Below, piece after piece: positions 1-64,000 of a DNA stretch of 64,000 bases (positions are counted from its first letter, which is position 1; each line of letters opens with the position of its first letter). The notes under the pieces were generated by a model. The model had not been told where the DNA came from. It made no database searches and saw only the letters and a program-made list of their open reading frames with translations. A program made the translations under genes and the position numbers. The stretch is from Tildeniella nuda ZEHNDER 1965/U140 (GTDB taxonomy: Bacteria; Cyanobacteriota; Cyanobacteriia; Leptolyngbyales; Leptolyngbyaceae): assembly GCA_019358895.1 (NCBI GenBank), contig JAHHIG010000016.1, positions 1-64,000 of the forward strand, written 5' to 3'.

Positions 1-72
1 GCGTTGTTTACCGTTGTGGATGCGACCGTTCTTAACCGTTTTGGCGGAGGCACAGATGGGGCAGGCAGGCAT
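1..72 (-). mobile_element. IS1-family transposase, 5' end (runs off the left edge)
   Basis: On the minus strand an ATG at 72 opens a frame that leaves the window after 24 codons. It begins MPACPIC and continues with a VKNGR...GKQR pattern. A CPxC zinc-ribbon start followed by VKNGR is typical of the N-terminal InsA-like part of IS1-family transposases, which are common in cyanobacteria. The terminal inverted repeat could not be placed, so the element's end, somewhere between about 73 and 120, is not defined. The family call rests on only 24 residues. Confidence 0.6.
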
Positions 73-77
73 GGTAG

Positions 78-326
78 GAGAACTGCAAAGACTCTACTTC
101 TCCATCATTACATCTTGAGCACTACCCATCTGTTAACCCTGTAAAGGTAGAGAATTTACCTCAAATTTTGAGGAGGGTTTTTCCATCTACTGGTAATCTT
201 GCGAACACAGTAATTTTTCTAACTCTGGTAACGATCTTAGCTGCAATTGTAAGCCCTGACTTCAGAGGAGCAATCGGCATTAAAATTACTTCTAATGGTT
301 TTGAGTTCAACATGGACAGGCGTTAA
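78..326 (+). pseudogene. C-terminal remnant of an unknown membrane protein
   Basis: An open frame of 82 codons runs from just after a TAG at 75-77 to TAA at 324-326. There is no convincing start codon. The translation contains one strongly hydrophobic stretch (TVIFLTLVTILAAIV, encoded around 210-255) followed by a short polar tail ending MDRR. It lies directly against the IS1-type end. The likeliest reading is the tail of a gene cut by that insertion; a small genuine single-pass membrane protein with a rare start is the alternative. No family was recognised. Confidence 0.3.
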
Positions 327-362
327 TACTCTGAATTAAGAGGTTACGCCATCCATTCCTGG

Positions 363-1322
363 CTACGAAAGCTCTAGTAGTCCTGACAAATAAACTTCAG
401 AAATGTGTTTCTTGAATAGTTTTGCATCGCTCTTGCAGATTTCTATGTATTCCTCAAAGAAAGAAGCTTTAACAACATCAATTATAACTTCACTTCCTAT
501 CAAAGAGGTACTTGAATCTTCAACACTTGACACACTGTCTGTTGTTCTTAGTAATAAATGATTTACTGGCTCAATGTCAAAAGAGTTTGTTCGTCTTGAA
601 GCTAGAATAAGCTCTCCATCAAGAACAATCACATTTTGAATAATAAAAGAACGTTGGTTTTTAAGATCTTTTCCGCGATCAGATTTATTAAACCATCTTT
701 TCACGAATGATTTAGCATAAAAACAACTTAAGACCGCTTTATGAATTGTGCTGGGTACATCCAAAGATCTAAATGCCTCAAAATACGTTCTAGCTTGAGC
801 AAGAGGAGAGTCATTATAAAAGGAGCAATTGTTGTAATGATGACCACTAAATGACGAATTTGCACAGGCTATTAAAAGACTTATAGACTTTTTGGAAATA
901 TTGAGATCAGTGCAATAATCAACCTTGCTACCTAAACCGAGCAAAGTTAGTGGATCAGTGAATTCTTCAAAAAAGACCCAGGGTTTATCAAATGACTTCT
1001 TACACTCAATAACTAGTAAAATACCTGTGGCTCCAAAAGGATAGGTATTATCTTCCTCATTCACGTTATAAAGTGCAAGAACATCTATTTCATGAGATGC
1101 ACCTTTAAGATCCACATACGAAATATTTGGGAAAACCAGAAAATGATCATCCCCTTCCAAATCACGAAGCTTTTCTGTGATATCAAGCTCCAATGGAAAA
1201 CCGCTCTTCTCTATTTCGCTTTGTAGCCTTTTCTTAAGTTCCTCGTTCAAAACAGTGTTTTCCCTAGACTCAACTAAAAATGAGCAGTAATTGTTCGATG
1301 GGGAGCAGCATCCTTCAGTCAT
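363..1322 (-). CDS. hypothetical protein with PD-(D/E)XK nuclease-like motif
   Basis: This is a 319-residue protein that I do not recognise by family. The middle carries a nuclease-like pattern: E78-I-D80 after a beta-strand-like segment, then ILLVIECKKS with E106 and K108. That is the acidic/E-x-K arrangement of PD-(D/E)XK endonuclease folds. No membrane segment or signal peptide is visible. The gene is visibly more AT-rich than its neighbours and contains no GCGATCGC octamer, which suggests a recent acquisition. It stands alone between the IS1-type end and the ParDE pair. A role in DNA cleavage or defence is inferred from the motif and the location only. Confidence 0.5.
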   Translation of the reverse strand: MTEGCCSPSNNYCSFLVESRENTVLNEELKKRLQSEIEKSGFPLELDITEKLRDLEGDDHFLVFPNISYVDLKGASHEIDVLALYNVNEEDNTYPFGATGILLVIECKKSFDKPWVFFEEFTDPLTLLGLGSKVDYCTDLNISKKSISLLIACANSSFSGHHYNNCSFYNDSPLAQARTYFEAFRSLDVPSTIHKAVLSCFYAKSFVKRWFNKSDRGKDLKNQRSFIIQNVIVLDGELILASRRTNSFDIEPVNHLLLRTTDSVSSVEDSSTSLIGSEVIIDVVKASFFEEYIEICKSDAKLFKKHISEVYLSGLLELS

Positions 1323-1441
1323 ACTACCTGAACTCTCTTCAACTTAGTGCAGCGTTTTTTCAGGCACTTAAGCCACCCCCGCCGATCGCGCAGGTAAGTT
1401 AAACTTAATAGCAAGTAAGTCTTCTTCGCGCAAGTACGATA

Positions 1442-1705
1442 ATGACCCTGCCGCTTCCACCGGATTTACAGCAGTTTGCCGATCGCCAGATCGCCAGTGG
1501 TAAGTACACTTCATTGGATGAGATATTGCTTGCAGGGCTGCGAACCCTGGCAGAGCAGGAGCAAATCTATCAGGGACGATTTGAAGAATTGCGGCGTGAA
1601 GTGTTGCTGGGTGCGTTGGAAGCCGAACGGGGAGAGCTTCTAGATGCAACAAGCGAAATCGAAGCGATTCGCCAACGGTTACACCAACGCCACTCTCAAA
1701 CATGA
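1442..1705 (+). CDS. parD: ParD-like antitoxin
   Basis: An 87-residue protein whose first half (LPPDLQQFADRQIASGKYTS followed by LDEILLAGLRTL) matches the ribbon-helix-helix N-terminus of ParD antitoxins, including the SGKYxSxDE pattern. The acidic, helical C-terminal half (EELRREV...GALEAERGE) would wrap the toxin. The stop overlaps the start of the downstream ParE gene in an ATGA arrangement (1702-1705), which indicates translational coupling. ParD proteins neutralise ParE and repress their own promoter, which here would lie between 1323 and 1441. Confidence 0.8.
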   Translation: MTLPLPPDLQQFADRQIASGKYTSLDEILLAGLRTLAEQEQIYQGRFEELRREVLLGALEAERGELLDATSEIEAIRQRLHQRHSQT

Positions 1706-2007
1706 GTCGAGTTTGTCGCATTACACCCCGCGCCAGTCAAGATATCGAAGCGATCGCAGACTATCTTGCTGCCCAAAGCAGTTTAGTCAGTGCGGAACAA
1801 TTCCTGAGCGGTATTGATTCAACCCTTCAGCGAATTGCTCAATTTCCTCAGATTGGTCGCAAACGGGATGAACTCTACCCCGGCTCACGCAGTTTGCCTT
1901 ACGAGCCGTACTTAATTTTTTACCGTCTCCTCAACGACGATATCGAAGTGCTCAGGGTTGTGAGTGGCTATCAGGATTTGACGGCTCTGTTTGAAGATTC
2001 TCCTTAG
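1702..2007 (+). CDS. parE: ParE-like toxin, RelE/ParE superfamily
   Basis: A 101-residue protein with the usual ParE layout: an N-terminal beta strand (CRITPRASQDIEAIADYLA), then a helix, then IAQFPQIGRKRDEL, and a C-terminal strand region (PYLIFYRLLNDDIEVLRV). Classical ParE toxins poison DNA gyrase; RelE-like relatives cleave mRNA, and the sequence alone does not decide between them. It starts within the ParD stop codon. Its last 56 bases overlap the 3' end of the convergent methyltransferase gene, so the two transcripts would be mutually antisense at their ends. Confidence 0.8.
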   Translation: MSRVCRITPRASQDIEAIADYLAAQSSLVSAEQFLSGIDSTLQRIAQFPQIGRKRDELYPGSRSLPYEPYLIFYRLLNDDIEVLRVVSGYQDLTALFEDSP

Positions 2008-4096
2008 TTGTGACGCAATGGCTGCGTTGTCGCTGAATAGCTTTCAACAACTTCACCCTATACGGATCAGCATCCTTCTGCCACACCACCCGATGCCCCT
2101 TCAACTCAGCACAGTGGTCTTCCAGGCACTTTAGCCAGCCTCGCCGATGCGTGCTAACGCACAGGCTGTCGCAACCGCTATCCTTTCTTAGTGCCTCCAA
2201 CAACCCCCAATCCTCCTCCTGCCGACTCAGCTTGGCAAACTTTTCGTAGCCAGGGTAGTCAGGTGCAACCAGTAAATCCTTTTGGTGCAGTAGAGGTGGG
2301 TTGTCGCTCAGGTCATAGTCGCGGTACTGAACATGCAAATCTCGCAGGTCAATCTGCATACTGGTGTGCAAAGCCGGATGCGGGTCAGCATCAAAGTCTT
2401 GATAGACCAGATAGGTGATTTTGGGCTTGCGGCAGTGAAATTTAATCACGTTTGCTTCTTCAGGACGACCGATCGTCCGCGAGGCACAGCCTTCGTAAAG
2501 GCGTAGCAGCGGGTCAAGGGTTTCGATCGCCGACACATGCACCCAAAGCGAACCCGGTAGCTTTTTCCCGATCGGACTGTTCTGGCATCGTTCTGCCACC
2601 ACCGCCAAATTGCCCAGACTCATCAACATCAAGTCGGCTGCGGTGCAAGCTTGCTGATAGCCACCAAACAGACTTTTGATGTCAGTTTGCACCACAGGCG
2701 CAAGGTCGCGCAGTTTTGGGCGATGACCAAAGTGACTCAGCGCCAGGTAAACCAGTAAATCTCCCCGGCGGCGATCGCTGATTGCATCCCACTCCTGCGG
2801 GTTTGTCGCCTGCAAGACGATTTGGAATGCTCGGCGCAAATTGCCAAATTCAGTGCTGAGTGCCTCCATCTCAGGTAATTCCTTCAGCGTCGGCAACCGT
2901 CCCCGCTCGGTGAAAAACGTCATTAGCGGAGCCAGCCGTTCCTTGTAATCCTCAAAGCGCTTATTACTGAGTTGCACCTTGGGAACAGAAACGCGCGATC
3001 GAAACCGAGATGCCCGAAAATTCTGCGCCTGTGCCTCATCCCGAAACACAAAATAGATGCCCAACGCTACTGGAACGGCATCCACTCCCAGCACCTGGTC
3101 GATGTAAAGCTTCAGTTCCTCCTGATCGTAATACTTCTGAAACGTGTTGCGGCTCGTAATTACGCCGTCCCCATAAGCAATCTGGCTATTCCCCTGAGCA
3201 ATCAATACCTGCGCCGCCACAATCAAAACTTGCTGGGTTAGCTCCCACGCCTTGATCAGCGCTTCCCGCCGCTCTGTCTGAGACTCAACCACGTTGATGA
3301 CGTACCCCAGATTCACGACATCTGCCGCCATCAAAGCCATGTCGGGACGGTAGTGGGGGTCCCACCCGGAACTGGTGTAGCCCAACTTAGCAACCCGTTC
3401 CAGATCACCGCCCTGACCACATCCGTAATCAAAAAAGGTTGTCTGCTGGCTAAACAACCCTGATTCTAGTGCCAACCGCATCGGCTTGGAAAAATCATTG
3501 CGGCTAATTGCTGCTTTGTGACGATCGATTTTGACCGTTGAACTCTGGGCGTTGGGGAGCGATCGATGAACTAGCGTGTGCCCTTGAAAGACAACTTGAC
3601 ACTCTGTTAGCCGTTGTTCCCAAGCTAAACGAGTGCCAATCGATCGCGGATTACTGAGCAGTCCGAGTGCTTCTTCTTGGCGGGTTAGAGCGACAAACTG
3701 CTGATAGAGCGGATAGTCGCTTGTAACAAAGCTTTCCTTCCGATGAAGGATAAATGGGTTGCCCGTGTCGCTATAGTTTCGATAGTTGACTTCGCGGCTC
3801 CGCAGATCAACCTGGATGCTAGCTTGCAGGGCAGGATGAGGGTTCGCATCGAAGTCAGGGTAAACCAGATAAGAAACGCTCGGCTTTTCAGTATTGAACT
3901 TAACCAGCGTGGCGACTTCTGGCGGGGCGGCGATTTGGCGAGCTTCCTTCTCATAGTCCTGCAAAATCGGATCTAAGGCTGGCAAGGCTGAAACGTGAAC
4001 ATACAGCGCATCCGGCAAAAGTTTGCCTACCTTGCTGCGCTGGCAAAGCGTAGTCAGAACTGAGAAGTTAGGGTAAAGATTGGGGGCTAGCTCCAT
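1952..4096 (-). CDS. DNA phosphorothioation-associated putative methyltransferase (TIGR04096-like)
   Basis: I chose the ATG at 4096 (MELAPNLYP), giving 714 residues; an upstream ATG at 4180 would add 28 residues of poor quality. A Rossmann SAM-binding motif, DYGCGQGGD, lies at about 223-231. An unusual feature is an internal duplication: residues about 18-147 and 504-634 share the same series of motifs (C-Q-x-S-x-(V/I)-G-K-x-L-P, (L/W)-V-H-V-S-A, L-V-Y-x-D-F-D-A-(N/D)-P-H-P-A-L, SRQEE/TRQEE), so the methyltransferase core is flanked by two copies of one domain. Members of this family occur beside Dnd/Ssp sulfur-modification genes. Here it is divergent from an sspB-like gene. The substrate is unknown. 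Confidence 0.8.
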   Translation of the reverse strand: MELAPNLYPNFSVLTTLCQRSKVGKLLPDALYVHVSALPALDPILQDYEKEARQIAAPPEVATLVKFNTEKPSVSYLVYPDFDANPHPALQASIQVDLRSREVNYRNYSDTGNPFILHRKESFVTSDYPLYQQFVALTRQEEALGLLSNPRSIGTRLAWEQRLTECQVVFQGHTLVHRSLPNAQSSTVKIDRHKAAISRNDFSKPMRLALESGLFSQQTTFFDYGCGQGGDLERVAKLGYTSSGWDPHYRPDMALMAADVVNLGYVINVVESQTERREALIKAWELTQQVLIVAAQVLIAQGNSQIAYGDGVITSRNTFQKYYDQEELKLYIDQVLGVDAVPVALGIYFVFRDEAQAQNFRASRFRSRVSVPKVQLSNKRFEDYKERLAPLMTFFTERGRLPTLKELPEMEALSTEFGNLRRAFQIVLQATNPQEWDAISDRRRGDLLVYLALSHFGHRPKLRDLAPVVQTDIKSLFGGYQQACTAADLMLMSLGNLAVVAERCQNSPIGKKLPGSLWVHVSAIETLDPLLRLYEGCASRTIGRPEEANVIKFHCRKPKITYLVYQDFDADPHPALHTSMQIDLRDLHVQYRDYDLSDNPPLLHQKDLLVAPDYPGYEKFAKLSRQEEDWGLLEALRKDSGCDSLCVSTHRRGWLKCLEDHCAELKGHRVVWQKDADPYRVKLLKAIQRQRSHCVTTKENLQTEPSNPDSHSQP

Positions 4097-4245
4097 GATT
4101 TTCGATCTGCAATCGCTCTTTTGAGTCCATTTTGCAGTAATGTAAAGCGCAATCAAGTTGCGATAGCACCCATTATGCAAGTCATGACTTTTCAGATCCC
4201 TGTTTCAGTCTGGTTTTAGGTTAATTGCAGAAGACGTTAAAATTC
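4097..4245. promoter_or_regulatory. divergent intergenic promoter region of the methyltransferase and sspB-like genes
   Basis: About 150 bases separate the start codons of two divergent genes and must hold both promoters. An 8-base palindrome, GTCATGAC, lies near 4182-4189 and could be an operator. I could not assign convincing -35/-10 boxes on either strand. Confidence 0.35.
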
Positions 4246-5190
4246 ATGACTGTCAGCACTCCACAAGCCCCAGCCACTCGCCAAGCCTTCGCCCGTCACG
4301 AGACTTTTCACCCTCGGTTTGGTTGGCTCAAAAAAGGGGTTGACCAAGCGACTCAAGATCCTGCCATCTTTTTGCAAGATGACGCGACGGTGCGGCTAGG
4401 GGTAGGCAAAAACATGGTGCGCTCCATCCGCTACTGGTGTTCAGCCTTCAAGCTGCTGGAAGACGTTGGCGAAGCCTCTCGGCACGAGAATTGCCCGACT
4501 GAGTTTGGCAAGCAGCTTCTCGGATCATCCGGGTGGGACCCCTATCTGGAAGATCCAGCGTCCCTCTGGCTGCTCCATTGGAAACTGCTGGAAGATCCTT
4601 GCTCCGCAACAACGTGGGCTTTTGTGTTCAATCAATTTCGTGGCGTGGAATTTACCGTTGACGAGCTTTTTAACCAACTCTGTGACTACCGAGATCGGGA
4701 AGCGGCGAGAGTGGCGGATTCCTCGCTTCGTAAAGATATGAACTGTCTACTGCGGATGTATGGCTCACAGCAGTTCAAGGCTTCGGCGAGTGAAGAGTCG
4801 CTCGATTGCCCGTTCGCAGACCTGGGGCTAATTCGGTCTGCCGGGAATGCCCGCTCTTACACGTTTCGGATTGGCGCTAAACCTACCTTGCCAGCCGAGA
4901 TAGTCGTGTACGCCTGCCTCCGCTATGTTGGACAGTTCGCCGAAGGCGTGCAGAACGTTCCAGTGGTAAAGCTCCTGTACGATCGCGGTAGCCCAGGCTT
5001 GGTGTTTCGGCTCACGGAAAGTGCTCTGTACGAAGCCATTGAGTACTGCTCACGCTTTACGAACGACAGAGGGGGAGCGATCGCCACGTTAGGGATTGCC
5101 GATGTCGCTGGAAAGCTAGAGTTTTTCTTCCTGGGTCAGCCATTACAGATGGCAGAGGATATCCTGAACAGGTACTATGCCACGAGGTAA
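4246..5190 (+). CDS. sspB: DUF4007 protein, SspB-like
   Basis: The ATG at 4246 gives 314 residues. The N-terminus carries the DUF4007 signature: FARHETFHPRFGWLKKG, then VRLGVGKNMVRSIRYWC. The middle has the LWLLHWKLL...TWAFVFNQF and EFTVDEL blocks. From memory, DUF4007 is the family of SspB, the nicking subunit of single-strand phosphorothioation systems; I see no nuclease motif that would prove this. The gene lies 6 bases upstream of the large ATPase gene, so they are almost certainly one operon. Two more distant DUF4007 paralogues lie about 7 kb downstream. It would work with the ATPase, the SspD-like enzyme and the cysteine desulfurase at the island's right end. Confidence 0.75.
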   Translation: MTVSTPQAPATRQAFARHETFHPRFGWLKKGVDQATQDPAIFLQDDATVRLGVGKNMVRSIRYWCSAFKLLEDVGEASRHENCPTEFGKQLLGSSGWDPYLEDPASLWLLHWKLLEDPCSATTWAFVFNQFRGVEFTVDELFNQLCDYRDREAARVADSSLRKDMNCLLRMYGSQQFKASASEESLDCPFADLGLIRSAGNARSYTFRIGAKPTLPAEIVVYACLRYVGQFAEGVQNVPVVKLLYDRGSPGLVFRLTESALYEAIEYCSRFTNDRGGAIATLGIADVAGKLEFFFLGQPLQMAEDILNRYYATR

Positions 5191-5196
5191 GCTGAC

Positions 5197-8100
5197 GTGA
5201 CCGCTCTTTCCCATTACTTCAGCCTGCATCGTCGCTATCACCGCTCTATCAACCTGGAGCGCGATTTTGACAACCCTGATGCTGTGGAAAGCTACGTGCT
5301 GACAGAGCGATCGCTCGAAGCGTTGCAGCGCATGCTAGCCGCGTTCGAGAACCCCAAAGCACAGCGGGCTTGGACACTGATTGGCGTGTATGGCACCGGG
5401 AAATCAGCCTTTGCGAACTATCTCACGGCGCTCTGTGCGCCCGAAAACAGCAAAGCAGCGAACCAGGCGTGGCATGTTACCGAACAGGCATTGCCTAAAG
5501 AGAGTCCTCTCCTAGAGCAAATTCTTGAGACGCTGCCACCTCAGGGCTTACTACGTTGTGTGGCGGTTGGGCAGCGAGAGCCACTCAGTTGGACGGTCAT
5601 GCGGGCATTAGCAAACGGTTGTCAGGAGTTTTGGTCGCGCAAGCAGAAACCTGATTGGTTCCAAACGCTGACGGATTGGGGCGCTGAAGTCGCTGTAGGG
5701 CGCTGCCAGATCACCAATCAGCAAGTGTTGACCCTCTTAGAACAGGTGACTCAAGCTGCCAAAACGCAGGTGCTGTTAGTCCTTGATGAGTTAGGCAAAA
5801 ATCTGGAATATGCCGTGAATCATGGCGGCACTGACGATCTTTATCTACTGCAACAGATTGCAGAGTTGCGCTACAAAGGCAAGTATCAAGTGCATTTCGT
5901 GGGGCTACTGCATCAATCGTTTGCAGGGTACAGCGAACGACTCAGCGCGATCGAGCAAAACGAATGGACCAAAATCCAGGGGCGCTTTGAAACGATGCAG
6001 TTCACTGAGTCTGCTAGCCAAATGACCCGGCTGATTGGGCAAGCCATTGAGCGCTCCGAAGGCGAGGCTTCAGACCGCCTAGCATCAGTTTGCGACCAAA
6101 CCGCCAAAGCCTGGTTCAAGGCACTGAAGCCTGTTTTAGTGGGTCAAGGCATTGCCGCCAAAGATTTAAGTGCTGCCTATCCTCTGCATCCAATGACGGC
6201 GCTGGTGTTACCGCTGCTCTGTACGCGCTATGCCCAGAACGATCGCTCCCTGTTTACGTTCTTGACGAGCCATGAACCCCATGGGTTGACCGAATTTCTG
6301 ACTGCTAGCACCTTTGATGGCGATCGGATACCGACGCTGCAACTGCACCAGCTTTATGACTATTTTGTGGAAGCCGCTACTGGTCTAGCGTCTCGCATTA
6401 ATCTGCAACGTTGGGTAGAGATTCAGGGCTTGATTCAGGATGCTCAAACGCAGAACGAGGCGGTCTTGAACGTCCTCAAAACCATTGGTATTTTGAACCT
6501 CATTACAGCAACGGGGGCATTAAAAGCCTCTCCAGCGTTAGTGGCGTTTGCCTTGTGTGACCATCCAGACGACACCGCCGCTTTAGAACATTGGCAGGCT
6601 GTGATCAAAGACTTGACCCAGAAAGGGATTATCACTTATCGGAACCAAACAGACGACCTGAAACTTTGGGAAGGCTCGGACTTTAATGTGGAAGCGGCAA
6701 TCTACCAACTGCTAGAAAAAGAACGTTTGCCCCTTGCCCAACTGCTCACTCGCGCCCGACCCTTACAGCCGATCGTCGCCCAACGCCACTATTCCACTAC
6801 AGGAAATCTCCGCTATTTCGAGCAGCAGTATGCCGACAGCCTTACACCACTCACAGCGTTATGCTGCCATGCTCCCAGCACCGATGGTTTGATTGTCTAC
6901 TGGCTCGATCGCCAGCTTCCCGGTGAAACGCCAGCGCAGACGGTCGATGGCAAGCCTTTAATAGTCATCACTACAACTCAGCTTGATCTGCTTCGGACTC
7001 GTGCCCAGCAGTTGCAAGCGCTTAAAACCATTCACAAGGAAGCAACGGCACTGCAAACGGATGGGGTGGCACGACGCGAAGTGAAACATCGACTGGTTGA
7101 TGCCGAACGGCTGCTTGATGATACGCTTCAACAGGCTTTCAACTGGTCGGTTGGTCAGAACCAGTGCTGGATTGCTGGAAAAGCAACCATTATTCCAAAA
7201 ACCCAAGCATTTCAAGCCTTGCTCTCGGATCTGTGCGATCGCACCTATCACTTAGGACTCCGGCTTGACAATGAATTCATTAATCGTCGTGGACTCACCT
7301 CTCAAAGCGCCAAAGCCCGTCGTGAACTCATTGAGGCGATGCTGGAGCAGAGCCACCAGCCAAGGTTGGGCTTAGAAGGCTATGGTCCTGAAGTGGCAAT
7401 GTACTACTCCGTTTTAGAGGCAACGGGGATTCATCGCCAGGGCGAAGAAGAATGGGATTTTCAACCACCAAAGCTAGAGTCAGGGGTTGCAACCGTTTGG
7501 CAGGCGATCGAACAATTTTGCTTAGGCGCAACAAACCAGCCACAGTCGCTTCAACAGCTTTATCAACAGTTGGCAAACCCTCCCTATGGTGTGAAACAGG
7601 GTGTTATCCCCGTGTTGCTGGCGGCACTATTGATCTACTACATAGATGAAGTGAGTGTCTACAAAGATGGCACGTTTATCTCGGTGCTAGGAGCAGAGCA
7701 TTTTGAACTGCTGGTGAAAGACCCGGCTCGCTTTACGGTGAAGCATATTGAAGTGGCAGGGGTACGCTCTCAAGTCTTTCGTGAACTGGAGGCAATGCTT
7801 AGAAGCAGTCCAGCGAAAGGGCGAACGGGCAGTCGAAATCTGACCATCTTATCAGTGGTAAAGCCCTTAGTGCAGTTCGCGCGGAAGTTGCCTGCCTACA
7901 CGCTCAAGTCTAAGCGCATCAGCACTGAGGCGCAGGCAGTGATTCAAACGCTGTTGCAAACCCAGGAGCCGGATGAACTGCTATTTACTGCCTTGCCGCA
8001 AGCCTGTGGCTTAAAGCCAATCCGCCTCGCACCTCCAGAAGCAGAAGCAAGCACGGTCAATGATGAAACTGAAACGGCAACTGCTCGACTTTTTCGAGAA

Positions 8101-8727
8101 AAGTTAGTGCAGGTGTTGCGAGAAATTCATAGCGCCTACGACACGCTGCTGATGGAGTGTGAAACGCTCCTGTATCATGCCTTTGGTCTACGCAGCGATC
8201 GCCACCAGATCCGACAAGACCTTCAGTTTCGCGCCAAGTATTTGCTGGGCAACTGCCTTGAAATGAGCTTGAATCGGTTTGTGCGGGCAGCGGCAGACGA
8301 AACGGTGAGCGATCGTATCTGGCTAGAGTCGTTGCTGATGATTGTGGCAGATAAACCAACTGAAGCCTGGGCAGAGAAGGACGTAACTGCCTTTGAGTTG
8401 AATTTAAGCGACCTGGCGCGGCGGTTCAAAAATTTGGAAGCATTGCAAAAGGAAGTGGCGGCGGGGAGTAGCGGTGGGTTTGAGGTGCGTCGGTTGACGG
8501 TGACTCGTCCTGACGGTAGCGAGATTCATCGCATGGTCTGGGTCGATCAGGAGCAGCAACCCTTCGTGGATGGCTTAGTGGCAGAACTTTTAGCCAGAAC
8601 CGACTTATGCAATCAGCCTCAACTTCAGCAAGCCTTAGTCGCTCGGTTAACTGAGACGGTGCTAGGCAATGCCAGTCAGTTCCTACTTGCGCTATCCAGC
8701 GATCGCCCACAACCCATCTACCCCTAA
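5197..8727 (+). CDS. sspC: large P-loop ATPase, SspC / BrxC-like
   Basis: This 1176-residue protein begins with GTG at 5197, six bases after the DUF4007 stop. A Walker A motif, GVYGTGKS, lies at 63-70 and a Walker B motif, LLVLDELG, at 193-200. The rest is long, mostly helical and has no other motif I recognise. Its size, its N-terminal P-loop and its place between a DUF4007 gene and a PAPS-reductase-like gene match SspC of phosphorothioation systems and the BrxC ATPase of BREX type 4. It probably couples ATP hydrolysis to DNA nicking or sulfur insertion. The frame is intact, in contrast to the second ATPase remnant at 14665. Confidence 0.75.
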   Translation: MTALSHYFSLHRRYHRSINLERDFDNPDAVESYVLTERSLEALQRMLAAFENPKAQRAWTLIGVYGTGKSAFANYLTALCAPENSKAANQAWHVTEQALPKESPLLEQILETLPPQGLLRCVAVGQREPLSWTVMRALANGCQEFWSRKQKPDWFQTLTDWGAEVAVGRCQITNQQVLTLLEQVTQAAKTQVLLVLDELGKNLEYAVNHGGTDDLYLLQQIAELRYKGKYQVHFVGLLHQSFAGYSERLSAIEQNEWTKIQGRFETMQFTESASQMTRLIGQAIERSEGEASDRLASVCDQTAKAWFKALKPVLVGQGIAAKDLSAAYPLHPMTALVLPLLCTRYAQNDRSLFTFLTSHEPHGLTEFLTASTFDGDRIPTLQLHQLYDYFVEAATGLASRINLQRWVEIQGLIQDAQTQNEAVLNVLKTIGILNLITATGALKASPALVAFALCDHPDDTAALEHWQAVIKDLTQKGIITYRNQTDDLKLWEGSDFNVEAAIYQLLEKERLPLAQLLTRARPLQPIVAQRHYSTTGNLRYFEQQYADSLTPLTALCCHAPSTDGLIVYWLDRQLPGETPAQTVDGKPLIVITTTQLDLLRTRAQQLQALKTIHKEATALQTDGVARREVKHRLVDAERLLDDTLQQAFNWSVGQNQCWIAGKATIIPKTQAFQALLSDLCDRTYHLGLRLDNEFINRRGLTSQSAKARRELIEAMLEQSHQPRLGLEGYGPEVAMYYSVLEATGIHRQGEEEWDFQPPKLESGVATVWQAIEQFCLGATNQPQSLQQLYQQLANPPYGVKQGVIPVLLAALLIYYIDEVSVYKDGTFISVLGAEHFELLVKDPARFTVKHIEVAGVRSQVFRELEAMLRSSPAKGRTGSRNLTILSVVKPLVQFARKLPAYTLKSKRISTEAQAVIQTLLQTQEPDELLFTALPQACGLKPIRLAPPEAEASTVNDETETATARLFREKLVQVLREIHSAYDTLLMECETLLYHAFGLRSDRHQIRQDLQFRAKYLLGNCLEMSLNRFVRAAADETVSDRIWLESLLMIVADKPTEAWAEKDVTAFELNLSDLARRFKNLEALQKEVAAGSSGGFEVRRLTVTRPDGSEIHRMVWVDQEQQPFVDGLVAELLARTDLCNQPQLQQALVARLTETVLGNASQFLLALSSDRPQPIYP

Positions 8728-8740
8728 CCCCTGCCCGCCT

Positions 8741-9571
8741 GTGCGCCGAGATGCCATCTTCTACCAAATTTTTCAGCGGTTTCCAGATCTGTTTTTTGAA
8801 CTAATCGGTCAACCGCCAGAACAAGTACAGGGCTACCGCTTTGAGTCAGTAGAGGTCAAAGAGCCAAATTTTCGGATCGATGGTGTTTTTTTGCCCCCCG
8901 AAGAAGCAATCACCAAAACCATCTTTTTTGCTGAGGTACAGTTCCAGAAGGATCAATCCCTCTACCATCGCTTCTTTGCCGAATTGTTTCTCTACCTCTA
9001 TCGCAACCCAACTCGCTATGACGACTGGTATGGTGTCCTGATTTTTCCAAACCGAGGCTTAGAACCTGATCAAGCAACCATTCACCGTGCTCTACTACAC
9101 AGTGCCCAAGTACAATGCCTGTACCTGGATGAACTGGGAGAACCGAACCAGCAGCCTCTAGGCATCAGCCTGATGCAGCTCATGATTCAACCAGAGTCGG
9201 AGACCGCAAAGCAGGCTCGGCAACTGATCGATCGAGCTACGATGGAAGAAACTGGTAATCTCTCTAGAGAGGAGATTATTGATATCGTCGTGACGATCGC
9301 CACCTACAAATTTATCAATCTCAGCCGACAGGAGGTAGAAGCAATGCTAGGTCTAGATCTGAAGCAAAGCCGAGTCTATCAAGACGCAAAAGCAGAAGGG
9401 CGCGAAGAAGGACGTGAAGAAGGGCGTGAAGAAGGACGCTTGCTTACAAAGTTAGAAATGGTGCCACTCTTGCTTGAGATGGGGTTAACTGTTAATCAAA
9501 TTGCAGAACGATTGGCGCTTGATCTAGAGGTTGTGCGACAAGCGAGTAACAAACCAAACCAGGCGCTTTGA
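8741..9571 (+). CDS. Rpn family / DUF2887 PD-(D/E)XK nuclease-like protein
   Basis: The GTG at 8741 gives the family's usual beginning, (M)RRDAIFYQIFQRFP, and 276 residues; an upstream ATG within sspC would add unrelated sequence. The PD-(D/E)XK core is visible as FRIDGVFLPP followed by FFAEVQFQKD. The C-terminus has the family's charged repeat, EGREEGREEGREEGR, then a helical tail resembling a degenerate helix-turn-helix. Such proteins are abundant in cyanobacteria and are related to recombination-promoting nucleases. It begins 14 bases after sspC and separates sspC from sspD, which are normally adjacent, so it looks like an insertion into the operon. Its 3' end is tandemly duplicated downstream. 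Confidence 0.8.
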   Translation: MRRDAIFYQIFQRFPDLFFELIGQPPEQVQGYRFESVEVKEPNFRIDGVFLPPEEAITKTIFFAEVQFQKDQSLYHRFFAELFLYLYRNPTRYDDWYGVLIFPNRGLEPDQATIHRALLHSAQVQCLYLDELGEPNQQPLGISLMQLMIQPESETAKQARQLIDRATMEETGNLSREEIIDIVVTIATYKFINLSRQEVEAMLGLDLKQSRVYQDAKAEGREEGREEGREEGRLLTKLEMVPLLLEMGLTVNQIAERLALDLEVVRQASNKPNQAL

Positions 9572-9921
9572 GGGACGATCGCCACCTACAAATTGATCAA
9601 TCTCAGCCGACAGGAGGTAGAAGCAATGCTAGGTCTAGATCTGAAGCAAAGCCGAGTCTATCAAGACGCAAAAGCAGAAGGACGTGAAGAAGGGCGTGAA
9701 GAAGGGCGCTTGCTTACGAAATTAGAGATGGTGTCCCTTTTGCTTGAGGTGGGGTTAACCATCGATCAAATTGCAGAACGATTGGCGCTTGATCTAGAGG
9801 TTGTGCGACAAGCGAGTAACAAACCAAACTAGAACCTTTGAGGGACGATCGCCACCTACAAATTGATCAATCTCAGCCGACAGGAGGTAGAAGCAATGCT
9901 AGGTCTAGATCTGAAGCAAAG
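9292..9921 (+). repeat. tandem duplication of the 3' end of the Rpn/DUF2887 gene (2 copies plus a partial third)
   Basis: A unit beginning GACGATCGCCACCTACAAAT starts at 9292, again at 9574 and again at 9844. The first spacing is 282 bases and the second 270. The 12-base difference comes from the number of GAAGGGCGTGAA-type repeats encoding EGRE. The third copy stops after GAAGCAAAGC at about 9921. Copies are nearly identical apart from a few substitutions. Only the first is part of the complete gene. Confidence 0.9.
9593..9832 (+). pseudogene. duplicated tail fragment of the Rpn/DUF2887 gene
   Basis: This open stretch of 79 codons repeats the last quarter of the preceding protein (NLSRQEVEAMLGLDL...EGREEGR...IAERLALDLEVVRQ). 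It lacks the nuclease core and has only a TTG as possible start. It is a by-product of the tandem duplication and probably not an independent gene. Confidence 0.8.
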
Positions 9922-10066
9922 CTAAGTCCACTTTGGCAAGGTCTAACGGCTACAAGGGGACGATCGTGTATCTACATAGCGATAAGATAGCCATTTATAA
10001 AGTATTTATATAAGGATTTCGTAATACCTGACACTTTTGGGAACGCTCTAGAAAAGTGAAGCCATA
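9922..10066 (+). promoter_or_regulatory. leader upstream of the sspD-like gene
   Basis: Between the last Rpn repeat and the sspD-like start lies about 145 bases that turn AT-rich near 9975-10025 (TTTATAAAGTATTTATATAA). This is a plausible place for a separate promoter for sspD, made necessary by the Rpn insertion that split the operon. No exact -35/-10 pair is claimed. Confidence 0.3.
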
Positions 10067-10876
10067 ATGGCGGGCATGGTAAACAAGACTGTGAGACATA
10101 TCCTGGGGCTTTCGGGCGGCAAGGACAGTACCGCGCTGGCAATCTTATTGCATCAAGAGGTGCCCCAAATGGAGTACTTCTTTTGCGACACTCATCGTGA
10201 ACTGCCGGAAACTTACGAGTATCTGGAACGAGTTAAAGCTCGACTTGGCATCAAAATTCACTACTTGAGTGCAGAGAGAGGTTTTGAGCATTGGTTAGAT
10301 ATTTATGGTGGCACACTGCCTTCGCCTCAAATGCGCTGGTGTACCAAGCAGCTTAAAATTAAGCCTCTAGAAGAATTCATTGGAAACGATGAAGCGGTCA
10401 GCTATGTAGGCATTCGAGCAGATGAGTTCCGCGAGGGCTACATTTCAACTCGTTCAGCCATCAAAGCCGTTTATCCCTTTAAGGAACGCGGGCTAGTCAA
10501 AGCTGATATTCTGCAACTGCTGGAAGAGAGCGGCATTGGGCTACCCAGCTACTATCGCTGGCGCAGTCGTTCGGGCTGCTATTTTTGCTTCTTTCAGCGC
10601 AAATATGAATGGGTAATGCTGGCGGAAGAACATCCGGATCTCTTTGCCAAAGCGATCGCCTACGAGCAAAACCACATAGACGGTAGAACCTACACCTGGA
10701 CGCAAGGCGAAACGCTGCAAGCATTGCTGGCTCGTAAAGAGGAGATTATTGCCAATCACCACAAAGCAATGGCGCGAGAGCAACAGACCGCCCCCAATCG
10801 CCCTTTGGTGGAAGCATTGGCAGAAGTGTTAGATGAAGAAGACGATACGTTACCGTGTCTGGCTTGTCACCTTTAA
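10067..10876 (+). CDS. sspD: PAPS-reductase-like ATP pyrophosphatase, SspD / DndC / BrxP-like
   Basis: A 269-residue protein of the adenine nucleotide alpha-hydrolase fold. The PP-loop SGGKDS is at 16-21. Cysteines fit an iron-sulfur site: C92 in RWCTKQLK, then C171 and C174 in SGCYFCF. A further C264-x-x-C267 pair sits at the C-terminus. DndC and SspD use this fold to activate the DNA backbone by adenylation before sulfur is added, taking sulfur from a cysteine desulfurase. In BREX type 4 the equivalent is called BrxP. It is the downstream partner of the sspB- and sspC-like genes. The desulfurase that would feed it lies at 25937. Confidence 0.85.
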   Translation: MAGMVNKTVRHILGLSGGKDSTALAILLHQEVPQMEYFFCDTHRELPETYEYLERVKARLGIKIHYLSAERGFEHWLDIYGGTLPSPQMRWCTKQLKIKPLEEFIGNDEAVSYVGIRADEFREGYISTRSAIKAVYPFKERGLVKADILQLLEESGIGLPSYYRWRSRSGCYFCFFQRKYEWVMLAEEHPDLFAKAIAYEQNHIDGRTYTWTQGETLQALLARKEEIIANHHKAMAREQQTAPNRPLVEALAEVLDEEDDTLPCLACHL

Positions 10877-10930
10877 TTCTTGCCATACTAAAAGACAGAT
10901 CTTGATGCTTGTTCTGATAGGAGATAACCC

Positions 10931-11197
10931 ATGCTAGTGGAATCGACGGGTCAACCTGTGATTGACTCTATCAACGCTTCCTTAAAGCTGCTGCCCAAGG
11001 AGCAGCAAACAGAAGTACTGGAATTTGTACAGACCCTGGTAGAGAAGACTGCCTCCACAGAACCTAAAAAGACCATTTGGGAGAAGATTGACGATATCAT
11101 GGCAAACGTGCCCGATGAAGCATGGGAAAATATGCCAACCGATGGGTCGTATCAACATGACCACTATTTGTATGGCACCCCCAAGCGGGAGCTATGA
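10931..11197 (+). CDS. DUF2281-like antitoxin
   Basis: An 88-residue protein with a central amphipathic helix LLPKEQQTEVLEFVQTLVEK, typical of DUF2281-type proteins found upstream of PIN-domain toxins in cyanobacteria. The C-terminal half is rich in Trp and acidic residues. Its stop overlaps the next start in an ATGA arrangement (1194-1197 of the eleventh kilobase), which is the usual coupling in toxin-antitoxin pairs. It would neutralise the PIN protein encoded next, which is frameshifted here. Confidence 0.65.
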   Translation: MLVESTGQPVIDSINASLKLLPKEQQTEVLEFVQTLVEKTASTEPKKTIWEKIDDIMANVPDEAWENMPTDGSYQHDHYLYGTPKREL

Positions 11198-11600
11198 AAA
11201 CTCTCTTTGTGGATACGTCTTATTGGGTCGCTCGTTCCAATCGACGTGATCAATGGCATCAGAATGCCAGAGCGCTTGGCTTGCAGTTCAGCGATGCCTC
11301 TCTTTTAACGTCTGAGCTAGTGCTTGTAGAGTACTCAACTATTTCAGTGCTTTTGGGATTGAAATGCGCGGGAGGGTGGCTATTGCTGCTCAAGAAATTC
11401 TGGAAGATCCTAAGATTCAAATAATTTGGCAAACTCAGGGATTGTTTGAAGCAGGATTAGCTCTCTATAAGGCACGTTTAGACAAGGGCTACAGTTTGAC
11501 AGATTGTGTTTCGATGGTGGTGATGCAGCAGGAAGGCATTCAGGACGTATTGACCCACGATCGCCATTTTGCTCAAGAAGGCTTTACGGTGCTGTTATAA
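11194..11600 (+). pseudogene. PIN-domain toxin, broken by a one-base frameshift
   Basis: The first frame starts MKTLFVDTSYWVA, the beta strand with the first PIN acidic residue, and runs through LLTSELVLVE. The family then expects VLNYFS, and this is found one frame over, continuing EMRGRVAIAAQEILEDP to the conserved DKGYSLTDCVSMVVM and LTHDRHFAQEGF that carry the other acidic residues. The switch lies near 11330, where GTAGAGTACTC would read correctly as GTAGAAGTACTC, so one A appears to be missing. PIN toxins are metal-dependent RNases. As sequenced the protein is not functional. Confidence 0.8.
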
Positions 11601-11692
11601 GTTTGTGTCGGTGAATTCTCATCAAACGCTGGGAAAACTAAGACAAGTTGATCAGAATGGATCAGAGTCCGCTTCACCCCAAGTCGAATGTT

Positions 11693-12517
11693 ATGCCAGC
11701 GCTGAAACTCAGTTTTCATGGAACCTTTGCCCTCAAGAAACAGGATGTGCTGAAACTCCTGGAAGTGGCTGAAACAGAGCAGGGCTTACATGGGTCTCTG
11801 ATGGAACTGGTGGAGCGAACTGGGTTAGGTAACGAGAAAGTTCTACGGATAAAAAGCTGGGCAGTGCGATCGGGTTTAGTGCATCAAAACCACCTCAGCC
11901 CCGAAGGAGTCGTAGTCCGAACGTGTGACCCCTATTTAACCTCTCCCGTTACCGATTGGTTAATGCATTCCCATCTCAGCTTTAGCGATCGCGGCTTGCA
12001 ATCTCCCCCTGCCAACCCTGCTGAGTGGGGCGGTTGGTCTTACTTTGTCTTTTGCTTTTTGCCAGAACACCCAGAGTTTACGCTGGATGAATTAGTCAAA
12101 GCCAGTGCTCCAGTTTTTGAGGATGTCTCTTCCAGGCTGCTGCGAACCAATTTTCGCTTTGTGCTGCGGGCATATACCGAAGTGCAGGCGCTGTGGTCTT
12201 GTCGGTTTGTGCAGAGTTTGGGCAACAATCGCTTTCGTAGTGGTGAAGCTCAGTTACCCAATGCCGAACTGTTAGGCTACTTTCTAGCAAAACTGTGGCA
12301 GCGGGACTTTGGCGCACAAGAGACCGTAGCCCTCACCCAGTTGCATCAACCAATGGGGCTTGCTCCCATTCTCGGCATTAGCGATCTATCGTCCTGCCTG
12401 CAACGGCTAGAAACACAGGGACTACTACGGCAAAGTGACAACCAGGGAGACAGCCAGATTACCCGTTGCTGGCAAGATCCTTTATTTTTGCTCAAAAAAG
12501 CGTATGGCAGTGGCTAA
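11693..12517 (+). CDS. DUF4007 family protein, second subfamily (copy 1)
   Basis: The ATG at 11693 (MPALKLSFHGTFALKK) gives 274 residues and aligns with the start of the following paralogue. Shared DUF4007-type blocks are FxxxFALKK, then GLGNEKV...SWAVRSGL, VTDWLMH, PAEWGGWSYFVFCFLP and FTLDELV, and near the end LLGYFLAKLWQRDFG. It resembles the sspB-like protein at 4246 in order of blocks but is clearly divergent. The role is unknown. Together with copy 2 it begins the series that continues with a nuclease-like protein, an ATPase fragment and, beyond a 4-kb interruption, the kinase-PglZ fusion. A DNA-recognition or adaptor role is inferred. Confidence 0.65.
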   Translation: MPALKLSFHGTFALKKQDVLKLLEVAETEQGLHGSLMELVERTGLGNEKVLRIKSWAVRSGLVHQNHLSPEGVVVRTCDPYLTSPVTDWLMHSHLSFSDRGLQSPPANPAEWGGWSYFVFCFLPEHPEFTLDELVKASAPVFEDVSSRLLRTNFRFVLRAYTEVQALWSCRFVQSLGNNRFRSGEAQLPNAELLGYFLAKLWQRDFGAQETVALTQLHQPMGLAPILGISDLSSCLQRLETQGLLRQSDNQGDSQITRCWQDPLFLLKKAYGSG

Positions 12518-12623
12518 ACTGAGTGGTTTTACTTTTTAGGCTGGGCACTCTAGACATTAGACAAAGCCTGTTCTAAGTGCAGCGAAAATAATCTGAGATT
12601 TGTTGTTTAGCCCCCTCAACCTT

Positions 12624-13556
12624 ATGCCACAGTTACAGCTAGGTTTTCATACTTCGTTTGCCCTCAAAAAAGATGACATCATCCGCATTCTAGAGGCTGC
12701 TACTGAGGATCAAGGGCTGAATGATTCACTCGAAAACTTGATCGATCGCACAAAGCTCGGCAACAAGAAAGTTGGTCCCATGAGAAGTTGGGCGATTCGA
12801 TCGGGTCTAGTAAGTGGCGATCGCCTGAGTCCAGAAGGGGCGATCGCTTGGAAATACGATTTTGGTGTCAAACCAGAAAACCGCTCAAGAGATTATAACG
12901 ATCGAATCATACCTGTCACCGATTGGCTGATGCACTTTTACCTCAGCCTCGGTGTGCAGGGCGCAAAGGACGATCGTAAAAGCAAATACACTGGCGTTGG
13001 CGAAACCCTACAACCACCACCCACTGATCCAGCAGAGTGGGGCGGTTGGACGTATTTCGTGTATGCGTTCTTACCCGATCACAAAACCTTTACGTTAGAT
13101 GAATTACAGACCTATTGTGCCTCCATTTTTGCACCAGGCACAGGCAAGCATCCCGAAAAAGATTTGAGGGATAATCTGCGAATTGTGCTGCGGGCTTACT
13201 GCGAACCAGAGGCGATCGCGGGTTGCAAATTTCTCGCTCAAACCGATAAAGAAGCCTACACCGCTGAAGACAGCGACTTGCCCAACCTCGATTTAATGGC
13301 TTATTTCCTGGCAAAGCTCTGGCAGCGAGACTTTAGCGATGCGACATCTGTTCTAACAGATGACATTTTGCAGCAACCAATGGGTTTGGCGAGTGTCTTA
13401 GGGGTAAACACCTCAACCTTGCAAACCGTGCTCAACCAGCTAGAAACTGCCGCTCTGATTGAGCAACGTCGCACCGTCTCACCAGCCCAGATTATCCGTC
13501 GTTGGCATGACCCACTCACACTGCTAGAAAAGTCATATACCCATTCACTCAGCTAA
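12624..13556 (+). CDS. DUF4007 family protein, second subfamily (copy 2)
   Basis: The ATG at 12624 (MPQLQLGFHTSFALKK) gives 310 residues. It is a paralogue of the protein encoded just upstream: the same FALKK start, KLGNKKVGPMRSWAIRSGL, VTDWLMHFYLSL, PAEWGGWTYFVYAFLP, FTLDEL, LMAYFLAKLWQRDFS and QQPMGLASVLGV blocks. It carries about 20 extra residues around 85-130. The next gene starts 5 bases downstream, so the two are co-transcribed. The pair probably arose by tandem duplication followed by divergence. Confidence 0.65.
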   Translation: MPQLQLGFHTSFALKKDDIIRILEAATEDQGLNDSLENLIDRTKLGNKKVGPMRSWAIRSGLVSGDRLSPEGAIAWKYDFGVKPENRSRDYNDRIIPVTDWLMHFYLSLGVQGAKDDRKSKYTGVGETLQPPPTDPAEWGGWTYFVYAFLPDHKTFTLDELQTYCASIFAPGTGKHPEKDLRDNLRIVLRAYCEPEAIAGCKFLAQTDKEAYTAEDSDLPNLDLMAYFLAKLWQRDFSDATSVLTDDILQQPMGLASVLGVNTSTLQTVLNQLETAALIEQRRTVSPAQIIRRWHDPLTLLEKSYTHSLS

Positions 13557-13561
13557 CTACG

Positions 13562-14212
13562 ATGACAACCTCAAAACCAAGGTCTCAAATATCGGCGAAA
13601 GCGAAGAAGCGAAATTTTTCTAGTTTCGATAAAAAAGCTGCGTTCAAACAACTCAATCTGGCTGACCTTTTACCTTGGAGTTTGGACATTGAGCCTGTTC
13701 CAGTCAGCGATTTTTTTGCGGAGCGGCTCGCTCGCCTCAAGCGGCATTTTGACCTGGAAAGTGGTGAAGAAGCCAAAAAACTGCTGATTGATGCCATTTG
13801 TGATGAAGCGTTAGAAGGGTTCGATCGGCTCAAAATTTGGAAAGCGGCACCTCTAGAAAGCAACACGCTTTGTGGCATGGTCGATTACCTGACTGCCGAA
13901 CGCAAACGCTACTTGGAAGCCCCTTTCCTTTGCATTGTGGAAGCAAAAAAAGATGACTTTGAACAGGGCTTGGCACAATGTTTGGTCGAAATGCAAGCCT
14001 GCCAATGGAGCAATGAGCAAATCGGCAAAACGATCGATGTGTTGGGAATCGTCACCAACGGCGAGGGTTGGAAATTTTATCAACTGACTACTGCTGGAGT
14101 GGTCTACGAAACGCTCCTCTATGCTCTTAGCGACATGGGCACGCTCTTAGGAGCCTTGCACAATCTCTTTCAGCTTTGTGAACACAATTTGGGAGAGGGG
14201 GAACATGGTTGA
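13562..14212 (+). CDS. PD-(D/E)XK nuclease-like protein
   Basis: A 216-residue protein. After a basic N-terminus it has VPVSDFFAERLARLKRHFDL and then APFLCIVEAKKDDFEQGLAQC. The VEAKK segment with following helix is the E-x-K half of a PD-(D/E)XK fold, and VLGIVTNGEGWKFYQL is the strand that often follows in type I restriction HsdR-like N-terminal domains. The next gene starts inside its last codons (ATG at 14205), so translation is coupled. I infer a nuclease or DNA-binding subunit of the second module. Whether the catalytic set is complete is uncertain because the expected upstream Asp is not obvious. Confidence 0.5.
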   Translation: MTTSKPRSQISAKAKKRNFSSFDKKAAFKQLNLADLLPWSLDIEPVPVSDFFAERLARLKRHFDLESGEEAKKLLIDAICDEALEGFDRLKIWKAAPLESNTLCGMVDYLTAERKRYLEAPFLCIVEAKKDDFEQGLAQCLVEMQACQWSNEQIGKTIDVLGIVTNGEGWKFYQLTTAGVVYETLLYALSDMGTLLGALHNLFQLCEHNLGEGEHG

Positions 14213-14636
14213 TATCATCACTCTGCGACTGCGGGAAGCTAACCCCAAAGATTCTCCCCACCTCTTGCTGTGGGACAATCCTGAGCCAAATCAATTGCAG
14301 CACTTAGCATGGCGAGAAGAGGCGAAATTGGTCAGCTATCGGGAGGATTTGCTGAAGCGGGTTGATCCGCAAAGTCGCTTTTTGGCACTGCATCACCAGT
14401 GCGATCGTGAACTGGCTGCGATTCGTTCCCTGTGCGATCAGAGTACTGAACCTGTTGTTTTGCTACAAGACCTGGACTGCTTAATCGCCTATCTCTCCGT
14501 CCAACCCGAAAGTCCGATCACCCTGTTTTGGCAAAGCCTGTTCAACGCACGCCACCTAAACCGCATTCTCTGGATTATTCTACCGAGTCAAGCCGCTCCC
14601 CCCGACTGGCAAAAACACCGTCTGCAACGCCTCTAA
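14205..14636 (+). CDS. hypothetical protein in the second defence module
   Basis: I place the start at the ATG at 14205 (MVDIITLRLREANP), which overlaps the previous stop and has a GGAGAGGGGGAA ribosome-binding stretch just upstream; the protein is 143 residues. It is mostly helical, with LVSYREDLLKRVDP in the middle, VVLLQDLDCLIAYL resembling a buried strand with acidic residues like a Walker B, and a strand ILWIILP near the end. No family was recognised. The tight coupling on both sides suggests a small obligatory partner of the nuclease-like protein or of the ATPase. Confidence 0.5.
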   Translation: MVDIITLRLREANPKDSPHLLLWDNPEPNQLQHLAWREEAKLVSYREDLLKRVDPQSRFLALHHQCDRELAAIRSLCDQSTEPVVLLQDLDCLIAYLSVQPESPITLFWQSLFNARHLNRILWIILPSQAAPPDWQKHRLQRL

Positions 14637-14664
14637 CCACACCTCCTCACTCTTGGGTTCGTTC

Positions 14665-15230
14665 ATGCAACTCCACGAAATTGTCAGAATTAACGAAAAT
14701 GGATTGGTCGCCAATGCCGTTAGCTTCGAGCTAATGGATGACCCCGACAAAAATTTGCGCCTCTGTCAAGGATTCGTGTTTAACTATGACCCCGACCCTA
14801 GGCAGCTTAAAACGTCCACGATCGGCGTGTTGGATGCTTTGCGACGGAGCTTCCACAGCCCCAGCGAACCCAATGTACATCTCATGGTGCAGGACTACGG
14901 TAAGGGGAAATCTCACTTCGCGCTGGCGATCGCCAACTTCTTCCAGAAACCCTTTGACAGTGCCGAAGTGCAGGGCGTATTGGAACAAGTTGCCTATGCA
15001 ACGAATCAAGGCAGTTTGCTAGAGGGCTTAACACCTACAAAAAACGCGGCAGGCATCTAGTGCTTTGCTTAAGTGGTGACAAGCGAATCGACCTGCGAAA
15101 GCAATTCTTGCAAACCCTGCGAAAAATGCTGGATCAGGAAGGCGTAACAGACGCGATCGCTCAACATATTTGTCAGCGTCCCCTGAAATTTTTGGAACGA
15201 TTGAACCCAGACCAACGGGCGATCGCATAA
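14665..15230 (+). pseudogene. N-terminal remnant of a second large P-loop ATPase
   Basis: The ATG at 14665 (MQLHEIVRINENGLV) opens a frame with the Walker A variant DYGKGKSH in MVQDYGKGKSHFALAIANFF, about 80-90 residues in. The frame stops at 15060. The adjacent frame continues the same protein: YKKRGRHLVLCLSGDKRIDL, then QTLRKMLDQEG to a stop at 15230. Loss of one A in TTAAACACC (near 15033) explains the shift. Even restored, about 188 residues remain, while such ATPases normally exceed 1000. The 3' part is therefore missing, and unrelated minus-strand genes begin one base further on. It is non-functional. Confidence 0.75.
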
Positions 15231-15231
15231 T

Positions 15232-15600
15232 TTATAGGTCTAATTTACCGAAGTCAATGCTTTCAACTTCTTCGACGATGAATCCTTGATTTACTTCCTC
15301 TGGAAATCGTTTTGCCATCTGTTGCCAAGCATCTTCCTCGTTTTCTGCCTCAATATCGTATTGTTGCTTGGGTAAAGCATTTCTGCGACCCTTAAACTGC
15401 CTTTTCAGAAAACCCGCTTGGTTTAGCGATTCGATCAACGATGTGGGTTGCCTACCTTCAGTAATCTCGCCCTTCTCTAAATAGCTTTTGTATAGGCGGA
15501 TAACAGCTTCTTCAACAACTACGTCTGCATCTTCGACCTGAAGATGATCTTTTAGCACGTCTAGAAGCTTGGTGGCATATTTACTCAGCTTTATTTCCAT
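15232..15600 (-). CDS. hypothetical protein
   Basis: A 122-residue protein of no recognised family. The N-terminus (MEIKLSKYATKLLDVLKD) and VVVEEAVIRLYKSYLEKG are helical. The C-terminus has a predicted small alpha/beta unit, QQYDIEAENEEDAWQQMAKRFPEEV, of the kind seen in small cyanobacterial accessory proteins. It ends one base from the stop of the ATPase remnant, tail to tail, and marks the left edge of the interrupting segment. Confidence 0.5.
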   Translation of the reverse strand: MEIKLSKYATKLLDVLKDHLQVEDADVVVEEAVIRLYKSYLEKGEITEGRQPTSLIESLNQAGFLKRQFKGRRNALPKQQYDIEAENEEDAWQQMAKRFPEEVNQGFIVEEVESIDFGKLDL

Positions 15601-15686
15601 TGCAAATAGGGCTAGACAGGGTAGTTAGAGCGAAAGTTACCCCTTTAAACTAGCCCATTAGATGCAATGGGATACAAAAAAGCCAA

Positions 15687-16019
15687 TTAGATCTCTGCTA
15701 CCTCCTCTTTACATTGATCTTCTGCGTTAACTGACTCACAAAGCGGGGGATCGAATATTACAAGGAATTTACCATCAGGAGTTAACTGACGTAGGGCTTT
15801 TGCGTAACCATCCGCGTCTGATTCCTTGCGAAATCGGCATATAGTGATTCGCTGCATATTTTTCAGTAGGCGAACTACAGCCCAAGATTGTAGCCGTTCT
15901 CCGTAGGACATAAAGCAGTCATCTAAACTCGTTACTCGGATGTTATCATATTTGATAACTAAATCAATAGACTGGTTATCGAATATGTAAACATTTACGG
16001 GCTTATACTTCTTTGCCAC
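15687..16019 (-). CDS. hypothetical protein
   Basis: A 110-residue protein starting at GTG 16019, with no recognised family. Strand-rich beginning (KPVNVYIFDNQSIDLVIKYDNI), a central helix ERLQSWAVVRLLKNM, then ITICRF and FLVIFDPPLC. Its start codon lies only 9 bases from the divergent start of the XRE-HNH gene, leaving almost no leader for either. A regulatory partner of that gene is possible but unproven. Confidence 0.45.
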   Translation of the reverse strand: MAKKYKPVNVYIFDNQSIDLVIKYDNIRVTSLDDCFMSYGERLQSWAVVRLLKNMQRITICRFRKESDADGYAKALRQLTPDGKFLVIFDPPLCESVNAEDQCKEEVAEI

Positions 16020-16028
16020 GATTAAGAG

Positions 16029-17429
16029 ATGGGTAAAGTAAGTGACGCACTGAAGCAGGTCTTAGGAAAGTACGGAATCAGCCAAAACCAGTTGGCGATC
16101 GCATTGGGTGTAGATCGCCCTATCTTTTTTCGCTGGTTTCATGGGCAAGTAGATCCCTCAGCCGAAACTGTTGCGGATATTGCTAAAGCGATTCATAACA
16201 TTGATGGTGAAGCATCTAGGGAGTTTGCAAGGCTCTATCTAGGGTATTGGACAGATAGTGAGCAAGAAGGCTTAATCATTCCAGAAGTAAACCAGCTTCC
16301 CCAATCCGAAGCTTTAGATGTCGCTGCACTCTCTAGACTGTTCTCAGATACGACGACTTCTTATAAATTTCTCTTCTTCATTTCACTCTTAGACATCCTG
16401 AAACGACGGCAGTTTGACGTTCTATCGCCTATCAGCTTTCAAGAGATAATCGTTGAGATGCTTGCTAATGCCTGGTATCCGCATACTTACTTTAAGTTAT
16501 CGTTCGGTTCTCAGGACAAGATTGCACAGAAGCTAGATTCATTAGTTTTAGACATTAGTGAACCCATCCTCAAGTTTACAGATACCGATAAAAAGTTACT
16601 GCGTAAGGCTATTGCCTCTCAAAATCTCAAGGATGTCATCAGCCATTTGAAAAAATATGTCCCATTCCGCCTTATCATCCCTTTTTTGGAGCAAGAGCTA
16701 GAAGGCGTTAGCCGAGGTAAAGGGAATGAGCTAGATGTAGCGATGCCTGCGATCGCTGAAAAGCACTTCGATCTCAAAAAGCCTCTTTACCGCTTCGATT
16801 CAAGTAAATATAGCGGTTGCCAATCTATCATCGTTCATCCAGATTGGGCTGCTTATATAGAGAAGCATTACGCCATCGTTCGTGGATGGGCATCATGGGA
16901 GTGGTTGAACTATATGCAGCCAAGGAATTCTAATGTTCCAGGCATCGTCAACAAAATTTTTATGCCTCAACAAAGAGGCTCTTTATCTAATCAAACTAAA
17001 TATTGGAGGCTGGTATTACAGCATCAAACTGTAAGTTGCATTTATTCTGGGCAGCCTCTAAGCCTGGATAAGATTGCTCTTGATCACTACTTGCCTTGGT
17101 CATTTGTAGCGCATGACCAAATCTGGAATCTAATCCCAGTGATTCCAGAGGTCAATTCATCTAAATCTAATAACTTACCAGCGACACAGTACCTTAAAGC
17201 ATTCGTCGCTATCCAGCATCTCGGACTAACCATCTCCCATAACAACTTAGGAGAGAAAGCCTGGGGTAACTATATTGAACCTTTTATTGGTGATTTGAAA
17301 ATGAGTCCTGAAGACTTACTTAACTTAGAAAGGCTAGAAAATGCTTATGCAGCAACAGTTACGCCGTTAATGATATTAGCGGAGAAGCAAGGGTTTTCTT
17401 CTAACTGGATCTATAGACTGGCGCAGTAG
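16029..17429 (+). CDS. XRE-type HTH and HNH endonuclease domain protein
   Basis: A 466-residue protein. Residues about 5-65 form a Cro/C1-type helix-turn-helix: DALKQVLGKYGISQNQLAIA, GVDRPIFFRWFHGQ, AETVADIAKAI. The middle is unassigned. The C-terminal third has an HNH-like motif: CIYSGQPL, then ALDHYLPWSFVAHDQIWNLI and VNSSKSNNLP; the DH...N residues match the metal-binding histidine and asparagine. The second zinc-knuckle Cys of many HNH proteins is not evident. Such fusions are found among defence islands and mobile DNA. The likely role is DNA cleavage with promoter or DNA recognition by the HTH. It carries two GCGATCGC octamers. Confidence 0.65.
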   Translation: MGKVSDALKQVLGKYGISQNQLAIALGVDRPIFFRWFHGQVDPSAETVADIAKAIHNIDGEASREFARLYLGYWTDSEQEGLIIPEVNQLPQSEALDVAALSRLFSDTTTSYKFLFFISLLDILKRRQFDVLSPISFQEIIVEMLANAWYPHTYFKLSFGSQDKIAQKLDSLVLDISEPILKFTDTDKKLLRKAIASQNLKDVISHLKKYVPFRLIIPFLEQELEGVSRGKGNELDVAMPAIAEKHFDLKKPLYRFDSSKYSGCQSIIVHPDWAAYIEKHYAIVRGWASWEWLNYMQPRNSNVPGIVNKIFMPQQRGSLSNQTKYWRLVLQHQTVSCIYSGQPLSLDKIALDHYLPWSFVAHDQIWNLIPVIPEVNSSKSNNLPATQYLKAFVAIQHLGLTISHNNLGEKAWGNYIEPFIGDLKMSPEDLLNLERLENAYAATVTPLMILAEKQGFSSNWIYRLAQ

Positions 17430-17445
17430 TAAATACAATCCGCCG

Positions 17446-17718
17446 CCATCTAACTTTAAGGAGTTATCTGCAAAGCTCAAAGCATTAGCGCCAAGCCTCT
17501 ACTATTTAACGCTTAACTTTTACTCTTCAACGCTTAACCTTTGATCCTTAGCGCTGAACGGCTGACATTCAAGCTTAAACCTTTGATATTCAGCCTTGAA
17601 TGATTGAGATTAACCTCTAAACCTCTGACCATAAAGCCTGAGCATATGAGGCTTATCTACAAACCCTGCTAGTTTAAGCCTAAAGTCTTGAGGTTCACTG
17701 CTGATGCTTTGAGCTTCA
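17446..17718. repeat. degenerate 21-bp-period tandem array (about 13 units)
   Basis: Between two converging genes the sequence falls into consecutive 21-base units, for example ACGCTTAACCTTTGATCCTTA at 17530 and AGCTTAAACCTTTGATATTCA at 17572. A loose consensus is NNNCTTAACCTTTGANNTTCA. Units are 40 to 75 percent alike by eye and the period holds exactly from 17446 to 17718. Read on the minus strand the array gives a heptad pattern (LNxKGLx) broken by stops. There is no spacer structure, so it is not a CRISPR. It fills the whole interval from 17430 to 17731. Confidence 0.75.
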
Positions 17719-17731
17719 TCGTGGAAACCCA

Positions 17732-18223
17732 TTAACTTGCTACTGATGTTCCTTGTACTGCTGATGGTGTAGGTTTGCTTCTCATTGCCCGGAAGAGGGT
17801 TCCTAGCTGTTCTGCAATGCCCTTCAATCCAGGGGTCTTTTTCGCTGCTGTCTTTACGTAGTCGTAGACAGTAAGGCTACTTGCCATTGCTTCACTACCT
17901 ACAGCTAGCAGCGTATCATCCACCTGTTCAGCTAACTGACTCAATGACATCTCTACTTCTGTCAAAGTTGCTGCAAGTCGACAATCATTTGTGAAACCAT
18001 CTAGATCAAAGCTTGCTGGCAGGATATTTCGATTGCTCTGTGCTGCGTGCAGACTCGTTTGAACAAAGACCAGTCGTTTATCGCCCATTTTGAATAGTCG
18101 TCTACGCTCTGTAGCATTCAGCGTGATTAAGAAGGGTAGATTCTTTTGAATCTTGGCAACTGCTTCTTTGATCTCCTGTACGCTCTGTTCGGAAAGAGTT
18201 GCGTTGATGTCCTGGTATGGCAT
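17732..18223 (-). CDS. conserved hypothetical protein
   Basis: A 163-residue protein starting MPYQDINATLSEQSVQEIKEA and mostly helical. It contains the pattern LPFLITLNATERRRLFKMGDK and VYDYVKTAAKKTPGLKGIAEQL, which I remember from similar-sized proteins in several bacteria and cyanobacteria, with no assigned function. There is no signal peptide or membrane segment. It is preceded by about 130 bases of leader and followed directly by the 21-bp array, which begins at its stop codon. Confidence 0.6.
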   Translation of the reverse strand: MPYQDINATLSEQSVQEIKEAVAKIQKNLPFLITLNATERRRLFKMGDKRLVFVQTSLHAAQSNRNILPASFDLDGFTNDCRLAATLTEVEMSLSQLAEQVDDTLLAVGSEAMASSLTVYDYVKTAAKKTPGLKGIAEQLGTLFRAMRSKPTPSAVQGTSVAS

Positions 18224-18355
18224 AGATGATCTCCTAGTGTTTGAAGAAGGGTGTTATTTCTACAAGCGTTAGAGTTCCCCATAACTTCCGCCATGAAACA
18301 TTCTGAGCAATCGAGTCAGTACACTATCTGCAACATTGCTAATGCTTTAAGGAAC

Positions 18356-19153
18356 TTAACCTTTATGGAGCAAGATTGATAAAACCTCTGACACAACATC
18401 ATGAGGACGTTCTAGACAATCTCTTGCTGTAAATCTGACAGTCGGTACACCTGCTCGGAGCATTACTCTATCACGGGCATAATCTCGAATGACTTGCCCC
18501 TCACCTAAATGATGCTGACTGTCTACTTCTAGGCTTATACATTTGCCTTGATGGAATACTAGAAAATCAACTTCAACCCGTCCAGTAAGCTGGCTATCGC
18601 TGATAGTTGTCTCTTGAAGTCCAACCCGTCCACGCGCATTAGCAAAGAACAATACGTCAGTGCGGTCTAGTGCTTCTGCAATCCTGACTTCAGCTTCCGA
18701 TCGCAGATATAGTCCTCCCCACTCTCTTGAGTAGTTGCCACTTGCCTCGGTTTTAGTTTCAGAAACCGTTAAAGCCGTACCAGCAATCAAAATCTCAATT
18801 TGTTGCTTTCACGAGTCGCTGCAAAAAATTCGCCATTGGTGTTGAGTCTTAGCACCGTTCGGTTGCCCTAAATAAGCGAGGTGCAGCAATTTATTGACCT
18901 CTAAGTACAAGCCTGGACGGGTTTTGTTATATAGCTTTTGGTTGATGGACTGCCTAACTTTCTTTCGCTGCTTGGCATCAAGTGATCTGCTGCGAGGATT
19001 GAGCGCGATAATCACGTCCAGCAGTTTGGTTGTTGAAACTTGAAAGGAGTGAGGTAACTTACCACCACTTGTAACTAGAGCACCACTGTCAATGTTTTGC
19101 GCTTTACCCTCTAGATCAAGACCGATGCTTGCATCATCCGTGTTAGATTGCAT
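18356..19153 (-). pseudogene. DUF559-like endonuclease-fold protein split by an in-frame TGA
   Basis: From the ATG at 19153 (MQSNTDDASIG) a frame runs 114 codons to TGA at 18809-18811. The same frame continues without shift (KQQIEILIAGTALTV) for 150 more codons to 18356. The second half holds a Vsr/DUF559-like core: VEVDFLVFHQGKCISLEVDSQHH with the D...E-x-D pattern, a conserved RDYARDRVMLRAGVPTVRF helix-strand and a closing helix. A CGA-to-TGA change would create this stop. Alternatives are two separate proteins, the second from TTG at 18790, or readthrough. It is divergent from the truncated kinase gene. Confidence 0.6.
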
Positions 19154-19984
19154 AACTTTTCCTATAAGTCCTCTCCTAAGCTGCCCATAAACCAAGCCCC
19201 TGTTTACGATTGCACCTACTCTATTTTGGTTGAGAAATTAGCAAACATCACGCCCGATACTATTTTGATTGATGCGGATGGGCAGGCGCGGCTCACGGGC
19301 TTTGACTACGCCCGGATTAGCACCAATAGCAGCACGATCGCCCAGGATATTGCTGAAGATTTGGCATCATACGCACCCTATCAAGCGATCGAATGTCAGA
19401 ACGATCCATCGCAGGCAAGCAATAACTCAGATCTATTTTCGGCTGGGTTAGTTTTCTATGAATTACTAACGGGTGTCCCTGCCTTTGCATCCATCGATCA
19501 AATGCATACTCAAAAAGCGCTTTTCCCAGTCAAAGCCAGCGATCGCACCCCCGCTCTACCGTCTGATATGGATGGATGGTTACAAAAGCTCTGCGCCTTT
19601 AAGCCCAGCGATCGCTTTACCAACGCCTATGCCGCTCTAGACGCATTGGCACCGCTGGCAACACTGCCAACCGTCGATATTACCAATCTGCCAACGGATT
19701 ACATCCTTGATGACCGCTATCGTGTAACGCGGCGATTGGGTCGTCCTGGTAGCTTCGCCGTCGCCTATCAGGTCTTTGACACGTTGGATGAAACTGTTCA
19801 GGTACTCAAGCTGATCACCCGCGATCGCCGCTCCGTCTACGAACGCCTCCAGCAAGAATATAGAACCTTACGCCGAGTTCCCAAACATCCCATGTTGTGG
19901 AAACCATTTGGGCTGGCAAGTTCAGCGATAGTACCCCATTTATTCTGTTTGAGTATGTGGATGGGCAAGATGTGGAACATTTGA
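19148..19984 (+). pseudogene. 5' part of a dual protein kinase-PglZ gene (truncated and frameshifted)
   Basis: Residues about 34-164 are the C-lobe of a Ser/Thr-kinase-like domain (ITPDTILIDADGQARL, SDLFSAGLVFYELLTGVPAF, KPSDRFTNA); its N-lobe and catalytic loop are absent upstream. From about 184 a second kinase N-lobe follows: YRVTRRLGRPGSFAVAYQVF with glycine-rich loop and LKLI with K221. The frame is lost at about 19891 after PKHP. The family motif HPNVVE is recovered in the frame of the next gene if one A is restored, so residues after 247 are not real. The missing start was probably removed with the 4-kb interruption. Confidence 0.8.
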
Positions 19985-22890
19985 TTGAATCGAAAGCGCT
20001 GTCCTTAGAACAAGCAGTGAAGATTGCACAACAAACCGCTCTCGGTTTAGCCCATTTACACCAGCATCAAGTCCGTCATCAAGATATCAAACCATCAAAC
20101 TTGTTGCTAACAGAGGATGGTATTCGCATCATCGATTTTAATGTGGCTGTGATGGATGGCGACGAAACCACCATCAGCGCAGGCACACGGCGCTATTTGC
20201 CCCCTGATTACAAACCCGCCCTCCATGCCAGCCCTGCCGAAAAGATCGATCGCGATCTCTATGCGCTCGGAATTGTCTTTTACGAATGTGTCACCGGGAA
20301 CTATCCTTTCTCAGAACCGCATCCACCCCTTGGGAAAGCTGCCCGTCACCCCACTGAGTTTGCAAGCTGCGAGGGTTTAAGCCAGGAATTGATTGCTTTA
20401 CTGTTGCAGGCGATCGCTCCCAACCGTCGCGATCGCTTCACCTCGGCTGAAACTTTTGCAACAGCAATTTCCCAATTAGTAACCCTGAGAAAACTCGCAG
20501 AACAACCTGCTGTGGTTGTTCTGCCAGAAGTAGAAGCGCCAGAAGTACAAGTCATTGTTGATCCAATCCCAGTTATTCCCACTATTCCTGAACCGATCGC
20601 AACCGTTGAAACCATCGACCCGTCAGCACGTCCAGATACTGTCCCCGAAACCGTTGCTGCTGATTTGTTTGACACATTGACCGATGAATCAACGCCCCTC
20701 GATCCATCTCGTCCCATCGTGTTAGATCCAACCGGACTTTATCCCATTCCCGCTCACTATGTTGCCATCACCAATGAGGTTGAATGGTTTCGACTCTTTG
20801 GCGTTGGAGCTTCCCCCTATTGGGTTAAAGGTAAGCGCCTGTGTGATTGGGCGATCGAATGGTTGCGACTGAGAGGCAGAGAGCAGACAATCCAAATCAA
20901 GCAAGATCCTCGCCCCAGATTAGAGGCACTCTTTCATCCTCTGCCCTTACCGAGTGAATGGAATCATGCTCAACTGCTGGCACTCTCCAGTAAATTAGAT
21001 GAGTATTCTCACCATTCGATCGCTCACTTATTGGCAGATGTAACCAACCATGATTTGCAGGTATGGCTGGGTGAACCTTCAATCCATCATCTTGCTGCTT
21101 GGTTAAGCATCCAAGTACCTGCATCCCATCAAATTTTCGAGCAAGTTTGGCAACAGCAAATTCCAACCAATCCACTCACCCCGTATTACCAGACGCAAGA
21201 CAAGCGATCGCTCCTGTGCCGCTGGCTCGGCATCGCCCAACCTACCCTTACCGAACTCGACCCCTACCCGTTACCGATCCCTGACTGGCTCACGGATGAG
21301 TTTGACCAATTTTGGCAGCAGGAACTTTATCGCAGCGATGCCAGCATTCTCGATCGTCTGATTCTAGCAACGCAACCGGGACGCGATCGCATTACCAATC
21401 AGGCATTCAAGGTTTTGACCAATCGCCCCAGTTTGATTACGAAAGCGAGAGAAACCAAGCTTTCTGCCTATTTGACCCATCAGCAGAAAGTGGAGTTAAG
21501 CGATCGCCAATCGCCCCCTCAACCTGAACCTTTGTCGTTAGATGCCAGTCCGCAACAAGCCCTAGCCTGGGCAACCACGAGCTATTTGCCCTTTCGCCGT
21601 TGGGAAATCGTAACGCAGGTTAGTGCGACTCAACGGATGAGCGATCGCCTTGCCGATAGCTTTGTGGAATGGTTGCTCAGACACTATCCTGACCTCAAAG
21701 AAGAATCGGTTAGCGATTCCCACCTGAATTACAGTGTGGCTTCGCTGGTGCGCCAGAGCTGCCAAACAAACCCAGTGCTGTGGGTTGTTGTGGATGGCTT
21801 AGGCTGGTTAGATCACCAGGAATTATTGGGTTATTTAAGCCGTGAAGCAAAGCTAACGGTTGAACAGTCTTCAGCGCGATTTAGTCTGCTGCCAACCCTC
21901 GCAAAATACGCCAAATGGAGTCTCTACAGCCAGCTTCTACCCGAACACACAACCTGGGCAGATGAGATGGATAAGGCGTTTGCCACCCTTGGCATAGGAG
22001 AACGCTATACCGATCACCGCAAGGCAGAACTGCTGCGCGATTTACGCACCGGAAAGCATCAACTTTACTGTTGGGATAACACTCAGTTTGATAAACTTTT
22101 TCACAGTGCTAGAGATTGGAAACATCTCTACAACGTTGAACGTCCAGCGGTCTTGAAAACGATCGCCGCCGAAATTCAATCCTGTATAGATGAGTTTCCC
22201 CATCCAGAGCAACTGCAAATTATCATTGCTACCGATCACGGGCAACTGATGGGTGAATTGGCTCAAATCCTTCACTGTCCCGATGGCTTAAAAGTTGAAG
22301 GCAGAGTGGCGATCGGTGAAACAGATGATCCACGCTTCGTTGTTCTTAAAGGCGATCGCTACGGACTGCCCCATAACTTCAGCATTGTCCGGGATGCTGC
22401 CAGCTTTGGTTCCTACAGCTACACCACCAATAAAGCCATTATTGGCTCTCATGGGGGACTCTTTCCTGAAGAGGTCGTCGTCGGGGTCTCGGTGCTGCGT
22501 CAAGCCGTTACGCGCCAGCCAGTGATGCTTCACTGTGAGGGCACAGGAGAGGCTGGCAAGCCAGGAACGTTGGCAATCACGGTGAATAATCCAAATCCAA
22601 TTGATTTAACCAATCTTTGCCTACGGATCAAAGAGTTAACGACCTTTAAGACTGGGCTACCATTGGAGCAAGCTATTCCAGCCAACCAGAAAATTACCTT
22701 CAGCCTTGCCATTCCCGATTGTCCTGCGCTATCACCTGACCACCCAGGCGATCGCCTTTCTCTTTCCGGCGAACTCACCTTTTGCTTTGTCCAGGCAGAA
22801 CCAGGAATAGCCCCTCTGGATACTGCTTCAGCCATTGCCATTCAGCAAATCTTTAGTAGTGGGGGGCTAGACATTAATGAATTCCTCTAA
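19897..22890 (+). CDS. pglZ: kinase C-lobe fused to PglZ phosphatase-like domain
   Basis: A 997-residue frame beginning at GTG 19897, downstream of the one-base deletion, so it is probably the 3' part of a larger gene. Residues 1-195 are a kinase C-lobe with catalytic loop HQDIKPSN (61-68) and DFN (80-82) in place of DFG. A Pro/Val-rich linker (205-270) follows, then a middle region, then a PglZ domain of the alkaline phosphatase superfamily: VVDGLG at 631-636, ATDHG at 778-782, SHGG at 851-854 and LFPEEVVVG. PglZ is the hallmark BREX protein. The brxL start overlaps its end by 14 bases. Direct fusion of kinase and PglZ is unusual. Confidence 0.85.
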   Translation: METIWAGKFSDSTPFILFEYVDGQDVEHLIESKALSLEQAVKIAQQTALGLAHLHQHQVRHQDIKPSNLLLTEDGIRIIDFNVAVMDGDETTISAGTRRYLPPDYKPALHASPAEKIDRDLYALGIVFYECVTGNYPFSEPHPPLGKAARHPTEFASCEGLSQELIALLLQAIAPNRRDRFTSAETFATAISQLVTLRKLAEQPAVVVLPEVEAPEVQVIVDPIPVIPTIPEPIATVETIDPSARPDTVPETVAADLFDTLTDESTPLDPSRPIVLDPTGLYPIPAHYVAITNEVEWFRLFGVGASPYWVKGKRLCDWAIEWLRLRGREQTIQIKQDPRPRLEALFHPLPLPSEWNHAQLLALSSKLDEYSHHSIAHLLADVTNHDLQVWLGEPSIHHLAAWLSIQVPASHQIFEQVWQQQIPTNPLTPYYQTQDKRSLLCRWLGIAQPTLTELDPYPLPIPDWLTDEFDQFWQQELYRSDASILDRLILATQPGRDRITNQAFKVLTNRPSLITKARETKLSAYLTHQQKVELSDRQSPPQPEPLSLDASPQQALAWATTSYLPFRRWEIVTQVSATQRMSDRLADSFVEWLLRHYPDLKEESVSDSHLNYSVASLVRQSCQTNPVLWVVVDGLGWLDHQELLGYLSREAKLTVEQSSARFSLLPTLAKYAKWSLYSQLLPEHTTWADEMDKAFATLGIGERYTDHRKAELLRDLRTGKHQLYCWDNTQFDKLFHSARDWKHLYNVERPAVLKTIAAEIQSCIDEFPHPEQLQIIIATDHGQLMGELAQILHCPDGLKVEGRVAIGETDDPRFVVLKGDRYGLPHNFSIVRDAASFGSYSYTTNKAIIGSHGGLFPEEVVVGVSVLRQAVTRQPVMLHCEGTGEAGKPGTLAITVNNPNPIDLTNLCLRIKELTTFKTGLPLEQAIPANQKITFSLAIPDCPALSPDHPGDRLSLSGELTFCFVQAEPGIAPLDTASAIAIQQIFSSGGLDINEFL

Positions 22891-24325
22891 CGCGATCGCA
22901 TACGACAATACTCTCGTGCGAGATGTTTTCAATACACTTAGCATCGACAAAACTCGCTTGCCCTCTAGTGGATTAACCGCGATCGGCATTCCCAGCTTTG
23001 TTGCTGAATGGTTGCTGGATAAAATTGTGCCAGGTACAGGGGCACTCACCCGTACCGAACTCGAAAAGGTCAACAACTTTGTCAAAAAAGCGTTTCCACG
23101 CAAGGACGATCGCAACGAAATCATTTTTGATCTGACTCAGGGAGAAGTTCACAAACTCATTGCCCTGATGCAAGTGCGAGTCACACTTGACCAAAGAGCC
23201 GGGGTGATTCCCGATCCCTTCGCTCGGATTCCAGTGATCAATTTGAATGACTGCTCGATTCCCACTGACCTGATTGAACGTAACAAAATGCTGCTCCGCC
23301 AGGGCGTTTGGGGGAAAATCAGCATTTCGATGCGATCGGACGGCAAAGTTGAGGTGATGGATTTTGATCCGTTTCAATGTTCTAAAGTCGATCTGCAAGC
23401 CTATGCAAACTGTCGAGCAAAATTTACCACCGAAGCATGGCGCGATTTACTCTTTTGCTCCATGGGCTTTAATCCCCAACATCGCCATTACTCCCAGGAA
23501 GCCAAAACCTGGATTCTCGCCCGTCTATTGCCATTGGTTGAGTCCAATTATCATGTGATGGAATTGGCTCCCAAAGGGACTGGAAAAAGCTTTGTGTTTG
23601 AGAACATCAGCAGTAAGGTGGCACTTGTCAGTGGTGGCAAAGTGACACCCGCTCAACTGTTCATCAATGGTCGCACGAAGGAAGTCGGTTTGCTGGGGCG
23701 GCACGACGTAGTGGTTTTAGACGAAGTGCAAAGCCTGACCTTCGAGAATCCTGACGAGGTAATTGGTCCATTGAAAAATTACCTTGCGAGTGGTCGCTAC
23801 AACCGGGCAGGGTTTCAGGATGTTGCCAGCGATTGTTCCTTAGTCATGCTGGCAAATATTGACCTGAATGAGCAACTGCAACCCCGTAATCCAGAAAACT
23901 TAGTTTCCAATCTGCCGTCGTTTTTTGCGGAAACCGCCTTTCTCGATCGCTTTGCAGGCATCATTCCGGGCTGGAAAATTCCCAAGTTTCAACGCGAAAT
24001 GGCAGCGTCTCAAGTGGGCTTGAAAATGGACTTCTTTGGTGAAGCACTTCTCTCTCTGCGTCAAGACAATCGGTTTTTCTCCTATGCTCAAGAACATACC
24101 CAATTTAATCAAAGCGCAACGGTGCGTGATCAAAATGCCATTCTCAAATCAGCCGCAGGGTTTCTCAAACTTTTTTATCCACATCTAGAACTAACCTTAA
24201 TGGACTACCAGCGAGACTGTCTGGAACCCGCCAGAACCTTACGTCAAGCGATTCGCAATTCTCTGTATCATTTGGATGATGAATTTAGACAATTTGGACT
24301 TGAAATTTACGCAGAAATACGCTGA
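22877..24325 (+). CDS. brxL: BrxL-like AAA+ ATPase, short form
   Basis: A 482-residue protein starting at ATG 22877, 14 bases before the pglZ stop. An N-terminal region with WLLDKIVPGTGALTRTELEKVNNFVKKAFP-like spacing and LLRQGVWGKI matches BrxL. The AAA+ core has Walker A APKGTGKS (231-238) and Walker B VVVLDE (278-283), then SFFAETAFLDRFAGIIPGW. It ends soon after the ATPase and lacks the C-terminal Lon-protease-like domain of the roughly 680-residue BrxL of BREX type 1. BrxL proteins form DNA-binding rings needed for phage interference. The frame appears intact. Confidence 0.85.
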   Translation: MNSSNAIAYDNTLVRDVFNTLSIDKTRLPSSGLTAIGIPSFVAEWLLDKIVPGTGALTRTELEKVNNFVKKAFPRKDDRNEIIFDLTQGEVHKLIALMQVRVTLDQRAGVIPDPFARIPVINLNDCSIPTDLIERNKMLLRQGVWGKISISMRSDGKVEVMDFDPFQCSKVDLQAYANCRAKFTTEAWRDLLFCSMGFNPQHRHYSQEAKTWILARLLPLVESNYHVMELAPKGTGKSFVFENISSKVALVSGGKVTPAQLFINGRTKEVGLLGRHDVVVLDEVQSLTFENPDEVIGPLKNYLASGRYNRAGFQDVASDCSLVMLANIDLNEQLQPRNPENLVSNLPSFFAETAFLDRFAGIIPGWKIPKFQREMAASQVGLKMDFFGEALLSLRQDNRFFSYAQEHTQFNQSATVRDQNAILKSAAGFLKLFYPHLELTLMDYQRDCLEPARTLRQAIRNSLYHLDDEFRQFGLEIYAEIR

Positions 24326-24380
24326 ATAATTAGGTCTAACTACGTCAAACCGAAGCTCATCTTATCGTGGCTAAAGCTCT

Positions 24381-25244
24381 ATGAAGACGATCGTGTTTTA
24401 TCACAACAAAGGGGGAGTTGGCAAAACGACTGCCTCCATCAATCTGGCTACAGCGCTTCAATGTCTAGACTATCGAGTGCTGCTCATCGACTTAGATGCT
24501 CAGGCAAATGCGACGTTTGCCACCGGGCTAGTGAAATTTCAATTCGATGAAGAAGACGATATAAAAGCCCGGAATGTCTCTCATCTGTTAGAAAGTTCTG
24601 AGTTCCATTTCATCCCGGAGATCGTGAGGCGATCGCAACATTTTAGCAAACCAGAACTTGACATCATTCCTGCTCACGTTGACCTGATCGAGAAGCAAGA
24701 TAAGCTAAACAAATACATCACCACTCGCACCCGATTGCATAAAAAATTGAAGCTGGTTGAAGATCAGTATGATTTTGTCATCATTGACGCGCCACCCTCC
24801 CGCGATGTGTATGCTCAGGTGGCTCTCATCACTGCCGACTATCTCATTATTCCATCCGATTTAAAACCCTTTGCAAACCAAGGCTTGCCCACCGTCAGAC
24901 AATTCATCACCGAAGAAATTAACGAGATCCGGCAGAGTACAGGTAAAGATAATTTGAAAATATTAGGGATTTTACCATCCAAAGTTTCAACCAATCCCAG
25001 ATATCTTGACTACGTTTTTCCACGCCAAAAAAATACGGTTATCGAGCAATATGGTCTGCCGATTCTCAATTCTATTATTTTTGAACGCACTGCCTTATCC
25101 AATTGTCTCAACCAAACCTTGGAAGTCGGCGATTTGCTCTATCCCGATCCCAAGTCAATCTTTATGTTTGACTCCAAATCTGAGTCTGCCAAAGAATTTA
25201 CCAAGCTTGCCGAGGAAGTATTACACAAAGTGGGGATGAACTAA
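24381..25244 (+). CDS. parA: ParA-family ATPase
   Basis: A 287-residue MinD/ParA-type protein. The deviant Walker A KGGVGKTT is at 10-17, the A' motif LLIDLDAQANAT around 34-45, and Walker B FVIIDAPPS about 125-140. Such ATPases move DNA or position cargo on the nucleoid. It stops in a TAATG overlap with the next gene, a ParB-like protein. Its place between brxL and the cysteine desulfurase gene suggests a working part of the defence locus or a plasmid-derived remnant. No repeated centromere-like sites were seen nearby. Confidence 0.85.
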   Translation: MKTIVFYHNKGGVGKTTASINLATALQCLDYRVLLIDLDAQANATFATGLVKFQFDEEDDIKARNVSHLLESSEFHFIPEIVRRSQHFSKPELDIIPAHVDLIEKQDKLNKYITTRTRLHKKLKLVEDQYDFVIIDAPPSRDVYAQVALITADYLIIPSDLKPFANQGLPTVRQFITEEINEIRQSTGKDNLKILGILPSKVSTNPRYLDYVFPRQKNTVIEQYGLPILNSIIFERTALSNCLNQTLEVGDLLYPDPKSIFMFDSKSESAKEFTKLAEEVLHKVGMN

Positions 25245-25924
25245 TGGTTGACTTTTTTCTGGTTGAAACGAAATTGATTTCTTCTTCTCAACCTGTATCT
25301 AACTTCAGTCAGCCCGAAATTGATAAACTAGCAAAGCTCATTCTGGATACGAATGGTTTGTTACGTCCTTTAGTTCTTAAAGAAACAGGCTTCGAGCAGT
25401 ACGACGTTGTGAGCGGACATCTTGAATATTATGCTGCGGTGCGAGCGAAAGAGAAAAATCCGCAGAAAGCAGAAATGGTCAATGCCCTGGTGATTGAATC
25501 TGAAGAAGAAAAGACGGCAATTCAGCAAGCACAACTGCTAGAGCAACTGTACAGCACCACGAAACCAGACTCAACGAACAGCATTACACCCTTAGATACT
25601 CTGGCTTCTAACCTGGAGGATCTCTTCAATCGGGAACTGAACGCCATGTCTCAAAAGCTAGACACAAACCTTCAGCGCATTGCTGACCAACTTCCTAAAC
25701 AAACAAAACCGATCGATGTGTTTAATCAACTTCGTGATGTTGACCTGACGCGCAGGTTGATTTCAGTCGGTGTTAAAGGGAAAAATCTAGAGAAAATTGT
25801 TGGACAGATTGTGAAGAAACGCCCCTTTATCTCTCTCTCAGAGGTGGTGAAGCAAGTTAACGGCTTAAGCGAGAAAAAGATGGTTGAAATTGTGGATAGT
25901 TGGGCTGATCTTCTCTTTACATGA
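25244..25924 (+). CDS. ParB/Srx-like protein with C-terminal helix-hairpin-helix
   Basis: A 226-residue protein overlapping the parA stop by one base. The N-terminus resembles a ParB/Srx fold: IDKLAKLILDTNGLLRPLVL, YDVVSGHLEYYAAVRA (the ParB equivalent of V-x-G-x-R/H-R). A helical linker follows, then a C-terminal stretch RLISVGVKGKNLEKIVGQIV and ISLSEVVKQVNGLSEKKMVEIV, which looks like a helix-hairpin-helix. ParB proteins load on DNA and stimulate ParA. The classical ParB central HTH is missing, so this is a divergent type probably specialised to this system. The desulfurase gene starts 12 bases downstream. Confidence 0.65.
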   Translation: MVDFFLVETKLISSSQPVSNFSQPEIDKLAKLILDTNGLLRPLVLKETGFEQYDVVSGHLEYYAAVRAKEKNPQKAEMVNALVIESEEEKTAIQQAQLLEQLYSTTKPDSTNSITPLDTLASNLEDLFNRELNAMSQKLDTNLQRIADQLPKQTKPIDVFNQLRDVDLTRRLISVGVKGKNLEKIVGQIVKKRPFISLSEVVKQVNGLSEKKMVEIVDSWADLLFT

Positions 25925-25936
25925 TCTTCTCTTAAT

Positions 25937-27100
25937 ATGGACAATCCTATCTACCTCGACTATCACGCCACCACTCCAGTTGACCCCAGGGTTGCCGATC
26001 GCATCTATCACTACATGACAATAGAATTTGGTAACGCTAGCAGCGTGGATCATGAGTATGGCGATCGCTCAGAAGATGCGGTCAAACAAGCTGCTAAACA
26101 CGTTGCTGCTTTAATTGGAGCCTCACCAAGAGAAATCATTTGGACCTCTGGCGCAACTGAAAGCATCAACCTGGCAATTCAAGGCAGTCTTCCCTCCAAC
26201 CCTGAAAAGCCGCACCGAATCATACTGTTACCACTCGAACACAAAGCCGTTCTGGACACCTGCCAAGCGCTTGCAAGGCGAGGTTGGGCAGAACTGATCT
26301 ACCTTCAAGTTGATTCCAAAGGCAGACTCGACTTTGATCATCTAGAGCAAGTTTGTATGGAGGGGGTGTCCCTTCTCTGCGTCATGGCTGCCAATAATGA
26401 GATTGGCAATATCTACCCGATCCAAAAGATTGGACAAATTGCTCAGCGCTACGGCATTCCTTTCCTCTGCGATGGCTCTCAGGCAGTAGGCAAAACTCCC
26501 ATCCAGTTTGAGGAATGGGGCATCACTTATCTAGCTCTTTCCGCCCATAAGCTCTATGGACCCAAAGGTGTTGGAGCCTTAGTCGTTCGCAGGGGCTACT
26601 ATCTCGAACCTTTACTATTTGGAGGTGGGCATCAGAAAGGAATGCGATCGGGTACCCTCAACGTTCCCGGCATTGTAGGGTTGGGAGAGGCTTGTCGGTT
26701 ACGATCTCTGGAAATGGAAGAGGATGAGCGATCGATCGCTATTAAACGAGACAAGCTCCAGGCTCTCTTCTTAGAAAGAATTCCTGGTTTAGTGGTGAAT
26801 GGCGACATTAACTATCGATTAGCTGGTAATCTCCATATCTCTGTTCCTGGCATTCCTAACAGCGCTGTTATTGCCAGAGTACGCCATCGCCTTGCCATCT
26901 CAACAGGTTCAGCCTGTTCATCTGGCGTTGAATTACCTTCTCACGTTCTTCAGGCACTTCGCTTGCCAGAGATTGTTGTAGATGGAGCACTCCGAATTGG
27001 ACTGGGAAAGTTTACTACAGAAGAGGAAATATGCGACGCTGTTGTAATTCTCTCTGAGACTATTGCTCAGATTCAGCAGGTTCTCTACGCCATGTCTTAG
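25937..27100 (+). CDS. sspA: cysteine desulfurase, SspA / DndA / IscS-like
   Basis: A 387-residue class V aminotransferase-fold enzyme. It starts YLDYHATTPVDPRV. Pyridoxal phosphate lysine K205 lies in SAHKLYGPKG, H102 in LEHKAV stacks on the cofactor and C327 in STGSACSSG is the catalytic persulfide cysteine. All key residues are intact. It takes sulfur from L-cysteine and would donate it to the SspD-like protein for phosphorothioation. Many phosphorothioation loci rely on a chromosomal IscS, so a desulfurase at the end of this operon supports the sulfur-modification reading. An ordinary iron-sulfur biogenesis role cannot be excluded. Confidence 0.85.
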   Translation: MDNPIYLDYHATTPVDPRVADRIYHYMTIEFGNASSVDHEYGDRSEDAVKQAAKHVAALIGASPREIIWTSGATESINLAIQGSLPSNPEKPHRIILLPLEHKAVLDTCQALARRGWAELIYLQVDSKGRLDFDHLEQVCMEGVSLLCVMAANNEIGNIYPIQKIGQIAQRYGIPFLCDGSQAVGKTPIQFEEWGITYLALSAHKLYGPKGVGALVVRRGYYLEPLLFGGGHQKGMRSGTLNVPGIVGLGEACRLRSLEMEEDERSIAIKRDKLQALFLERIPGLVVNGDINYRLAGNLHISVPGIPNSAVIARVRHRLAISTGSACSSGVELPSHVLQALRLPEIVVDGALRIGLGKFTTEEEICDAVVILSETIAQIQQVLYAMS

Positions 27101-27407
27101 ATTTTGTGGATTATGAGTTCAGTTGCTGTGAATCATTCAACTCTTAGGAAGCCTTGCAAGCCGAATTTCCTAAATTCGAGATTCCCCTTGCCTTTGTCCA
27201 AAATTCGGGTATGCCGTTGTCCAAAATTCAGGTCAAGTCACACCCTGATTTCTTTTTCTCTGATACCAATTCAATGTGAAGCAGCATTAGATGTAGGGTG
27301 TGTTAGCGAAGCGTAACGCACCGCAACTCCGCAGCAATGATGCATTTTGCTGCCGCCAACGCATCCTACGATAATGTGCACCTTTAAATGAATGCGGTAT
27401 GAGTTGT
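27101..27407. other. intergenic region between the defence island and the kinase cluster
   Basis: No gene is supported here. It separates a plus-strand operon end from a minus-strand operon end and so should hold terminators for both. A short near-repeat, TGTCCAAAATTC(G/A)GGT, occurs twice at about 27197 and 27221. The dispersed repeat at 27293-27373 fills the second half. Confidence 0.5.
27293..27373. repeat. dispersed cyanobacterial repeat with partial inverted ends
   Basis: The segment runs from TGTAGGGTGTGTTAGCGAAG through CGTAACGCACC to ACGCATCCTACGA. The GTAGGGTGTGTTAGC/ACGCACC...GCATCCTAC pattern is a common dispersed palindromic repeat in cyanobacterial genomes, and its ends are partly complementary (GTAGG and CCTAC). 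It carries no gene and could contribute to termination. Confidence 0.6.
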
Positions 27408-29213
27408 CTATCGGTTTAAAGGTAGCTTTAAAGTAAAGTGAGTTTGATTAGCGCCGCTGGAGACATCAATGTCTCCGCCTAAGCGCTTCACTCGCTTTTT
27501 GACTAGAGCCAAGCCTAGTCCGATGCCATCGTGTTTCCAGGGATCGTTGTTGGGAATGCGATAAAACTTTTCAAAAATACGGGAGAACTCGTGGTTCGGA
27601 ATCTCAACACCCGCATTGCTCACGCGCAAGAGGATATGGGGTGAGAACGGAGCAAGAGAAACTCCTTCCCTCTGTATTGCCTGGTTTTCTTGATCGTTCT
27701 CATAGTGTGCAGACACAATAATCATTTCTCCTGACGGCGTATATTTGCAGGCGTTGTTCAGTAATTCTGTCAGAATTTTTTCTAAGGTTGATAAATCTGT
27801 TTCAATAGGAGGTAATGAGGTTGAGAGATGGAACTGCAAGGTTTGAGACTGTTTTCTAAACCGTTGGAGCAGTGGTTCGGCAATGTGGGGAATCCATGCT
27901 CCAAGTTCAACTTCGGTGGAAAGCAATGGTTCCACTTCGGCATCCAGATGGGAGAGATCTAATAAATCAGAAAGGAGGCTGATTTCCCGTCTACATTCAT
28001 CATTGAGGATATGGAAATATTGAGTTGCTGAACCTGTTTCTGGCTCTAGTACACCTAACGGTTTAAGGATGACTTCAAGCATCTGAAGCGCCATTTTGAT
28101 GGTGGACATGGGTGTGCGAAGCTCATGGGAAATCGTGCTGAGGAAATCATCTTTGAGGCGATTGAGTCGCTCTAGTTCTTCGACTTGCATCTGCGCCGAT
28201 CGATATAACCGTGCCTGCCGAAGGGCGATCGCGCACTGGTTTGCCACCTGCTGCACTAATCGGATTTCTAAATCGGTAAAGCAAGCTTGTGGTTGCCGGA
28301 ACAGCCATAGATCACCTAAAACCTCGTGATCATCAAAAATCGGGCAGACCAGGGCTGTATTGATCTGTCCGGGGCGAGAGGGACAGGAATCGATAAAGTT
28401 AAACTGGGAGCACTGCCCTTGAAACAGTTGTTGATAAACGGCTGCATTCGGATTGTCGGTAAGCGAAATCACTTTACCTTGAGCGGATTCCAGGCTTTTG
28501 GTGAATTCGTAAGCAATGGTAGACGTGGTGTGGTCAGCACTGTAGATACCCGTGTCGCAACAATCCACGTCTAGCCCTTCCGCTAATGCTTGAACGGCGG
28601 TTTGAAGGATCTGGCTTTCATCCAGGCTATCGCGCACTTTGTCTGTAATGCGTTTGAGCAACGATTCAAACTCTAGCGATCGCTGGAGTTGGGCAGTCCG
28701 TTCTAACACTTGCTCCTCAAGCACGGTATTCAGTTGTTGCACCTGCTCTTCTGCGAGTCTACGGTGCTGAATTTCTTCCTCCAGGCGCTGATTTTGAGCA
28801 GTCAACTGTTTTCGCTGCTGCTGAATCATCAGTTGGTTTTTCACCCGCGCCAACACTTCCTGGTCTTGAAAGGGTTTCGTAATATAGTCAATACCCCCTT
28901 TTTCAAAGGCTCGTATCTTATCCGCGATTTGATCCAATGCACTAATAAAAATTACGGGAATACTAGCGGTAGCTGGATCAGCTTTCAACTGCTGACAGAC
29001 CTCGTAGCCATCCATCTCTGGCATGGAAACATCCAGCAGAATGAGATCGGGAGGGGCAATTTGAGCGGCTTGCAGTGCCCACTTACCACTGGTAGTTTTG
29101 CGGATTTTGAACCCTTCAGACTCCAATATTTTGGCGAGTACCCGCAAATTATCGGGGGTATCATCGACTAGCAGAATGTTGGCTAGGTTGGTGAGAACTT
29201 GAGCAGTAACCAT
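27408..29213 (-). CDS. response regulator-GAF-histidine kinase
   Basis: A 601-residue protein. Residues 12-127 form a receiver domain with phospho-acceptor D61 in LILLDVSMP and the KPF motif. A coiled coil (about 128-180) follows, then a GAF domain (about 185-340), a dimerisation domain with the phosphorylated histidine in ISHELRTPMSTIK, and a HATPase with LLNNACKYTP and GIGLGLALVKK. No membrane segment is present, so it is cytoplasmic. It starts 12 bases after the phytochrome kinase gene ends and is the last gene of the cluster's transcript. It probably receives phosphate from an upstream kinase through its receiver and signals onward. Confidence 0.9.
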   Translation of the reverse strand: MVTAQVLTNLANILLVDDTPDNLRVLAKILESEGFKIRKTTSGKWALQAAQIAPPDLILLDVSMPEMDGYEVCQQLKADPATASIPVIFISALDQIADKIRAFEKGGIDYITKPFQDQEVLARVKNQLMIQQQRKQLTAQNQRLEEEIQHRRLAEEQVQQLNTVLEEQVLERTAQLQRSLEFESLLKRITDKVRDSLDESQILQTAVQALAEGLDVDCCDTGIYSADHTTSTIAYEFTKSLESAQGKVISLTDNPNAAVYQQLFQGQCSQFNFIDSCPSRPGQINTALVCPIFDDHEVLGDLWLFRQPQACFTDLEIRLVQQVANQCAIALRQARLYRSAQMQVEELERLNRLKDDFLSTISHELRTPMSTIKMALQMLEVILKPLGVLEPETGSATQYFHILNDECRREISLLSDLLDLSHLDAEVEPLLSTEVELGAWIPHIAEPLLQRFRKQSQTLQFHLSTSLPPIETDLSTLEKILTELLNNACKYTPSGEMIIVSAHYENDQENQAIQREGVSLAPFSPHILLRVSNAGVEIPNHEFSRIFEKFYRIPNNDPWKHDGIGLGLALVKKRVKRLGGDIDVSSGANQTHFTLKLPLNR

Positions 29214-29645
29214 AGCAGTTAATTGTTAAGGTTGGGTGAGTTTAACGATCGCTTCAAACTGAAAGTTATCAACCAAACGTCTGAGGGCTGTTGCCAGTTG
29301 ATGCGTTTGCTCCGGAATCTGATCAATTAATTGATGCAACGTTGCTTCGTCAATTACCCGCGCTGCCTGACTCAGGCTATCAATCCAATCAAGGGGCATA
29401 ATCTGTAAGTCTTGAACGGTTAAGTGAGCCTGGTCAGGAGATTGACTTTGCCAGACAATCTGCGATCGCACCTGTTCAGTTTGGGGTTCCTCCATGTAGA
29501 GATAGCGTAAACTCAAATGTTGCGCCAATTTGTCAAACAAACTATTTTCCGCAAACGGTTTGGTAACGTAATCATCGCAACCACTTTGCAAGGCAGCCTC
29601 TCGATCTTCCTCAAAGGCATTGGCAGTGAGGGCAATGATGATGGT

Positions 29646-29750
29646 GGGGTGTGGGGTGTGGGGTGTGGGGTGTGGGGTGTGGGGTGTGAGGGTTGGGGTG
29701 TGGGGTGTGGGGTGTGAGGGTTGGGGTGTGGGGTGTGGGGTGTGGGGTGT
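29646..29750. repeat. heptanucleotide array, 15 units of GGGGTGT (two GAGGGTT variants)
   Basis: Fifteen uninterrupted 7-base units lie inside the receiver-coding part of the phytochrome kinase. Units 7 and 11 are GAGGGTT, the others GGGGTGT. The type corresponds to the short tandemly repeated repetitive (STRR) sequences described in cyanobacteria. Seven is not a multiple of three, so each change in copy number shifts the reading frame. Confidence 0.95.
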
Positions 29751-30340
29751 TAGCTAAATTTTGTATTGAGGTTTGCTTTGAAACACCCTGTGCGTCTTCG
29801 TTCTCCATCGCCATGTTTCTTTCCTCCGCTCTTGCTCTCTCCAGCGATCGAATGCGCCTGGTTGCTTCATGTCCATTCATCACGGGCATTTGAATGTCCA
29901 TTAAAATCAGGTGAGGATGCCATTGTGCCCACAAAGCAGTAGCTTCTAACCCATTTTCAACCGCACGCACGTCAAAGCCAACCAGCCCTAAAAGCTCAAG
30001 CAGCAACTGTCGATTTTCGAGAATATCTTCGACAATCAAAAGTCGATAAACGGGCTGTTTCGGTGCTAACCCAATGACGCGGCGAGCCATCGTGGTTGGG
30101 AGGACATCAATGGCGGTTGCTGCCGTCAGTTGCACGCAACACGTAAACAGTGACCCTTTGCCCACCGTACTTTGCACGCTGATATCGCCCCCCATCAACT
30201 GAGCAAATTGGCGGCTAATGGCTAAGCCTAAGCCAGTGCCCTGGAGATGTCGCCCCTGCTCGGCTTGCATAAACGCTTCAAAAATAGATTGAAACTCTTC
30301 AGGAGCAATGCCTGAGCCTGTATCTTCGACTTCAAAGAGG

Positions 30341-30535
30341 AGGGTGTGGGGTGTGGGGTGTGGGGTGTGGGGTGTGGAGAGTAGGGTGTGGGGTGTGGGG
30401 TGTAGGGTGTGGGGTGTGGGGAGTGGGGAGGAAGAATTCTGAATTGAATGTTCCGTATTCCCTTGCCCCCTGTCCCCTTGCCTTCTGCCCTCTGCCTTCT
30501 GCCCTCTGCCTTCTGCCCCCTCTGCCTCCCCTGCT
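30341..30535. repeat. heptamer array and Pro/Gly-rich repeat inside the phytochrome kinase ATPase domain
   Basis: From 30341 to about 30430 there are GGGGTGT-type heptamers with some variants (GGAGAGT, AGGGTGT). From about 30462 to 30535 there is a CCTTCTGCCCTCTG repeat. On the minus strand both are read in frame, adding about 60 residues (AEGRRQG..., then TPHTLHPTPH...) between the N-box strand and the LLFEVEDTGSGI strand of the HATPase. Confidence 0.85.
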
Positions 30536-32261
30536 GGCTTCCTGACCCGCAATGTCACAGTTCCGCCTTCGGTAAATTTAATGGCATTGGCGACTAAGTT
30601 AATGAGGATTTGGCGGAGTTTGCCTTCATCGCCACACACATATTGCGGCACGTCTGGAGTTTGCTCGACGGTGAGCGCGAGTCCTTTGTCGGCGGCTTTG
30701 AGCCAAAAGAGTTCTTTAATGGCGTAGATGAGACGGTGCAAATCAAAGCACGTTTGATTGTGGGTGAGCTGACCAGCCTCGATTTTGGACATTTCCAGGA
30801 CATCATTAATTAGTGTCAACAAATGTTCACCGCTGCGACTGATGATACCGAGATGCTCTAAGTATTCGAGAGGAAGGGTGCGATCGCGGCTCATGATTTG
30901 GGTGAACCCCAAGATGGCATTCAGGGGGGTGCGTAGCTCGTGGCTCATCTTGGCAAGAAATTGGCTTTTGGCACGGCTGGCGATCGCGGCGCGTTCTGCC
31001 GCCTGCTCTAATGCCACCTGAGAAAACTCCAGCGCTGCCAGCATCAAGGTGTTTCGCATTTCCTGAGCGGCTTCTAGCTCTAGCAGTTGCCAGGGAAACG
31101 ATTTTTCCTGAACAGTTTCTTGCCACAGGTCAAATGATTGTCGAGGTGACAGCCGCCTTTCACCATCGGTTGTGACTAAAACGGGCTTATTGGGATTTCC
31201 TGCCCAGTGAACCGTTTGCGTTTGTTCGGGTCTAAACCAGAGGATGTGATAGGACGTTTGATTCAAAAAGATGGAAATTGCCAGAATGCCGCTGGCACAG
31301 TCTTTAAACTGTTTGGCATCGGCATAAAGTTGGGCTAGAGAATCGGTGTGAAAAACATCTTGTTGATGCTGGCTGAGCAACCATAGCATCAGGTTGTGGG
31401 TGTCTGTCTCAGACGGCGTTTGCCCAACCAGAGTCAGTTGATTGTTCAGTATCATGGCAGCCCCTTGAGCCTCTACCAAATTGAGCAGCGCGGACTGATT
31501 ACGGCGCAACACCTGTTCTATGAAGCCAGGTTCTTCTGTAAAGGCTTGATGGAATTGGTCTTGAATCGATTTAACCTGTTCCCGGTAGCGGCTGGCGGCG
31601 CGATCTTGCTGGTGAACTAGCTCAACCGAAGCGATTTGTCCTAAAAATTCGCAGGCTTGGCGGGTTTCGTAAGCCATATACAAGGGGGTGTAATGGTGAC
31701 AGGCAATTAACCCCCAGAGGCGTTTTTCGGTAATCAGGGAAATAGACATGGAGGCGGCAACCCCCATGTTCCGCAGGTATTCCACATGGAGAGGTGAAAC
31801 GCTTCGCAGCACAGCCGCACTGAGGTCGAGGGGTTGATGGGTTAAGGGATTTAGGGTGGGCACTAACGGAGCGGGCTGATAGTGAACATCGGGAATCAAC
31901 CGTAACCATTTTTCGTGGTAGAGCTTTCTGGCTTGCACGGGAATATCTGAAGCGGGATAGTGCAGTCCCAAAAAACTTTCTAAAGCGTCTTGTTTTGCCT
32001 CTGCCACGACAACGCCGCTGTTATCTGCCTCAAAGCGGTAAACCATGACACGATCGCACCCGGTCATGCGCTGCACTTCTTGCACGATGATGGCACCCAG
32101 AGCTGTAAGATCGGTGGTATCGCGCAGGTTAGCAATTGCCTGTTGTAGGAGCGGGTAAAACCCTAAAAGGCTATGGTTTTCGGTTAAGTGACACGGCTCT
32201 AGTTCAAGCACCACAATGCCCTGAGCGCGATGCAGAATGCCTTTAAACGTGGATGCCCTCA

Positions 32262-32345
32262 CCCCCAACCCCTCTCCCCGTGGGCGAGGGGAGTGAATTG
32301 AGCGTTGTTCCCTCGCCTGTGGGAGAGGGCTAGGGTGAGGGCAAT
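32262..32345. repeat. palindromic REP-like element inserted in the phytochrome PAS domain
   Basis: The sequence runs CCCTCACCCCCAACCCCTCT...GGGAGAGGGCTAGGGTGAGGG, with complementary outer ends CCCTCACCC and GGGTGAGGG. This type is widely dispersed in cyanobacterial and other genomes. Read on the minus strand it adds about 28 residues (PHPSPLPQAREQ...RGEGLGVRA) within the N-terminal PAS domain without breaking the frame. Confidence 0.85.
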
Positions 32346-32806
32346 CTGGATCAATTCCATGAAGCTGAAGCGTCAGTTCAAAAGGATTGAAGACACTTAA
32401 ATTGTCATGATCTAAATAGGTTGAAATTTGCTCCACTTGAGCGTCAGAAAAGAGAGTGCTGAGCGGCTGTCCTAGCAATGCGTCTGGAGCAAGACCGAGC
32501 CAGAAGCCCGTATTTTGACTCACTTGTAAAATCGTCAGTTGGGGGACTTGTAACGCCAACAACACGCCATGCGGTTGAATCTGACCGGGAATGTGAATGG
32601 GTTCACGATCGCAATTGGTCAGGTCGATGGGTTGAGACGTAACAAACTCTATACTGTTCATTGCTAAAGCGATTGGTTAAATGAGTGTTGATCCATTCAC
32701 AGAGTCTAATGTCTTTCCAGAACTTAGTAGTTTTTAGTTTTTAGTCAGCTAGACCAATCGATCGATCTAACAACTAACAACCAACAACTAATGACTCTAC
32801 AAGCCC

Positions 32807-34559
32807 TTAGCCCAATGCCAGTGGTAGCTTGACGGTAAAACACGTTTGTTGATTCGCACTCATCACTTGAATCGACCCATTGAGATACTCTACAAGCCGT
32901 TGCACTAAGGATAACCCCAGCCCTGTACCGCCACTTTGCCAGACATCGCAGTTGCGGATGCGGTAGAAACGGTCAAAGATCAACGCACATTCCTCTGTAG
33001 AAATTTCTACGCCTGTATTGGTGACACTCAGCTTCAATGAGTCAGCTTCGATGCAGGCAGCGATGGCAATGGTTGCGCCTGCGGGCGTATATTTACAGGC
33101 GTTATTCACTAATTCGGTCAGGATGCGACTCAGGTAGAAAGAGTCTGTATGAATTAAGGGTAAGGTGGGATCTAGCTCCAAAGAAAACGTCTGCTGCTGG
33201 TTTTGCATCCGCAACTCAAACGGTTCGGTGATGCAAGGAATCCAATGGTTTAAATCGATCGGCACGAGTTCTAAGGGTTGCGCCCCGACTTCTAAATGGT
33301 GTAAATCAAGCAAATCTTGAATTAAGTGCAGCTCGCGTTCACACTCGTCCTGCAAAATGTTGAGATAGCGCGTAATTTTGTCTTTGTCTCCTGGTTGAGC
33401 AAGTGTTTCTTCCAGGTTAGGCGTTCGATGGGTTGCTATTGTGAGTAGGCGCGTTGCCAGTTTGATGTTGGCGATCGGGGTCCGCAACTCGTGGAAAATG
33501 GCATCCAGTAAGTCATCCCTGATTTGATTGAGTCGGCGGAGATCCTCAATTTGCACCTGAGCTGCTTGATAGAGATTGGCTTGACGAATGGCGATCGCCA
33601 GTTGCACCGTCAGACGTTGCAGCATCTCTGTTTCCCACGTTTCCCAGAGGCGAGACTCTGTGCAATTATGCGCCATTAAAAAGCCCCACACCTCATCCGC
33701 CTGCTGAATGGAAAGCACCGCATTGGCTTGAACGTGGAGGAGTGTGCACAAAGCAGCACCGTCGCTTGATGCCGGGGCGCTGTGAATATCTTCAATCAGG
33801 CTAACGGTATTGTGTGGCATGAATGCACGCCAATCAGTCTGCACACAAGGATTTTGCAGTGTTTGTCCAAGTAACGAAAGGTTTGGTGATGGAACCGATT
33901 CAGCAATGACCTTGAGCGTGTCATCGGCAGTAAGCTGGCAAACGAGCACGCGATCGACATGCAGCAGGGCGCGGATCTCGGCAACCGTTTTCGCTAAAAT
34001 TTCCTCCAGGTCTACAGTTTCACGAATGTAATTTGTCACATCAGCCAGCAATTTTTCTCGCTGAAGCTGGAGCCGCAGCAATTCTTCTGCATAGCGGCGC
34101 TCTTGAATTTCTTGCTGTAACTGATGTTGCTGGCATTGAATAGTGAGTTGGTGCTGCACCCGCACTAAAACTTCTTCTGCCTGAAAAGGTTTTGTAATAT
34201 AGTCGGCTCCACCAGCAGTGAAAGCTTTCACCTTATCAACGACATCATCTAATGCGCTCAAAAAGATGACTGGAATATCACTGGTTTCCGTTGCTTGCTT
34301 CAACACGGAACACACCTCATATCCATTCATGTGTGGCATGTTGATGTCTAGCAAGATCAGGCTGGGTGGGTCAAGGCGAGCCGTTTCCAGGGCAACCTCT
34401 CCGCTGATCGCTTTACGGACTTTGTATCCCCGCTGCGTGAGCATGGCAGAGAGCGTGCGGAGATTATCGGGTTGGTCATCAACAATGAGAACATTCGCTC
34501 GTGTAGTAGCCATAGCGATCGCTTGTGTAGAGGGTATAGCCGTTGCAGTGATTAACATG
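32807..34559 (-). CDS. response regulator-GAF-histidine kinase
   Basis: I start it at ATG 34559 (MLITATAIPS), just after the end of the ethylene-receptor-like gene; ATG 34513 (MATTRANVLIVDD) is equally possible. The protein has about 583 residues. The order is receiver (LILLDINMP acceptor, TKPF), coiled coil, GAF (VDRVLVCQL), HisKA with FHELRTPIANIK, and HATPase (LVNNACKYTP, GTGLGLSLV). It is closely parallel in architecture to the gene at 27408, so the two probably arose by duplication. It is cytoplasmic and sits within a run of five same-strand signalling genes with short gaps. Confidence 0.85.
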
Positions 34560-34580
34560 ATGGGTACCTGTGCTTGGAAC

Positions 34581-37500
34581 TCATTCACTGATGTTGTTAG
34601 AACTTGCTTGAATGAGCTGAACAATTTGTTTGAATTGAAAGTCGTGAGCTAAACGATCGAGTCCGGCTGACAGGGTGGAATAATCCTGGGGAATTTGCTC
34701 AATCAAGTGAGAAACTTCTTCGTCATCACAATGTTGAGCAGCCTGCTGGAGAGCGGCAAGCCAATCCGATGGCATCACGTTCAAAGCATCAGGAGTCAGG
34801 GCTAGAGGCTGGTCTGCGCCCCTTTCCTGCTGGTCTTCGTACACGTATCTCAACCCCAGATGCTCCGCCATTTTGGTGAACAATTCGTTTTCTTTAAAGG
34901 GTTTGCTGAGGTAGTCGTTGCAGCCTGCGGAGAGAGCAAGCGTACGAGCGCTGCGAGATGCCTGAGCCGTTAACGCAATGATGGCAATCTCCTGTCCTTC
35001 CGGCGTGGCACGAATTGTCTGAGTCGCTTCATAGCCATCGACTTTGGGCATCCGAATATCCATCCACACCAAATGGGGATGCCACTGAGCAGTCAAGGCG
35101 ATCGCCTCCTCGCCGTCGCAGGCTTGTCGCACTTCTAACCCTAACTGCGTCAGGAATTTCACCAGTAGTTGACGATTTTCGGGCTGATCATCAACCACCA
35201 AAATGCGATACAGCGGTTGACCGGGAACTAAGCCAAGAATGCGCTGCTGCGTTTTGGGCAACGGCACTTCTGCGGCGTTGACAATTTGAATGGGGATGCT
35301 AAACCGAAACGTACTGCCCTGCCCCAGAGTGCTGCTGCCTGTCAGGTCTCCCCCCATTAACTGCACAAAACGACGGCTAATGGTCAGTCCTAAACCTGTG
35401 CCATCGGTCAATACTTTTCCCGCTTGAGCCTGCATAAAGGCATCAAAGATGGTTTCAAGGTCAGCAGCCGTGATTCCGATGCCAGTGTCTTCGACTGCGA
35501 AGAGGAGGGTGTGGGGTGTGGGGTGGGGTGGGATGGGGGGATGGGGAGAGGCAGTGTCTCTTTCACGCTCCCACGCTCCCACGCTGACGCGCAGGGTGAC
35601 ACTACCCGTTTCGGTAAACTTAATGGCATTGCTGAGCAGATTGATGAGTACCTGACGAAGTTTGTTGGGGTCGGTGGTGATGTATTGGGGTACATCGTCT
35701 GCAATGTCAAGGTTGAGCTGTAAGCCTTTGGTTTCAGCTTTGAGCCGGAGCATTTCCCAGAGCGATCGCAGCAGAGCAATGACATCAAAATTGCTTTGAT
35801 CAAACGTGATGCGATCGGCTTCAATTTTGGATAGATCCAATACATCGTTGATCAGAGTCAATAAATGTTCACCGCTGCGATGAATAATTTTGACGTGCTC
35901 CTGCTGTTCGGGAGGCAATGAGGCATCGTGGTTCATCACTTGGGTGAAGCCCAAAATCACATTCAGCGGCGTTCGCAATTCGTGGCTCATGTTTGCCAGA
36001 AAAATGCTTTTAGCGCGGTTGGCGACTTCTGCGGCTTCTTTTGCCCGTTGCAGTTCGTTGGATTGCTGCTGAATCTGAGCAAACAATTCTGCCTGCTGAA
36101 TGGCAATGCCTAGCTGTGTGCTGATTTGACCCGAAATCTGAATTTCACTCTCGTGCCATGCGCGTGGACTGGAATTTTGGTAGCTGGCAAGCAATCCCCA
36201 GAGTTTTTGATTGCTGAAGATGGGGACGGTCAGGTATGCCCGCGCTTGAAAGGTTTCCAGGAAATTGATATAGCAGGGGTCAAAGTTTGCCTGATAAATA
36301 TCGGTAACTCTGCTGTGTTTGGTGCCCTGACGGTAAATGCTGCCTTGAGTGTCCTGAATGTAGGTATCGTTTGATTTGGCTTCCTGGCTATCCCATGCTT
36401 TGATGATGCAGCGATCGCGCTCTAATGCCTGTGAGTTTAAGGGGCTATCGTTATCTGTTAGCGTTTCGATCACTGAAATCCAGCCACTTCCCACCGACTC
36501 GGCAACGACAGCCCCGCTCCAATCTGGGTTGAAACGGTAAACCAATACCCGATCGCACTTCAATACCCGCCGGAGTTCCTCGGTGGTGGCACCAAAAATG
36601 GTTTCCAGATCCAGCGTTTGGCGCATGTGTTGAATCACTTCGGCGATCGCCCGTTCCCGATCGACGCTTTCTCGCAGGGCTGTTTCGGTGCGTTTGCGAT
36701 GGCTAATATCTTTGTGGGTGCCAATCATCCGTAAAGGCTTTCCCTGAGCGTCATAAGCCACTACTTTGCCGTAGTTAGCAATCCATTTCCAGCCTCCGAC
36801 TTTGACGCGAACGCGGTAGTCGAAGGAATAGGGCACTGAGTTGTCTTGCATGTGAGCGTTGAGGATATCCAGTACCCAGGCTTGATCATCTGGATGGGTT
36901 AAATACTTCCAGGTTTCCAAATTCCGCGGCAGTTCGTCAGCGTCGTAGCCCAGCATGGTCATGAATTGAGGACTGTAATAGACCTCACCTGTGGCGATAT
37001 TCCAATCCCACAGTCCATCACCGGAGGCTTCTAGCGCCAGTTGCAAGCGTTCTTCACTTTTTTGCAGTGCGATTTCGGCGCGATGTTGGAGGGTAATATC
37101 GATCGCCACGCCTCCCACCAACACGCGTTCCAAACCATCTGGCACAGAAAATTTGTAGACCAGGAAATCGCCCGCTGTGCCGTCTGCCCGGGGCGCAATT
37201 TCAACCGTTTCAATCACCTGCTGCGACTGGGCAACGGCTTGAATATTGGCGAGAAATTGTTGGGCAATCTCAAGGGGAAACAGGTCAAACACCGATCGAC
37301 CAATTAAATTAGTGGTGGGAACCTGGAACGTGCGGCAGTAAGTCTCGCTGGCGTAAAGCATGGTGCCATTAGCATCGGTAATCCAGGCAGCCGCAGGGCT
37401 GTGATCCATAAATGCCTGGAAGCGGGATTCGCTTTCTCGCAGCGCGGCTTCTACCTGCTGGCGTTCTGCTTCAATGCGTTTGCGATCGCTAATATCTAAT

Positions 37501-40457
37501 GCCGTGCCAAACAGTCGCACAACCTGCCCGTGTTCATTTTGCACGGCTCTTCCTTTCGCTTCCATGTAGCCCATCGTGCCGTTGGATCGAAAAAACCGCA
37601 GATCGACGGCATAGGGAGTGCCGCGTTCAGTGGCTTGCATAATGCAGGTTTGGAGCAGGTCTCGATCGTCCGGATGGATATAGTTGAGATGTTCAGCGTA
37701 GCCTGGTTTCGGAGCGGCTGACTCAAAGCCAAACATGCGCAACAATTCTTCCGACCAGATGAGTTGTTGGGTCGTGAAGTCTAATTCCCAACTGCCGACG
37801 TGTGCGACCCGTTGAGCCTCCAGCAGGTTGGCTTCACTTTTTTGGAGTTGTGCCTCAATCTGCTTGCGATCGCTAATGTCAACCAAATAGCCCAAAATTT
37901 CCAACGGTCTACCCGCCTGATCACGAATCAATCTGAGCTGCGCCAGTAACCAGCAGTAAATGCCATCGGATCGGCGAAGACGATATTCATGCGTGTAAAA
38001 ATCATCAACAAACAGATTCGCTAATCCATCAAACACTCGCTCAACATCATCCGGGTGCAAGTGATTCGCCCAAAAATGAGAATCTGCTAAAAACGCGCTG
38101 GCATCGTAGCCCAAAACGTCTTGGATGTTTTCGCTGATAAATGTTGCGCCATAGTCGCCATCGGGCTTGCTGCTAAAGATGACAACGGGGCTGTAATTGA
38201 GCAGAAAATTCAGGCGATCGCTCACCGCTTGCCGCTCTAATTCCACCCGTTTCAACTCTGTAACATCCCGCCCGACAGCCTGATATTCGATGAAGTCTCC
38301 GTGTTCATTAAAGATCATGCGGTTACTCCATTGTGTCCAGCGCAGTTGTCCATTCAAGATCACGCGGTTTTCAATCATAACCGTGGGGTGATCTCGGTTC
38401 ATGGAACTAACCAGTTGTACGACTTTTTCCTGGTCGTCTGCAAAGATTACGGGCTGATAGCTCTTGCCAATCACCTCGTCCAGGTGCAGCCCAAAATAAC
38501 GACAGTAGGCATCGTTGGCAAAAAGAATGGTAGAGTCTGGCAGAAAGCGACAGATCAGTTCAGTTTGATCTTCAACGATCGCTCGATAGCGAGCTTCATT
38601 TTCTTGCAAGGCAGCTTCAATCTGTTTGCGCGTGGTGATGTCTTGAATTTGGGCAATAAAGTGGAGGGGATTGCCCTGCTCGTCTCGCACGAGAGAAGCA
38701 TTTAGCAACACCCAAACAATATGTCTCTGTTTGTGGAAATAGCGTTTCTCCAGTTGATAGGTTGGAATGTCTCCTGCAAGAAGCTGATTGACATAATCGA
38801 GGTCTGCTTCTAAATCATCGGGGTGGGTGATGTCCTGAAAGGTTAGTGGGAGTAATTCATCTACGGTGTAGTCAATAATCCGACACAGGGCGGAATTTGC
38901 CTTCAGCCAGTGCCCATCCAAAGAGACGATCGCCATCCCGATCGAGGCATCTTCAAAGGCATGGCGGAACTGTTCTTCGCTATTGCGTAGTGCGATCTCA
39001 ACCCGTTTACGTTCATTTTCAGCCTGTTTGCGATCGCTGATGTCGCGTTTTGTTGCCGAAGCGCCAATAATGTTGCCTGCTGAGTCTTTTAAGGGCGATA
39101 CGGTGACAGAGACATGAATCGTCTGCCCATCTTTGCGGAGACGTGTCGTTTCATATTGTTGAATCGTTTCTCCGCGTCGAATCGTTTCCAGAATTTGCTG
39201 TTCTTCATAGAGCAAAGTGGATGGAATGAGCCGGGTGATGGACTGTCCAACGATTTCTTCAGCCCCATAGCCAAAGATTTTTTCGGCGGTCTCGTTCCAG
39301 CTTAGAATGATGCCGTCTAAGGTTTTGCTGATGATGGCATCGCCAGAGTATTTCACAATGGCGGCGAGATGTGCCAGTGAAGCTTCAGCCTGTTTACGTG
39401 CAGTGATATCGCTGCCAATGCCAACAAACCCCGTCACATTGTCGTCGCGATCGCGCAGGGCGGTCACTGACAGCAGCACCGGAAACCGAGAGCCGTCCTT
39501 GCGTTGGTACGTCCACTCGCATTCTTCTACCTCTCCCCGCTTTGCTTTCGCCACAAACACTTCAAAGCCCGGTGCCATTTCAACGCCTAATGCTTGGGAA
39601 AGAAGCTGAGCCTGCGCTACCACCTCTTGCGGATCGTGAAGAATCGCTGGAGAAACTTTGCCCACAAGCTCTGCGGCAGTGTAACCCAGCATTTTTTCAG
39701 CACCCGCATTAAAACTGGTGATGGTGCCATCTACCGTGGTCGAGATGATGCTGTAGTTGGCACTGTTGAGAATGGCGTTTTGCAACGTTAAGGTTTGTTG
39801 GAGTTGCCGCTCGGCTTGCTCTCGCTTAAAAAGCTCCTGTTGCAAACGATCGTTGGTCTGCTGGAGTTCAACCGTGCGATCGGCAACGCGACTTTCCAGA
39901 CTTTCGTTTGCCTGCCTGAGCTGGGTTTCGCTGCGAAGCAATTCGGCAGTGCGCTCCTCCACCCGGCTTTCAAGTTGCTCATTGACCTGGCGGAGTGCCT
40001 CCTCTGCATGCTGACGCTGATTCACTTCATGCGCCAGTTCCTGGTTCGCAATTTCTAACTGGGCGGGGCTGGGCAATGCCAACGCTTTGGGGGTTAAGGG
40101 CACCAGCAAAATGGCGGTGCTGACCGAAATCAACATCGTGATGGCTTTAAGCGCGCCAGACAGCCAGTAGGTGGGATGCCACAGCGTCCAAACATCCATG
40201 ATGTGGGTGGTGCCACAGGCGACAATAAAGGCTCCAAACAGGAGAAAGATCCAGTTGAAGGGCAGATCCTGCCGCTTGCGGACAAAGTAAACCAGGGTAA
40301 TGGGAATCGAGTAATAGGCGATCGCAATCAACGCGTCAGACAGCAAGTGTAGCCACACCAAACCTGGCTTCCAGAGATAACAGTGACCATGAGGAATAAA
40401 TGATTCTGTATTCAGCAGGTTGGAAAAGATCTCTTGCATACCGCTCAGAAGCAACAT
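34581..40457 (-). CDS. ethylene-receptor-type multi-PAS hybrid histidine kinase
   Basis: A 1958-residue protein. Residues about 25-120 are an ETR1-like ethylene-binding membrane domain: CYLWKPGLVWLHLLSD with D41, three hydrophobic helices, and ACGTTH with C81 and H85, the copper-ligand pair of plant and Synechocystis receptors. A coiled coil follows, then about eight PAS domains, a GAF domain with a cysteine at DPCYINFLETFQ (a cyanobacteriochrome-like position), HisKA (MSHELRTPLNVILG), HATPase and a receiver (WMDIRMP, SKPF) with a helical tail like the phytochrome's. The HATPase holds a repeat-derived insertion. The likely role is sensing ethylene and possibly light at the membrane, then phosphorelay. 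Start could also be the Met at residue 7. Confidence 0.85.
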   Translation of the reverse strand: MLLLSGMQEIFSNLLNTESFIPHGHCYLWKPGLVWLHLLSDALIAIAYYSIPITLVYFVRKRQDLPFNWIFLLFGAFIVACGTTHIMDVWTLWHPTYWLSGALKAITMLISVSTAILLVPLTPKALALPSPAQLEIANQELAHEVNQRQHAEEALRQVNEQLESRVEERTAELLRSETQLRQANESLESRVADRTVELQQTNDRLQQELFKREQAERQLQQTLTLQNAILNSANYSIISTTVDGTITSFNAGAEKMLGYTAAELVGKVSPAILHDPQEVVAQAQLLSQALGVEMAPGFEVFVAKAKRGEVEECEWTYQRKDGSRFPVLLSVTALRDRDDNVTGFVGIGSDITARKQAEASLAHLAAIVKYSGDAIISKTLDGIILSWNETAEKIFGYGAEEIVGQSITRLIPSTLLYEEQQILETIRRGETIQQYETTRLRKDGQTIHVSVTVSPLKDSAGNIIGASATKRDISDRKQAENERKRVEIALRNSEEQFRHAFEDASIGMAIVSLDGHWLKANSALCRIIDYTVDELLPLTFQDITHPDDLEADLDYVNQLLAGDIPTYQLEKRYFHKQRHIVWVLLNASLVRDEQGNPLHFIAQIQDITTRKQIEAALQENEARYRAIVEDQTELICRFLPDSTILFANDAYCRYFGLHLDEVIGKSYQPVIFADDQEKVVQLVSSMNRDHPTVMIENRVILNGQLRWTQWSNRMIFNEHGDFIEYQAVGRDVTELKRVELERQAVSDRLNFLLNYSPVVIFSSKPDGDYGATFISENIQDVLGYDASAFLADSHFWANHLHPDDVERVFDGLANLFVDDFYTHEYRLRRSDGIYCWLLAQLRLIRDQAGRPLEILGYLVDISDRKQIEAQLQKSEANLLEAQRVAHVGSWELDFTTQQLIWSEELLRMFGFESAAPKPGYAEHLNYIHPDDRDLLQTCIMQATERGTPYAVDLRFFRSNGTMGYMEAKGRAVQNEHGQVVRLFGTALDISDRKRIEAERQQVEAALRESESRFQAFMDHSPAAAWITDANGTMLYASETYCRTFQVPTTNLIGRSVFDLFPLEIAQQFLANIQAVAQSQQVIETVEIAPRADGTAGDFLVYKFSVPDGLERVLVGGVAIDITLQHRAEIALQKSEERLQLALEASGDGLWDWNIATGEVYYSPQFMTMLGYDADELPRNLETWKYLTHPDDQAWVLDILNAHMQDNSVPYSFDYRVRVKVGGWKWIANYGKVVAYDAQGKPLRMIGTHKDISHRKRTETALRESVDRERAIAEVIQHMRQTLDLETIFGATTEELRRVLKCDRVLVYRFNPDWSGAVVAESVGSGWISVIETLTDNDSPLNSQALERDRCIIKAWDSQEAKSNDTYIQDTQGSIYRQGTKHSRVTDIYQANFDPCYINFLETFQARAYLTVPIFSNQKLWGLLASYQNSSPRAWHESEIQISGQISTQLGIAIQQAELFAQIQQQSNELQRAKEAAEVANRAKSIFLANMSHELRTPLNVILGFTQVMNHDASLPPEQQEHVKIIHRSGEHLLTLINDVLDLSKIEADRITFDQSNFDVIALLRSLWEMLRLKAETKGLQLNLDIADDVPQYITTDPNKLRQVLINLLSNAIKFTETGSVTLRVSVGAWERERDTASPHPPIPPHPTPHTLLFAVEDTGIGITAADLETIFDAFMQAQAGKVLTDGTGLGLTISRRFVQLMGGDLTGSSTLGQGSTFRFSIPIQIVNAAEVPLPKTQQRILGLVPGQPLYRILVVDDQPENRQLLVKFLTQLGLEVRQACDGEEAIALTAQWHPHLVWMDIRMPKVDGYEATQTIRATPEGQEIAIIALTAQASRSARTLALSAGCNDYLSKPFKENELFTKMAEHLGLRYVYEDQQERGADQPLALTPDALNVMPSDWLAALQQAAQHCDDEEVSHLIEQIPQDYSTLSAGLDRLAHDFQFKQIVQLIQASSNNISE
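35507..35590. repeat. heptamer-derived repeat inside the ATPase domain of the ethylene-receptor-type kinase
   Basis: GGGTGTGGGGTGTGGGGTGG and related G-rich units, then a TCCCACGCTCCCACGCT repeat, are read in frame on the minus strand as about 28 residues (GAWERERDTASPHPP...PTPHT) between TVTLRVS-type and LLFAVEDTG strands. Confidence 0.85.
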
Positions 40458-40807
40458 TGAATCAAGTGTATCGTCTGGAATTTTGTCTCTCTGACCGTGC
40501 TAAGGGCAGAGCATGGAACGGCACTTCTCACCAAAGGGGTGGGACAGAGGGAAACATCGCTACTAGACCTGGATGATTCAGCAGTGATGGTGAGAAGACT
40601 GGATTGGTTGGGCGAACCACACAATGGGTAAGAAACGGCTGGCTTCGCCATCATCATATTTCCCCACTCTCCCAGTAACTTGAGCGTAAAGAGGAAAAAT
40701 ATGGATTTTCTACGGCTAACATGTAATACGATCGCAATACAGCAATTGTTGCGACTTGATACAAATAGCGAACTGACTCAAACCGCCGAGATTTTGTCTC
40801 AAGGCAA
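40458..40807. other. intergenic region upstream of the ethylene-receptor-type kinase
   Basis: This 350-base gap should contain the promoter of the minus-strand kinase gene. A 36-codon plus-strand frame (ATG at 40700, MDFLRL...) preceded by AGAGGAAA is present but has no other support. A similar stretch (TATGGAATTTCTATGGTTAA) recurs near 41440. No RNA gene or other element was recognised. Confidence 0.4.
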
Positions 40808-41233
40808 TTAAACCCAGCCGACTAGAGCCGCAATTTGGGCGGGTAAGGTTGGGGCATGGAAGGGTTTGGCGATCGCCCCTACAACTCCAAGCTGCTGAAG
40901 CTGCTGTGCATTGAGCCAACGTACCTCGGCTGACAGTAAGATAACCGGAATTAAGCGCGTGGCAGGGTGTGCTTTCAAATGCTCAAGCAGCGCTAACCCG
41001 TTGATCTGTTCAGACACTGAAGGATCCAAAATAATTAAATCGGGCTGCTGCAAAATGGCTAAATCGGGCTGCTGCAAAATGGCTTGACTCAGCCCTGCCT
41101 GATTCGATTCGGCAATCAAGACTTCCCATCCGCCCAGCACACTCAAGCAGGTTTGGACAACGGCTCGCACGTTGACTTCGTGATCAATGAGTAAAATGCG
41201 TTTGGCAGCAAAATTTTGCTTCGACGTAGGCAT
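40808..41233 (-). CDS. single-domain response regulator
   Basis: A 141-residue receiver-only protein. The acidic start (ILLIDHEVNV) is followed by the acceptor region LIILDPSVSEQ, then LIPVILLSAE and IAKPF. It lacks the usual second acidic residue next to the first (DH instead of DD). A perfect 24-base tandem duplication at 41037-41084 repeats eight residues (ILQQPDLA/ILQQPDLI) just before the acceptor strand, which may disturb the fold. It lies between two large sensor-kinase genes and could serve as a phosphate shuttle, if it still folds. Confidence 0.8.
   Translation of the reverse strand: MPTSKQNFAAKRILLIDHEVNVRAVVQTCLSVLGGWEVLIAESNQAGLSQAILQQPDLAILQQPDLIILDPSVSEQINGLALLEHLKAHPATRLIPVILLSAEVRWLNAQQLQQLGVVGAIAKPFHAPTLPAQIAALVGWV
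41037..41084. repeat. perfect 24-bp tandem duplication in a receiver gene
   Basis: AAATCGGGCTGCTGCAAAAT followed by GGCT occurs twice head to tail with no mismatch. It keeps the reading frame and adds eight residues to the receiver protein. Confidence 0.95.
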
Positions 41234-41455
41234 GACGTTCAGGCAGACAGACGATCGCGATCGAACTTCCGCAAACCTCGGAAGTTTTCATTCAGAATCA
41301 AGCATCGTGACCAGGGTAATGGCTTAAACCTCCGAGGTTTTGGTCACGCACGGGCGATCACTTAACCGAGGAAGAAACGTCATACTTTATACCGAGTGCT
41401 GACTCTTCTCGTTTTGTTTCTCAGCCTAGAGCGAGAAAGTATGGAATTTCTATGG

Positions 41456-44400
41456 TTAAGCGTTAGCAGTCACAGGCAACGTGAAAGAGAACGTACTACC
41501 TTTGCCCAACGTACTCTCTGCCCAAATATGCCCACCGTGTTGCTGCACAATGCTGCGGCAGATCGCTAACCCCAGTCCGGTGCCTCCCTTTGAGCGAGAA
41601 TCGGCAACGTTGACCTGTTGAAAGCGCCCAAAGATGGAATCGAGATGTTCGGGTGGAATGCCACAGCCGTGATCTTGAACGGAAAAGAGGATGTGGGGGT
41701 GTGGGGTGTGGGGTGTGGGGTGTGGGGTGTGTGGGAGAGTGATTAGTGTGGCGGCGATCGCGATCGTGCTGCCTCCAGGAGAGAACTTGATGGCATTGCC
41801 GATCAGGTTGGTGAGCACTTGCACGATCGCATCTGGAGAGGCACAAACATCTTGAGAGAGCGGTGAGAGGGAGAGGGTAATGGCGTGTTGGTCGGCGATC
41901 GGCTGCATACTGTTGACCGATCGTTGCAGCAGGTCAGCGACGTTACAGCGTTCTTGCATCAATGTCACATCGCCAGCGTTGAGCCGCTCTAGATCCAGCA
42001 CATCGGTCACGAGGCGGGCAAGACGGGCACTTTCCGATGCCGCAATATCTAGCATTTGTTTTGCCCGTTCTGGGTTCTGGTTCAAACTGCCTGATGCCAG
42101 CAAACCCACGGCTCCCTGAATGGCTGTCAGCGGTGTTCGCAGTTCGTGACTCACCATGGCGACAAATTCATCTTTCATTTGCTCGATCGCCTTGCGTGCG
42201 GTGATGTCTTGCCATTGAACGACATAGTAAAGCGGTTGATGTTGAGCATTTTGAACGAGCGAGATGCCCATCAACACACAAATCAGTTGCTTCGATTTGC
42301 GGAAGACCTGTAATTCGATCTGGCAACTCTGCGCTGTAGGGTCGAGCAGCGATCGCAGGCAGGTGGCAAGCGTTTCTCGTTCGGCAACCGGAAGGTGATG
42401 CGACACGGTTGACGTGAGTAGTTCCGGCTCCGAGTAGCCCGATATCTGGCACAATACGGCGTTTACCTTCAACCAGCGATCGTCTAGCCCCATCAGCCCC
42501 ATGCCAATCGAGGCGTGATCAAACGCGCTGCGAAACCGATCTTCACTTTCCTGCAACACATCCTGGGTGCGGTACAGAGCAGCCTTCGATCGCTGGCGTT
42601 CCTGCATTTCGCGCTGAAGCTGATGATTTTGCTGCACAAGCTGGCGTTGCTGCTGCCGAATCACCAATTGATGCTTAATGCGGGTTAAGACCTCTTCCGC
42701 CTGAAAGGGCTTGGTCATGTAATCGGCTCCACCGACCGCAAACGCTTTGATCTTATCGGCAGTATCATCCAGAGCGCTCAAAAAAATGATCGGAATGTCA
42801 CGGGTGTTTTCGTCCGCTTTCAACGTTGCACAGATGTCGTAACCATCCCGATCGGGCATTCTGATATCGAGCAAAATCAGGTCGGGCGGTTGAGAGCGGA
42901 TGGTTTCCAGCGCCGTTTCACCGCTCGTTGCCTTGCGAACGCGGTAGCCCCGTCCCTTCAAAATGGCGGATAGCGTTCGCAGGTTATCAAGCTGATCGTC
43001 TACCAATAAAAGATTCGCGCTGGTATCCAGCAACTGACTGGCGGTGACTTCTAACGAGGCACTTTCGGCGCGATCGCGGAACCGTTGCAGCTGGTCAGAG
43101 TTGGTCGATCGCTGCTTTGCCCGTACCCGCTCCAGACGGCTAATGACCCGTGTCACCAGTTCTGGACCCACGATCGGTTTGCCAATAAAATCATCCGCTC
43201 CCGCCGCAAACACCTGCTGAATCGATGCTGTATCCGTATCCGTCGTGACGACTAAAATAGGCAAATTGCCCCAGCGTTCATCCTGCCGCACGATCTGGCA
43301 AAGATCTACCCCACTGGAGCCGGACATCGACACATCTAAGATCAGCAAGTCGGGCTTTGTTGCCGCCAAGACTTCCCGAACGTGTTCAGGGGCATTTAAC
43401 CCTGTCACCTCAATGCCCCAAGGAGTCAGCAGATAATTTAACGCCGCCAAAATAGTGGGGTCATCATCTACCACTAACACTCTGGCTTCAGAAGTATCCT
43501 GCTTGTTTGCGCTCTCCTGATTGGCAATCTCTGTTAACGCAGACGGTTTTGCCAGTTCTTGCCGTAACGCCAAAACCAGTTGAGCTAATGGCTCAATCTG
43601 TTCTTGTCCTAGCGTTTCATGGGTCAGCAATTGCTCGATCGCCCGTCCCAATACCGATCCTTGCGGATACCCAAACGACCCTAAAGCACCTGCCAGCTTA
43701 TGCGCTGCCTGTCTCGCTTCCTGCTTTAAACTGAGCTGTAAATGACTAGCGCTGAGGGCTGTGCTTGCCTGCTCAATGACCGCTACTCTCTCTGCAAAGG
43801 TCGCTCTGAACCGTTCCAACACCTTGCTGCTGGCAACAGCTCTCTTCCGTCTTTCGTCCTCTGCGCCGTTGCTGTGATGAGACTGGTCTTGACTGAGGCT
43901 CTCGTCAGAACCGCTGACAACCAACCCCTGCACTCCTTCTGTCGGTGCGGGTGCTGGCTTCAAGCGATAACCCAACCCATAGACTGTTTCGATCGGATCG
44001 ATCGCCATGCCAGCGGTCTTGAGTTTCTGCCGCAGGTCTTTGATGTGATTGGTAACAGCACTTTCATTCGGTGACGCGTCAAATTCCCACAGGCGATCGA
44101 GAATAGTCGTGCGGCTAAAGATGCGCTGGGGATGGCGCAGAAACAATTCCAGCAGCCCATATTCTTTGGCGGTTAAGGTGAGTAGCTGACCGTTATAGGT
44201 GACATTGGCGGCGATCGGGTTCAAGCAAAGCCCTTCCCAGGTTAGCAACGTCGGGCTAACTGCCTCACCCCGACGCAACAGTGCCCGCACTCGTGCCAGC
44301 AATTCTGGCATTTGACAGGGTTTGATGAGGTAGTCGTCGGCTCCTGCATCCAGCCCGGTTACAACATCGATCGCGCTGCTTTGAGCCGTCATCAACAGAA

Positions 44401-44644
44401 TGGGCGTTTGATGCCCCTGTTGGCGAAACTGACGACAAAAGCCAATGCCATCCAGCTTCGGTAGCATCCAATCCAGCAGAATCAGGTCATAGTCTACAGA
44501 GGTTGCCAGGTCTAATCCCTGCTGCCCATCTGCTACCACATTAACGATGTAGCGCTGGTCGGTGAGCGCGGCTGAAAAAATTGCCCTAAGCGCAGGGTCA
44601 TCTTCGACAATTAAAATCTTCACCATGATTGCATCTGGGGACAA
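41456..44644 (-). CDS. REC-wHTH-HPt-REC-REC-PAS-histidine kinase fusion
   Basis: A 1062-residue protein. The order is: a receiver (LILLDWMLP), an OmpR/PhoB-type winged helix (LTAKEYGLLELFLRHP, ILDRLWEFDASPNESAVTNHI), an HPt domain (HKLAGALGSFG), a second receiver (LLILDVSMSG), a third receiver (LILLDIRMP), a coiled coil, a PAS domain, HisKA (VSHELRTPLTAIQG) and HATPase (NLIGNAIKFSPGG, GTGLGLAICRS). It thus combines a transcription factor, a phosphotransfer domain and a sensor kinase in one chain. No membrane segment is present. It starts 26 bases after the diguanylate cyclase gene ends, so they form one operon. The kinase presumably acts on its own receivers. The start could also be the Met at residue 7. 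Confidence 0.9.
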   Translation of the reverse strand: MSPDAIMVKILIVEDDPALRAIFSAALTDQRYIVNVVADGQQGLDLATSVDYDLILLDWMLPKLDGIGFCRQFRQQGHQTPILLMTAQSSAIDVVTGLDAGADDYLIKPCQMPELLARVRALLRRGEAVSPTLLTWEGLCLNPIAANVTYNGQLLTLTAKEYGLLELFLRHPQRIFSRTTILDRLWEFDASPNESAVTNHIKDLRQKLKTAGMAIDPIETVYGLGYRLKPAPAPTEGVQGLVVSGSDESLSQDQSHHSNGAEDERRKRAVASSKVLERFRATFAERVAVIEQASTALSASHLQLSLKQEARQAAHKLAGALGSFGYPQGSVLGRAIEQLLTHETLGQEQIEPLAQLVLALRQELAKPSALTEIANQESANKQDTSEARVLVVDDDPTILAALNYLLTPWGIEVTGLNAPEHVREVLAATKPDLLILDVSMSGSSGVDLCQIVRQDERWGNLPILVVTTDTDTASIQQVFAAGADDFIGKPIVGPELVTRVISRLERVRAKQRSTNSDQLQRFRDRAESASLEVTASQLLDTSANLLLVDDQLDNLRTLSAILKGRGYRVRKATSGETALETIRSQPPDLILLDIRMPDRDGYDICATLKADENTRDIPIIFLSALDDTADKIKAFAVGGADYMTKPFQAEEVLTRIKHQLVIRQQQRQLVQQNHQLQREMQERQRSKAALYRTQDVLQESEDRFRSAFDHASIGMGLMGLDDRWLKVNAVLCQISGYSEPELLTSTVSHHLPVAERETLATCLRSLLDPTAQSCQIELQVFRKSKQLICVLMGISLVQNAQHQPLYYVVQWQDITARKAIEQMKDEFVAMVSHELRTPLTAIQGAVGLLASGSLNQNPERAKQMLDIAASESARLARLVTDVLDLERLNAGDVTLMQERCNVADLLQRSVNSMQPIADQHAITLSLSPLSQDVCASPDAIVQVLTNLIGNAIKFSPGGSTIAIAATLITLPHTPHPTPHTPHPHILFSVQDHGCGIPPEHLDSIFGRFQQVNVADSRSKGGTGLGLAICRSIVQQHGGHIWAESTLGKGSTFSFTLPVTANA
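41693..41736. repeat. GGGGTGT heptamer array inside the ATPase domain of the REC-wHTH kinase
   Basis: About six GGGGTGT-type units lie between the TIAIAATLI strand and the ILFSVQDHGCGI strand of the HATPase. They are read in frame on the minus strand as HTPHPTPHTPHPH. Confidence 0.9.
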
Positions 44645-44670
44645 GACTGGCTGGGAGGGCGCAGAGAGGG

Positions 44671-46203
44671 CTATGAAACAGGTAAGCGGTTGTCTGATTG
44701 GGGCGATAGGTGATAAGTATTACGCCCAGCGGACTTCGCAGCATAGAGTGCCCGGTCAGCGGCAGCAATCACGTCTTCAGGCGAAAAATCTTGATCAGGA
44801 GTCCAGCAGGCAATCCCTACACTCAATGTTACCCAATGATTCACGGAGGAGTTTTCATGGAGAATTTGCAACCGGGCAAGATTGCGCCGAATCCGTTTAG
44901 CCACGTGCACTGCTCCTTTTGCAGGCGTATTGGGGAGGATGATCGCAAACTCTTCGCCACCATACCGCGCGGCTAAATCTGCTGGTCGTTTAATACTGTC
45001 TTTCAGCGCCTGCACCACTTGCTGTAAACAGTGGTCTCCGGCTTGATGCCCGTAGCGATCGTTATAACGCTTAAAGTAGTCAATGTCACATAGGAGCAGA
45101 GACAATGGAGCCTTTTCTCGCTGCGATCGCCCCCATTCTGCCTTGAGGTACGCATCAAAACAGCGTCGATTAGGAATTTGCGTCAATCCATCGATCGTAG
45201 CGAGGTGATGCAGCTTGCGATTTGCCTGCTTTAAATCCGCCTCAGCCTGCTTCCGCTGAATGGATGTACCCAGATGCAGCGCGATGCCGTTCACCAGTTT
45301 AAGAAGCTGGAGGTCGGGCAATTGGAACGTGCGATCGAAGAACAGCAGAATCGCTAAAACTTGGTTGTCTGACGCGATCGGTACACCAAACCCTGTTTTG
45401 AATCCAACTGCCTCTGTCAACTGAGTGCGGGGAAAGAGGGTAACGGGGATTTGTGACAAATCTGCCAGCCATTGGGGTTGTTGCGATGCCCAAATCTGAC
45501 CCGGTAGCCCAACGCCATGACTAAAGGTATAGGCATTGCTTGCCTGATCAAACTGCTGCATCGGCAGATCACTCTGGTCATAGCAGACTTGAGCGAGGCG
45601 TAACGCTTTACCTGCCTCATCGATCGTCCAGGCTTCGCAGTAGTCCCAGTCGATCGCCGCTCGAATATTGTCTAGAGTTGCTTTCAGCGCTGTGTTTAAA
45701 TCTGCGGCTTCACTCACGGCTTGAATGGTGCTGAGCAGTAGTTCAGTTGCAGCCTGTGCCTGTTGGCGATCGTGAATTTCCTGGCGAAGCTGCTGGTTTT
45801 GGGCGACAAGCTGTTGCTGTTGCCGCTGTATCGTCAGTTGATTTCTCACCCGCGCCAACACTTCTTCACCTTGAAAGGGCTTGGTGATGTAATCCGCGCC
45901 ACCTAACTCAAAGGCTTTGACCTTACTGGCTGAGTCATCCAAAGCACTCAGAAAAATAATCGGAATGTCACAGGTTTGTTGACACGCTTTCAAAGCGCCA
46001 CAGACATCATACCCATCGACCTCTGGCATCCGGATATCCAGCAAAATCAGGTCGGGCGGCTGCGACTGCACCGTTTCCAGCGCCACTGTCCCACTGATTG
46101 CCTTTCTGACCCGATAGCCATGCTGGTTGAGCACAGCAGAGAGTGTGCGGAGGTTATCCGGGTGATCGTCCACCACCAAAATACTGGCTTTCACATCAGT
46201 CAT
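44671..46203 (-). CDS. response regulator-GAF-diguanylate cyclase (GGDEF)
   Basis: A 510-residue protein. Receiver at about 6-120 (LILLDIRMPEVDG, TKPF), a short coiled coil, a GAF domain at about 155-320, then a GGDEF domain with the active-site motif GGEEF in ARYGGEEFAIILP. GGEEF is a catalytically competent variant, so it should make cyclic di-GMP when the receiver is phosphorylated. There is no membrane segment. It is the first gene of the minus-strand signalling cluster, and the promoter should be in the gap 46204-46627. The RxxD inhibitory site was not clearly seen. Confidence 0.9.
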   Translation of the reverse strand: MTDVKASILVVDDHPDNLRTLSAVLNQHGYRVRKAISGTVALETVQSQPPDLILLDIRMPEVDGYDVCGALKACQQTCDIPIIFLSALDDSASKVKAFELGGADYITKPFQGEEVLARVRNQLTIQRQQQQLVAQNQQLRQEIHDRQQAQAATELLLSTIQAVSEAADLNTALKATLDNIRAAIDWDYCEAWTIDEAGKALRLAQVCYDQSDLPMQQFDQASNAYTFSHGVGLPGQIWASQQPQWLADLSQIPVTLFPRTQLTEAVGFKTGFGVPIASDNQVLAILLFFDRTFQLPDLQLLKLVNGIALHLGTSIQRKQAEADLKQANRKLHHLATIDGLTQIPNRRCFDAYLKAEWGRSQREKAPLSLLLCDIDYFKRYNDRYGHQAGDHCLQQVVQALKDSIKRPADLAARYGGEEFAIILPNTPAKGAVHVAKRIRRNLARLQILHENSSVNHWVTLSVGIACWTPDQDFSPEDVIAAADRALYAAKSAGRNTYHLSPQSDNRLPVS

Positions 46204-46627
46204 CCTGACTCTCCGGCTGAGGAGTGAGATATGCCCCTAGCCTGCCATTCGGATGAAGTGTGAAATCACACAGTTTCGACCCAGAACGCACTGAAGGAGT
46301 CGAGTTTCCGTCCATTCTCTGAGAATTTAAGCTCACTGGATGACAGGTTTTTTGAGGATTTTAAGCTCTAGAGTGCCCAGAAAGCTGATGCCGATCGCAT
46401 ACAGTCCGCCTGATTAGACGACAAGCGGGAATTGTTTAACCAAGCAGGTGAAATGGGCATACTCCAACTGGAGGCAAATTTCCTATTTATAGCGATGAAG
46501 TGACGACGTAGCGATCGCATTTTTGCGGTATCTGTCTTCAAGCTTTTGTATTGAACCTTGACGGTGACCGATCGTTCAACGTCGCATTCGTACCTCCACC
46601 ACCTCTCGACTCTAGGACTGAGACATT
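46204..46627. other. divergent intergenic region between the diguanylate cyclase and lemA
   Basis: This 424-base gap holds the promoters for the leftward signalling cluster and the rightward lemA gene. One GCGATCGC octamer lies near 46512. I could not identify boxes, an RNA gene or other elements with confidence. Confidence 0.4.
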
Positions 46628-47218
46628 ATGGGGATTTTGATTTTTCTGGTTGTACTCATTCTGATCGTTGGCTTCATTTTGATGGATGGTTACAACGGTC
46701 TTGTGACCCTTCGCAACCGCTACAAAAATGCCTACAGCCAAATTGATGTGCAGCTACAGCGACGCTATGATTTGATTCCAAATTTGGTGGAAACCGCGAA
46801 AGGTTACATGAAGCACGAGCGGGAAACGCTGGAAGCCGTCATTGCTGCCCGGAATGCGGCACTGTCAGCCAACAGTCGCGCTGCTAGAAACCCTGGTGAT
46901 CCAACCGCCATGCAGCAGCTAGGTGATGCTGAAGGAGCGCTGACGGGAGCATTAGGACGACTCATGGTGATTTCAGAGGCTTATCCTGACCTGAAGGCAG
47001 ACCAGACAATGACGCGGGTGATGGAAGAACTGTCTTCCACGGAAAACAAAGTCGCCTTTGCTCGTCAGGCATTCAACGATGCGGTGACGCTGTACAACAC
47101 AAAGCGCGAAGTGTTCCCTAGCAATTTAGTGGCGAATGGCTTTAATTTCACACAGGCAGAACTGTTAGAAGAAGCAGCACCAGAAGTCAAAGCAGCGCCG
47201 CGAGTTTCGTTTAGTTAA
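46628..47218 (+). CDS. lemA: LemA family protein
   Basis: A 196-residue protein with one N-terminal membrane helix (ILIFLVVLILIVGFILM) and the LemA signature YNGLVTLRNRYKNAYSQIDVQ followed by RRYDLIPNLVETAKGY. LemA proteins are small membrane-anchored helical proteins facing the periplasm; their function is not well defined. They often occur next to HtpX-like M48 peptidases or TPM-domain proteins, and an M48 gene follows here after 139 bases. ATG at 46628 is the only good start. Confidence 0.9.
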   Translation: MGILIFLVVLILIVGFILMDGYNGLVTLRNRYKNAYSQIDVQLQRRYDLIPNLVETAKGYMKHERETLEAVIAARNAALSANSRAARNPGDPTAMQQLGDAEGALTGALGRLMVISEAYPDLKADQTMTRVMEELSSTENKVAFARQAFNDAVTLYNTKREVFPSNLVANGFNFTQAELLEEAAPEVKAAPRVSFS

Positions 47219-47220
47219 AA

Positions 47221-47265
47221 ATCAGCCATCAGCGGTCAGCAAAAAGCGGATAGCTGATGGCTGAT
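47221..47265. repeat. 13-bp inverted repeat between lemA and the M48 peptidase gene
   Basis: ATCAGCCATCAGC at 47221-47233 is the exact reverse complement of GCTGATGGCTGAT at 47253-47265, with a 19-base loop. GCTGATAGCT-type repeats follow to about 47275. It starts right after the lemA stop. It could be an attenuator or mRNA-processing stem; there is no T-tract, so a simple terminator is unlikely. Confidence 0.7.
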
Positions 47266-47357
47266 AGCTGATAGCTATTCCTATCTTCACCATTTAAACC
47301 ATTCACTTTTGGAGGATGCGCGGGCTGCACCTGTCACAATCCTCCTGACGGAGCAGC

Positions 47358-49463
47358 ATGAATTTTTTTGAGCATCAAGATCAAGCGCGAAAGAATACTC
47401 GGAAGCTGATTTTTCTCTTTGCCCTTTCGTTGCTGTTTATTACTGGCACAGTCTATTTGGCGGCAGTCGTCACGCTGTCAGGTTCGCTTAAGGGGTCGAA
47501 ACCGCGATCGTCCCGCAATGCAATCAACTGCACCCAACCGCGTCCTGCCGCCTCTGAGCCTGGTGTTACCCCCAACATGAGCGATCCGGCGCAACGCTTC
47601 AAACCGCGTGATTCCAATCGTGTTGCCGTTAGTTCCAGTCCTGTGCTGGTGCCGTGTCCGCCTGTCACTCAGAAAGCAGCCTTTAGCTGGTGGCAACCCT
47701 CGCTGTTTTTCACCATTGGTACGGGCACAGTAGTACTGGTGGGTTTGGGTAGCCTGTACAAAATTCAGACCTTGAAAGCGGGGGGCAGTATCATTGCTCA
47801 GGAAATGGGCGGACGGTTGCTGCTGTCGGAAATGGCGCATCCCGAAGAACGGCAGTTGTTGAATGTCGTAGAGGAAATGGCGATCGCCGCTGGCATTTCA
47901 GTGCCTGCTGTGTATGTGATGGATAATGAACAGGGCATCAATGCCTTTGCGGCTGGCTTTACGCCGAATGATGCAGTCATTGGTGTGACTCGTGGCACGT
48001 TGGAACAGTTGTCACGTGACGAACTGCAAGGCGTGATTGGGCATGAATTCAGCCACATTTTGAATGGCGATATGCGGCTCAATATCCGTCTGATCGGCAT
48101 TTTGCACGGGCTGCTGCTGCTTTACATTACAGGGCGAGTGGTGATCGATTGGCGACCGCGCGGCAAGGAAGGGAATGCAGTGTTAGCGTTCGGTATCGCT
48201 CTGGTAGTGATTGGTAGCTTTGGCTTGCTGTGCGGACGGCTAATCAAAAGCGCGATTTCGCGTCAGCGTGAGTTTTTAGCCGATGCCTCTGCGGTGCAGT
48301 TTACGCGCAACCCCGCTGGGATTGCAGGTGCATTGGACAAAATCGCCAATCATCACTACAGTTCGCTCGTGCATGCGCCATCAGCCGAGAGCAACAGTCA
48401 CCTGTTCTTTGGCAGCGCCCTACGCTTCAATTTTCTGGAAGAACTGTTTGCGACTCATCCACCGTTGGGGCAGCGCATTCGTCGGCTGAACGCATCAAAA
48501 CGGCAGTATGCAGGGCAAGCGCCGATGTCCTCAAGCAGCCCAGCCGTAGGGGAAGAATCGCTGACGATGGGGTTTGCAGGTGGGTCACCAGTTACTCGAT
48601 CGCCCCATATTCAGGCAAACCCTGCTCAGATCGTGTCACAGATTGGCACGGTTACGCCTGAACATTACGCTTATGCCAAAGCTTTATTGGGACAGTTACC
48701 CGAATCGCTTCTGTTGGGTATTCGAGAACCTCAAGGCGCGATCGCGATCGTCTACGGGCTGTTGCTTGACACCCAAAATCTTCAGGTCCGAACCCAGCAA
48801 CTAGAGTGGCTAAAGCAGGTTGAACCCGCTGATGTGATTGAAAAGACGCTGACGTTGAGTGCCGACATTGATGCACTTGACCCGCGATCGCGGCTGCCAT
48901 TGGTGGATCTCACCGTACCCGTGCTGCGTCAGAGCGATACTGATCAGCATCAGCGGCTCTTTAAATGCATTCAGGGCTTGGCAAATGCGGATGGTCGCTG
49001 GTCACTGCCAGAGTTTGTGCTGTATGCTGTCTTGCGCCATCGCTTGCAGCCCTCTAGCGCGACCAGCACTCAAGCAACCGAGTTCACTACGATCGGGCAA
49101 ATTTGGTCAGACTGTTTGATTTTGCTGTCAGGCTTGGCGCAGGTCGGGCAAACGGGTACTGATGCGATCGCCTATGCCTTTCGCTCTGGCGTGTATCGTT
49201 TACCAGGAGCGGGGCAAGAAACCCTACCCGATGCGCCACCTGCCTGCAACATGAAAACGCTGAAGCACAGCCTCGATCGCCTGAATCTGGCAACCCCAAA
49301 ACTCAAACAAGCGATCGTTGATGCCTGTGCTCATACGGTCTTGCTAGATAACAAAGTCACAGTGCAAGAGACAGAATTGCTGAGAGCAATCGTCATTCTG
49401 CTCGATTGCCCCATGCCTCCCTTCTTAAACACTGGCAGCAAGATGTTTGCCAGAAATGTGTAG
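47358..49463 (+). CDS. M48 family metallopeptidase (HtpX/Ste24-like)
   Basis: A 701-residue membrane protease. The first membrane helix is at about 17-39, followed by a Pro/Ser-rich segment (42-106) and a second helix (about 113-133). The zinc motif HEFSH is at 229-233, followed by further hydrophobic segments and the EFLADASAVQFTR region with the third metal ligand. A cytoplasmic-looking C-terminal half of about 300 residues (TPEHYAYAKALLGQLPESLL onward) has a TerB-like helical look at its end (VDACAHTVLLDNKVTVQETELLRAI). It probably degrades misfolded membrane proteins. It pairs with lemA upstream. Confidence 0.85.
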   Translation: MNFFEHQDQARKNTRKLIFLFALSLLFITGTVYLAAVVTLSGSLKGSKPRSSRNAINCTQPRPAASEPGVTPNMSDPAQRFKPRDSNRVAVSSSPVLVPCPPVTQKAAFSWWQPSLFFTIGTGTVVLVGLGSLYKIQTLKAGGSIIAQEMGGRLLLSEMAHPEERQLLNVVEEMAIAAGISVPAVYVMDNEQGINAFAAGFTPNDAVIGVTRGTLEQLSRDELQGVIGHEFSHILNGDMRLNIRLIGILHGLLLLYITGRVVIDWRPRGKEGNAVLAFGIALVVIGSFGLLCGRLIKSAISRQREFLADASAVQFTRNPAGIAGALDKIANHHYSSLVHAPSAESNSHLFFGSALRFNFLEELFATHPPLGQRIRRLNASKRQYAGQAPMSSSSPAVGEESLTMGFAGGSPVTRSPHIQANPAQIVSQIGTVTPEHYAYAKALLGQLPESLLLGIREPQGAIAIVYGLLLDTQNLQVRTQQLEWLKQVEPADVIEKTLTLSADIDALDPRSRLPLVDLTVPVLRQSDTDQHQRLFKCIQGLANADGRWSLPEFVLYAVLRHRLQPSSATSTQATEFTTIGQIWSDCLILLSGLAQVGQTGTDAIAYAFRSGVYRLPGAGQETLPDAPPACNMKTLKHSLDRLNLATPKLKQAIVDACAHTVLLDNKVTVQETELLRAIVILLDCPMPPFLNTGSKMFARNV

Positions 49464-49546
49464 CGACCCAACTGGATCAAAACCCGCAGCGATCGCAAGA
49501 TCCCGCATAATTCAGGTGTATCCACTTGGTAAGCGAGAGACAGACT

Positions 49547-50722
49547 GTGAGCGATCGGCGATTTTGTTTAACCTCCTGTTTGTTAGCTCTGGTTTTGGCG
49601 GTCATGCCACTCTTGACAGGCTGCGATTTGCCGCAAGTAAGCGCTGAAGAGCGGCTGTTTCTCAACCTGAAGCTGGACTTTTTGGACGACTACCAGTTGC
49701 CGAAGCAAGACTTTAAGGGGACTCGCGTCGGTGGGCTGTCTGGCATGACCTACGATCGCCAGCGCGATCGCTTTTACGCCCTTTCGGACGATCGCAGCGA
49801 GTTTGCGCCTGCTCGGTTCTATACGCTTAAGCTGGCTCTAGATCAGGCTAACGCTAATACGCCCCAGATTAAACAGGTGGCGATCGAAACCGTCACGACA
49901 ATCATGGGCGAAGACAGCAAGCCCTATGTGAAGGGCACGATCGATCCAGAAGGCATTGCGCTGTCGCCACTGGACACAGTTTTCATCTCCAGTGAAGGCG
50001 TGACGCGGGATGGCATTCCACCGTTCGTGCGCGAATTTGACCTCAAAACGGGGAAGTGGAAACGGAACCTGCAACTTCCCAAGCGCTACAGTCCTGATGC
50101 GGAGGGAGACCAGCAAACGCAGGGCGTGCAGGATAATTTGGGGTTTGAATCGCTGACGATCGCCTCTAGCAGCTATGGGAAAACAGCGGTTGAACCCTTC
50201 CGTCTGTTTGCTGCGACTGAGTCCGCTCTCAAGCAAGATATTAGCCCGATGGAGCAGACGCAGGGAGCCAAAAATCGTTTGCTGCACTATATGCTGGAGG
50301 CTCGTCGAGCGCTCCTCATTTCTGAGCATTTGTATCAGCTCGATCCTCCACCAAACGGCGCGATCGCTCATGGGTTAACAGATTTGCTGGCGATCGATCA
50401 GGGTGGTCATTTTCTCAGCCTGGAGCGATCGTTTGGCAACAAAGGCTTTGGAGTGAAGCTGTTTCAACTAGCAACGGGTGGTGCAACAGATATTTCATCG
50501 ATCGACAGCTTGAAAGGCACCTTGCGCGGCACGGTAGCAATTCCCAAAAAGCTGTTGCTTGACCTCTCTTTTCTGGATGTGCCACTGGATAACCTTGAAG
50601 GGATGGCGATCGGACCGCGTTTGCCGGATGGTAGCCGCAGTTTGTTACTGGTTAGTGACGACAACTTTCGTGACGAGCAGGTGACACAGTTTTTGCTGTT
50701 TCGTCTGAAGGGGTTGGGTTGA
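49547..50722 (+). CDS. esterase-like phytase family lipoprotein
   Basis: I place the start at GTG 49547 ([15 protein letters not shown]), giving a clear lipoprotein signal: a hydrophobic stretch and the lipobox LLTGC at about residues 20-24. The mature part matches the phytase-like beta-propeller family: [57 protein letters not shown]. These proteins are secreted or membrane-anchored and are thought to act on phosphate esters; the exact substrate is unknown. It is about 390 residues, a normal length. An upstream TTG would add a few residues. Confidence 0.8.
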
Positions 50723-50813
50723 GTGGCAGAAGGCAGAAGGTAGAAGGCAGAAGGCAGGAGGCAGAAGGTAGAAGGCAGGAGGCAGAAGGTAGAAGGCAGA
50801 AGGTAAAGGGTAA
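50722..50813 (+). repeat. AGAAGGC-type STRR repeat
   Basis: Just after the stop of the phytase-like gene, heptamer-based units (AGAAGGC, AGAAGGT, AGGAGGC) run for about 90 bases. It carries no gene. The same purine-rich motif occurs inverted in the phytochrome kinase (30480-30530) and near 59520. Confidence 0.85.
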
Positions 50814-50940
50814 GAAATAAAACAGCTAAGGGATCACACTTCACACCTCTCCTTCAAATCAAAACTCAAAACTTCTTATGCAGCAGAGGAGACAGCGACC
50901 GTTTTAAGATAGTGTCAGTCTTTTAGTGCGGATACGATCG

Positions 50941-51531
50941 ATGACTCACTCTACCGATATTGCAACCCTGGGACGTTGGATGGCGGCAGACTTTAGCAAC
51001 CAGGCACAGGCATTTGAAAATCCGCCCTTCTTTGCTCACATTCGCGTTTGTATGCGCCCGTTACCTGTATCGCTGTTGTCGGGGGTGAGTTTGATGGTAG
51101 AGCAGGCATACGATTACGCGCTCAACGCTCCCTACCGCTTGCGAGTGCTGAAGCTAATGGCAACAAACGATCGCATCGAAATCGAGAATTTTTTAGTGCG
51201 CGATGAAGCGCAATTTTACGGTGCCACGCGTGATGTTAAGCGACTGGAAACCCTGACAGCCGATCGCCTGGAAAAGCTGCCTGGATGCAACGTGCGGGTG
51301 CATTGGACGGGAAATAGCTTCAAGGGACAGGTAGAACCTGGCAAAGCCTGCATTGTCGTGCGTAAAGGCGCAACGACCTACCTCGACAGTGAATTTGAAA
51401 TTGACGGTGAAAAATTTAGCAGCCTCGATCGCGGGCGCGACCCCGAAACCGATGAACACCTGTGGGGATCGGTCGCGGGACCGTTTGAATTTGTGCGTTG
51501 GGCGAGCTTTGCTGATGAAATCAAGGTGTAA
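50941..51531 (+). CDS. cpcT: CpcT/CpeT family phycobiliprotein lyase
   Basis: The ATG at 50941 (MTHSTDIATLGRWMAADFSN) gives 196 residues, the usual length. Family patterns include LGRWMAADFSNQAQAFENP, FAHIRVCMRPLP, VEQAYDYALNAPYRLRVL and LPGCNVRVHW. CpcT attaches phycocyanobilin to Cys-153 of the phycocyanin beta subunit; CpeT paralogues act on phycoerythrin, and the sequence alone does not separate these. It is cytoplasmic and contributes to phycobilisome assembly. The deaminase gene starts 2 bases downstream, so the two are probably co-transcribed, though functionally unrelated. Confidence 0.85.
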   Translation: MTHSTDIATLGRWMAADFSNQAQAFENPPFFAHIRVCMRPLPVSLLSGVSLMVEQAYDYALNAPYRLRVLKLMATNDRIEIENFLVRDEAQFYGATRDVKRLETLTADRLEKLPGCNVRVHWTGNSFKGQVEPGKACIVVRKGATTYLDSEFEIDGEKFSSLDRGRDPETDEHLWGSVAGPFEFVRWASFADEIKV

Positions 51532-51533
51532 TC

Positions 51534-52787
51534 ATGTACGACTTGCTCCTGCGTAATGGTCGCCTGCTTTACAGTGACGGGACGATCGCTGGCGTAGATG
51601 TTGCGATACAGCAGGGAGCGATCGTTGCCATTGCACCGCAGCTTGCTGAACCTGCCAAAACTGAACTCGATCTTCAAAAGCAACTGATCAGCCCTCCCTT
51701 TGTCGAGTCACACATTCATCTAGATTCTGCGTTGACAGTGGGCGAACCACGGTGGAATCAGAGCGGCACCCTATTTGAAGGGATTGAGATCTGGCGCGAT
51801 CGCAAGCAAAATCTATCCCTGGAAGATGTCAAATCCCGTGCCATTGAAACCCTGAAGCAGCAAGCCATGCGGGGCGTTTTATTCGTTCGCAGCCATGCCG
51901 ATGTGAGCGAAACTAGCCTCACTGCACTTCAGGCACTTTTAGAAGTCCGTGAAGCCGTAAGAGAATGGATAACTGTACAAGTTGTCGCCTTTCCACAGGA
52001 CGGCATTTATGGTGGATCACAGAATGACCATCTCATTGAAAAAGCAATGGAAATGGGTGCTGATGCAGTGGGTGGCATTCCCCATTACGAACTAACGCGA
52101 GAGGACGGTGTGAAATCGGTTCATCGCATTTTTGAGCTGGCACAGAAGTACGATCGCCTCATCGACATCCACTGCGACGAGATTGACGACGATCAGTCTC
52201 GCTTTCTTGAAGTCGTTGCCGCTTGTGCGCTGCATACAGGCATGGGTTCTCGCGTCACTGCCAGCCACACGACAGCGTTTGGGTCTTACAACAATGCCTA
52301 TGCCTTCAAGCTGCTGAGCTTTCTACGCCGCACCGAACTTAACTTCATCGCCAACCCTCTGATCAACATTACGCTTCAAGGTCGCACCGATACGTATCCC
52401 AAACGTCGGGGTGTGACGCGCGTCAAGGAACTCTGGCAGCAAGGTACGAATGTCAGTTTTGGACACGATTGCGTCCAAGATCCCTGGTATTCTCTCGGCA
52501 CTGGCAACATGCTGGACGTTGCTTCAATGGGACTCCACGTTTGTCAAATGACGGGTAAGGCTGAGATCGACGCTTGCTACAACATGGTGACGTGGAACGG
52601 TGCCAGAACGCTCAATGTGAGCGATCGCTACGGCATTGAAGTGGGTAAACCTGCCAATCTCATCGTGCTAGATGCTAAAGACCGCTATGATGCCATCCGC
52701 AGCCGTGCCACTGTGAGCTACGTGATCGCTCAAGGTAAACTGCTGGCACAAACCGACGCGCCAAGAGCGATTTGGCACGGGGAGTAG
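51534..52787 (+). CDS. codA: cytosine deaminase
   Basis: A 417-residue amidohydrolase, close to the 427 residues of E. coli CodA. It has LISPPFVESHIHLDSAL with the metal-binding HxH, VRSHADVSE, DIHCDEIDDDQ with the catalytic Glu region, VTASHTTAFGSY and FGHDCVQDPWYSLG. It deaminates cytosine to uracil for pyrimidine salvage. Some relatives act on isoguanine or other purine and pyrimidine analogues, so the exact substrate is inferred. The start ATG at 51534 lies almost on the cpcT stop. Confidence 0.85.
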   Translation: MYDLLLRNGRLLYSDGTIAGVDVAIQQGAIVAIAPQLAEPAKTELDLQKQLISPPFVESHIHLDSALTVGEPRWNQSGTLFEGIEIWRDRKQNLSLEDVKSRAIETLKQQAMRGVLFVRSHADVSETSLTALQALLEVREAVREWITVQVVAFPQDGIYGGSQNDHLIEKAMEMGADAVGGIPHYELTREDGVKSVHRIFELAQKYDRLIDIHCDEIDDDQSRFLEVVAACALHTGMGSRVTASHTTAFGSYNNAYAFKLLSFLRRTELNFIANPLINITLQGRTDTYPKRRGVTRVKELWQQGTNVSFGHDCVQDPWYSLGTGNMLDVASMGLHVCQMTGKAEIDACYNMVTWNGARTLNVSDRYGIEVGKPANLIVLDAKDRYDAIRSRATVSYVIAQGKLLAQTDAPRAIWHGE

Positions 52788-53188
52788 AAGCCTCAGCAAC
52801 TTAATTCAGGCGCGAGTGAGTAGAGTTGAACGACTTGACTCACTCATTTGGCATGTTGTGTCTGCCTGACCCGCCTCTAGCCAGCTTTTAGCCGCATCGA
52901 ACCAACATTAAAGATTAGAGGATTTGTTAAGAAGTGTTAATTTGGCGGTGCCTTAGGTTGATTGAAGCGCGATCGTTACAGTTTTTTGCAAATTCCACTG
53001 TTCAAAACAGGATTTTTCGAGCGTAACTCTGCCAATAATTTATGCATTGTTATATTTGCTTATATTTCGTAATGAACAGTCTAAGAATCCAGTGATAGTA
53101 TGTAATCACTGGGATAGAAGAGCCTTTAACTCTTCATATAAATGCGTTCTTTACAGCTCGTGTTTTCACGGCTAAGGAGTTAAGACTG
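52788..53188. other. intergenic region after the deaminase gene
   Basis: This 401-base gap has no gene. An 8-base stem, GAGTGAGT (52814-52821) with ACTCACTC (52838-52845), lies 27 bases after the deaminase stop and may help termination, but lacks a T-tract. The rest is AT-rich from about 52900 and should contain the promoter of the following small gene, which has an AAGGAG ribosome-binding site at about 53175. Confidence 0.4.
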
Positions 53189-53404
53189 ATGATTTTTGAT
53201 GACTTTAATAACATCGAAGTTAAACCAGAAACTCGCAACCATAGAGGTTGTTTTGTTCAAGAAGCAGCCTACAAACTGGTCAGCATCGATCGTTCAGGCT
53301 GGGCTTTTATCTGTATGAATGATGCCGTTTGCCATTACGTCGATCCTGACAATTTGCAGCAAACTGCCTCGATAGAGCTAGATAAGGATTTGTCACAAAT
53401 CTAA
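53189..53404 (+). CDS. small hypothetical protein
   Basis: A 71-residue protein with an AAGGAG site correctly placed before the ATG and a strong terminator 36 bases after its stop, so it is a real single-gene unit. The sequence has CFVQEAAYKLVSIDRSGWAF and CMNDAVCHYVDP, with no membrane segment. No family was recognised. The long AT-rich leader suggests regulated expression. Confidence 0.6.
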   Translation: MIFDDFNNIEVKPETRNHRGCFVQEAAYKLVSIDRSGWAFICMNDAVCHYVDPDNLQQTASIELDKDLSQI

Positions 53405-53440
53405 AATACCTGAAGAACTAACGATGAATAGGCGTGTCAA

Positions 53441-53475
53441 ATGGCTGATTTAAACCTAAATCAGCCATCTTTTTT
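53441..53475 (+). terminator. rho-independent terminator
   Basis: ATGGCTGATTTA at 53441-53452 pairs perfectly with TAAATCAGCCAT at 53457-53468 across a 4-base loop, followed by CTTTTTT. It terminates the small gene at 53189. Confidence 0.9.
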
Positions 53476-53619
53476 GTTAATATGAAGTCCAAGACTAAAG
53501 ATATTTTTCAGAATCTGAATCACAGACTTTGAACTTAATTGGGATATTTGAATGTAATCTCTCAACTCCGTAGTTAACCCTTTGTCCTCATCCAAGCGCA
53601 TATTGCAATACTAAGATTT

Positions 53620-53877
53620 ATGAGAGAGCGATTACTTCAGTGGCTCAATGTAGCGCTGATGGTGGATTTATTCCTGGTGTTGTTCAGCTTTTTATGGCTG
53701 GCAGTTGCCGTGGCTGGTCGAGCTGCAAATGTGCCGCTGGGTCTCGACCTTTGGTACAAACTTTGGGAGCCTGTCTTCACACCAGCGCTTGGCATTCTGA
53801 TGGCAGGCGCGTTGCTGAGTGGTGCGCTGAGTTGGGTTGCTAAGCGCTGGCGCGAACGCTCAACTGGCAATACTTAA
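53620..53877 (+). CDS. small two-helix membrane protein
   Basis: An 85-residue protein with two hydrophobic segments, VALMVDLFLVLFSFLWLAVAV (about 11-31) and FTPALGILMAGALLSGAL (about 52-69), joined by a short loop. The C-terminus is basic (AKRWRERS). No family was recognised, although similar small proteins occur widely in cyanobacteria. Its stop overlaps the end of the convergent epimerase gene by 4 bases. Confidence 0.65.
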   Translation: MRERLLQWLNVALMVDLFLVLFSFLWLAVAVAGRAANVPLGLDLWYKLWEPVFTPALGILMAGALLSGALSWVAKRWRERSTGNT

Positions 53878-54803
53878 ACGCTTGACCCCAAGATTTCGGA
53901 AAGCGCTTGCGCGATCGTTGAGTACTGATAGTGAAAGCCGATCGCCTCAGTGCGTTTCGGTAAAACCTGCTGCCCTTCAAGCACAACTTTTGCTCCATCG
54001 CCTAACAGCGCTTCAAGGGCAAACCCGGGTACTGGCAGCCAAGACGGACGCTTCAGCAGCGATCCTAGAGCGTTAGCAAGTTCAGCCATGCGAACCGGAT
54101 GGGGTGCCGTAGCATTGTAAACGCCCTCGAACGCACTGTTGGTCAGAGCCTGGAGCATTAAGCTCACCAGATCTTCGCGGTGAATCCAGGAGAACCATTG
54201 CTTGCCTGTGCCGATCGGACCCCCAGCAAACAGCTTGAACGGGGGAATCATTTTGGCAAGCGCCCCACCGTCTCCCAAGACGATGCCAATCCGCACAATC
54301 ACCAGTCGCAGTCCAGCTTGCTTTACTTTCTCCGCTTCGGCTTCCCATGTCCGGCAGACTTCTGCCAAAAAATCGTCACCCACAGGACTGGTTTCATCAA
54401 AGGTGGCGGTTTCACTGGTACCGTAGTAGCCGATCGCTGACGCATTCACTAACACAGTTGGTTTGGGCGTTGCTTGAGCGATCGCCTCAACTAAGGTTTG
54501 TGTGCCCCGCTTGCGGCTATTGAGGATCATTTGCTTGCGCTCTGCCGTCCAGCGGTTTTCGGCGATCGGCTCTCCTGCTAGGTTGACCACACCATCGCAG
54601 CCAGAAAGCGCGTGTTGCCACTCTCCCAGCTCTGTTGGCGTATATTCGACCACATCGACGGTCGGAAAGGCGGCAGTGGGAAAGAGTCGTAGGGCGCGTT
54701 CCGGGTTGCGGGTCAAAACAACGACTGTGTGCCTGTCTGCCTGCAAGCGCTCGATCAAACGACTCCCAACAAAACCAGTTGCACCCGTAATGGCGACTTT
54801 CAT
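53874..54803 (-). CDS. TIGR01777 family epimerase-like SDR protein
   Basis: A 309-residue atypical short-chain dehydrogenase. The N-terminal NAD(P)-binding motif is GATGFVGSRL. Typical TIGR01777 patterns follow: VVNLAGEPIAENRWTAERK, NSRKRGT, NASAIGYYGTSE, FDETSP and GKQWFSWIHREDLV. Cyanobacterial and plant members (GC1/SulA-like) have been linked to chloroplast and cell division; E. coli YfcH is another member. It is cytoplasmic. The reaction is not known. Confidence 0.85.
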   Translation of the reverse strand: MKVAITGATGFVGSRLIERLQADRHTVVVLTRNPERALRLFPTAAFPTVDVVEYTPTELGEWQHALSGCDGVVNLAGEPIAENRWTAERKQMILNSRKRGTQTLVEAIAQATPKPTVLVNASAIGYYGTSETATFDETSPVGDDFLAEVCRTWEAEAEKVKQAGLRLVIVRIGIVLGDGGALAKMIPPFKLFAGGPIGTGKQWFSWIHREDLVSLMLQALTNSAFEGVYNATAPHPVRMAELANALGSLLKRPSWLPVPGFALEALLGDGAKVVLEGQQVLPKRTEAIGFHYQYSTIAQALSEILGSSV

Positions 54804-55053
54804 GCAAAACCTCTGTGTGCGATCGTAATTTAAGCGTGAGAAACGACGGACTCTTCAAGCTGTTAGTCAACTGTTGCTCGTGCGATCGTTCACCGAGCTG
54901 AACATAACCCTGAGAAGCACCTTTCAGTATATCGAAGTTGCTAGAACCTCATAGCAGGCTGGACGCAAGCAGAATGGCTGTCTGTTTACGATCGCACCTT
55001 AATTTCCACTACAGTGAAAGTATGTAAACCCATTCACTACATTGATTGCTGCG

Positions 55054-55758
55054 ATGACCGCGCCGCTCTGGTTCTCGACTGTACCACCGCTCTGGCTGCA
55101 AATTGCGATTACTGGAGCCTGGATCGGCTTGCTTGGGTTGCTGGCAGAATGGCTGCATCGCTACACCTCTGTCAGCTCAGAGGTGGTTCGCAAGGTGGTT
55201 CATATTGGCGCTGGCAATGTGATTTTGCTGGCATGGTGGTTGCAGGTGCCTGCCTGGTTGGGTATTGGCGCGTCTGTGATGTTCAGCGCGATCGCTTTTC
55301 TCTCGTATCGCCTGCCTATTCTGCCAAGTATCAATGGCATCGGGCGCAAAAGTCTGGGCACGTTTTTCTACGCCATGAGCATTGGTATTCTGGTTGCGTG
55401 GTTTTGGACGATCCAACAGCCTCACTATGCCGCGATCGGTGTGCTGGTGATGACCTGGGGCGACGGTTTAGCAGCGCTGGTTGGGCAACGTTTTGGTCAA
55501 CACCCTTACAAGCTTTGGGACACGCAGAAAAGTTGGGAAGGATCGCTCACAATGGCGATCGTCAGCGGCGTGGTGAGTGTCTTGATTTTGCTGGCAGTGC
55601 AGGGAAATCTCTGGCAGACCTGGGTAATAGCCCTGGCAGTGGCGATCGTGGCGACCGGGTTAGAAGCCTTTTCAAAGTTTGGGATTGACAATCTAACCGT
55701 GCCTTTAGGCAGTGCTACACTCTGCTTTGTCCTCTGTCAACTTTGGCTACCAGGCTAA
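55054..55758 (+). CDS. phytol kinase-like polyprenol kinase
   Basis: The ATG at 55054 gives 234 residues; a TTG at 55042 is also possible. It is an integral membrane protein with about six hydrophobic segments. The VTE5/dolichol-kinase/CTP-transferase family pattern is present: SSEVVRKVVHIGAGN, INGIGRKSLGTFFY, VMTWGDGLAALVGQRFG and DTQKSWEGSLTM. Cyanobacterial members phosphorylate phytol released from chlorophyll breakdown to feed tocopherol and phylloquinone synthesis. Farnesol kinase is an alternative. Confidence 0.8.
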   Translation: MTAPLWFSTVPPLWLQIAITGAWIGLLGLLAEWLHRYTSVSSEVVRKVVHIGAGNVILLAWWLQVPAWLGIGASVMFSAIAFLSYRLPILPSINGIGRKSLGTFFYAMSIGILVAWFWTIQQPHYAAIGVLVMTWGDGLAALVGQRFGQHPYKLWDTQKSWEGSLTMAIVSGVVSVLILLAVQGNLWQTWVIALAVAIVATGLEAFSKFGIDNLTVPLGSATLCFVLCQLWLPG

Positions 55759-56038
55759 TTTGATGTCAGGATGAATGATGAATTACCCTTATTTCTGCTC
55801 CCTCGCCCGTTGGGAGAGGTCTGGGGTGTAGCTTGCTCCCGAAGGGTGGGCGAATTTTGGCATTCATAGACTGATGCAGCAACGCCAAATTTTTTGACCG
55901 ACAGGGTGAGGTCACGTTTTTGTAAATATGCCACGATTGGCTGTCTCCCAAACAGAAACATCCGCAGCCATTTTCTAGTCCTGTTTCAAAGCACGTAACC
56001 AATACGTCAATCCTGGTTGTGTTTTCTATCCTAAAGCT
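55759..56038. other. intergenic region before the DUF3038 gene
   Basis: No gene is supported in this 280-base gap. A partial copy of the palindromic REP-like element seen at 32262 lies at about 55797-55850 (CCCTCGCCCGTTGGGAGAGG). Confidence 0.45.
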
Positions 56039-56653
56039 ATGCCGTCTCCCGTCAAACTGCCCACGCCCGCTACTGTTGAAACGCTCCCGCTCCTGAATCA
56101 ACCTGATCCGTCTCAGCTTGATAACATCAAGGCTCAATTAGACCTGGTCTTGTTGGCACTAGAAGCACTGACTGGGATCGGCTCTGAAGCAATGCTTCAG
56201 GCGGCGAGTGAGTTGAAGCTGGAGTCGATGGTGGTCGATCGCGTGGCGCTCTGGCGGTTGCGTCAATCCAGCCCACTGCGTCGCGGACAAGGAGGGCGTA
56301 AGAAGCTAGATGTTGAGGAGGCGCGCGCACTGGTACTGATTAGCTGCCATCTTGCCAAACAGCAGGCTGAAACGATTCGTCGCGCGGTTGCCCTGTTAGA
56401 ACAGGCGACCGAACAACAGCGCGAACCGCATCAAATTGCGCTCTTAGGAGATTATCTTGATACGTTTAACAACACGTATCAGGAGCGGATGGAGGATGGC
56501 GATGACGTTTCGCCTGCTGTACTGACCAATCTTGCCCTCAAACTTCTCATCGACCTACTGTTTTATAGTGCTGCCAATGGTTCACGACGGCTCTGGCTGG
56601 CACTGATGGATCGATCGAACGATGGCAGCAGTCGATCGGCTAGTAGTAGCTAG
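56039..56653 (+). CDS. DUF3038 domain protein
   Basis: A 204-residue protein. After a Pro-rich start (MPSPVKLPTPATVETLP) it is helical: LDLVLLALEALTGIGSEAML, VDRVALWRLRQ, EARALVLISCHLAKQQ and LTNLALKLLIDLLFYSA. This is the DUF3038 family, restricted to cyanobacteria and regularly encoded beside DUF4335 proteins, as here. The function is unknown. Confidence 0.75.
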   Translation: MPSPVKLPTPATVETLPLLNQPDPSQLDNIKAQLDLVLLALEALTGIGSEAMLQAASELKLESMVVDRVALWRLRQSSPLRRGQGGRKKLDVEEARALVLISCHLAKQQAETIRRAVALLEQATEQQREPHQIALLGDYLDTFNNTYQERMEDGDDVSPAVLTNLALKLLIDLLFYSAANGSRRLWLALMDRSNDGSSRSASSS

Positions 56654-56785
56654 TAAGAGAATCGACGGCAACGTTCCTTTGACAACAGGGTTTTTCCTTC
56701 CTGAAGCTGTTTTCTTCCTTGCTCCAACGTTGACTCTCTTTTAGCAGTCATTCCCTTATCTACACACCCATTCAGCGTTTGTTGC

Positions 56786-58174
56786 ATGTCTTATTCCATT
56801 CTGCGACGGTACACTCCTCCGACCTGCACGCTAGAGATTATGGCAAAAAAATCGCCGTTGTCTCGTTGGGCAGGGCAGACTGTGGTGAAGCAGCTTCGGT
56901 TTCAACTGAGTTTGGATGATCCGAAACTACCTGAAGAACGGTGGGTGACGCTTCGGGGCGATCGCACTCAGCTTGACAACCTCCATGAGGTCGTTTCAAC
57001 CTATGTGCAGACGTTTCTTGAGCAGTCTCATAGCCTTGGACAACCTTACAGGTACGCCAGTGAAAGCGTGGTGCTAGCTTCAGAGGCGATCGCGGTACTA
57101 CCGTCCTCAAAACCAGCACTCGCAACGGCTTCATCGACCCCAAGCGGTCTCTCTCTACAGCCCAAGGGATTACTAACACACAATCTTGCCCTGGGAACGC
57201 TGGCAACGGAGTCTACGGCTGTTGTGTCTTTGAGCGCACTGCAACTATTCGATTTAGCCAATGCGTTAGATGACTACGCCGCTGACCTGATGGCGTTGCC
57301 GGAACTGCGATCGCGCCAGTCAGTGCCGGATGCCTTGCACTGGGGGCGAATCGCTGCGACCGGGCTAGTGGTCATTGGGCTATCTGCCACTGTTGCCAAG
57401 ATCATCAACAGTAGCCTCCAGCCAGCATCGCCTACTGCCAGTCAGGGAGCCAGCAGCGATCAACCAATGGCAATGCAGCCTCCTTCAATTGCCCAGAGTC
57501 CGTTACCCTCGATCGCCTCTGGTCAGCCATTGCCGCCGCCACCGCCGCTGGGTTCGACGCTTCCGGTCAGTCCAGGGTTGCCGACTATTTCATTGCCATC
57601 ACCTGCAAGCAGCCCCAAAACTGGCAATCCTTCAGGTGCAGTAAGCACGTCCAAGCCTAGCAGCGTTCCTGGTCGGGCGCGCCAAGACGCTGGTAATCAG
57701 ATTGCTGTGCTGCCTCAAAGCGGCTCTCTCTCTGCTACGCCGCGATCGCAGCCTGCCCGACCGATGCCAGCCCCCCTTTCCCTGAAGCGAGAGCTTGCCA
57801 ACGCGCCATCAAATCAACCAGCCAGTGCAGAGGCGCGATCGTCTGTTGGCGATCGCAGCGCTCAGATTGAGCAAACGGGCACAGTCTTTGATACGATTCC
57901 GCAAGTGGCAGAAGCCAGACAGTATTTTCAACAGCGCTGGAAGCCACCCCAGGGGCTGACGCAAACCCTGGAGTATACGCTTCTGGTCGATGCAAATGGC
58001 TCTATTCAGCGCACTGTTCCTTTAGGGCAAGCTGCAGGCGATTACGTCGATCGCACGAGCATACCGCTCACGGGGGAACCCTTTGTTTCAGCCCTCGATC
58101 GTAGACAGAACGCCAAGATTCGGCTGGTGCTCAGCCCTGACGGCAGCGTGAAAACCTTCTTAGAAGGATATTAA
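56786..58174 (+). CDS. DUF4335 domain protein
   Basis: A 462-residue protein beginning SYSILRRYTPPTCTLEI, the DUF4335 signature, with SLDDPKLPEERWVTLRGD next. A hydrophobic segment at about 190-208 (IAATGLVVIGLSATVAKII) probably anchors it in a membrane. A long Pro/Ser-rich linker (about 215-350) follows, and then a compact C-terminal domain (YTLLVDANGSIQRTVPLG, RLVLSPDGSVKTFLEGY). It is encoded 132 bases after the DUF3038 gene, and the two families tend to go together in cyanobacteria. The function is unknown. Confidence 0.75.
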   Translation: MSYSILRRYTPPTCTLEIMAKKSPLSRWAGQTVVKQLRFQLSLDDPKLPEERWVTLRGDRTQLDNLHEVVSTYVQTFLEQSHSLGQPYRYASESVVLASEAIAVLPSSKPALATASSTPSGLSLQPKGLLTHNLALGTLATESTAVVSLSALQLFDLANALDDYAADLMALPELRSRQSVPDALHWGRIAATGLVVIGLSATVAKIINSSLQPASPTASQGASSDQPMAMQPPSIAQSPLPSIASGQPLPPPPPLGSTLPVSPGLPTISLPSPASSPKTGNPSGAVSTSKPSSVPGRARQDAGNQIAVLPQSGSLSATPRSQPARPMPAPLSLKRELANAPSNQPASAEARSSVGDRSAQIEQTGTVFDTIPQVAEARQYFQQRWKPPQGLTQTLEYTLLVDANGSIQRTVPLGQAAGDYVDRTSIPLTGEPFVSALDRRQNAKIRLVLSPDGSVKTFLEGY

Positions 58175-58241
58175 CCTTAACGCTGGAACTGTTAGACGGA
58201 ACAGTGCGACGGACCTAAACGGTATATTTGGTATACGACGA

Positions 58242-59423
58242 CTAATGCCGAGACAGGCGCTGCACTTTTTGACCGCCCAAAAGCGCGTGCGTTTCGATCA
58301 GAAGAGCAGGGATTTTGTCTGCATGAGGACTATGGGCAAGGCATTGACGCAAATCTAGCTCTGCAATGCGATCGCCATTTCCGCCAGGAAACCAGTGGCT
58401 GCCCTGCCCCAGCAAGTTGTAGCGCATCCTGGCATAGTCCACCATGTCGTAAGCGATCGCCAAATTTCTGAGCCACAGCATCACTGGAATATTCAATCCA
58501 TCTGGTGTTTCGGCTGGCGCAGGTAGACCGATATGCCAGGTTTGCATCCAGTCTGCACCAAGACGCGCGATCGCGGCTTGCCCCAATCGTTCTAAAATCG
58601 GCGGTAAAACGTCTGAAGCGTGCTCCAGGTGCTCCAGCGTCTTCAGATGTTCGTCAAAATCTTGAGGGTTGGCAGCACCAATGCTCAAGGTGTGCACCTG
58701 GGGATGACTGAGACAAAACAGATCGTTAAAGACGATCGGACTCAGCGGCGCACATAGTTCCACTAACCGTTGCGGCGGTTTAAAGAGCATCCCGCCTTTC
58801 TCAGACGGGCTGATGATAAAAACACCCATGTCATGTCTGGTGGCGGCTGCGATCGCAGACCAGTTGGTTTGGTTAATGTAGTACCAGTGCAAATTTACGT
58901 AGTCGAACTGGTTGGTAGCGATCGCCTGCTCGATTACGTCCGTCGGACCATGCGTCGAAAAGCCGACGAATCGTACTTTGCCCTGTGCCTGTAGGCTATG
59001 TACTACGTCCAGACAGCCACCTGGACGGATGCAAAAGTCCAGCAGTTCAGGTGTGTTAATGCCATGTAAGCCCAACAGATCAACGTAATCCAGCTTCAGA
59101 TACGACAGCGATTGATCAAACGTGCGCCGAAATGCCTTCGCATCTGCAACGGGTGAAATTTTTGTCTGAACAATGAGTTTCTCACGTGGCAGGGTTGGCA
59201 AAATCTGCCCCAACTGCATTTCTGATGTGCCGTAGCCGCGTGCTGTTTCAATATGGTTGATGCCCAATTCTAGCGATCGCCGGATCGTTGCCTCCAAATT
59301 CGCCTGACCATCCGCAGGAATCTGCTTGGGCGAGACATCCTGCCACTTGTACTGATACCTCATGCCGCCGCACGAAAAGACAGGCATCGCTAGTTCTGTG
59401 CGCCCAAACCGACGATATTGCAT
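58242..59423 (-). CDS. aldo/keto reductase family protein
   Basis: A 393-residue protein. The N-terminal two thirds show the TIM-barrel aldo/keto reductase pattern: RFGRTELAMPVFSCGGMRY, GINHIETARGYGTSE (Asp of the tetrad replaced by Glu, Tyr present), KISP, YVDLLGLHG (His), VRFVGFSTHG. A roughly 120-residue C-terminal extension (HLEHASDVLPPILERLG onward) is typical of the larger cyanobacterial type. Ferredoxin-like cysteines seen in some relatives are absent. An NADPH-dependent oxidoreductase is likely; the substrate is unknown. Confidence 0.8.
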   Translation of the reverse strand: MQYRRFGRTELAMPVFSCGGMRYQYKWQDVSPKQIPADGQANLEATIRRSLELGINHIETARGYGTSEMQLGQILPTLPREKLIVQTKISPVADAKAFRRTFDQSLSYLKLDYVDLLGLHGINTPELLDFCIRPGGCLDVVHSLQAQGKVRFVGFSTHGPTDVIEQAIATNQFDYVNLHWYYINQTNWSAIAAATRHDMGVFIISPSEKGGMLFKPPQRLVELCAPLSPIVFNDLFCLSHPQVHTLSIGAANPQDFDEHLKTLEHLEHASDVLPPILERLGQAAIARLGADWMQTWHIGLPAPAETPDGLNIPVMLWLRNLAIAYDMVDYARMRYNLLGQGSHWFPGGNGDRIAELDLRQCLAHSPHADKIPALLIETHALLGGQKVQRLSRH

Positions 59424-59548
59424 AGCGATAAGGAGTGAGGAGTGAGGGGTGGAGAAGGAACGTTTTGAGTTTTGAGTTGATTGGGAGGTCAGCGGTTAGC
59501 GGTCAGCCTTCACCCACCTTCTGCCCTCTGCCCTTCTGCCTCCCAACC

Positions 59549-60139
59549 TTAATTTGACACTTCTGCCATTTCAATGACGTTGCCGTCGTAATCTTTTACC
59601 AGAAAGTTTAAAGGCTTCTCCTGCCGAATCTTGTGCTTCACGTTTCGCATTTGCACCCGTAACAGCACTTGCTCCAGGCAATCGCGATCGAAGCACACAT
59701 GGCGCTGACGATTTTTCTCGCCCAGGCTTGCCCCAGAGATGACGTGCAGTTGAGTATTTTTCTTCAGTTGATACCAGAGACCTTCTGGGGTGCTGGCAGC
59801 GTTAATGCTCGATCGTCCAATGCCCGGAGTGACGTACAGGGGATCGATCGCCGCCGTGCCTAACGATTGCTCGTAATTGTAGTAATAGTGCAACGGAATA
59901 TCTGCCGCTGGCAATTCTAGCAACCCTTCATACAGGTTCCGCGCCAGTTGCACATCTGTCACCATAATGGTGTGAACCTTCGGTGCGCTAGTCAGAAACA
60001 TCCACATCGCTACAGCATATGCGCCTAGCAGCATTACCATAATGCCTTGAGTGGAGAACAGCGTATCTAAGCCAGGAATGAAGGATGCCAGCGGCAACGG
60101 TTGAAAAGGAACCTGCATATTACTGATGGGTAAAGTCAT
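59549..60139 (-). CDS. VOC/glyoxalase-fold protein with N-terminal membrane segment
   Basis: I use ATG 60139 (MTLPISNMQVPFQP), giving 196 residues; an upstream start at 60181 adds 14 hydrophobic residues. A membrane helix (TQGIMVMLLGAYAVAMWMFL) is followed by a vicinal-oxygen-chelate-like domain: VHTIMVTDVQLARNLYEGLL at its start, HVCFDRDCLEQVLL, and FLVKDYDGNVIEMAEV at the end, which is the typical closing strand with the last metal-binding Glu. The function is unknown. A membrane anchor is unusual for this fold. Confidence 0.65.
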   Translation of the reverse strand: MTLPISNMQVPFQPLPLASFIPGLDTLFSTQGIMVMLLGAYAVAMWMFLTSAPKVHTIMVTDVQLARNLYEGLLELPAADIPLHYYYNYEQSLGTAAIDPLYVTPGIGRSSINAASTPEGLWYQLKKNTQLHVISGASLGEKNRQRHVCFDRDCLEQVLLRVQMRNVKHKIRQEKPLNFLVKDYDGNVIEMAEVSN

Positions 60140-60181
60140 AACGGGAACAAAGCAAACGCTGTTCAGGATGGCGGAAAGCAA

Positions 60182-60494
60182 AATATCGATTTGTCTAAAG
60201 GCATTCTAAGGTTAAGCACCTTTAACCATTCTATCAAGAAGAATCGTAGTGGAAAGGGAGGAGTCGGTGAGCGGGTCGAAGGCAGGAGGTCGAAGGGAGG
60301 CAGAGGAAGCAGGGGAGGCAGAGGAAGCAGGGGAGGCAGAAGAAGCAGGGGAAGCAATTCAATACTTAATACGACTCCCGACTCCCGACTCCCGACTCGC
60401 CATTCCTTACCAATTTATAAAAAAAGCGTGTCAATTTACTCAAAACCGCTTATATATTGGAGGTCGTTTGCACAACTAGCTGGTCATTTGGGCT
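60182..60494. other. intergenic region with purine-rich repeats
   Basis: Between two divergent genes lies a GGCAGAGGAAGCAGGGGA-type repeat (about 60295-60355), then ACTCCCGACTCCCGACTCCC (about 60371-60395). These are STRR-type sequences with no coding support. A promoter for the sigma-like gene probably lies after 60420, where the sequence becomes AT-rich. Confidence 0.55.
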
Positions 60495-61184
60495 GTGTCC
60501 ATTCCTACCTTTCCTGCAATTCCGTCTTTCCCCGAATGTAACCACCCAGTGGTGAAAGGGCTAACGCACTACAGTGATCAGGATTTGCTGACGTTGTTCC
60601 AGCGTTATCCAGACTCTGGGCAATACTTTACGACAATTTTTTGTCGCTACAGCCCGATGGTTTATACGTTGATTCGGCACTCAGCCCGATCGCCCGTGCA
60701 GGCAGACTATCTTTTTGGTAATACCTGGAGACATATTTTTCATGAACTGGGCGGCGTTGATTTACGTAGCGGCAGCAGTGAAAGTGAAGCGGGCATGACG
60801 TTACAAAGCTGGTTGATCAACGTGACAGCGATCTGCATCAATCGAGCAGAACTACCGCCTGTTGAGGCTATCCAATACAAGCTCGAAGCGGCACCGCCCC
60901 CGCTGTGGTGCTACATTGAGCGGGCGCTGGATCAAATGCCTCCCACGCTGCGGTTGATTGTGTTGATGGCGCAAACGTTTAACTGGAGCGAGACACGGAT
61001 TTCAGCTTACTTGAGGGCTGAGGGTGAAGTGATGTCTCCAGCAGAGGTACGATCGCAGGTGCAAGAAGGCTACCGACTGCTGGAAGCAACACTACCAGAC
61101 GATGTGCGAACAATCTATCTGGAAGGGAACTCTAGAAGTAGCTTGGGCTTCAGCACGGTTCCGGTAGAAACCAGCGTTGAGTAG
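60495..61184 (+). CDS. sigma-70-family-like protein
   Basis: A 229-residue protein from GTG 60495. LTHYSDQDLLTLFQRYPDSGQYFTTIFCRYSPMVYTLI resembles the start of region 2 of ECF-type sigma factors, and ALDQMPPTLRLIVLMAQTFNWSETRISAYL resembles region 4 with its helix-turn-helix. Both regions are divergent, so a true sigma factor is likely but unproven. It overlaps or abuts the following TPR gene and may be translated with it. Confidence 0.6.
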   Translation: MSIPTFPAIPSFPECNHPVVKGLTHYSDQDLLTLFQRYPDSGQYFTTIFCRYSPMVYTLIRHSARSPVQADYLFGNTWRHIFHELGGVDLRSGSSESEAGMTLQSWLINVTAICINRAELPPVEAIQYKLEAAPPPLWCYIERALDQMPPTLRLIVLMAQTFNWSETRISAYLRAEGEVMSPAEVRSQVQEGYRLLEATLPDDVRTIYLEGNSRSSLGFSTVPVETSVE

Positions 61185-61230
61185 ATTGCTCAATCATATT
61201 TCAGTCAGCCAAACACTCGCTAGGGGCAGG

Positions 61231-62286
61231 ATGATGAACCGTCGGGGCATAAACCTTCTGAGCCAATCAATCATCCTTGGAGCGATGGCGCTAGGTTCCA
61301 GTGCGATCGTGTTACTTTCTCTCCCTGCCAGGGCAGCCGATTTAAATCAGCAGTTGAATGTACACATCAACAATGGGACACGCGGTGCCTCCAGAGATGA
61401 AGCCGATCGACTGTTGCAACTGGGCAAGGATCAGGACTTTGATGGTTCTCTGACAGATGCTGTCCAATCGTGGCAGCAGGCACTGAGGCTGTACCAAAAT
61501 CTGGTCGATCGCCCTGGCGAAGCACTTGCCTATAGCTACCTTGGTTCAGCGTATGCCCGTTTGGGACGACCGACAGAAGCAGAAGATGTCTTGCGCCGAC
61601 AGTTGGCGATCGCCCGTGATGGGCAGGACTTTCAAGGGCAAATTTACGCTTTGAACAGTTTGGGCAGGGTCTTGGCACAGCGTGGTGGCACTCGATCGGG
61701 GGAAGCGCTGTTCAACGAAGCGCTTGCGATTGCAGCGAGCATCAACAGTGCCGATGGTGCAGCGCTGTCTCACGATAGCCTGGGATTGCTGGCGTTTGGG
61801 TTGGGCAACAACGATCGTGCCCTTGAGCAATACACGACAGCACTAGCCGCCGCTCGACGAGCAAGCAGTCCCGTTCGGGAAGCGACCACGCTGAATAATC
61901 TAGGCGACCTCTATCAAACAACAGGCAACTACCGCGATTCGATGAAATACTACGGGCTGGCGGTGAAACTGACCGATATCAACCGCGATCGTCCCAATCA
62001 GTTCCGTGCGATCGATGGCATGGTAGTTGCCCTCAACACCATCGGCAGCTATAACCAGTCGCTAGAGTTGCTCAACGATCGGCTACGGGTTGCCCATATG
62101 CTGGAGAACGATCGTCAGGAACTGATCTCGCTACAAGCGTTGGGTCAACTCTACGAAAAAGTAGGTGATGCGCCCAAAGCACAGCAGAGCTACCAACAGG
62201 CGATCGAAATTGCCCGCAATCTAGACGATGCCAAACAAGAAGGACTTCTGCGGGAAAGACTCGTCAGCCTGACGCGAAAACAGTAA
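61231..62286 (+). CDS. secreted TPR repeat protein
   Basis: I start at ATG 61231 (MMNRRGINLL), behind GGGGCAGG; 61234 is equally possible. The protein has about 351 residues. A signal peptide ends near LLSLPARAADLN. The rest is about six tetratricopeptide repeats of TPR_12 type (EALAYSYLGSAYARLGRPTEAEDVL, YALNSLGRVLAQ, ATTLNNLGDLYQTTGNYRDSMKYY, ISLQALGQLYEKVGDAPKAQ). It is probably a periplasmic scaffold. It lies immediately after the sigma-like gene. Confidence 0.8.
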   Translation: MMNRRGINLLSQSIILGAMALGSSAIVLLSLPARAADLNQQLNVHINNGTRGASRDEADRLLQLGKDQDFDGSLTDAVQSWQQALRLYQNLVDRPGEALAYSYLGSAYARLGRPTEAEDVLRRQLAIARDGQDFQGQIYALNSLGRVLAQRGGTRSGEALFNEALAIAASINSADGAALSHDSLGLLAFGLGNNDRALEQYTTALAAARRASSPVREATTLNNLGDLYQTTGNYRDSMKYYGLAVKLTDINRDRPNQFRAIDGMVVALNTIGSYNQSLELLNDRLRVAHMLENDRQELISLQALGQLYEKVGDAPKAQQSYQQAIEIARNLDDAKQEGLLRERLVSLTRKQ

Positions 62287-62343
62287 TCAGTTCCCCAGTA
62301 GCTTTGTTCAGAGAAGATAGCGAGTCGCTTCTACTTGTAGAGA

Positions 62344-64000
62344 TTAAGGCGTTACATGACAGGCGATCGGCATTCGCCAACCAGTCCCAAAGGCGCGATC
62401 GGTCACTTTGAGCACGGGTGGGGCTTGCCGCCGCTTAAACTCGGCGCGTGTCACCAGCTTCACAATCGTATCGACAATTTGAGGCTCATGTCCCGCTGAC
62501 ACGATCTGATCGGGAGTCTGACGGTGATGAATCAACCGCGCCAGAATATCATCCAGCGTGTCATAGTCAGGCAGCGAATCCTGATCAACCTGACCAGGCT
62601 TGAGTTCGGCACTAGGAGGCTTGGTGAGAATATTTGCCGGAATGATTTCGGTTTTGAGCTTTGAGTTTTGAGTAGCGCTTTGCGCCGCTACGCTAGAGAG
62701 TGTTGAGTGTTGAGTGCTGCAAGCTAATGGCTGATAGCTGATGGCTGACGGCTGAAAGCTATTGAGCCACCGACACAGTGAGTAAACACGAGTTTTTGGT
62801 ACATCGGCGATCGCGGCTAACCCACCGTTCATATCGCCGTAGAGCGTACAGTAGCCGACTGCCATCTCAGATTTGTTGCCGGTCGAAAGCAGCAGATGAC
62901 CAAATTTATTGGAGATTGCCATCAGCAAATTGCCACGAATCCGCGACTGAATGTTTTCTTCTGCCAGCCCAAACTCGGTGCCTGCAAACAGATTGGCAAA
63001 CGTGTGATCGTACGCCTGCATTAGATCGCCAATGGGTAGGGTTTCGGTATGAATGCCCAGATTTTTAGCCAACGCCAGCGCATCTTTGATGGAATGGTCG
63101 GAACTGTAGGTGGAGGGCATGAGAACACCCAGAACGTTTTCACAGCCGAGTGCTTCAACAGCGATCGCCGCTACCAGGGCTGAGTCAATACCACCGCTCA
63201 ACCCGATGACAACCTTTGAAAAGCCGCACTTTTGGGCGTAATCCCGCACTCCCAAAACCAGCGCTGCCCAAATTTCAGCGTCTTCGCTTTCTGGCAAAGC
63301 GTTAATAACACCGGGCTGCAAGTCACCATCCTGAAACTCCAGCAGCACCAGGTCTGTTTCAAACGCACGCGCACGACAGACAAGTTCCCCTTGACGGTTG
63401 AACGCGACACTACAGCCATCAAAAATCAGGTCGTCGTTGCCACCAACCTGATTAGCGTAGATAACAGGCTGAGCAAAACGAGTCGCACTGTGCTTGAGCA
63501 TGGCTTCGCGTAACCGTTGTTTGCCCACTGTGTAAGGAGACGCAGACAAGTTGATGGTGAGATCAACGCCCTGCTGCGCCAGTTCCGCGATCGGATTCGC
63601 TGTATAGCTACGTTTGCCCCAAAATTCTTCATCGTTCCAGAGGTCTTCGCAAATGGTTACGCCGATGCGGAGGGAGTGGGGAGTGGGGAGTGGGGAGTGG
63701 GGAGTGGGGGAGTGAGGGGGTGAGGGGGTGAGGGGGGCAGAAAGTTGAAATTTCTGGTTCCTAACTCCTGACTGCTGACTGCTGACTGCTGACTGCTGAC
63801 TGCCAATCTCCAACACAAAATGATTCGCCTGCTGCCCTGGCTCAAAGTAGCGGTCTTCGTCAAACACATCGTAGGTGGGCAGAAGGCGCTTATGAAAAAT
63901 TTGTCGGACTTTGCCGTGTTCAAGGAGTGCCATGCTGTTGAACAGTGGCTTGCCGCCTTTCAACAAAGCGTGTGGATTTACCTCTACAGTGCCAACTAGG
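62344..64000 (-). CDS. nadE: NAD synthetase, glutamine-hydrolysing (5' end beyond the window)
   Basis: The frame is open to the right edge (VGTVEVNPHALLKGGKPLFN at the upstream end), so the N-terminus is missing. The remaining protein has a nitrilase-type glutaminase part with the catalytic cysteine in VTICEDLWND and an ATP pyrophosphatase synthetase part with GLSGGIDSALVAAIA. It converts deamido-NAD to NAD using glutamine. Two in-frame insertions from repeats are striking: about 45 residues between VLEIG and LRIGVTICED, and about 37 residues between LCRWLN and EIIPANILTKPPS. All key motifs are intact. Confidence 0.9.
   Translation of the reverse strand, partial: LVGTVEVNPHALLKGGKPLFNSMALLEHGKVRQIFHKRLLPTYDVFDEDRYFEPGQQANHFVLEIGSQQSAVSSQQSGVRNQKFQLSAPLTPSPPHSPTPHSPLPTPHSLRIGVTICEDLWNDEEFWGKRSYTANPIAELAQQGVDLTINLSASPYTVGKQRLREAMLKHSATRFAQPVIYANQVGGNDDLIFDGCSVAFNRQGELVCRARAFETDLVLLEFQDGDLQPGVINALPESEDAEIWAALVLGVRDYAQKCGFSKVVIGLSGGIDSALVAAIAVEALGCENVLGVLMPSTYSSDHSIKDALALAKNLGIHTETLPIGDLMQAYDHTFANLFAGTEFGLAEENIQSRIRGNLLMAISNKFGHLLLSTGNKSEMAVGYCTLYGDMNGGLAAIADVPKTRVYSLCRWLNSFQPSAISYQPLACSTQHSTLSSVAAQSATQNSKLKTEIIPANILTKPPSAELKPGQVDQDSLPDYDTLDDILARLIHHRQTPDQIVSAGHEPQIVDTIVKLVTRAEFKRRQAPPVLKVTDRAFGTGWRMPIACHVTP
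62650..62765. repeat. STRR-type repeats inserted in nadE (3' part)
   Basis: TTTTGAGCTTTGAGTTTTGA, GTGTTGAGTGTTGAGTG and GGCTGATAGCTGATGGCTGA units lie in a row. They are read in frame on the minus strand as a low-complexity segment (SYQPLACSTQHSTL...). Confidence 0.9.
63670..63805. repeat. STRR-type repeats inserted in nadE (glutaminase part)
   Basis: GGAGTGG units (63670-63710), GAGGGGGT units (63711-63740) and CTGACTG units (63765-63800) follow each other. They are read in frame on the minus strand as SQQSAVSSQQS... and HSPTPHSPLPTPHS. Confidence 0.9.

Follow-up and report, generated by a model that had tools for sequence, protein, structure and literature searches.

The 64,000-nucleotide stretch of Tildeniella nuda DNA analysed here (the window) raises the question of why a ParA/ParB-type gene pair lies inside a BREX/Ssp defence operon. 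Two intact open reading frames, encoding a ParA-type ATPase and a protein with a ParB/Srx fold (hereafter ParB-like), share one operon between brxL and a cysteine desulfurase gene (Table 1). The ParA gene starts 55 bases after brxL, the two genes of the pair overlap by one base and the desulfurase gene follows after 12 bases, confirming the operon reported in a preliminary description of this DNA. Relatives could be aligned with both proteins (13 ParB-like and 12 ParA), indicating that the pair is not a chance arrangement. The reading that we favour, with a probability of roughly one half, is that the pair belongs to a two-gene accessory module, self-contained and widespread on cyanobacterial chromosomes, and that its nuclease-less form has become cargo in a slot of a damaged type-4 BREX/Ssp locus here.

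Table 1 Gene pair, slot borders and BREX/Ssp genes of the host locus (positions in the 64,000-nucleotide window)
Feature	Position	Strand	Length, matches and remarks
SspC-like ATPase	5197-8727	+	1462.9 bits
SspD-like PAPS reductase	10067-10876	+	–
DUF4007-like gene, first of tandem	11648-12517	+	Pfam 3.9e-9
DUF4007-like gene, second of tandem	12600-13556	+	Pfam 3e-4, below cut-off; PADLOC SspB 6.5e-6
Large-ATPase remnant	14653-15362	+	covers residues 17-205 of the 1827-aa relative in G001 by blast, extending to about 253 if internal stops are allowed
Kinase-PglZ	19148-22890	+	two frames, 19148-19984 and 19897-22890; compared with the 1588-aa relative in G001, about 323 N-terminal residues are missing
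BrxL, short kind	22877-24325	+	482 aa; BrxL_ATPase 7.8e-107 (Pfam), BrxL 2.4e-128 (PADLOC); left slot border
ParA-type deviant Walker A ATPase	24381-25244	+	287 aa; AAA_31 2e-49 (Pfam)
ParB/Srx-fold protein (ParB-like)	25244-25924	+	226 aa; ParB_N 2e-6 (Pfam)
DndA/SspA-type cysteine desulfurase	25937-27100	+	Aminotran_5 7.9e-72 (Pfam); DndA 3.4e-137, SspA 5e-137 (PADLOC); right slot border

The AlphaFold2 model of the window ParB-like protein (mean pLDDT 84.4, pTM 0.46) comprises a ParB/Srx domain (residues 1-104), a long helix (117-149) and a helix-hairpin-helix (HhH)-like C domain (152-224), in line with the ParB fold that structure prediction had been proposed to examine. The N domain matched Myxococcus xanthus ParB (7o0n; Z 12.1, rmsd 2.2 over 90 residues) and plant sulfiredoxin (Z 10.6, rmsd 3.9 over 87 residues). 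The C domain, which is small and helical, gave modest Z scores with 1wg8 (Z 7.4, rmsd 2.3 over 71 residues) and the ComEA-related 2duy (Z 6.5, rmsd 2.7 over 60 residues), and we take both matches to be HhH domains. A family profile search agreed, with a hit to AF1531 (6e-6) over residues 162-222, and one relative had a weak HHH_6 match (0.0012); the window protein itself matched no HhH family in Pfam at E 0.1. Judging from the fold comparison and the family profile, the C domain is probably HhH-like. No helix-turn-helix (HTH) family in Pfam was matched by the ParB-like protein, and the model has the long helix and the HhH-like domain at that place.

G58, A68 and Q95 are invariant among 80 ParB-like sequences, and the former Box II region mostly reads G-x-x-E-Y-Y-A-A. 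The canonical CTP boxes, GxRRxRA and ENxQR, were present in none of 82 ParB-like proteins, nor was the ParA-binding motif LG(R/K)GL, which speaks against the initial idea that CTP switching is coupled to the defence complex. According to the available text of PMC12704722, the nucleotide bound by a ParB-CTPase fold is not reliably predicted by sequence analysis or AlphaFold3, and thus another nucleotide may bind the ParB-like protein. A repeat search of 23800-26300 detected two-copy direct repeats and short inverted pairs only and no iteron array, in line with the earlier statement that there is no obvious centromere. A 16-base near-repeat (88%) at 25906-25937 extends from the 3′ end of the ParB-like gene to the desulfurase start. 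Separately, residues 1339-1405 of PDB 9k3a chain B, labelled 'tail protein', resemble ParB and reach roughly the score of bacterial Noc against the ParB-like family profile; a search under this PDB code found no paper.

The window ParA has the deviant Walker A motif KGGVGKTT, with K10, K15 and D39 kept, and is devoid of the N-terminal HSDR_N-like domain typical of most relatives. Among the 79 loci from named genomes, this domain lies 5′ of ParA in 61, forming a single open reading frame with it in 57; it is lacking in 10 loci with enough upstream sequence, and 8 loci cannot be judged (the 'no domain' label required 600 bases upstream for the tree described below and 700 in a check of the best 30 loci from the class). 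The candidate PD-(D/E)XK residues are highly conserved in 60 such domains: E17 in 59, D48 in 58, E72 in 60 and K74 in 59. The domains of three scanned fusions matched Pfam PF04313/PF13588 weakly (1e-5 to 1e-2, best 1.1e-5), one of the three reaching the curated cut-off. The model of one fusion, from locus L020, had a mean pLDDT of 84.2, with low-confidence stretches within the HSDR_N-like domain, and its ParA part was closest to Soj in the fold search and also similar to McdA, the latter as a general ParA-fold match only. All of the 50 fold and 60 sequence matches listed for the fusion corresponded to the ParA part or to ParA-kind P-loop ATPases. With weak Pfam matches, low model confidence in part of the domain and a ParA-type fold list, the nuclease fold is predicted from sequence and unconfirmed structurally. 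The majority form of the module, as judged from sequence, is a predicted PD-(D/E)XK nuclease fused to ParA, with a partner composed of a ParB/Srx domain, a long helix and an HhH-like domain.

In a tree of 82 ParA sequences, from which 16 rows without an intact HNKGG(V/I)GKT motif and repeats of one core sequence had been excluded, the nuclease label changes nine times, at least seven of them forced, suggesting that the domain was repeatedly lost or gained. It is missing in several lineages, including that of the window, whose ParA is the sister of the ParA at locus L017 (Phormidesmis) with 100/100 support; both are without the domain. A separate nuclease gene at 13562-14212 was considered as a replacement for the lost domain and rejected: its relatives (E 0.001) occur in 17 of 20 BREX-carrying genomes at varied places, which argues against a special tie to the ParA/ParB pair. 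The PADLOC candidate PDC-M28B was also dismissed, as it matches mainly the ParA motif region.

We then turn to the gap between brxL and the desulfurase gene. The window BrxL was searched in 388 genomes of the class, 54 of which matched at E 1e-20, and the short kind, defined by at least 60% identity over at least 265 residues, was found in 21 genomes, the window's included. Four genomes were omitted when the slots were counted: G218, where no desulfurase was seen, G273, whose BrxL is at 39%, and G042 and G124, which have BrxL fragments of 71-75 residues. In the 20 loci with both brxL and the desulfurase gene, the slot held the ParA/ParB pair in two, namely the window genome (G000) and Phormidesmis priestleyi BC1401 (G009; loci L017/L031), was empty in ten (G050, G001, G036, G078, G316, G196, G054, G178, G137 and G013) and contained other cargo in eight. 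The other cargo consisted of nucleotidyltransferase, HEPN or HepT genes in G060, G055, G148, G386 and G177, a gene for a 389-390-aa protein in G111 and G329, and about 7 kb in G202 (ten slot cargo genes were run against Pfam, a set outside which the G202 cargo falls). This varied content indicates that the gap acts as an insertion slot, the pair being one of several cargoes. A regular presence of ParA/ParB between brxL and sspA, which the preliminary description had left to be counted, is not borne out, since the pair is absent from 18 of the 20 comparable loci, the genus-mate G001 included. The slot nucleotidyltransferase of G148 (L178, 8921-9337, minus strand) has a start that, by eye, resembles a copied desulfurase start. 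Downstream of the desulfurase, two genomes from a single genus carry a different ParA together with a 124-aa partner (L179, 11963-13119; and G178, L181).

The host locus itself is damaged. In the parts available to us, PMC12839542 gives PglZ, BrxL, a PAPS reductase, DUF4007, an ATPase and a cysteine desulfurase as the parts of type-4, phosphorothioation-based BREX and does not name ParA or ParB among them, consistent with the earlier remark that a partition ATPase is not a standard BREX part. The host locus resembles this system in its kinds of parts (PglZ, BrxL, PAPS reductase, DUF4007 and cysteine desulfurase), together with SspC-, SspD- and SspB-like genes, and departs from it in the pair, found in two of the 20 comparable loci. 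The large ATPase and the kinase-PglZ are both broken in the window, whereas the genus-mate G001 has open reading frames of 1827 aa at the ATPase position and 1588 aa for kinases-PglZ. Single frameshifts could be due to sequencing errors, which would hardly account for the loss of 1500 residues; the only other trace of the large ATPase in a genome search was a piece shorter than 100 residues, on a different contig. In G009, the genome search found no large ATPase and, at E 1e-20, no SspD, and the kinase-PglZ match begins at residue 860, near a contig end. SspD was also unmatched in G050, G078, G054 and G055, indicating that incomplete loci are not special to the carriers of the pair. The tandem of DUF4007-like genes in the window (11648-13556) compares with a single one in the genus-mate stretch L170. 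An HTH plus HNH protein is encoded at 16029-17429, inside the BREX locus, and has relatives of 42-53% identity in the BREX/Ssp stretches L173, L183 and L185. We also considered SspFGH for the host locus, SspH being FtsK-like according to the accessible text of its paper, and rejected it, since no scanned window gene matched SspH among the matches listed.

The ParB-like protein is patchily distributed. A single-sequence search matched 15 of 58 relatives, the window's own genome included, and gave no match in any of its six genus-mates. In an alignment search, strong matches, by our own cut at E 1.5e-18 or better, were obtained in 90 of 388 class genomes; the tally of 165 at E 0.001 seems to include ordinary ParB proteins, given weak, short matches. 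In the named genomes, 163 stretches encoding a relative yielded the 79 loci that were kept, and ParA was adjacent to the ParB relative in 77 of these loci, the two misses being L074, at a contig end, and L096, with 1.8 kb of upstream sequence free of ParA. A ParA match was also found near the ParB-like gene in 29 of the best 30 class loci. Pairwise distances of ParA and ParB correlated across 82 protein pairs (r 0.82, versus at most 0.114 in 500 permutations), partly as a result of shared descent, which alone also yields a correlation. The ParB-like protein and the short BrxL occur together in 9 of 21 genomes versus 4.9 expected (P 0.03), a mild excess that leaves room for a link with BREX; they are adjacent only in G000 and G009, and the short BrxL is absent from 81 of the 90 genomes in which the ParB-like protein is strongly matched.

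Comparison of the window with L017 gave dN/dS values by NG86 (YN00 in brackets) of 0.072 (0.116) for ParA and 0.148 (0.272) for the ParB-like gene, alongside 0.046 (0.056) for BrxL, 0.104 (0.163) for the desulfurase and 0.122 (0.187) for the kinase-PglZ, with dS of 0.73-1.26 by NG86 in the five genes. These ratios point to purifying selection on both genes of the pair, the ParB-like gene being the least constrained of the five, yet well below 1. A recent hitchhiker was rejected, since dS of the pair falls within the range of the neighbouring genes, and the pair was therefore probably in the operon before the two loci diverged. The window's contig encodes UvrA, FtsH, MnmG and CinA, all above NCBIfam cut-offs, and is thus taken as chromosomal, although no tRNA was detected on it; the stretches scanned gave no tRNA or Rfam match. 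In the plasmid collection PLSDB, the ParB-like query yielded two partial ParB hits and no full-length relative. With the fusion as query, 180 phage records matched, none covering 80% of it and with at most 33% identity among the 15 listed; among the 80 of 134 viral-contig matches kept, identity was at most 37%, with the ParA part as the main region matched. In both collections the fusion drew nothing but ParA-type matches. For the ParB-like protein, all PHROGs matches were weak.

Many neighbours of the stand-alone copies look housekeeping-like by eye (20 loci), and a glycosyltransferase-like gene lies near the pair in 33 of 79 loci; such shared neighbours suggest vertical inheritance in part. 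A gene, or a piece of one, combining a DEDD exonuclease, PD-(D/E)XK and FtsK lies near the pair, on either side, in 13 of 92 neighbourhood loci, a set that includes repeats of one genome (e.g. L019/L047). It is within 4 kb of the pair in 12 of these and 6.5 kb away in L073, and the genera include Trichodesmium, Okeania, Symploca, Scytonema and Tolypothrix. The C-terminal part of the encoded protein is like SspH (2.6e-65). This FtsK-nuclease gene is found in 55 of 388 class genomes, and 10 genomes have both it and the pair versus 12.8 expected, so that co-occurrence is not raised. The two are within about 3 kb in G133, G153 and G239, and 37 kb apart in G327; G133 and G153 belong to one genus and have short pieces of the gene. 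The probability of such close spacing in 3 of 10 genomes is 5.5e-7 under a simple uniform model that ignores shared descent.

What could the pair be, if not an accessory module? The preliminary description had suggested that it positions the defence complex, i.e. that it functions as a component of the type-4 BREX/Ssp machine and places this machine on DNA. The shared operon and strand, the short intergenic distances, the conservation of this order in two genera at low dN/dS and the mild co-occurrence with the short BrxL would all fit, but the pair is missing from 18 of the 20 comparable loci, even in the genus-mate G001, its relatives are mostly elsewhere, in genomes that for 81 of 90 have no such BrxL, and the machine is broken upstream of the pair in the window and is short of the large ATPase and SspD in G009. 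We consider this role unlikely. Still less probable is a stabilising, addiction-like cargo comparable to the nucleotidyltransferase/HEPN-type genes found in this slot at 5 of 20 loci, since neither protein convincingly matched a toxin-antitoxin family.

A chromosomal positioning or nucleoid-organising system, McdAB- or MipZ-like, in which the HSDR_N-like domain would serve DNA binding rather than defence, is a doubtful but serious candidate. It would account for the chromosomal location, the neighbours shared among loci, the plasmid search with two partial ParB hits and no relative of the pair, the phage matches that never cover 80% of the fusion and the closeness of the L020 ParA part to Soj, with its similarity to McdA; it is harder to reconcile with the patchy occurrence within genera of the window's own family, the near-invariance of the candidate nuclease residues (58-60 of 60 domains), and the copies in a BREX slot and near nuclease genes. 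A chance remnant of a plasmid partition locus, the outcome to which absence from homologous loci had been expected to point, is very improbable: the absence itself is largely observed (18 of 20 loci), and the resemblance to parAB and the lack of tRNA/Rfam matches on the scanned stretches would agree with such an origin, but UvrA, FtsH, MnmG and CinA on the same contig, purifying selection on both genes, the lack of a full-length PLSDB relative of the ParB-like protein and the iteron-free 23800-26300 region argue against it.

Returning to the accessory module, we infer more than the domain content, nuclease-residue conservation, constant pairing, slot behaviour and selection that were computed: the module probably acts on DNA, in defence or replicon upkeep. 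ATP-bound ParA dimers would bind DNA irrespective of its sequence. The ParB-like protein would dimerise through its long helix and hold DNA with its HhH, in place of the parS-reading HTH, while its altered ParB/Srx domain would contact ParA and trigger ATP hydrolysis. The pair would consequently move along DNA or cluster on it, and in the full form the fused nuclease, if active, would thereby be brought to DNA and cut it, most plausibly foreign or extrachromosomal DNA. It is a tentative proposal that the ParA-PD-(D/E)XK fusion and its parS-independent HhH-ParB partner serve DNA surveillance against foreign or extrachromosomal DNA, and that phosphorothioate-BREX loci recruited a nuclease-less version as cargo.

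The literature searched, with the exact domain name included, yielded no description of the module. Like ParABS (Soj/Spo0J, ParA/ParB), it combines a ParA-family ATPase with a deviant Walker A and a ParB N-terminal fold encoded by adjacent genes; unlike ParABS, it lacks the GxRRxRA/ENxQR patterns and LG(R/K)GL, shows no HTH and has no nearby repeat array, its ParB-like protein ends in an HhH-like C domain and most of its ParA proteins are fused to the HSDR_N-like domain. The N domain of most relatives shares with HSDR_N of type I restriction R subunits the weak PF04313/PF13588 matches and the kept D and ExK, but it is fused to ParA, is absent from the window copy and has a fold unconfirmed by structure. 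DndB, which the consulted text of PMC10853773 gives as the ParB superfamily protein of Dnd, is similar in that such a protein lies beside phosphorothioation genes; the present protein differs in its ParA partner and gave no PADLOC hit at E 0.1, in a library assumed to include DndB models. Compared with the ParB-CTPase-fold fusions of PMC12704722, the pair likewise has a ParB fold, a second domain and a neighbouring ParA, whereas 'helix-hairpin-helix' does not occur in the main text of that paper as available, which gives DUF3850 as the only such fusion consistently beside parA. The window exemplifies a kind of ParA/ParB-type pair that bears no marks of CTP switching or centromere reading and is nevertheless constantly paired, usually with a fused predicted nuclease. 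An active module would carry ParA-type DNA coating beyond segregation, into DNA surveillance. The brxL-desulfurase gap is a place to seek further accessory modules.

Several other genes recur around the pair. A second, different ParA lies upstream in 29 of 92 loci, usually on the opposite strand and at a distance of up to 5 kb (e.g. L069, 7352-8248, minus strand). In 17 of 92 loci, the ParB-like gene is followed on its own strand by a gene for a 221-229-aa protein (e.g. L033, 2039-2704, plus strand); the L033 protein had a weak ZorC match (9.3e-8) and the L069 protein none. In L033, the stretch 2770-8386 encodes a DEDD exonuclease, PD-(D/E)XK and FtsK protein, and such genes are often accompanied by an AAA ATPase and a 278-aa protein.
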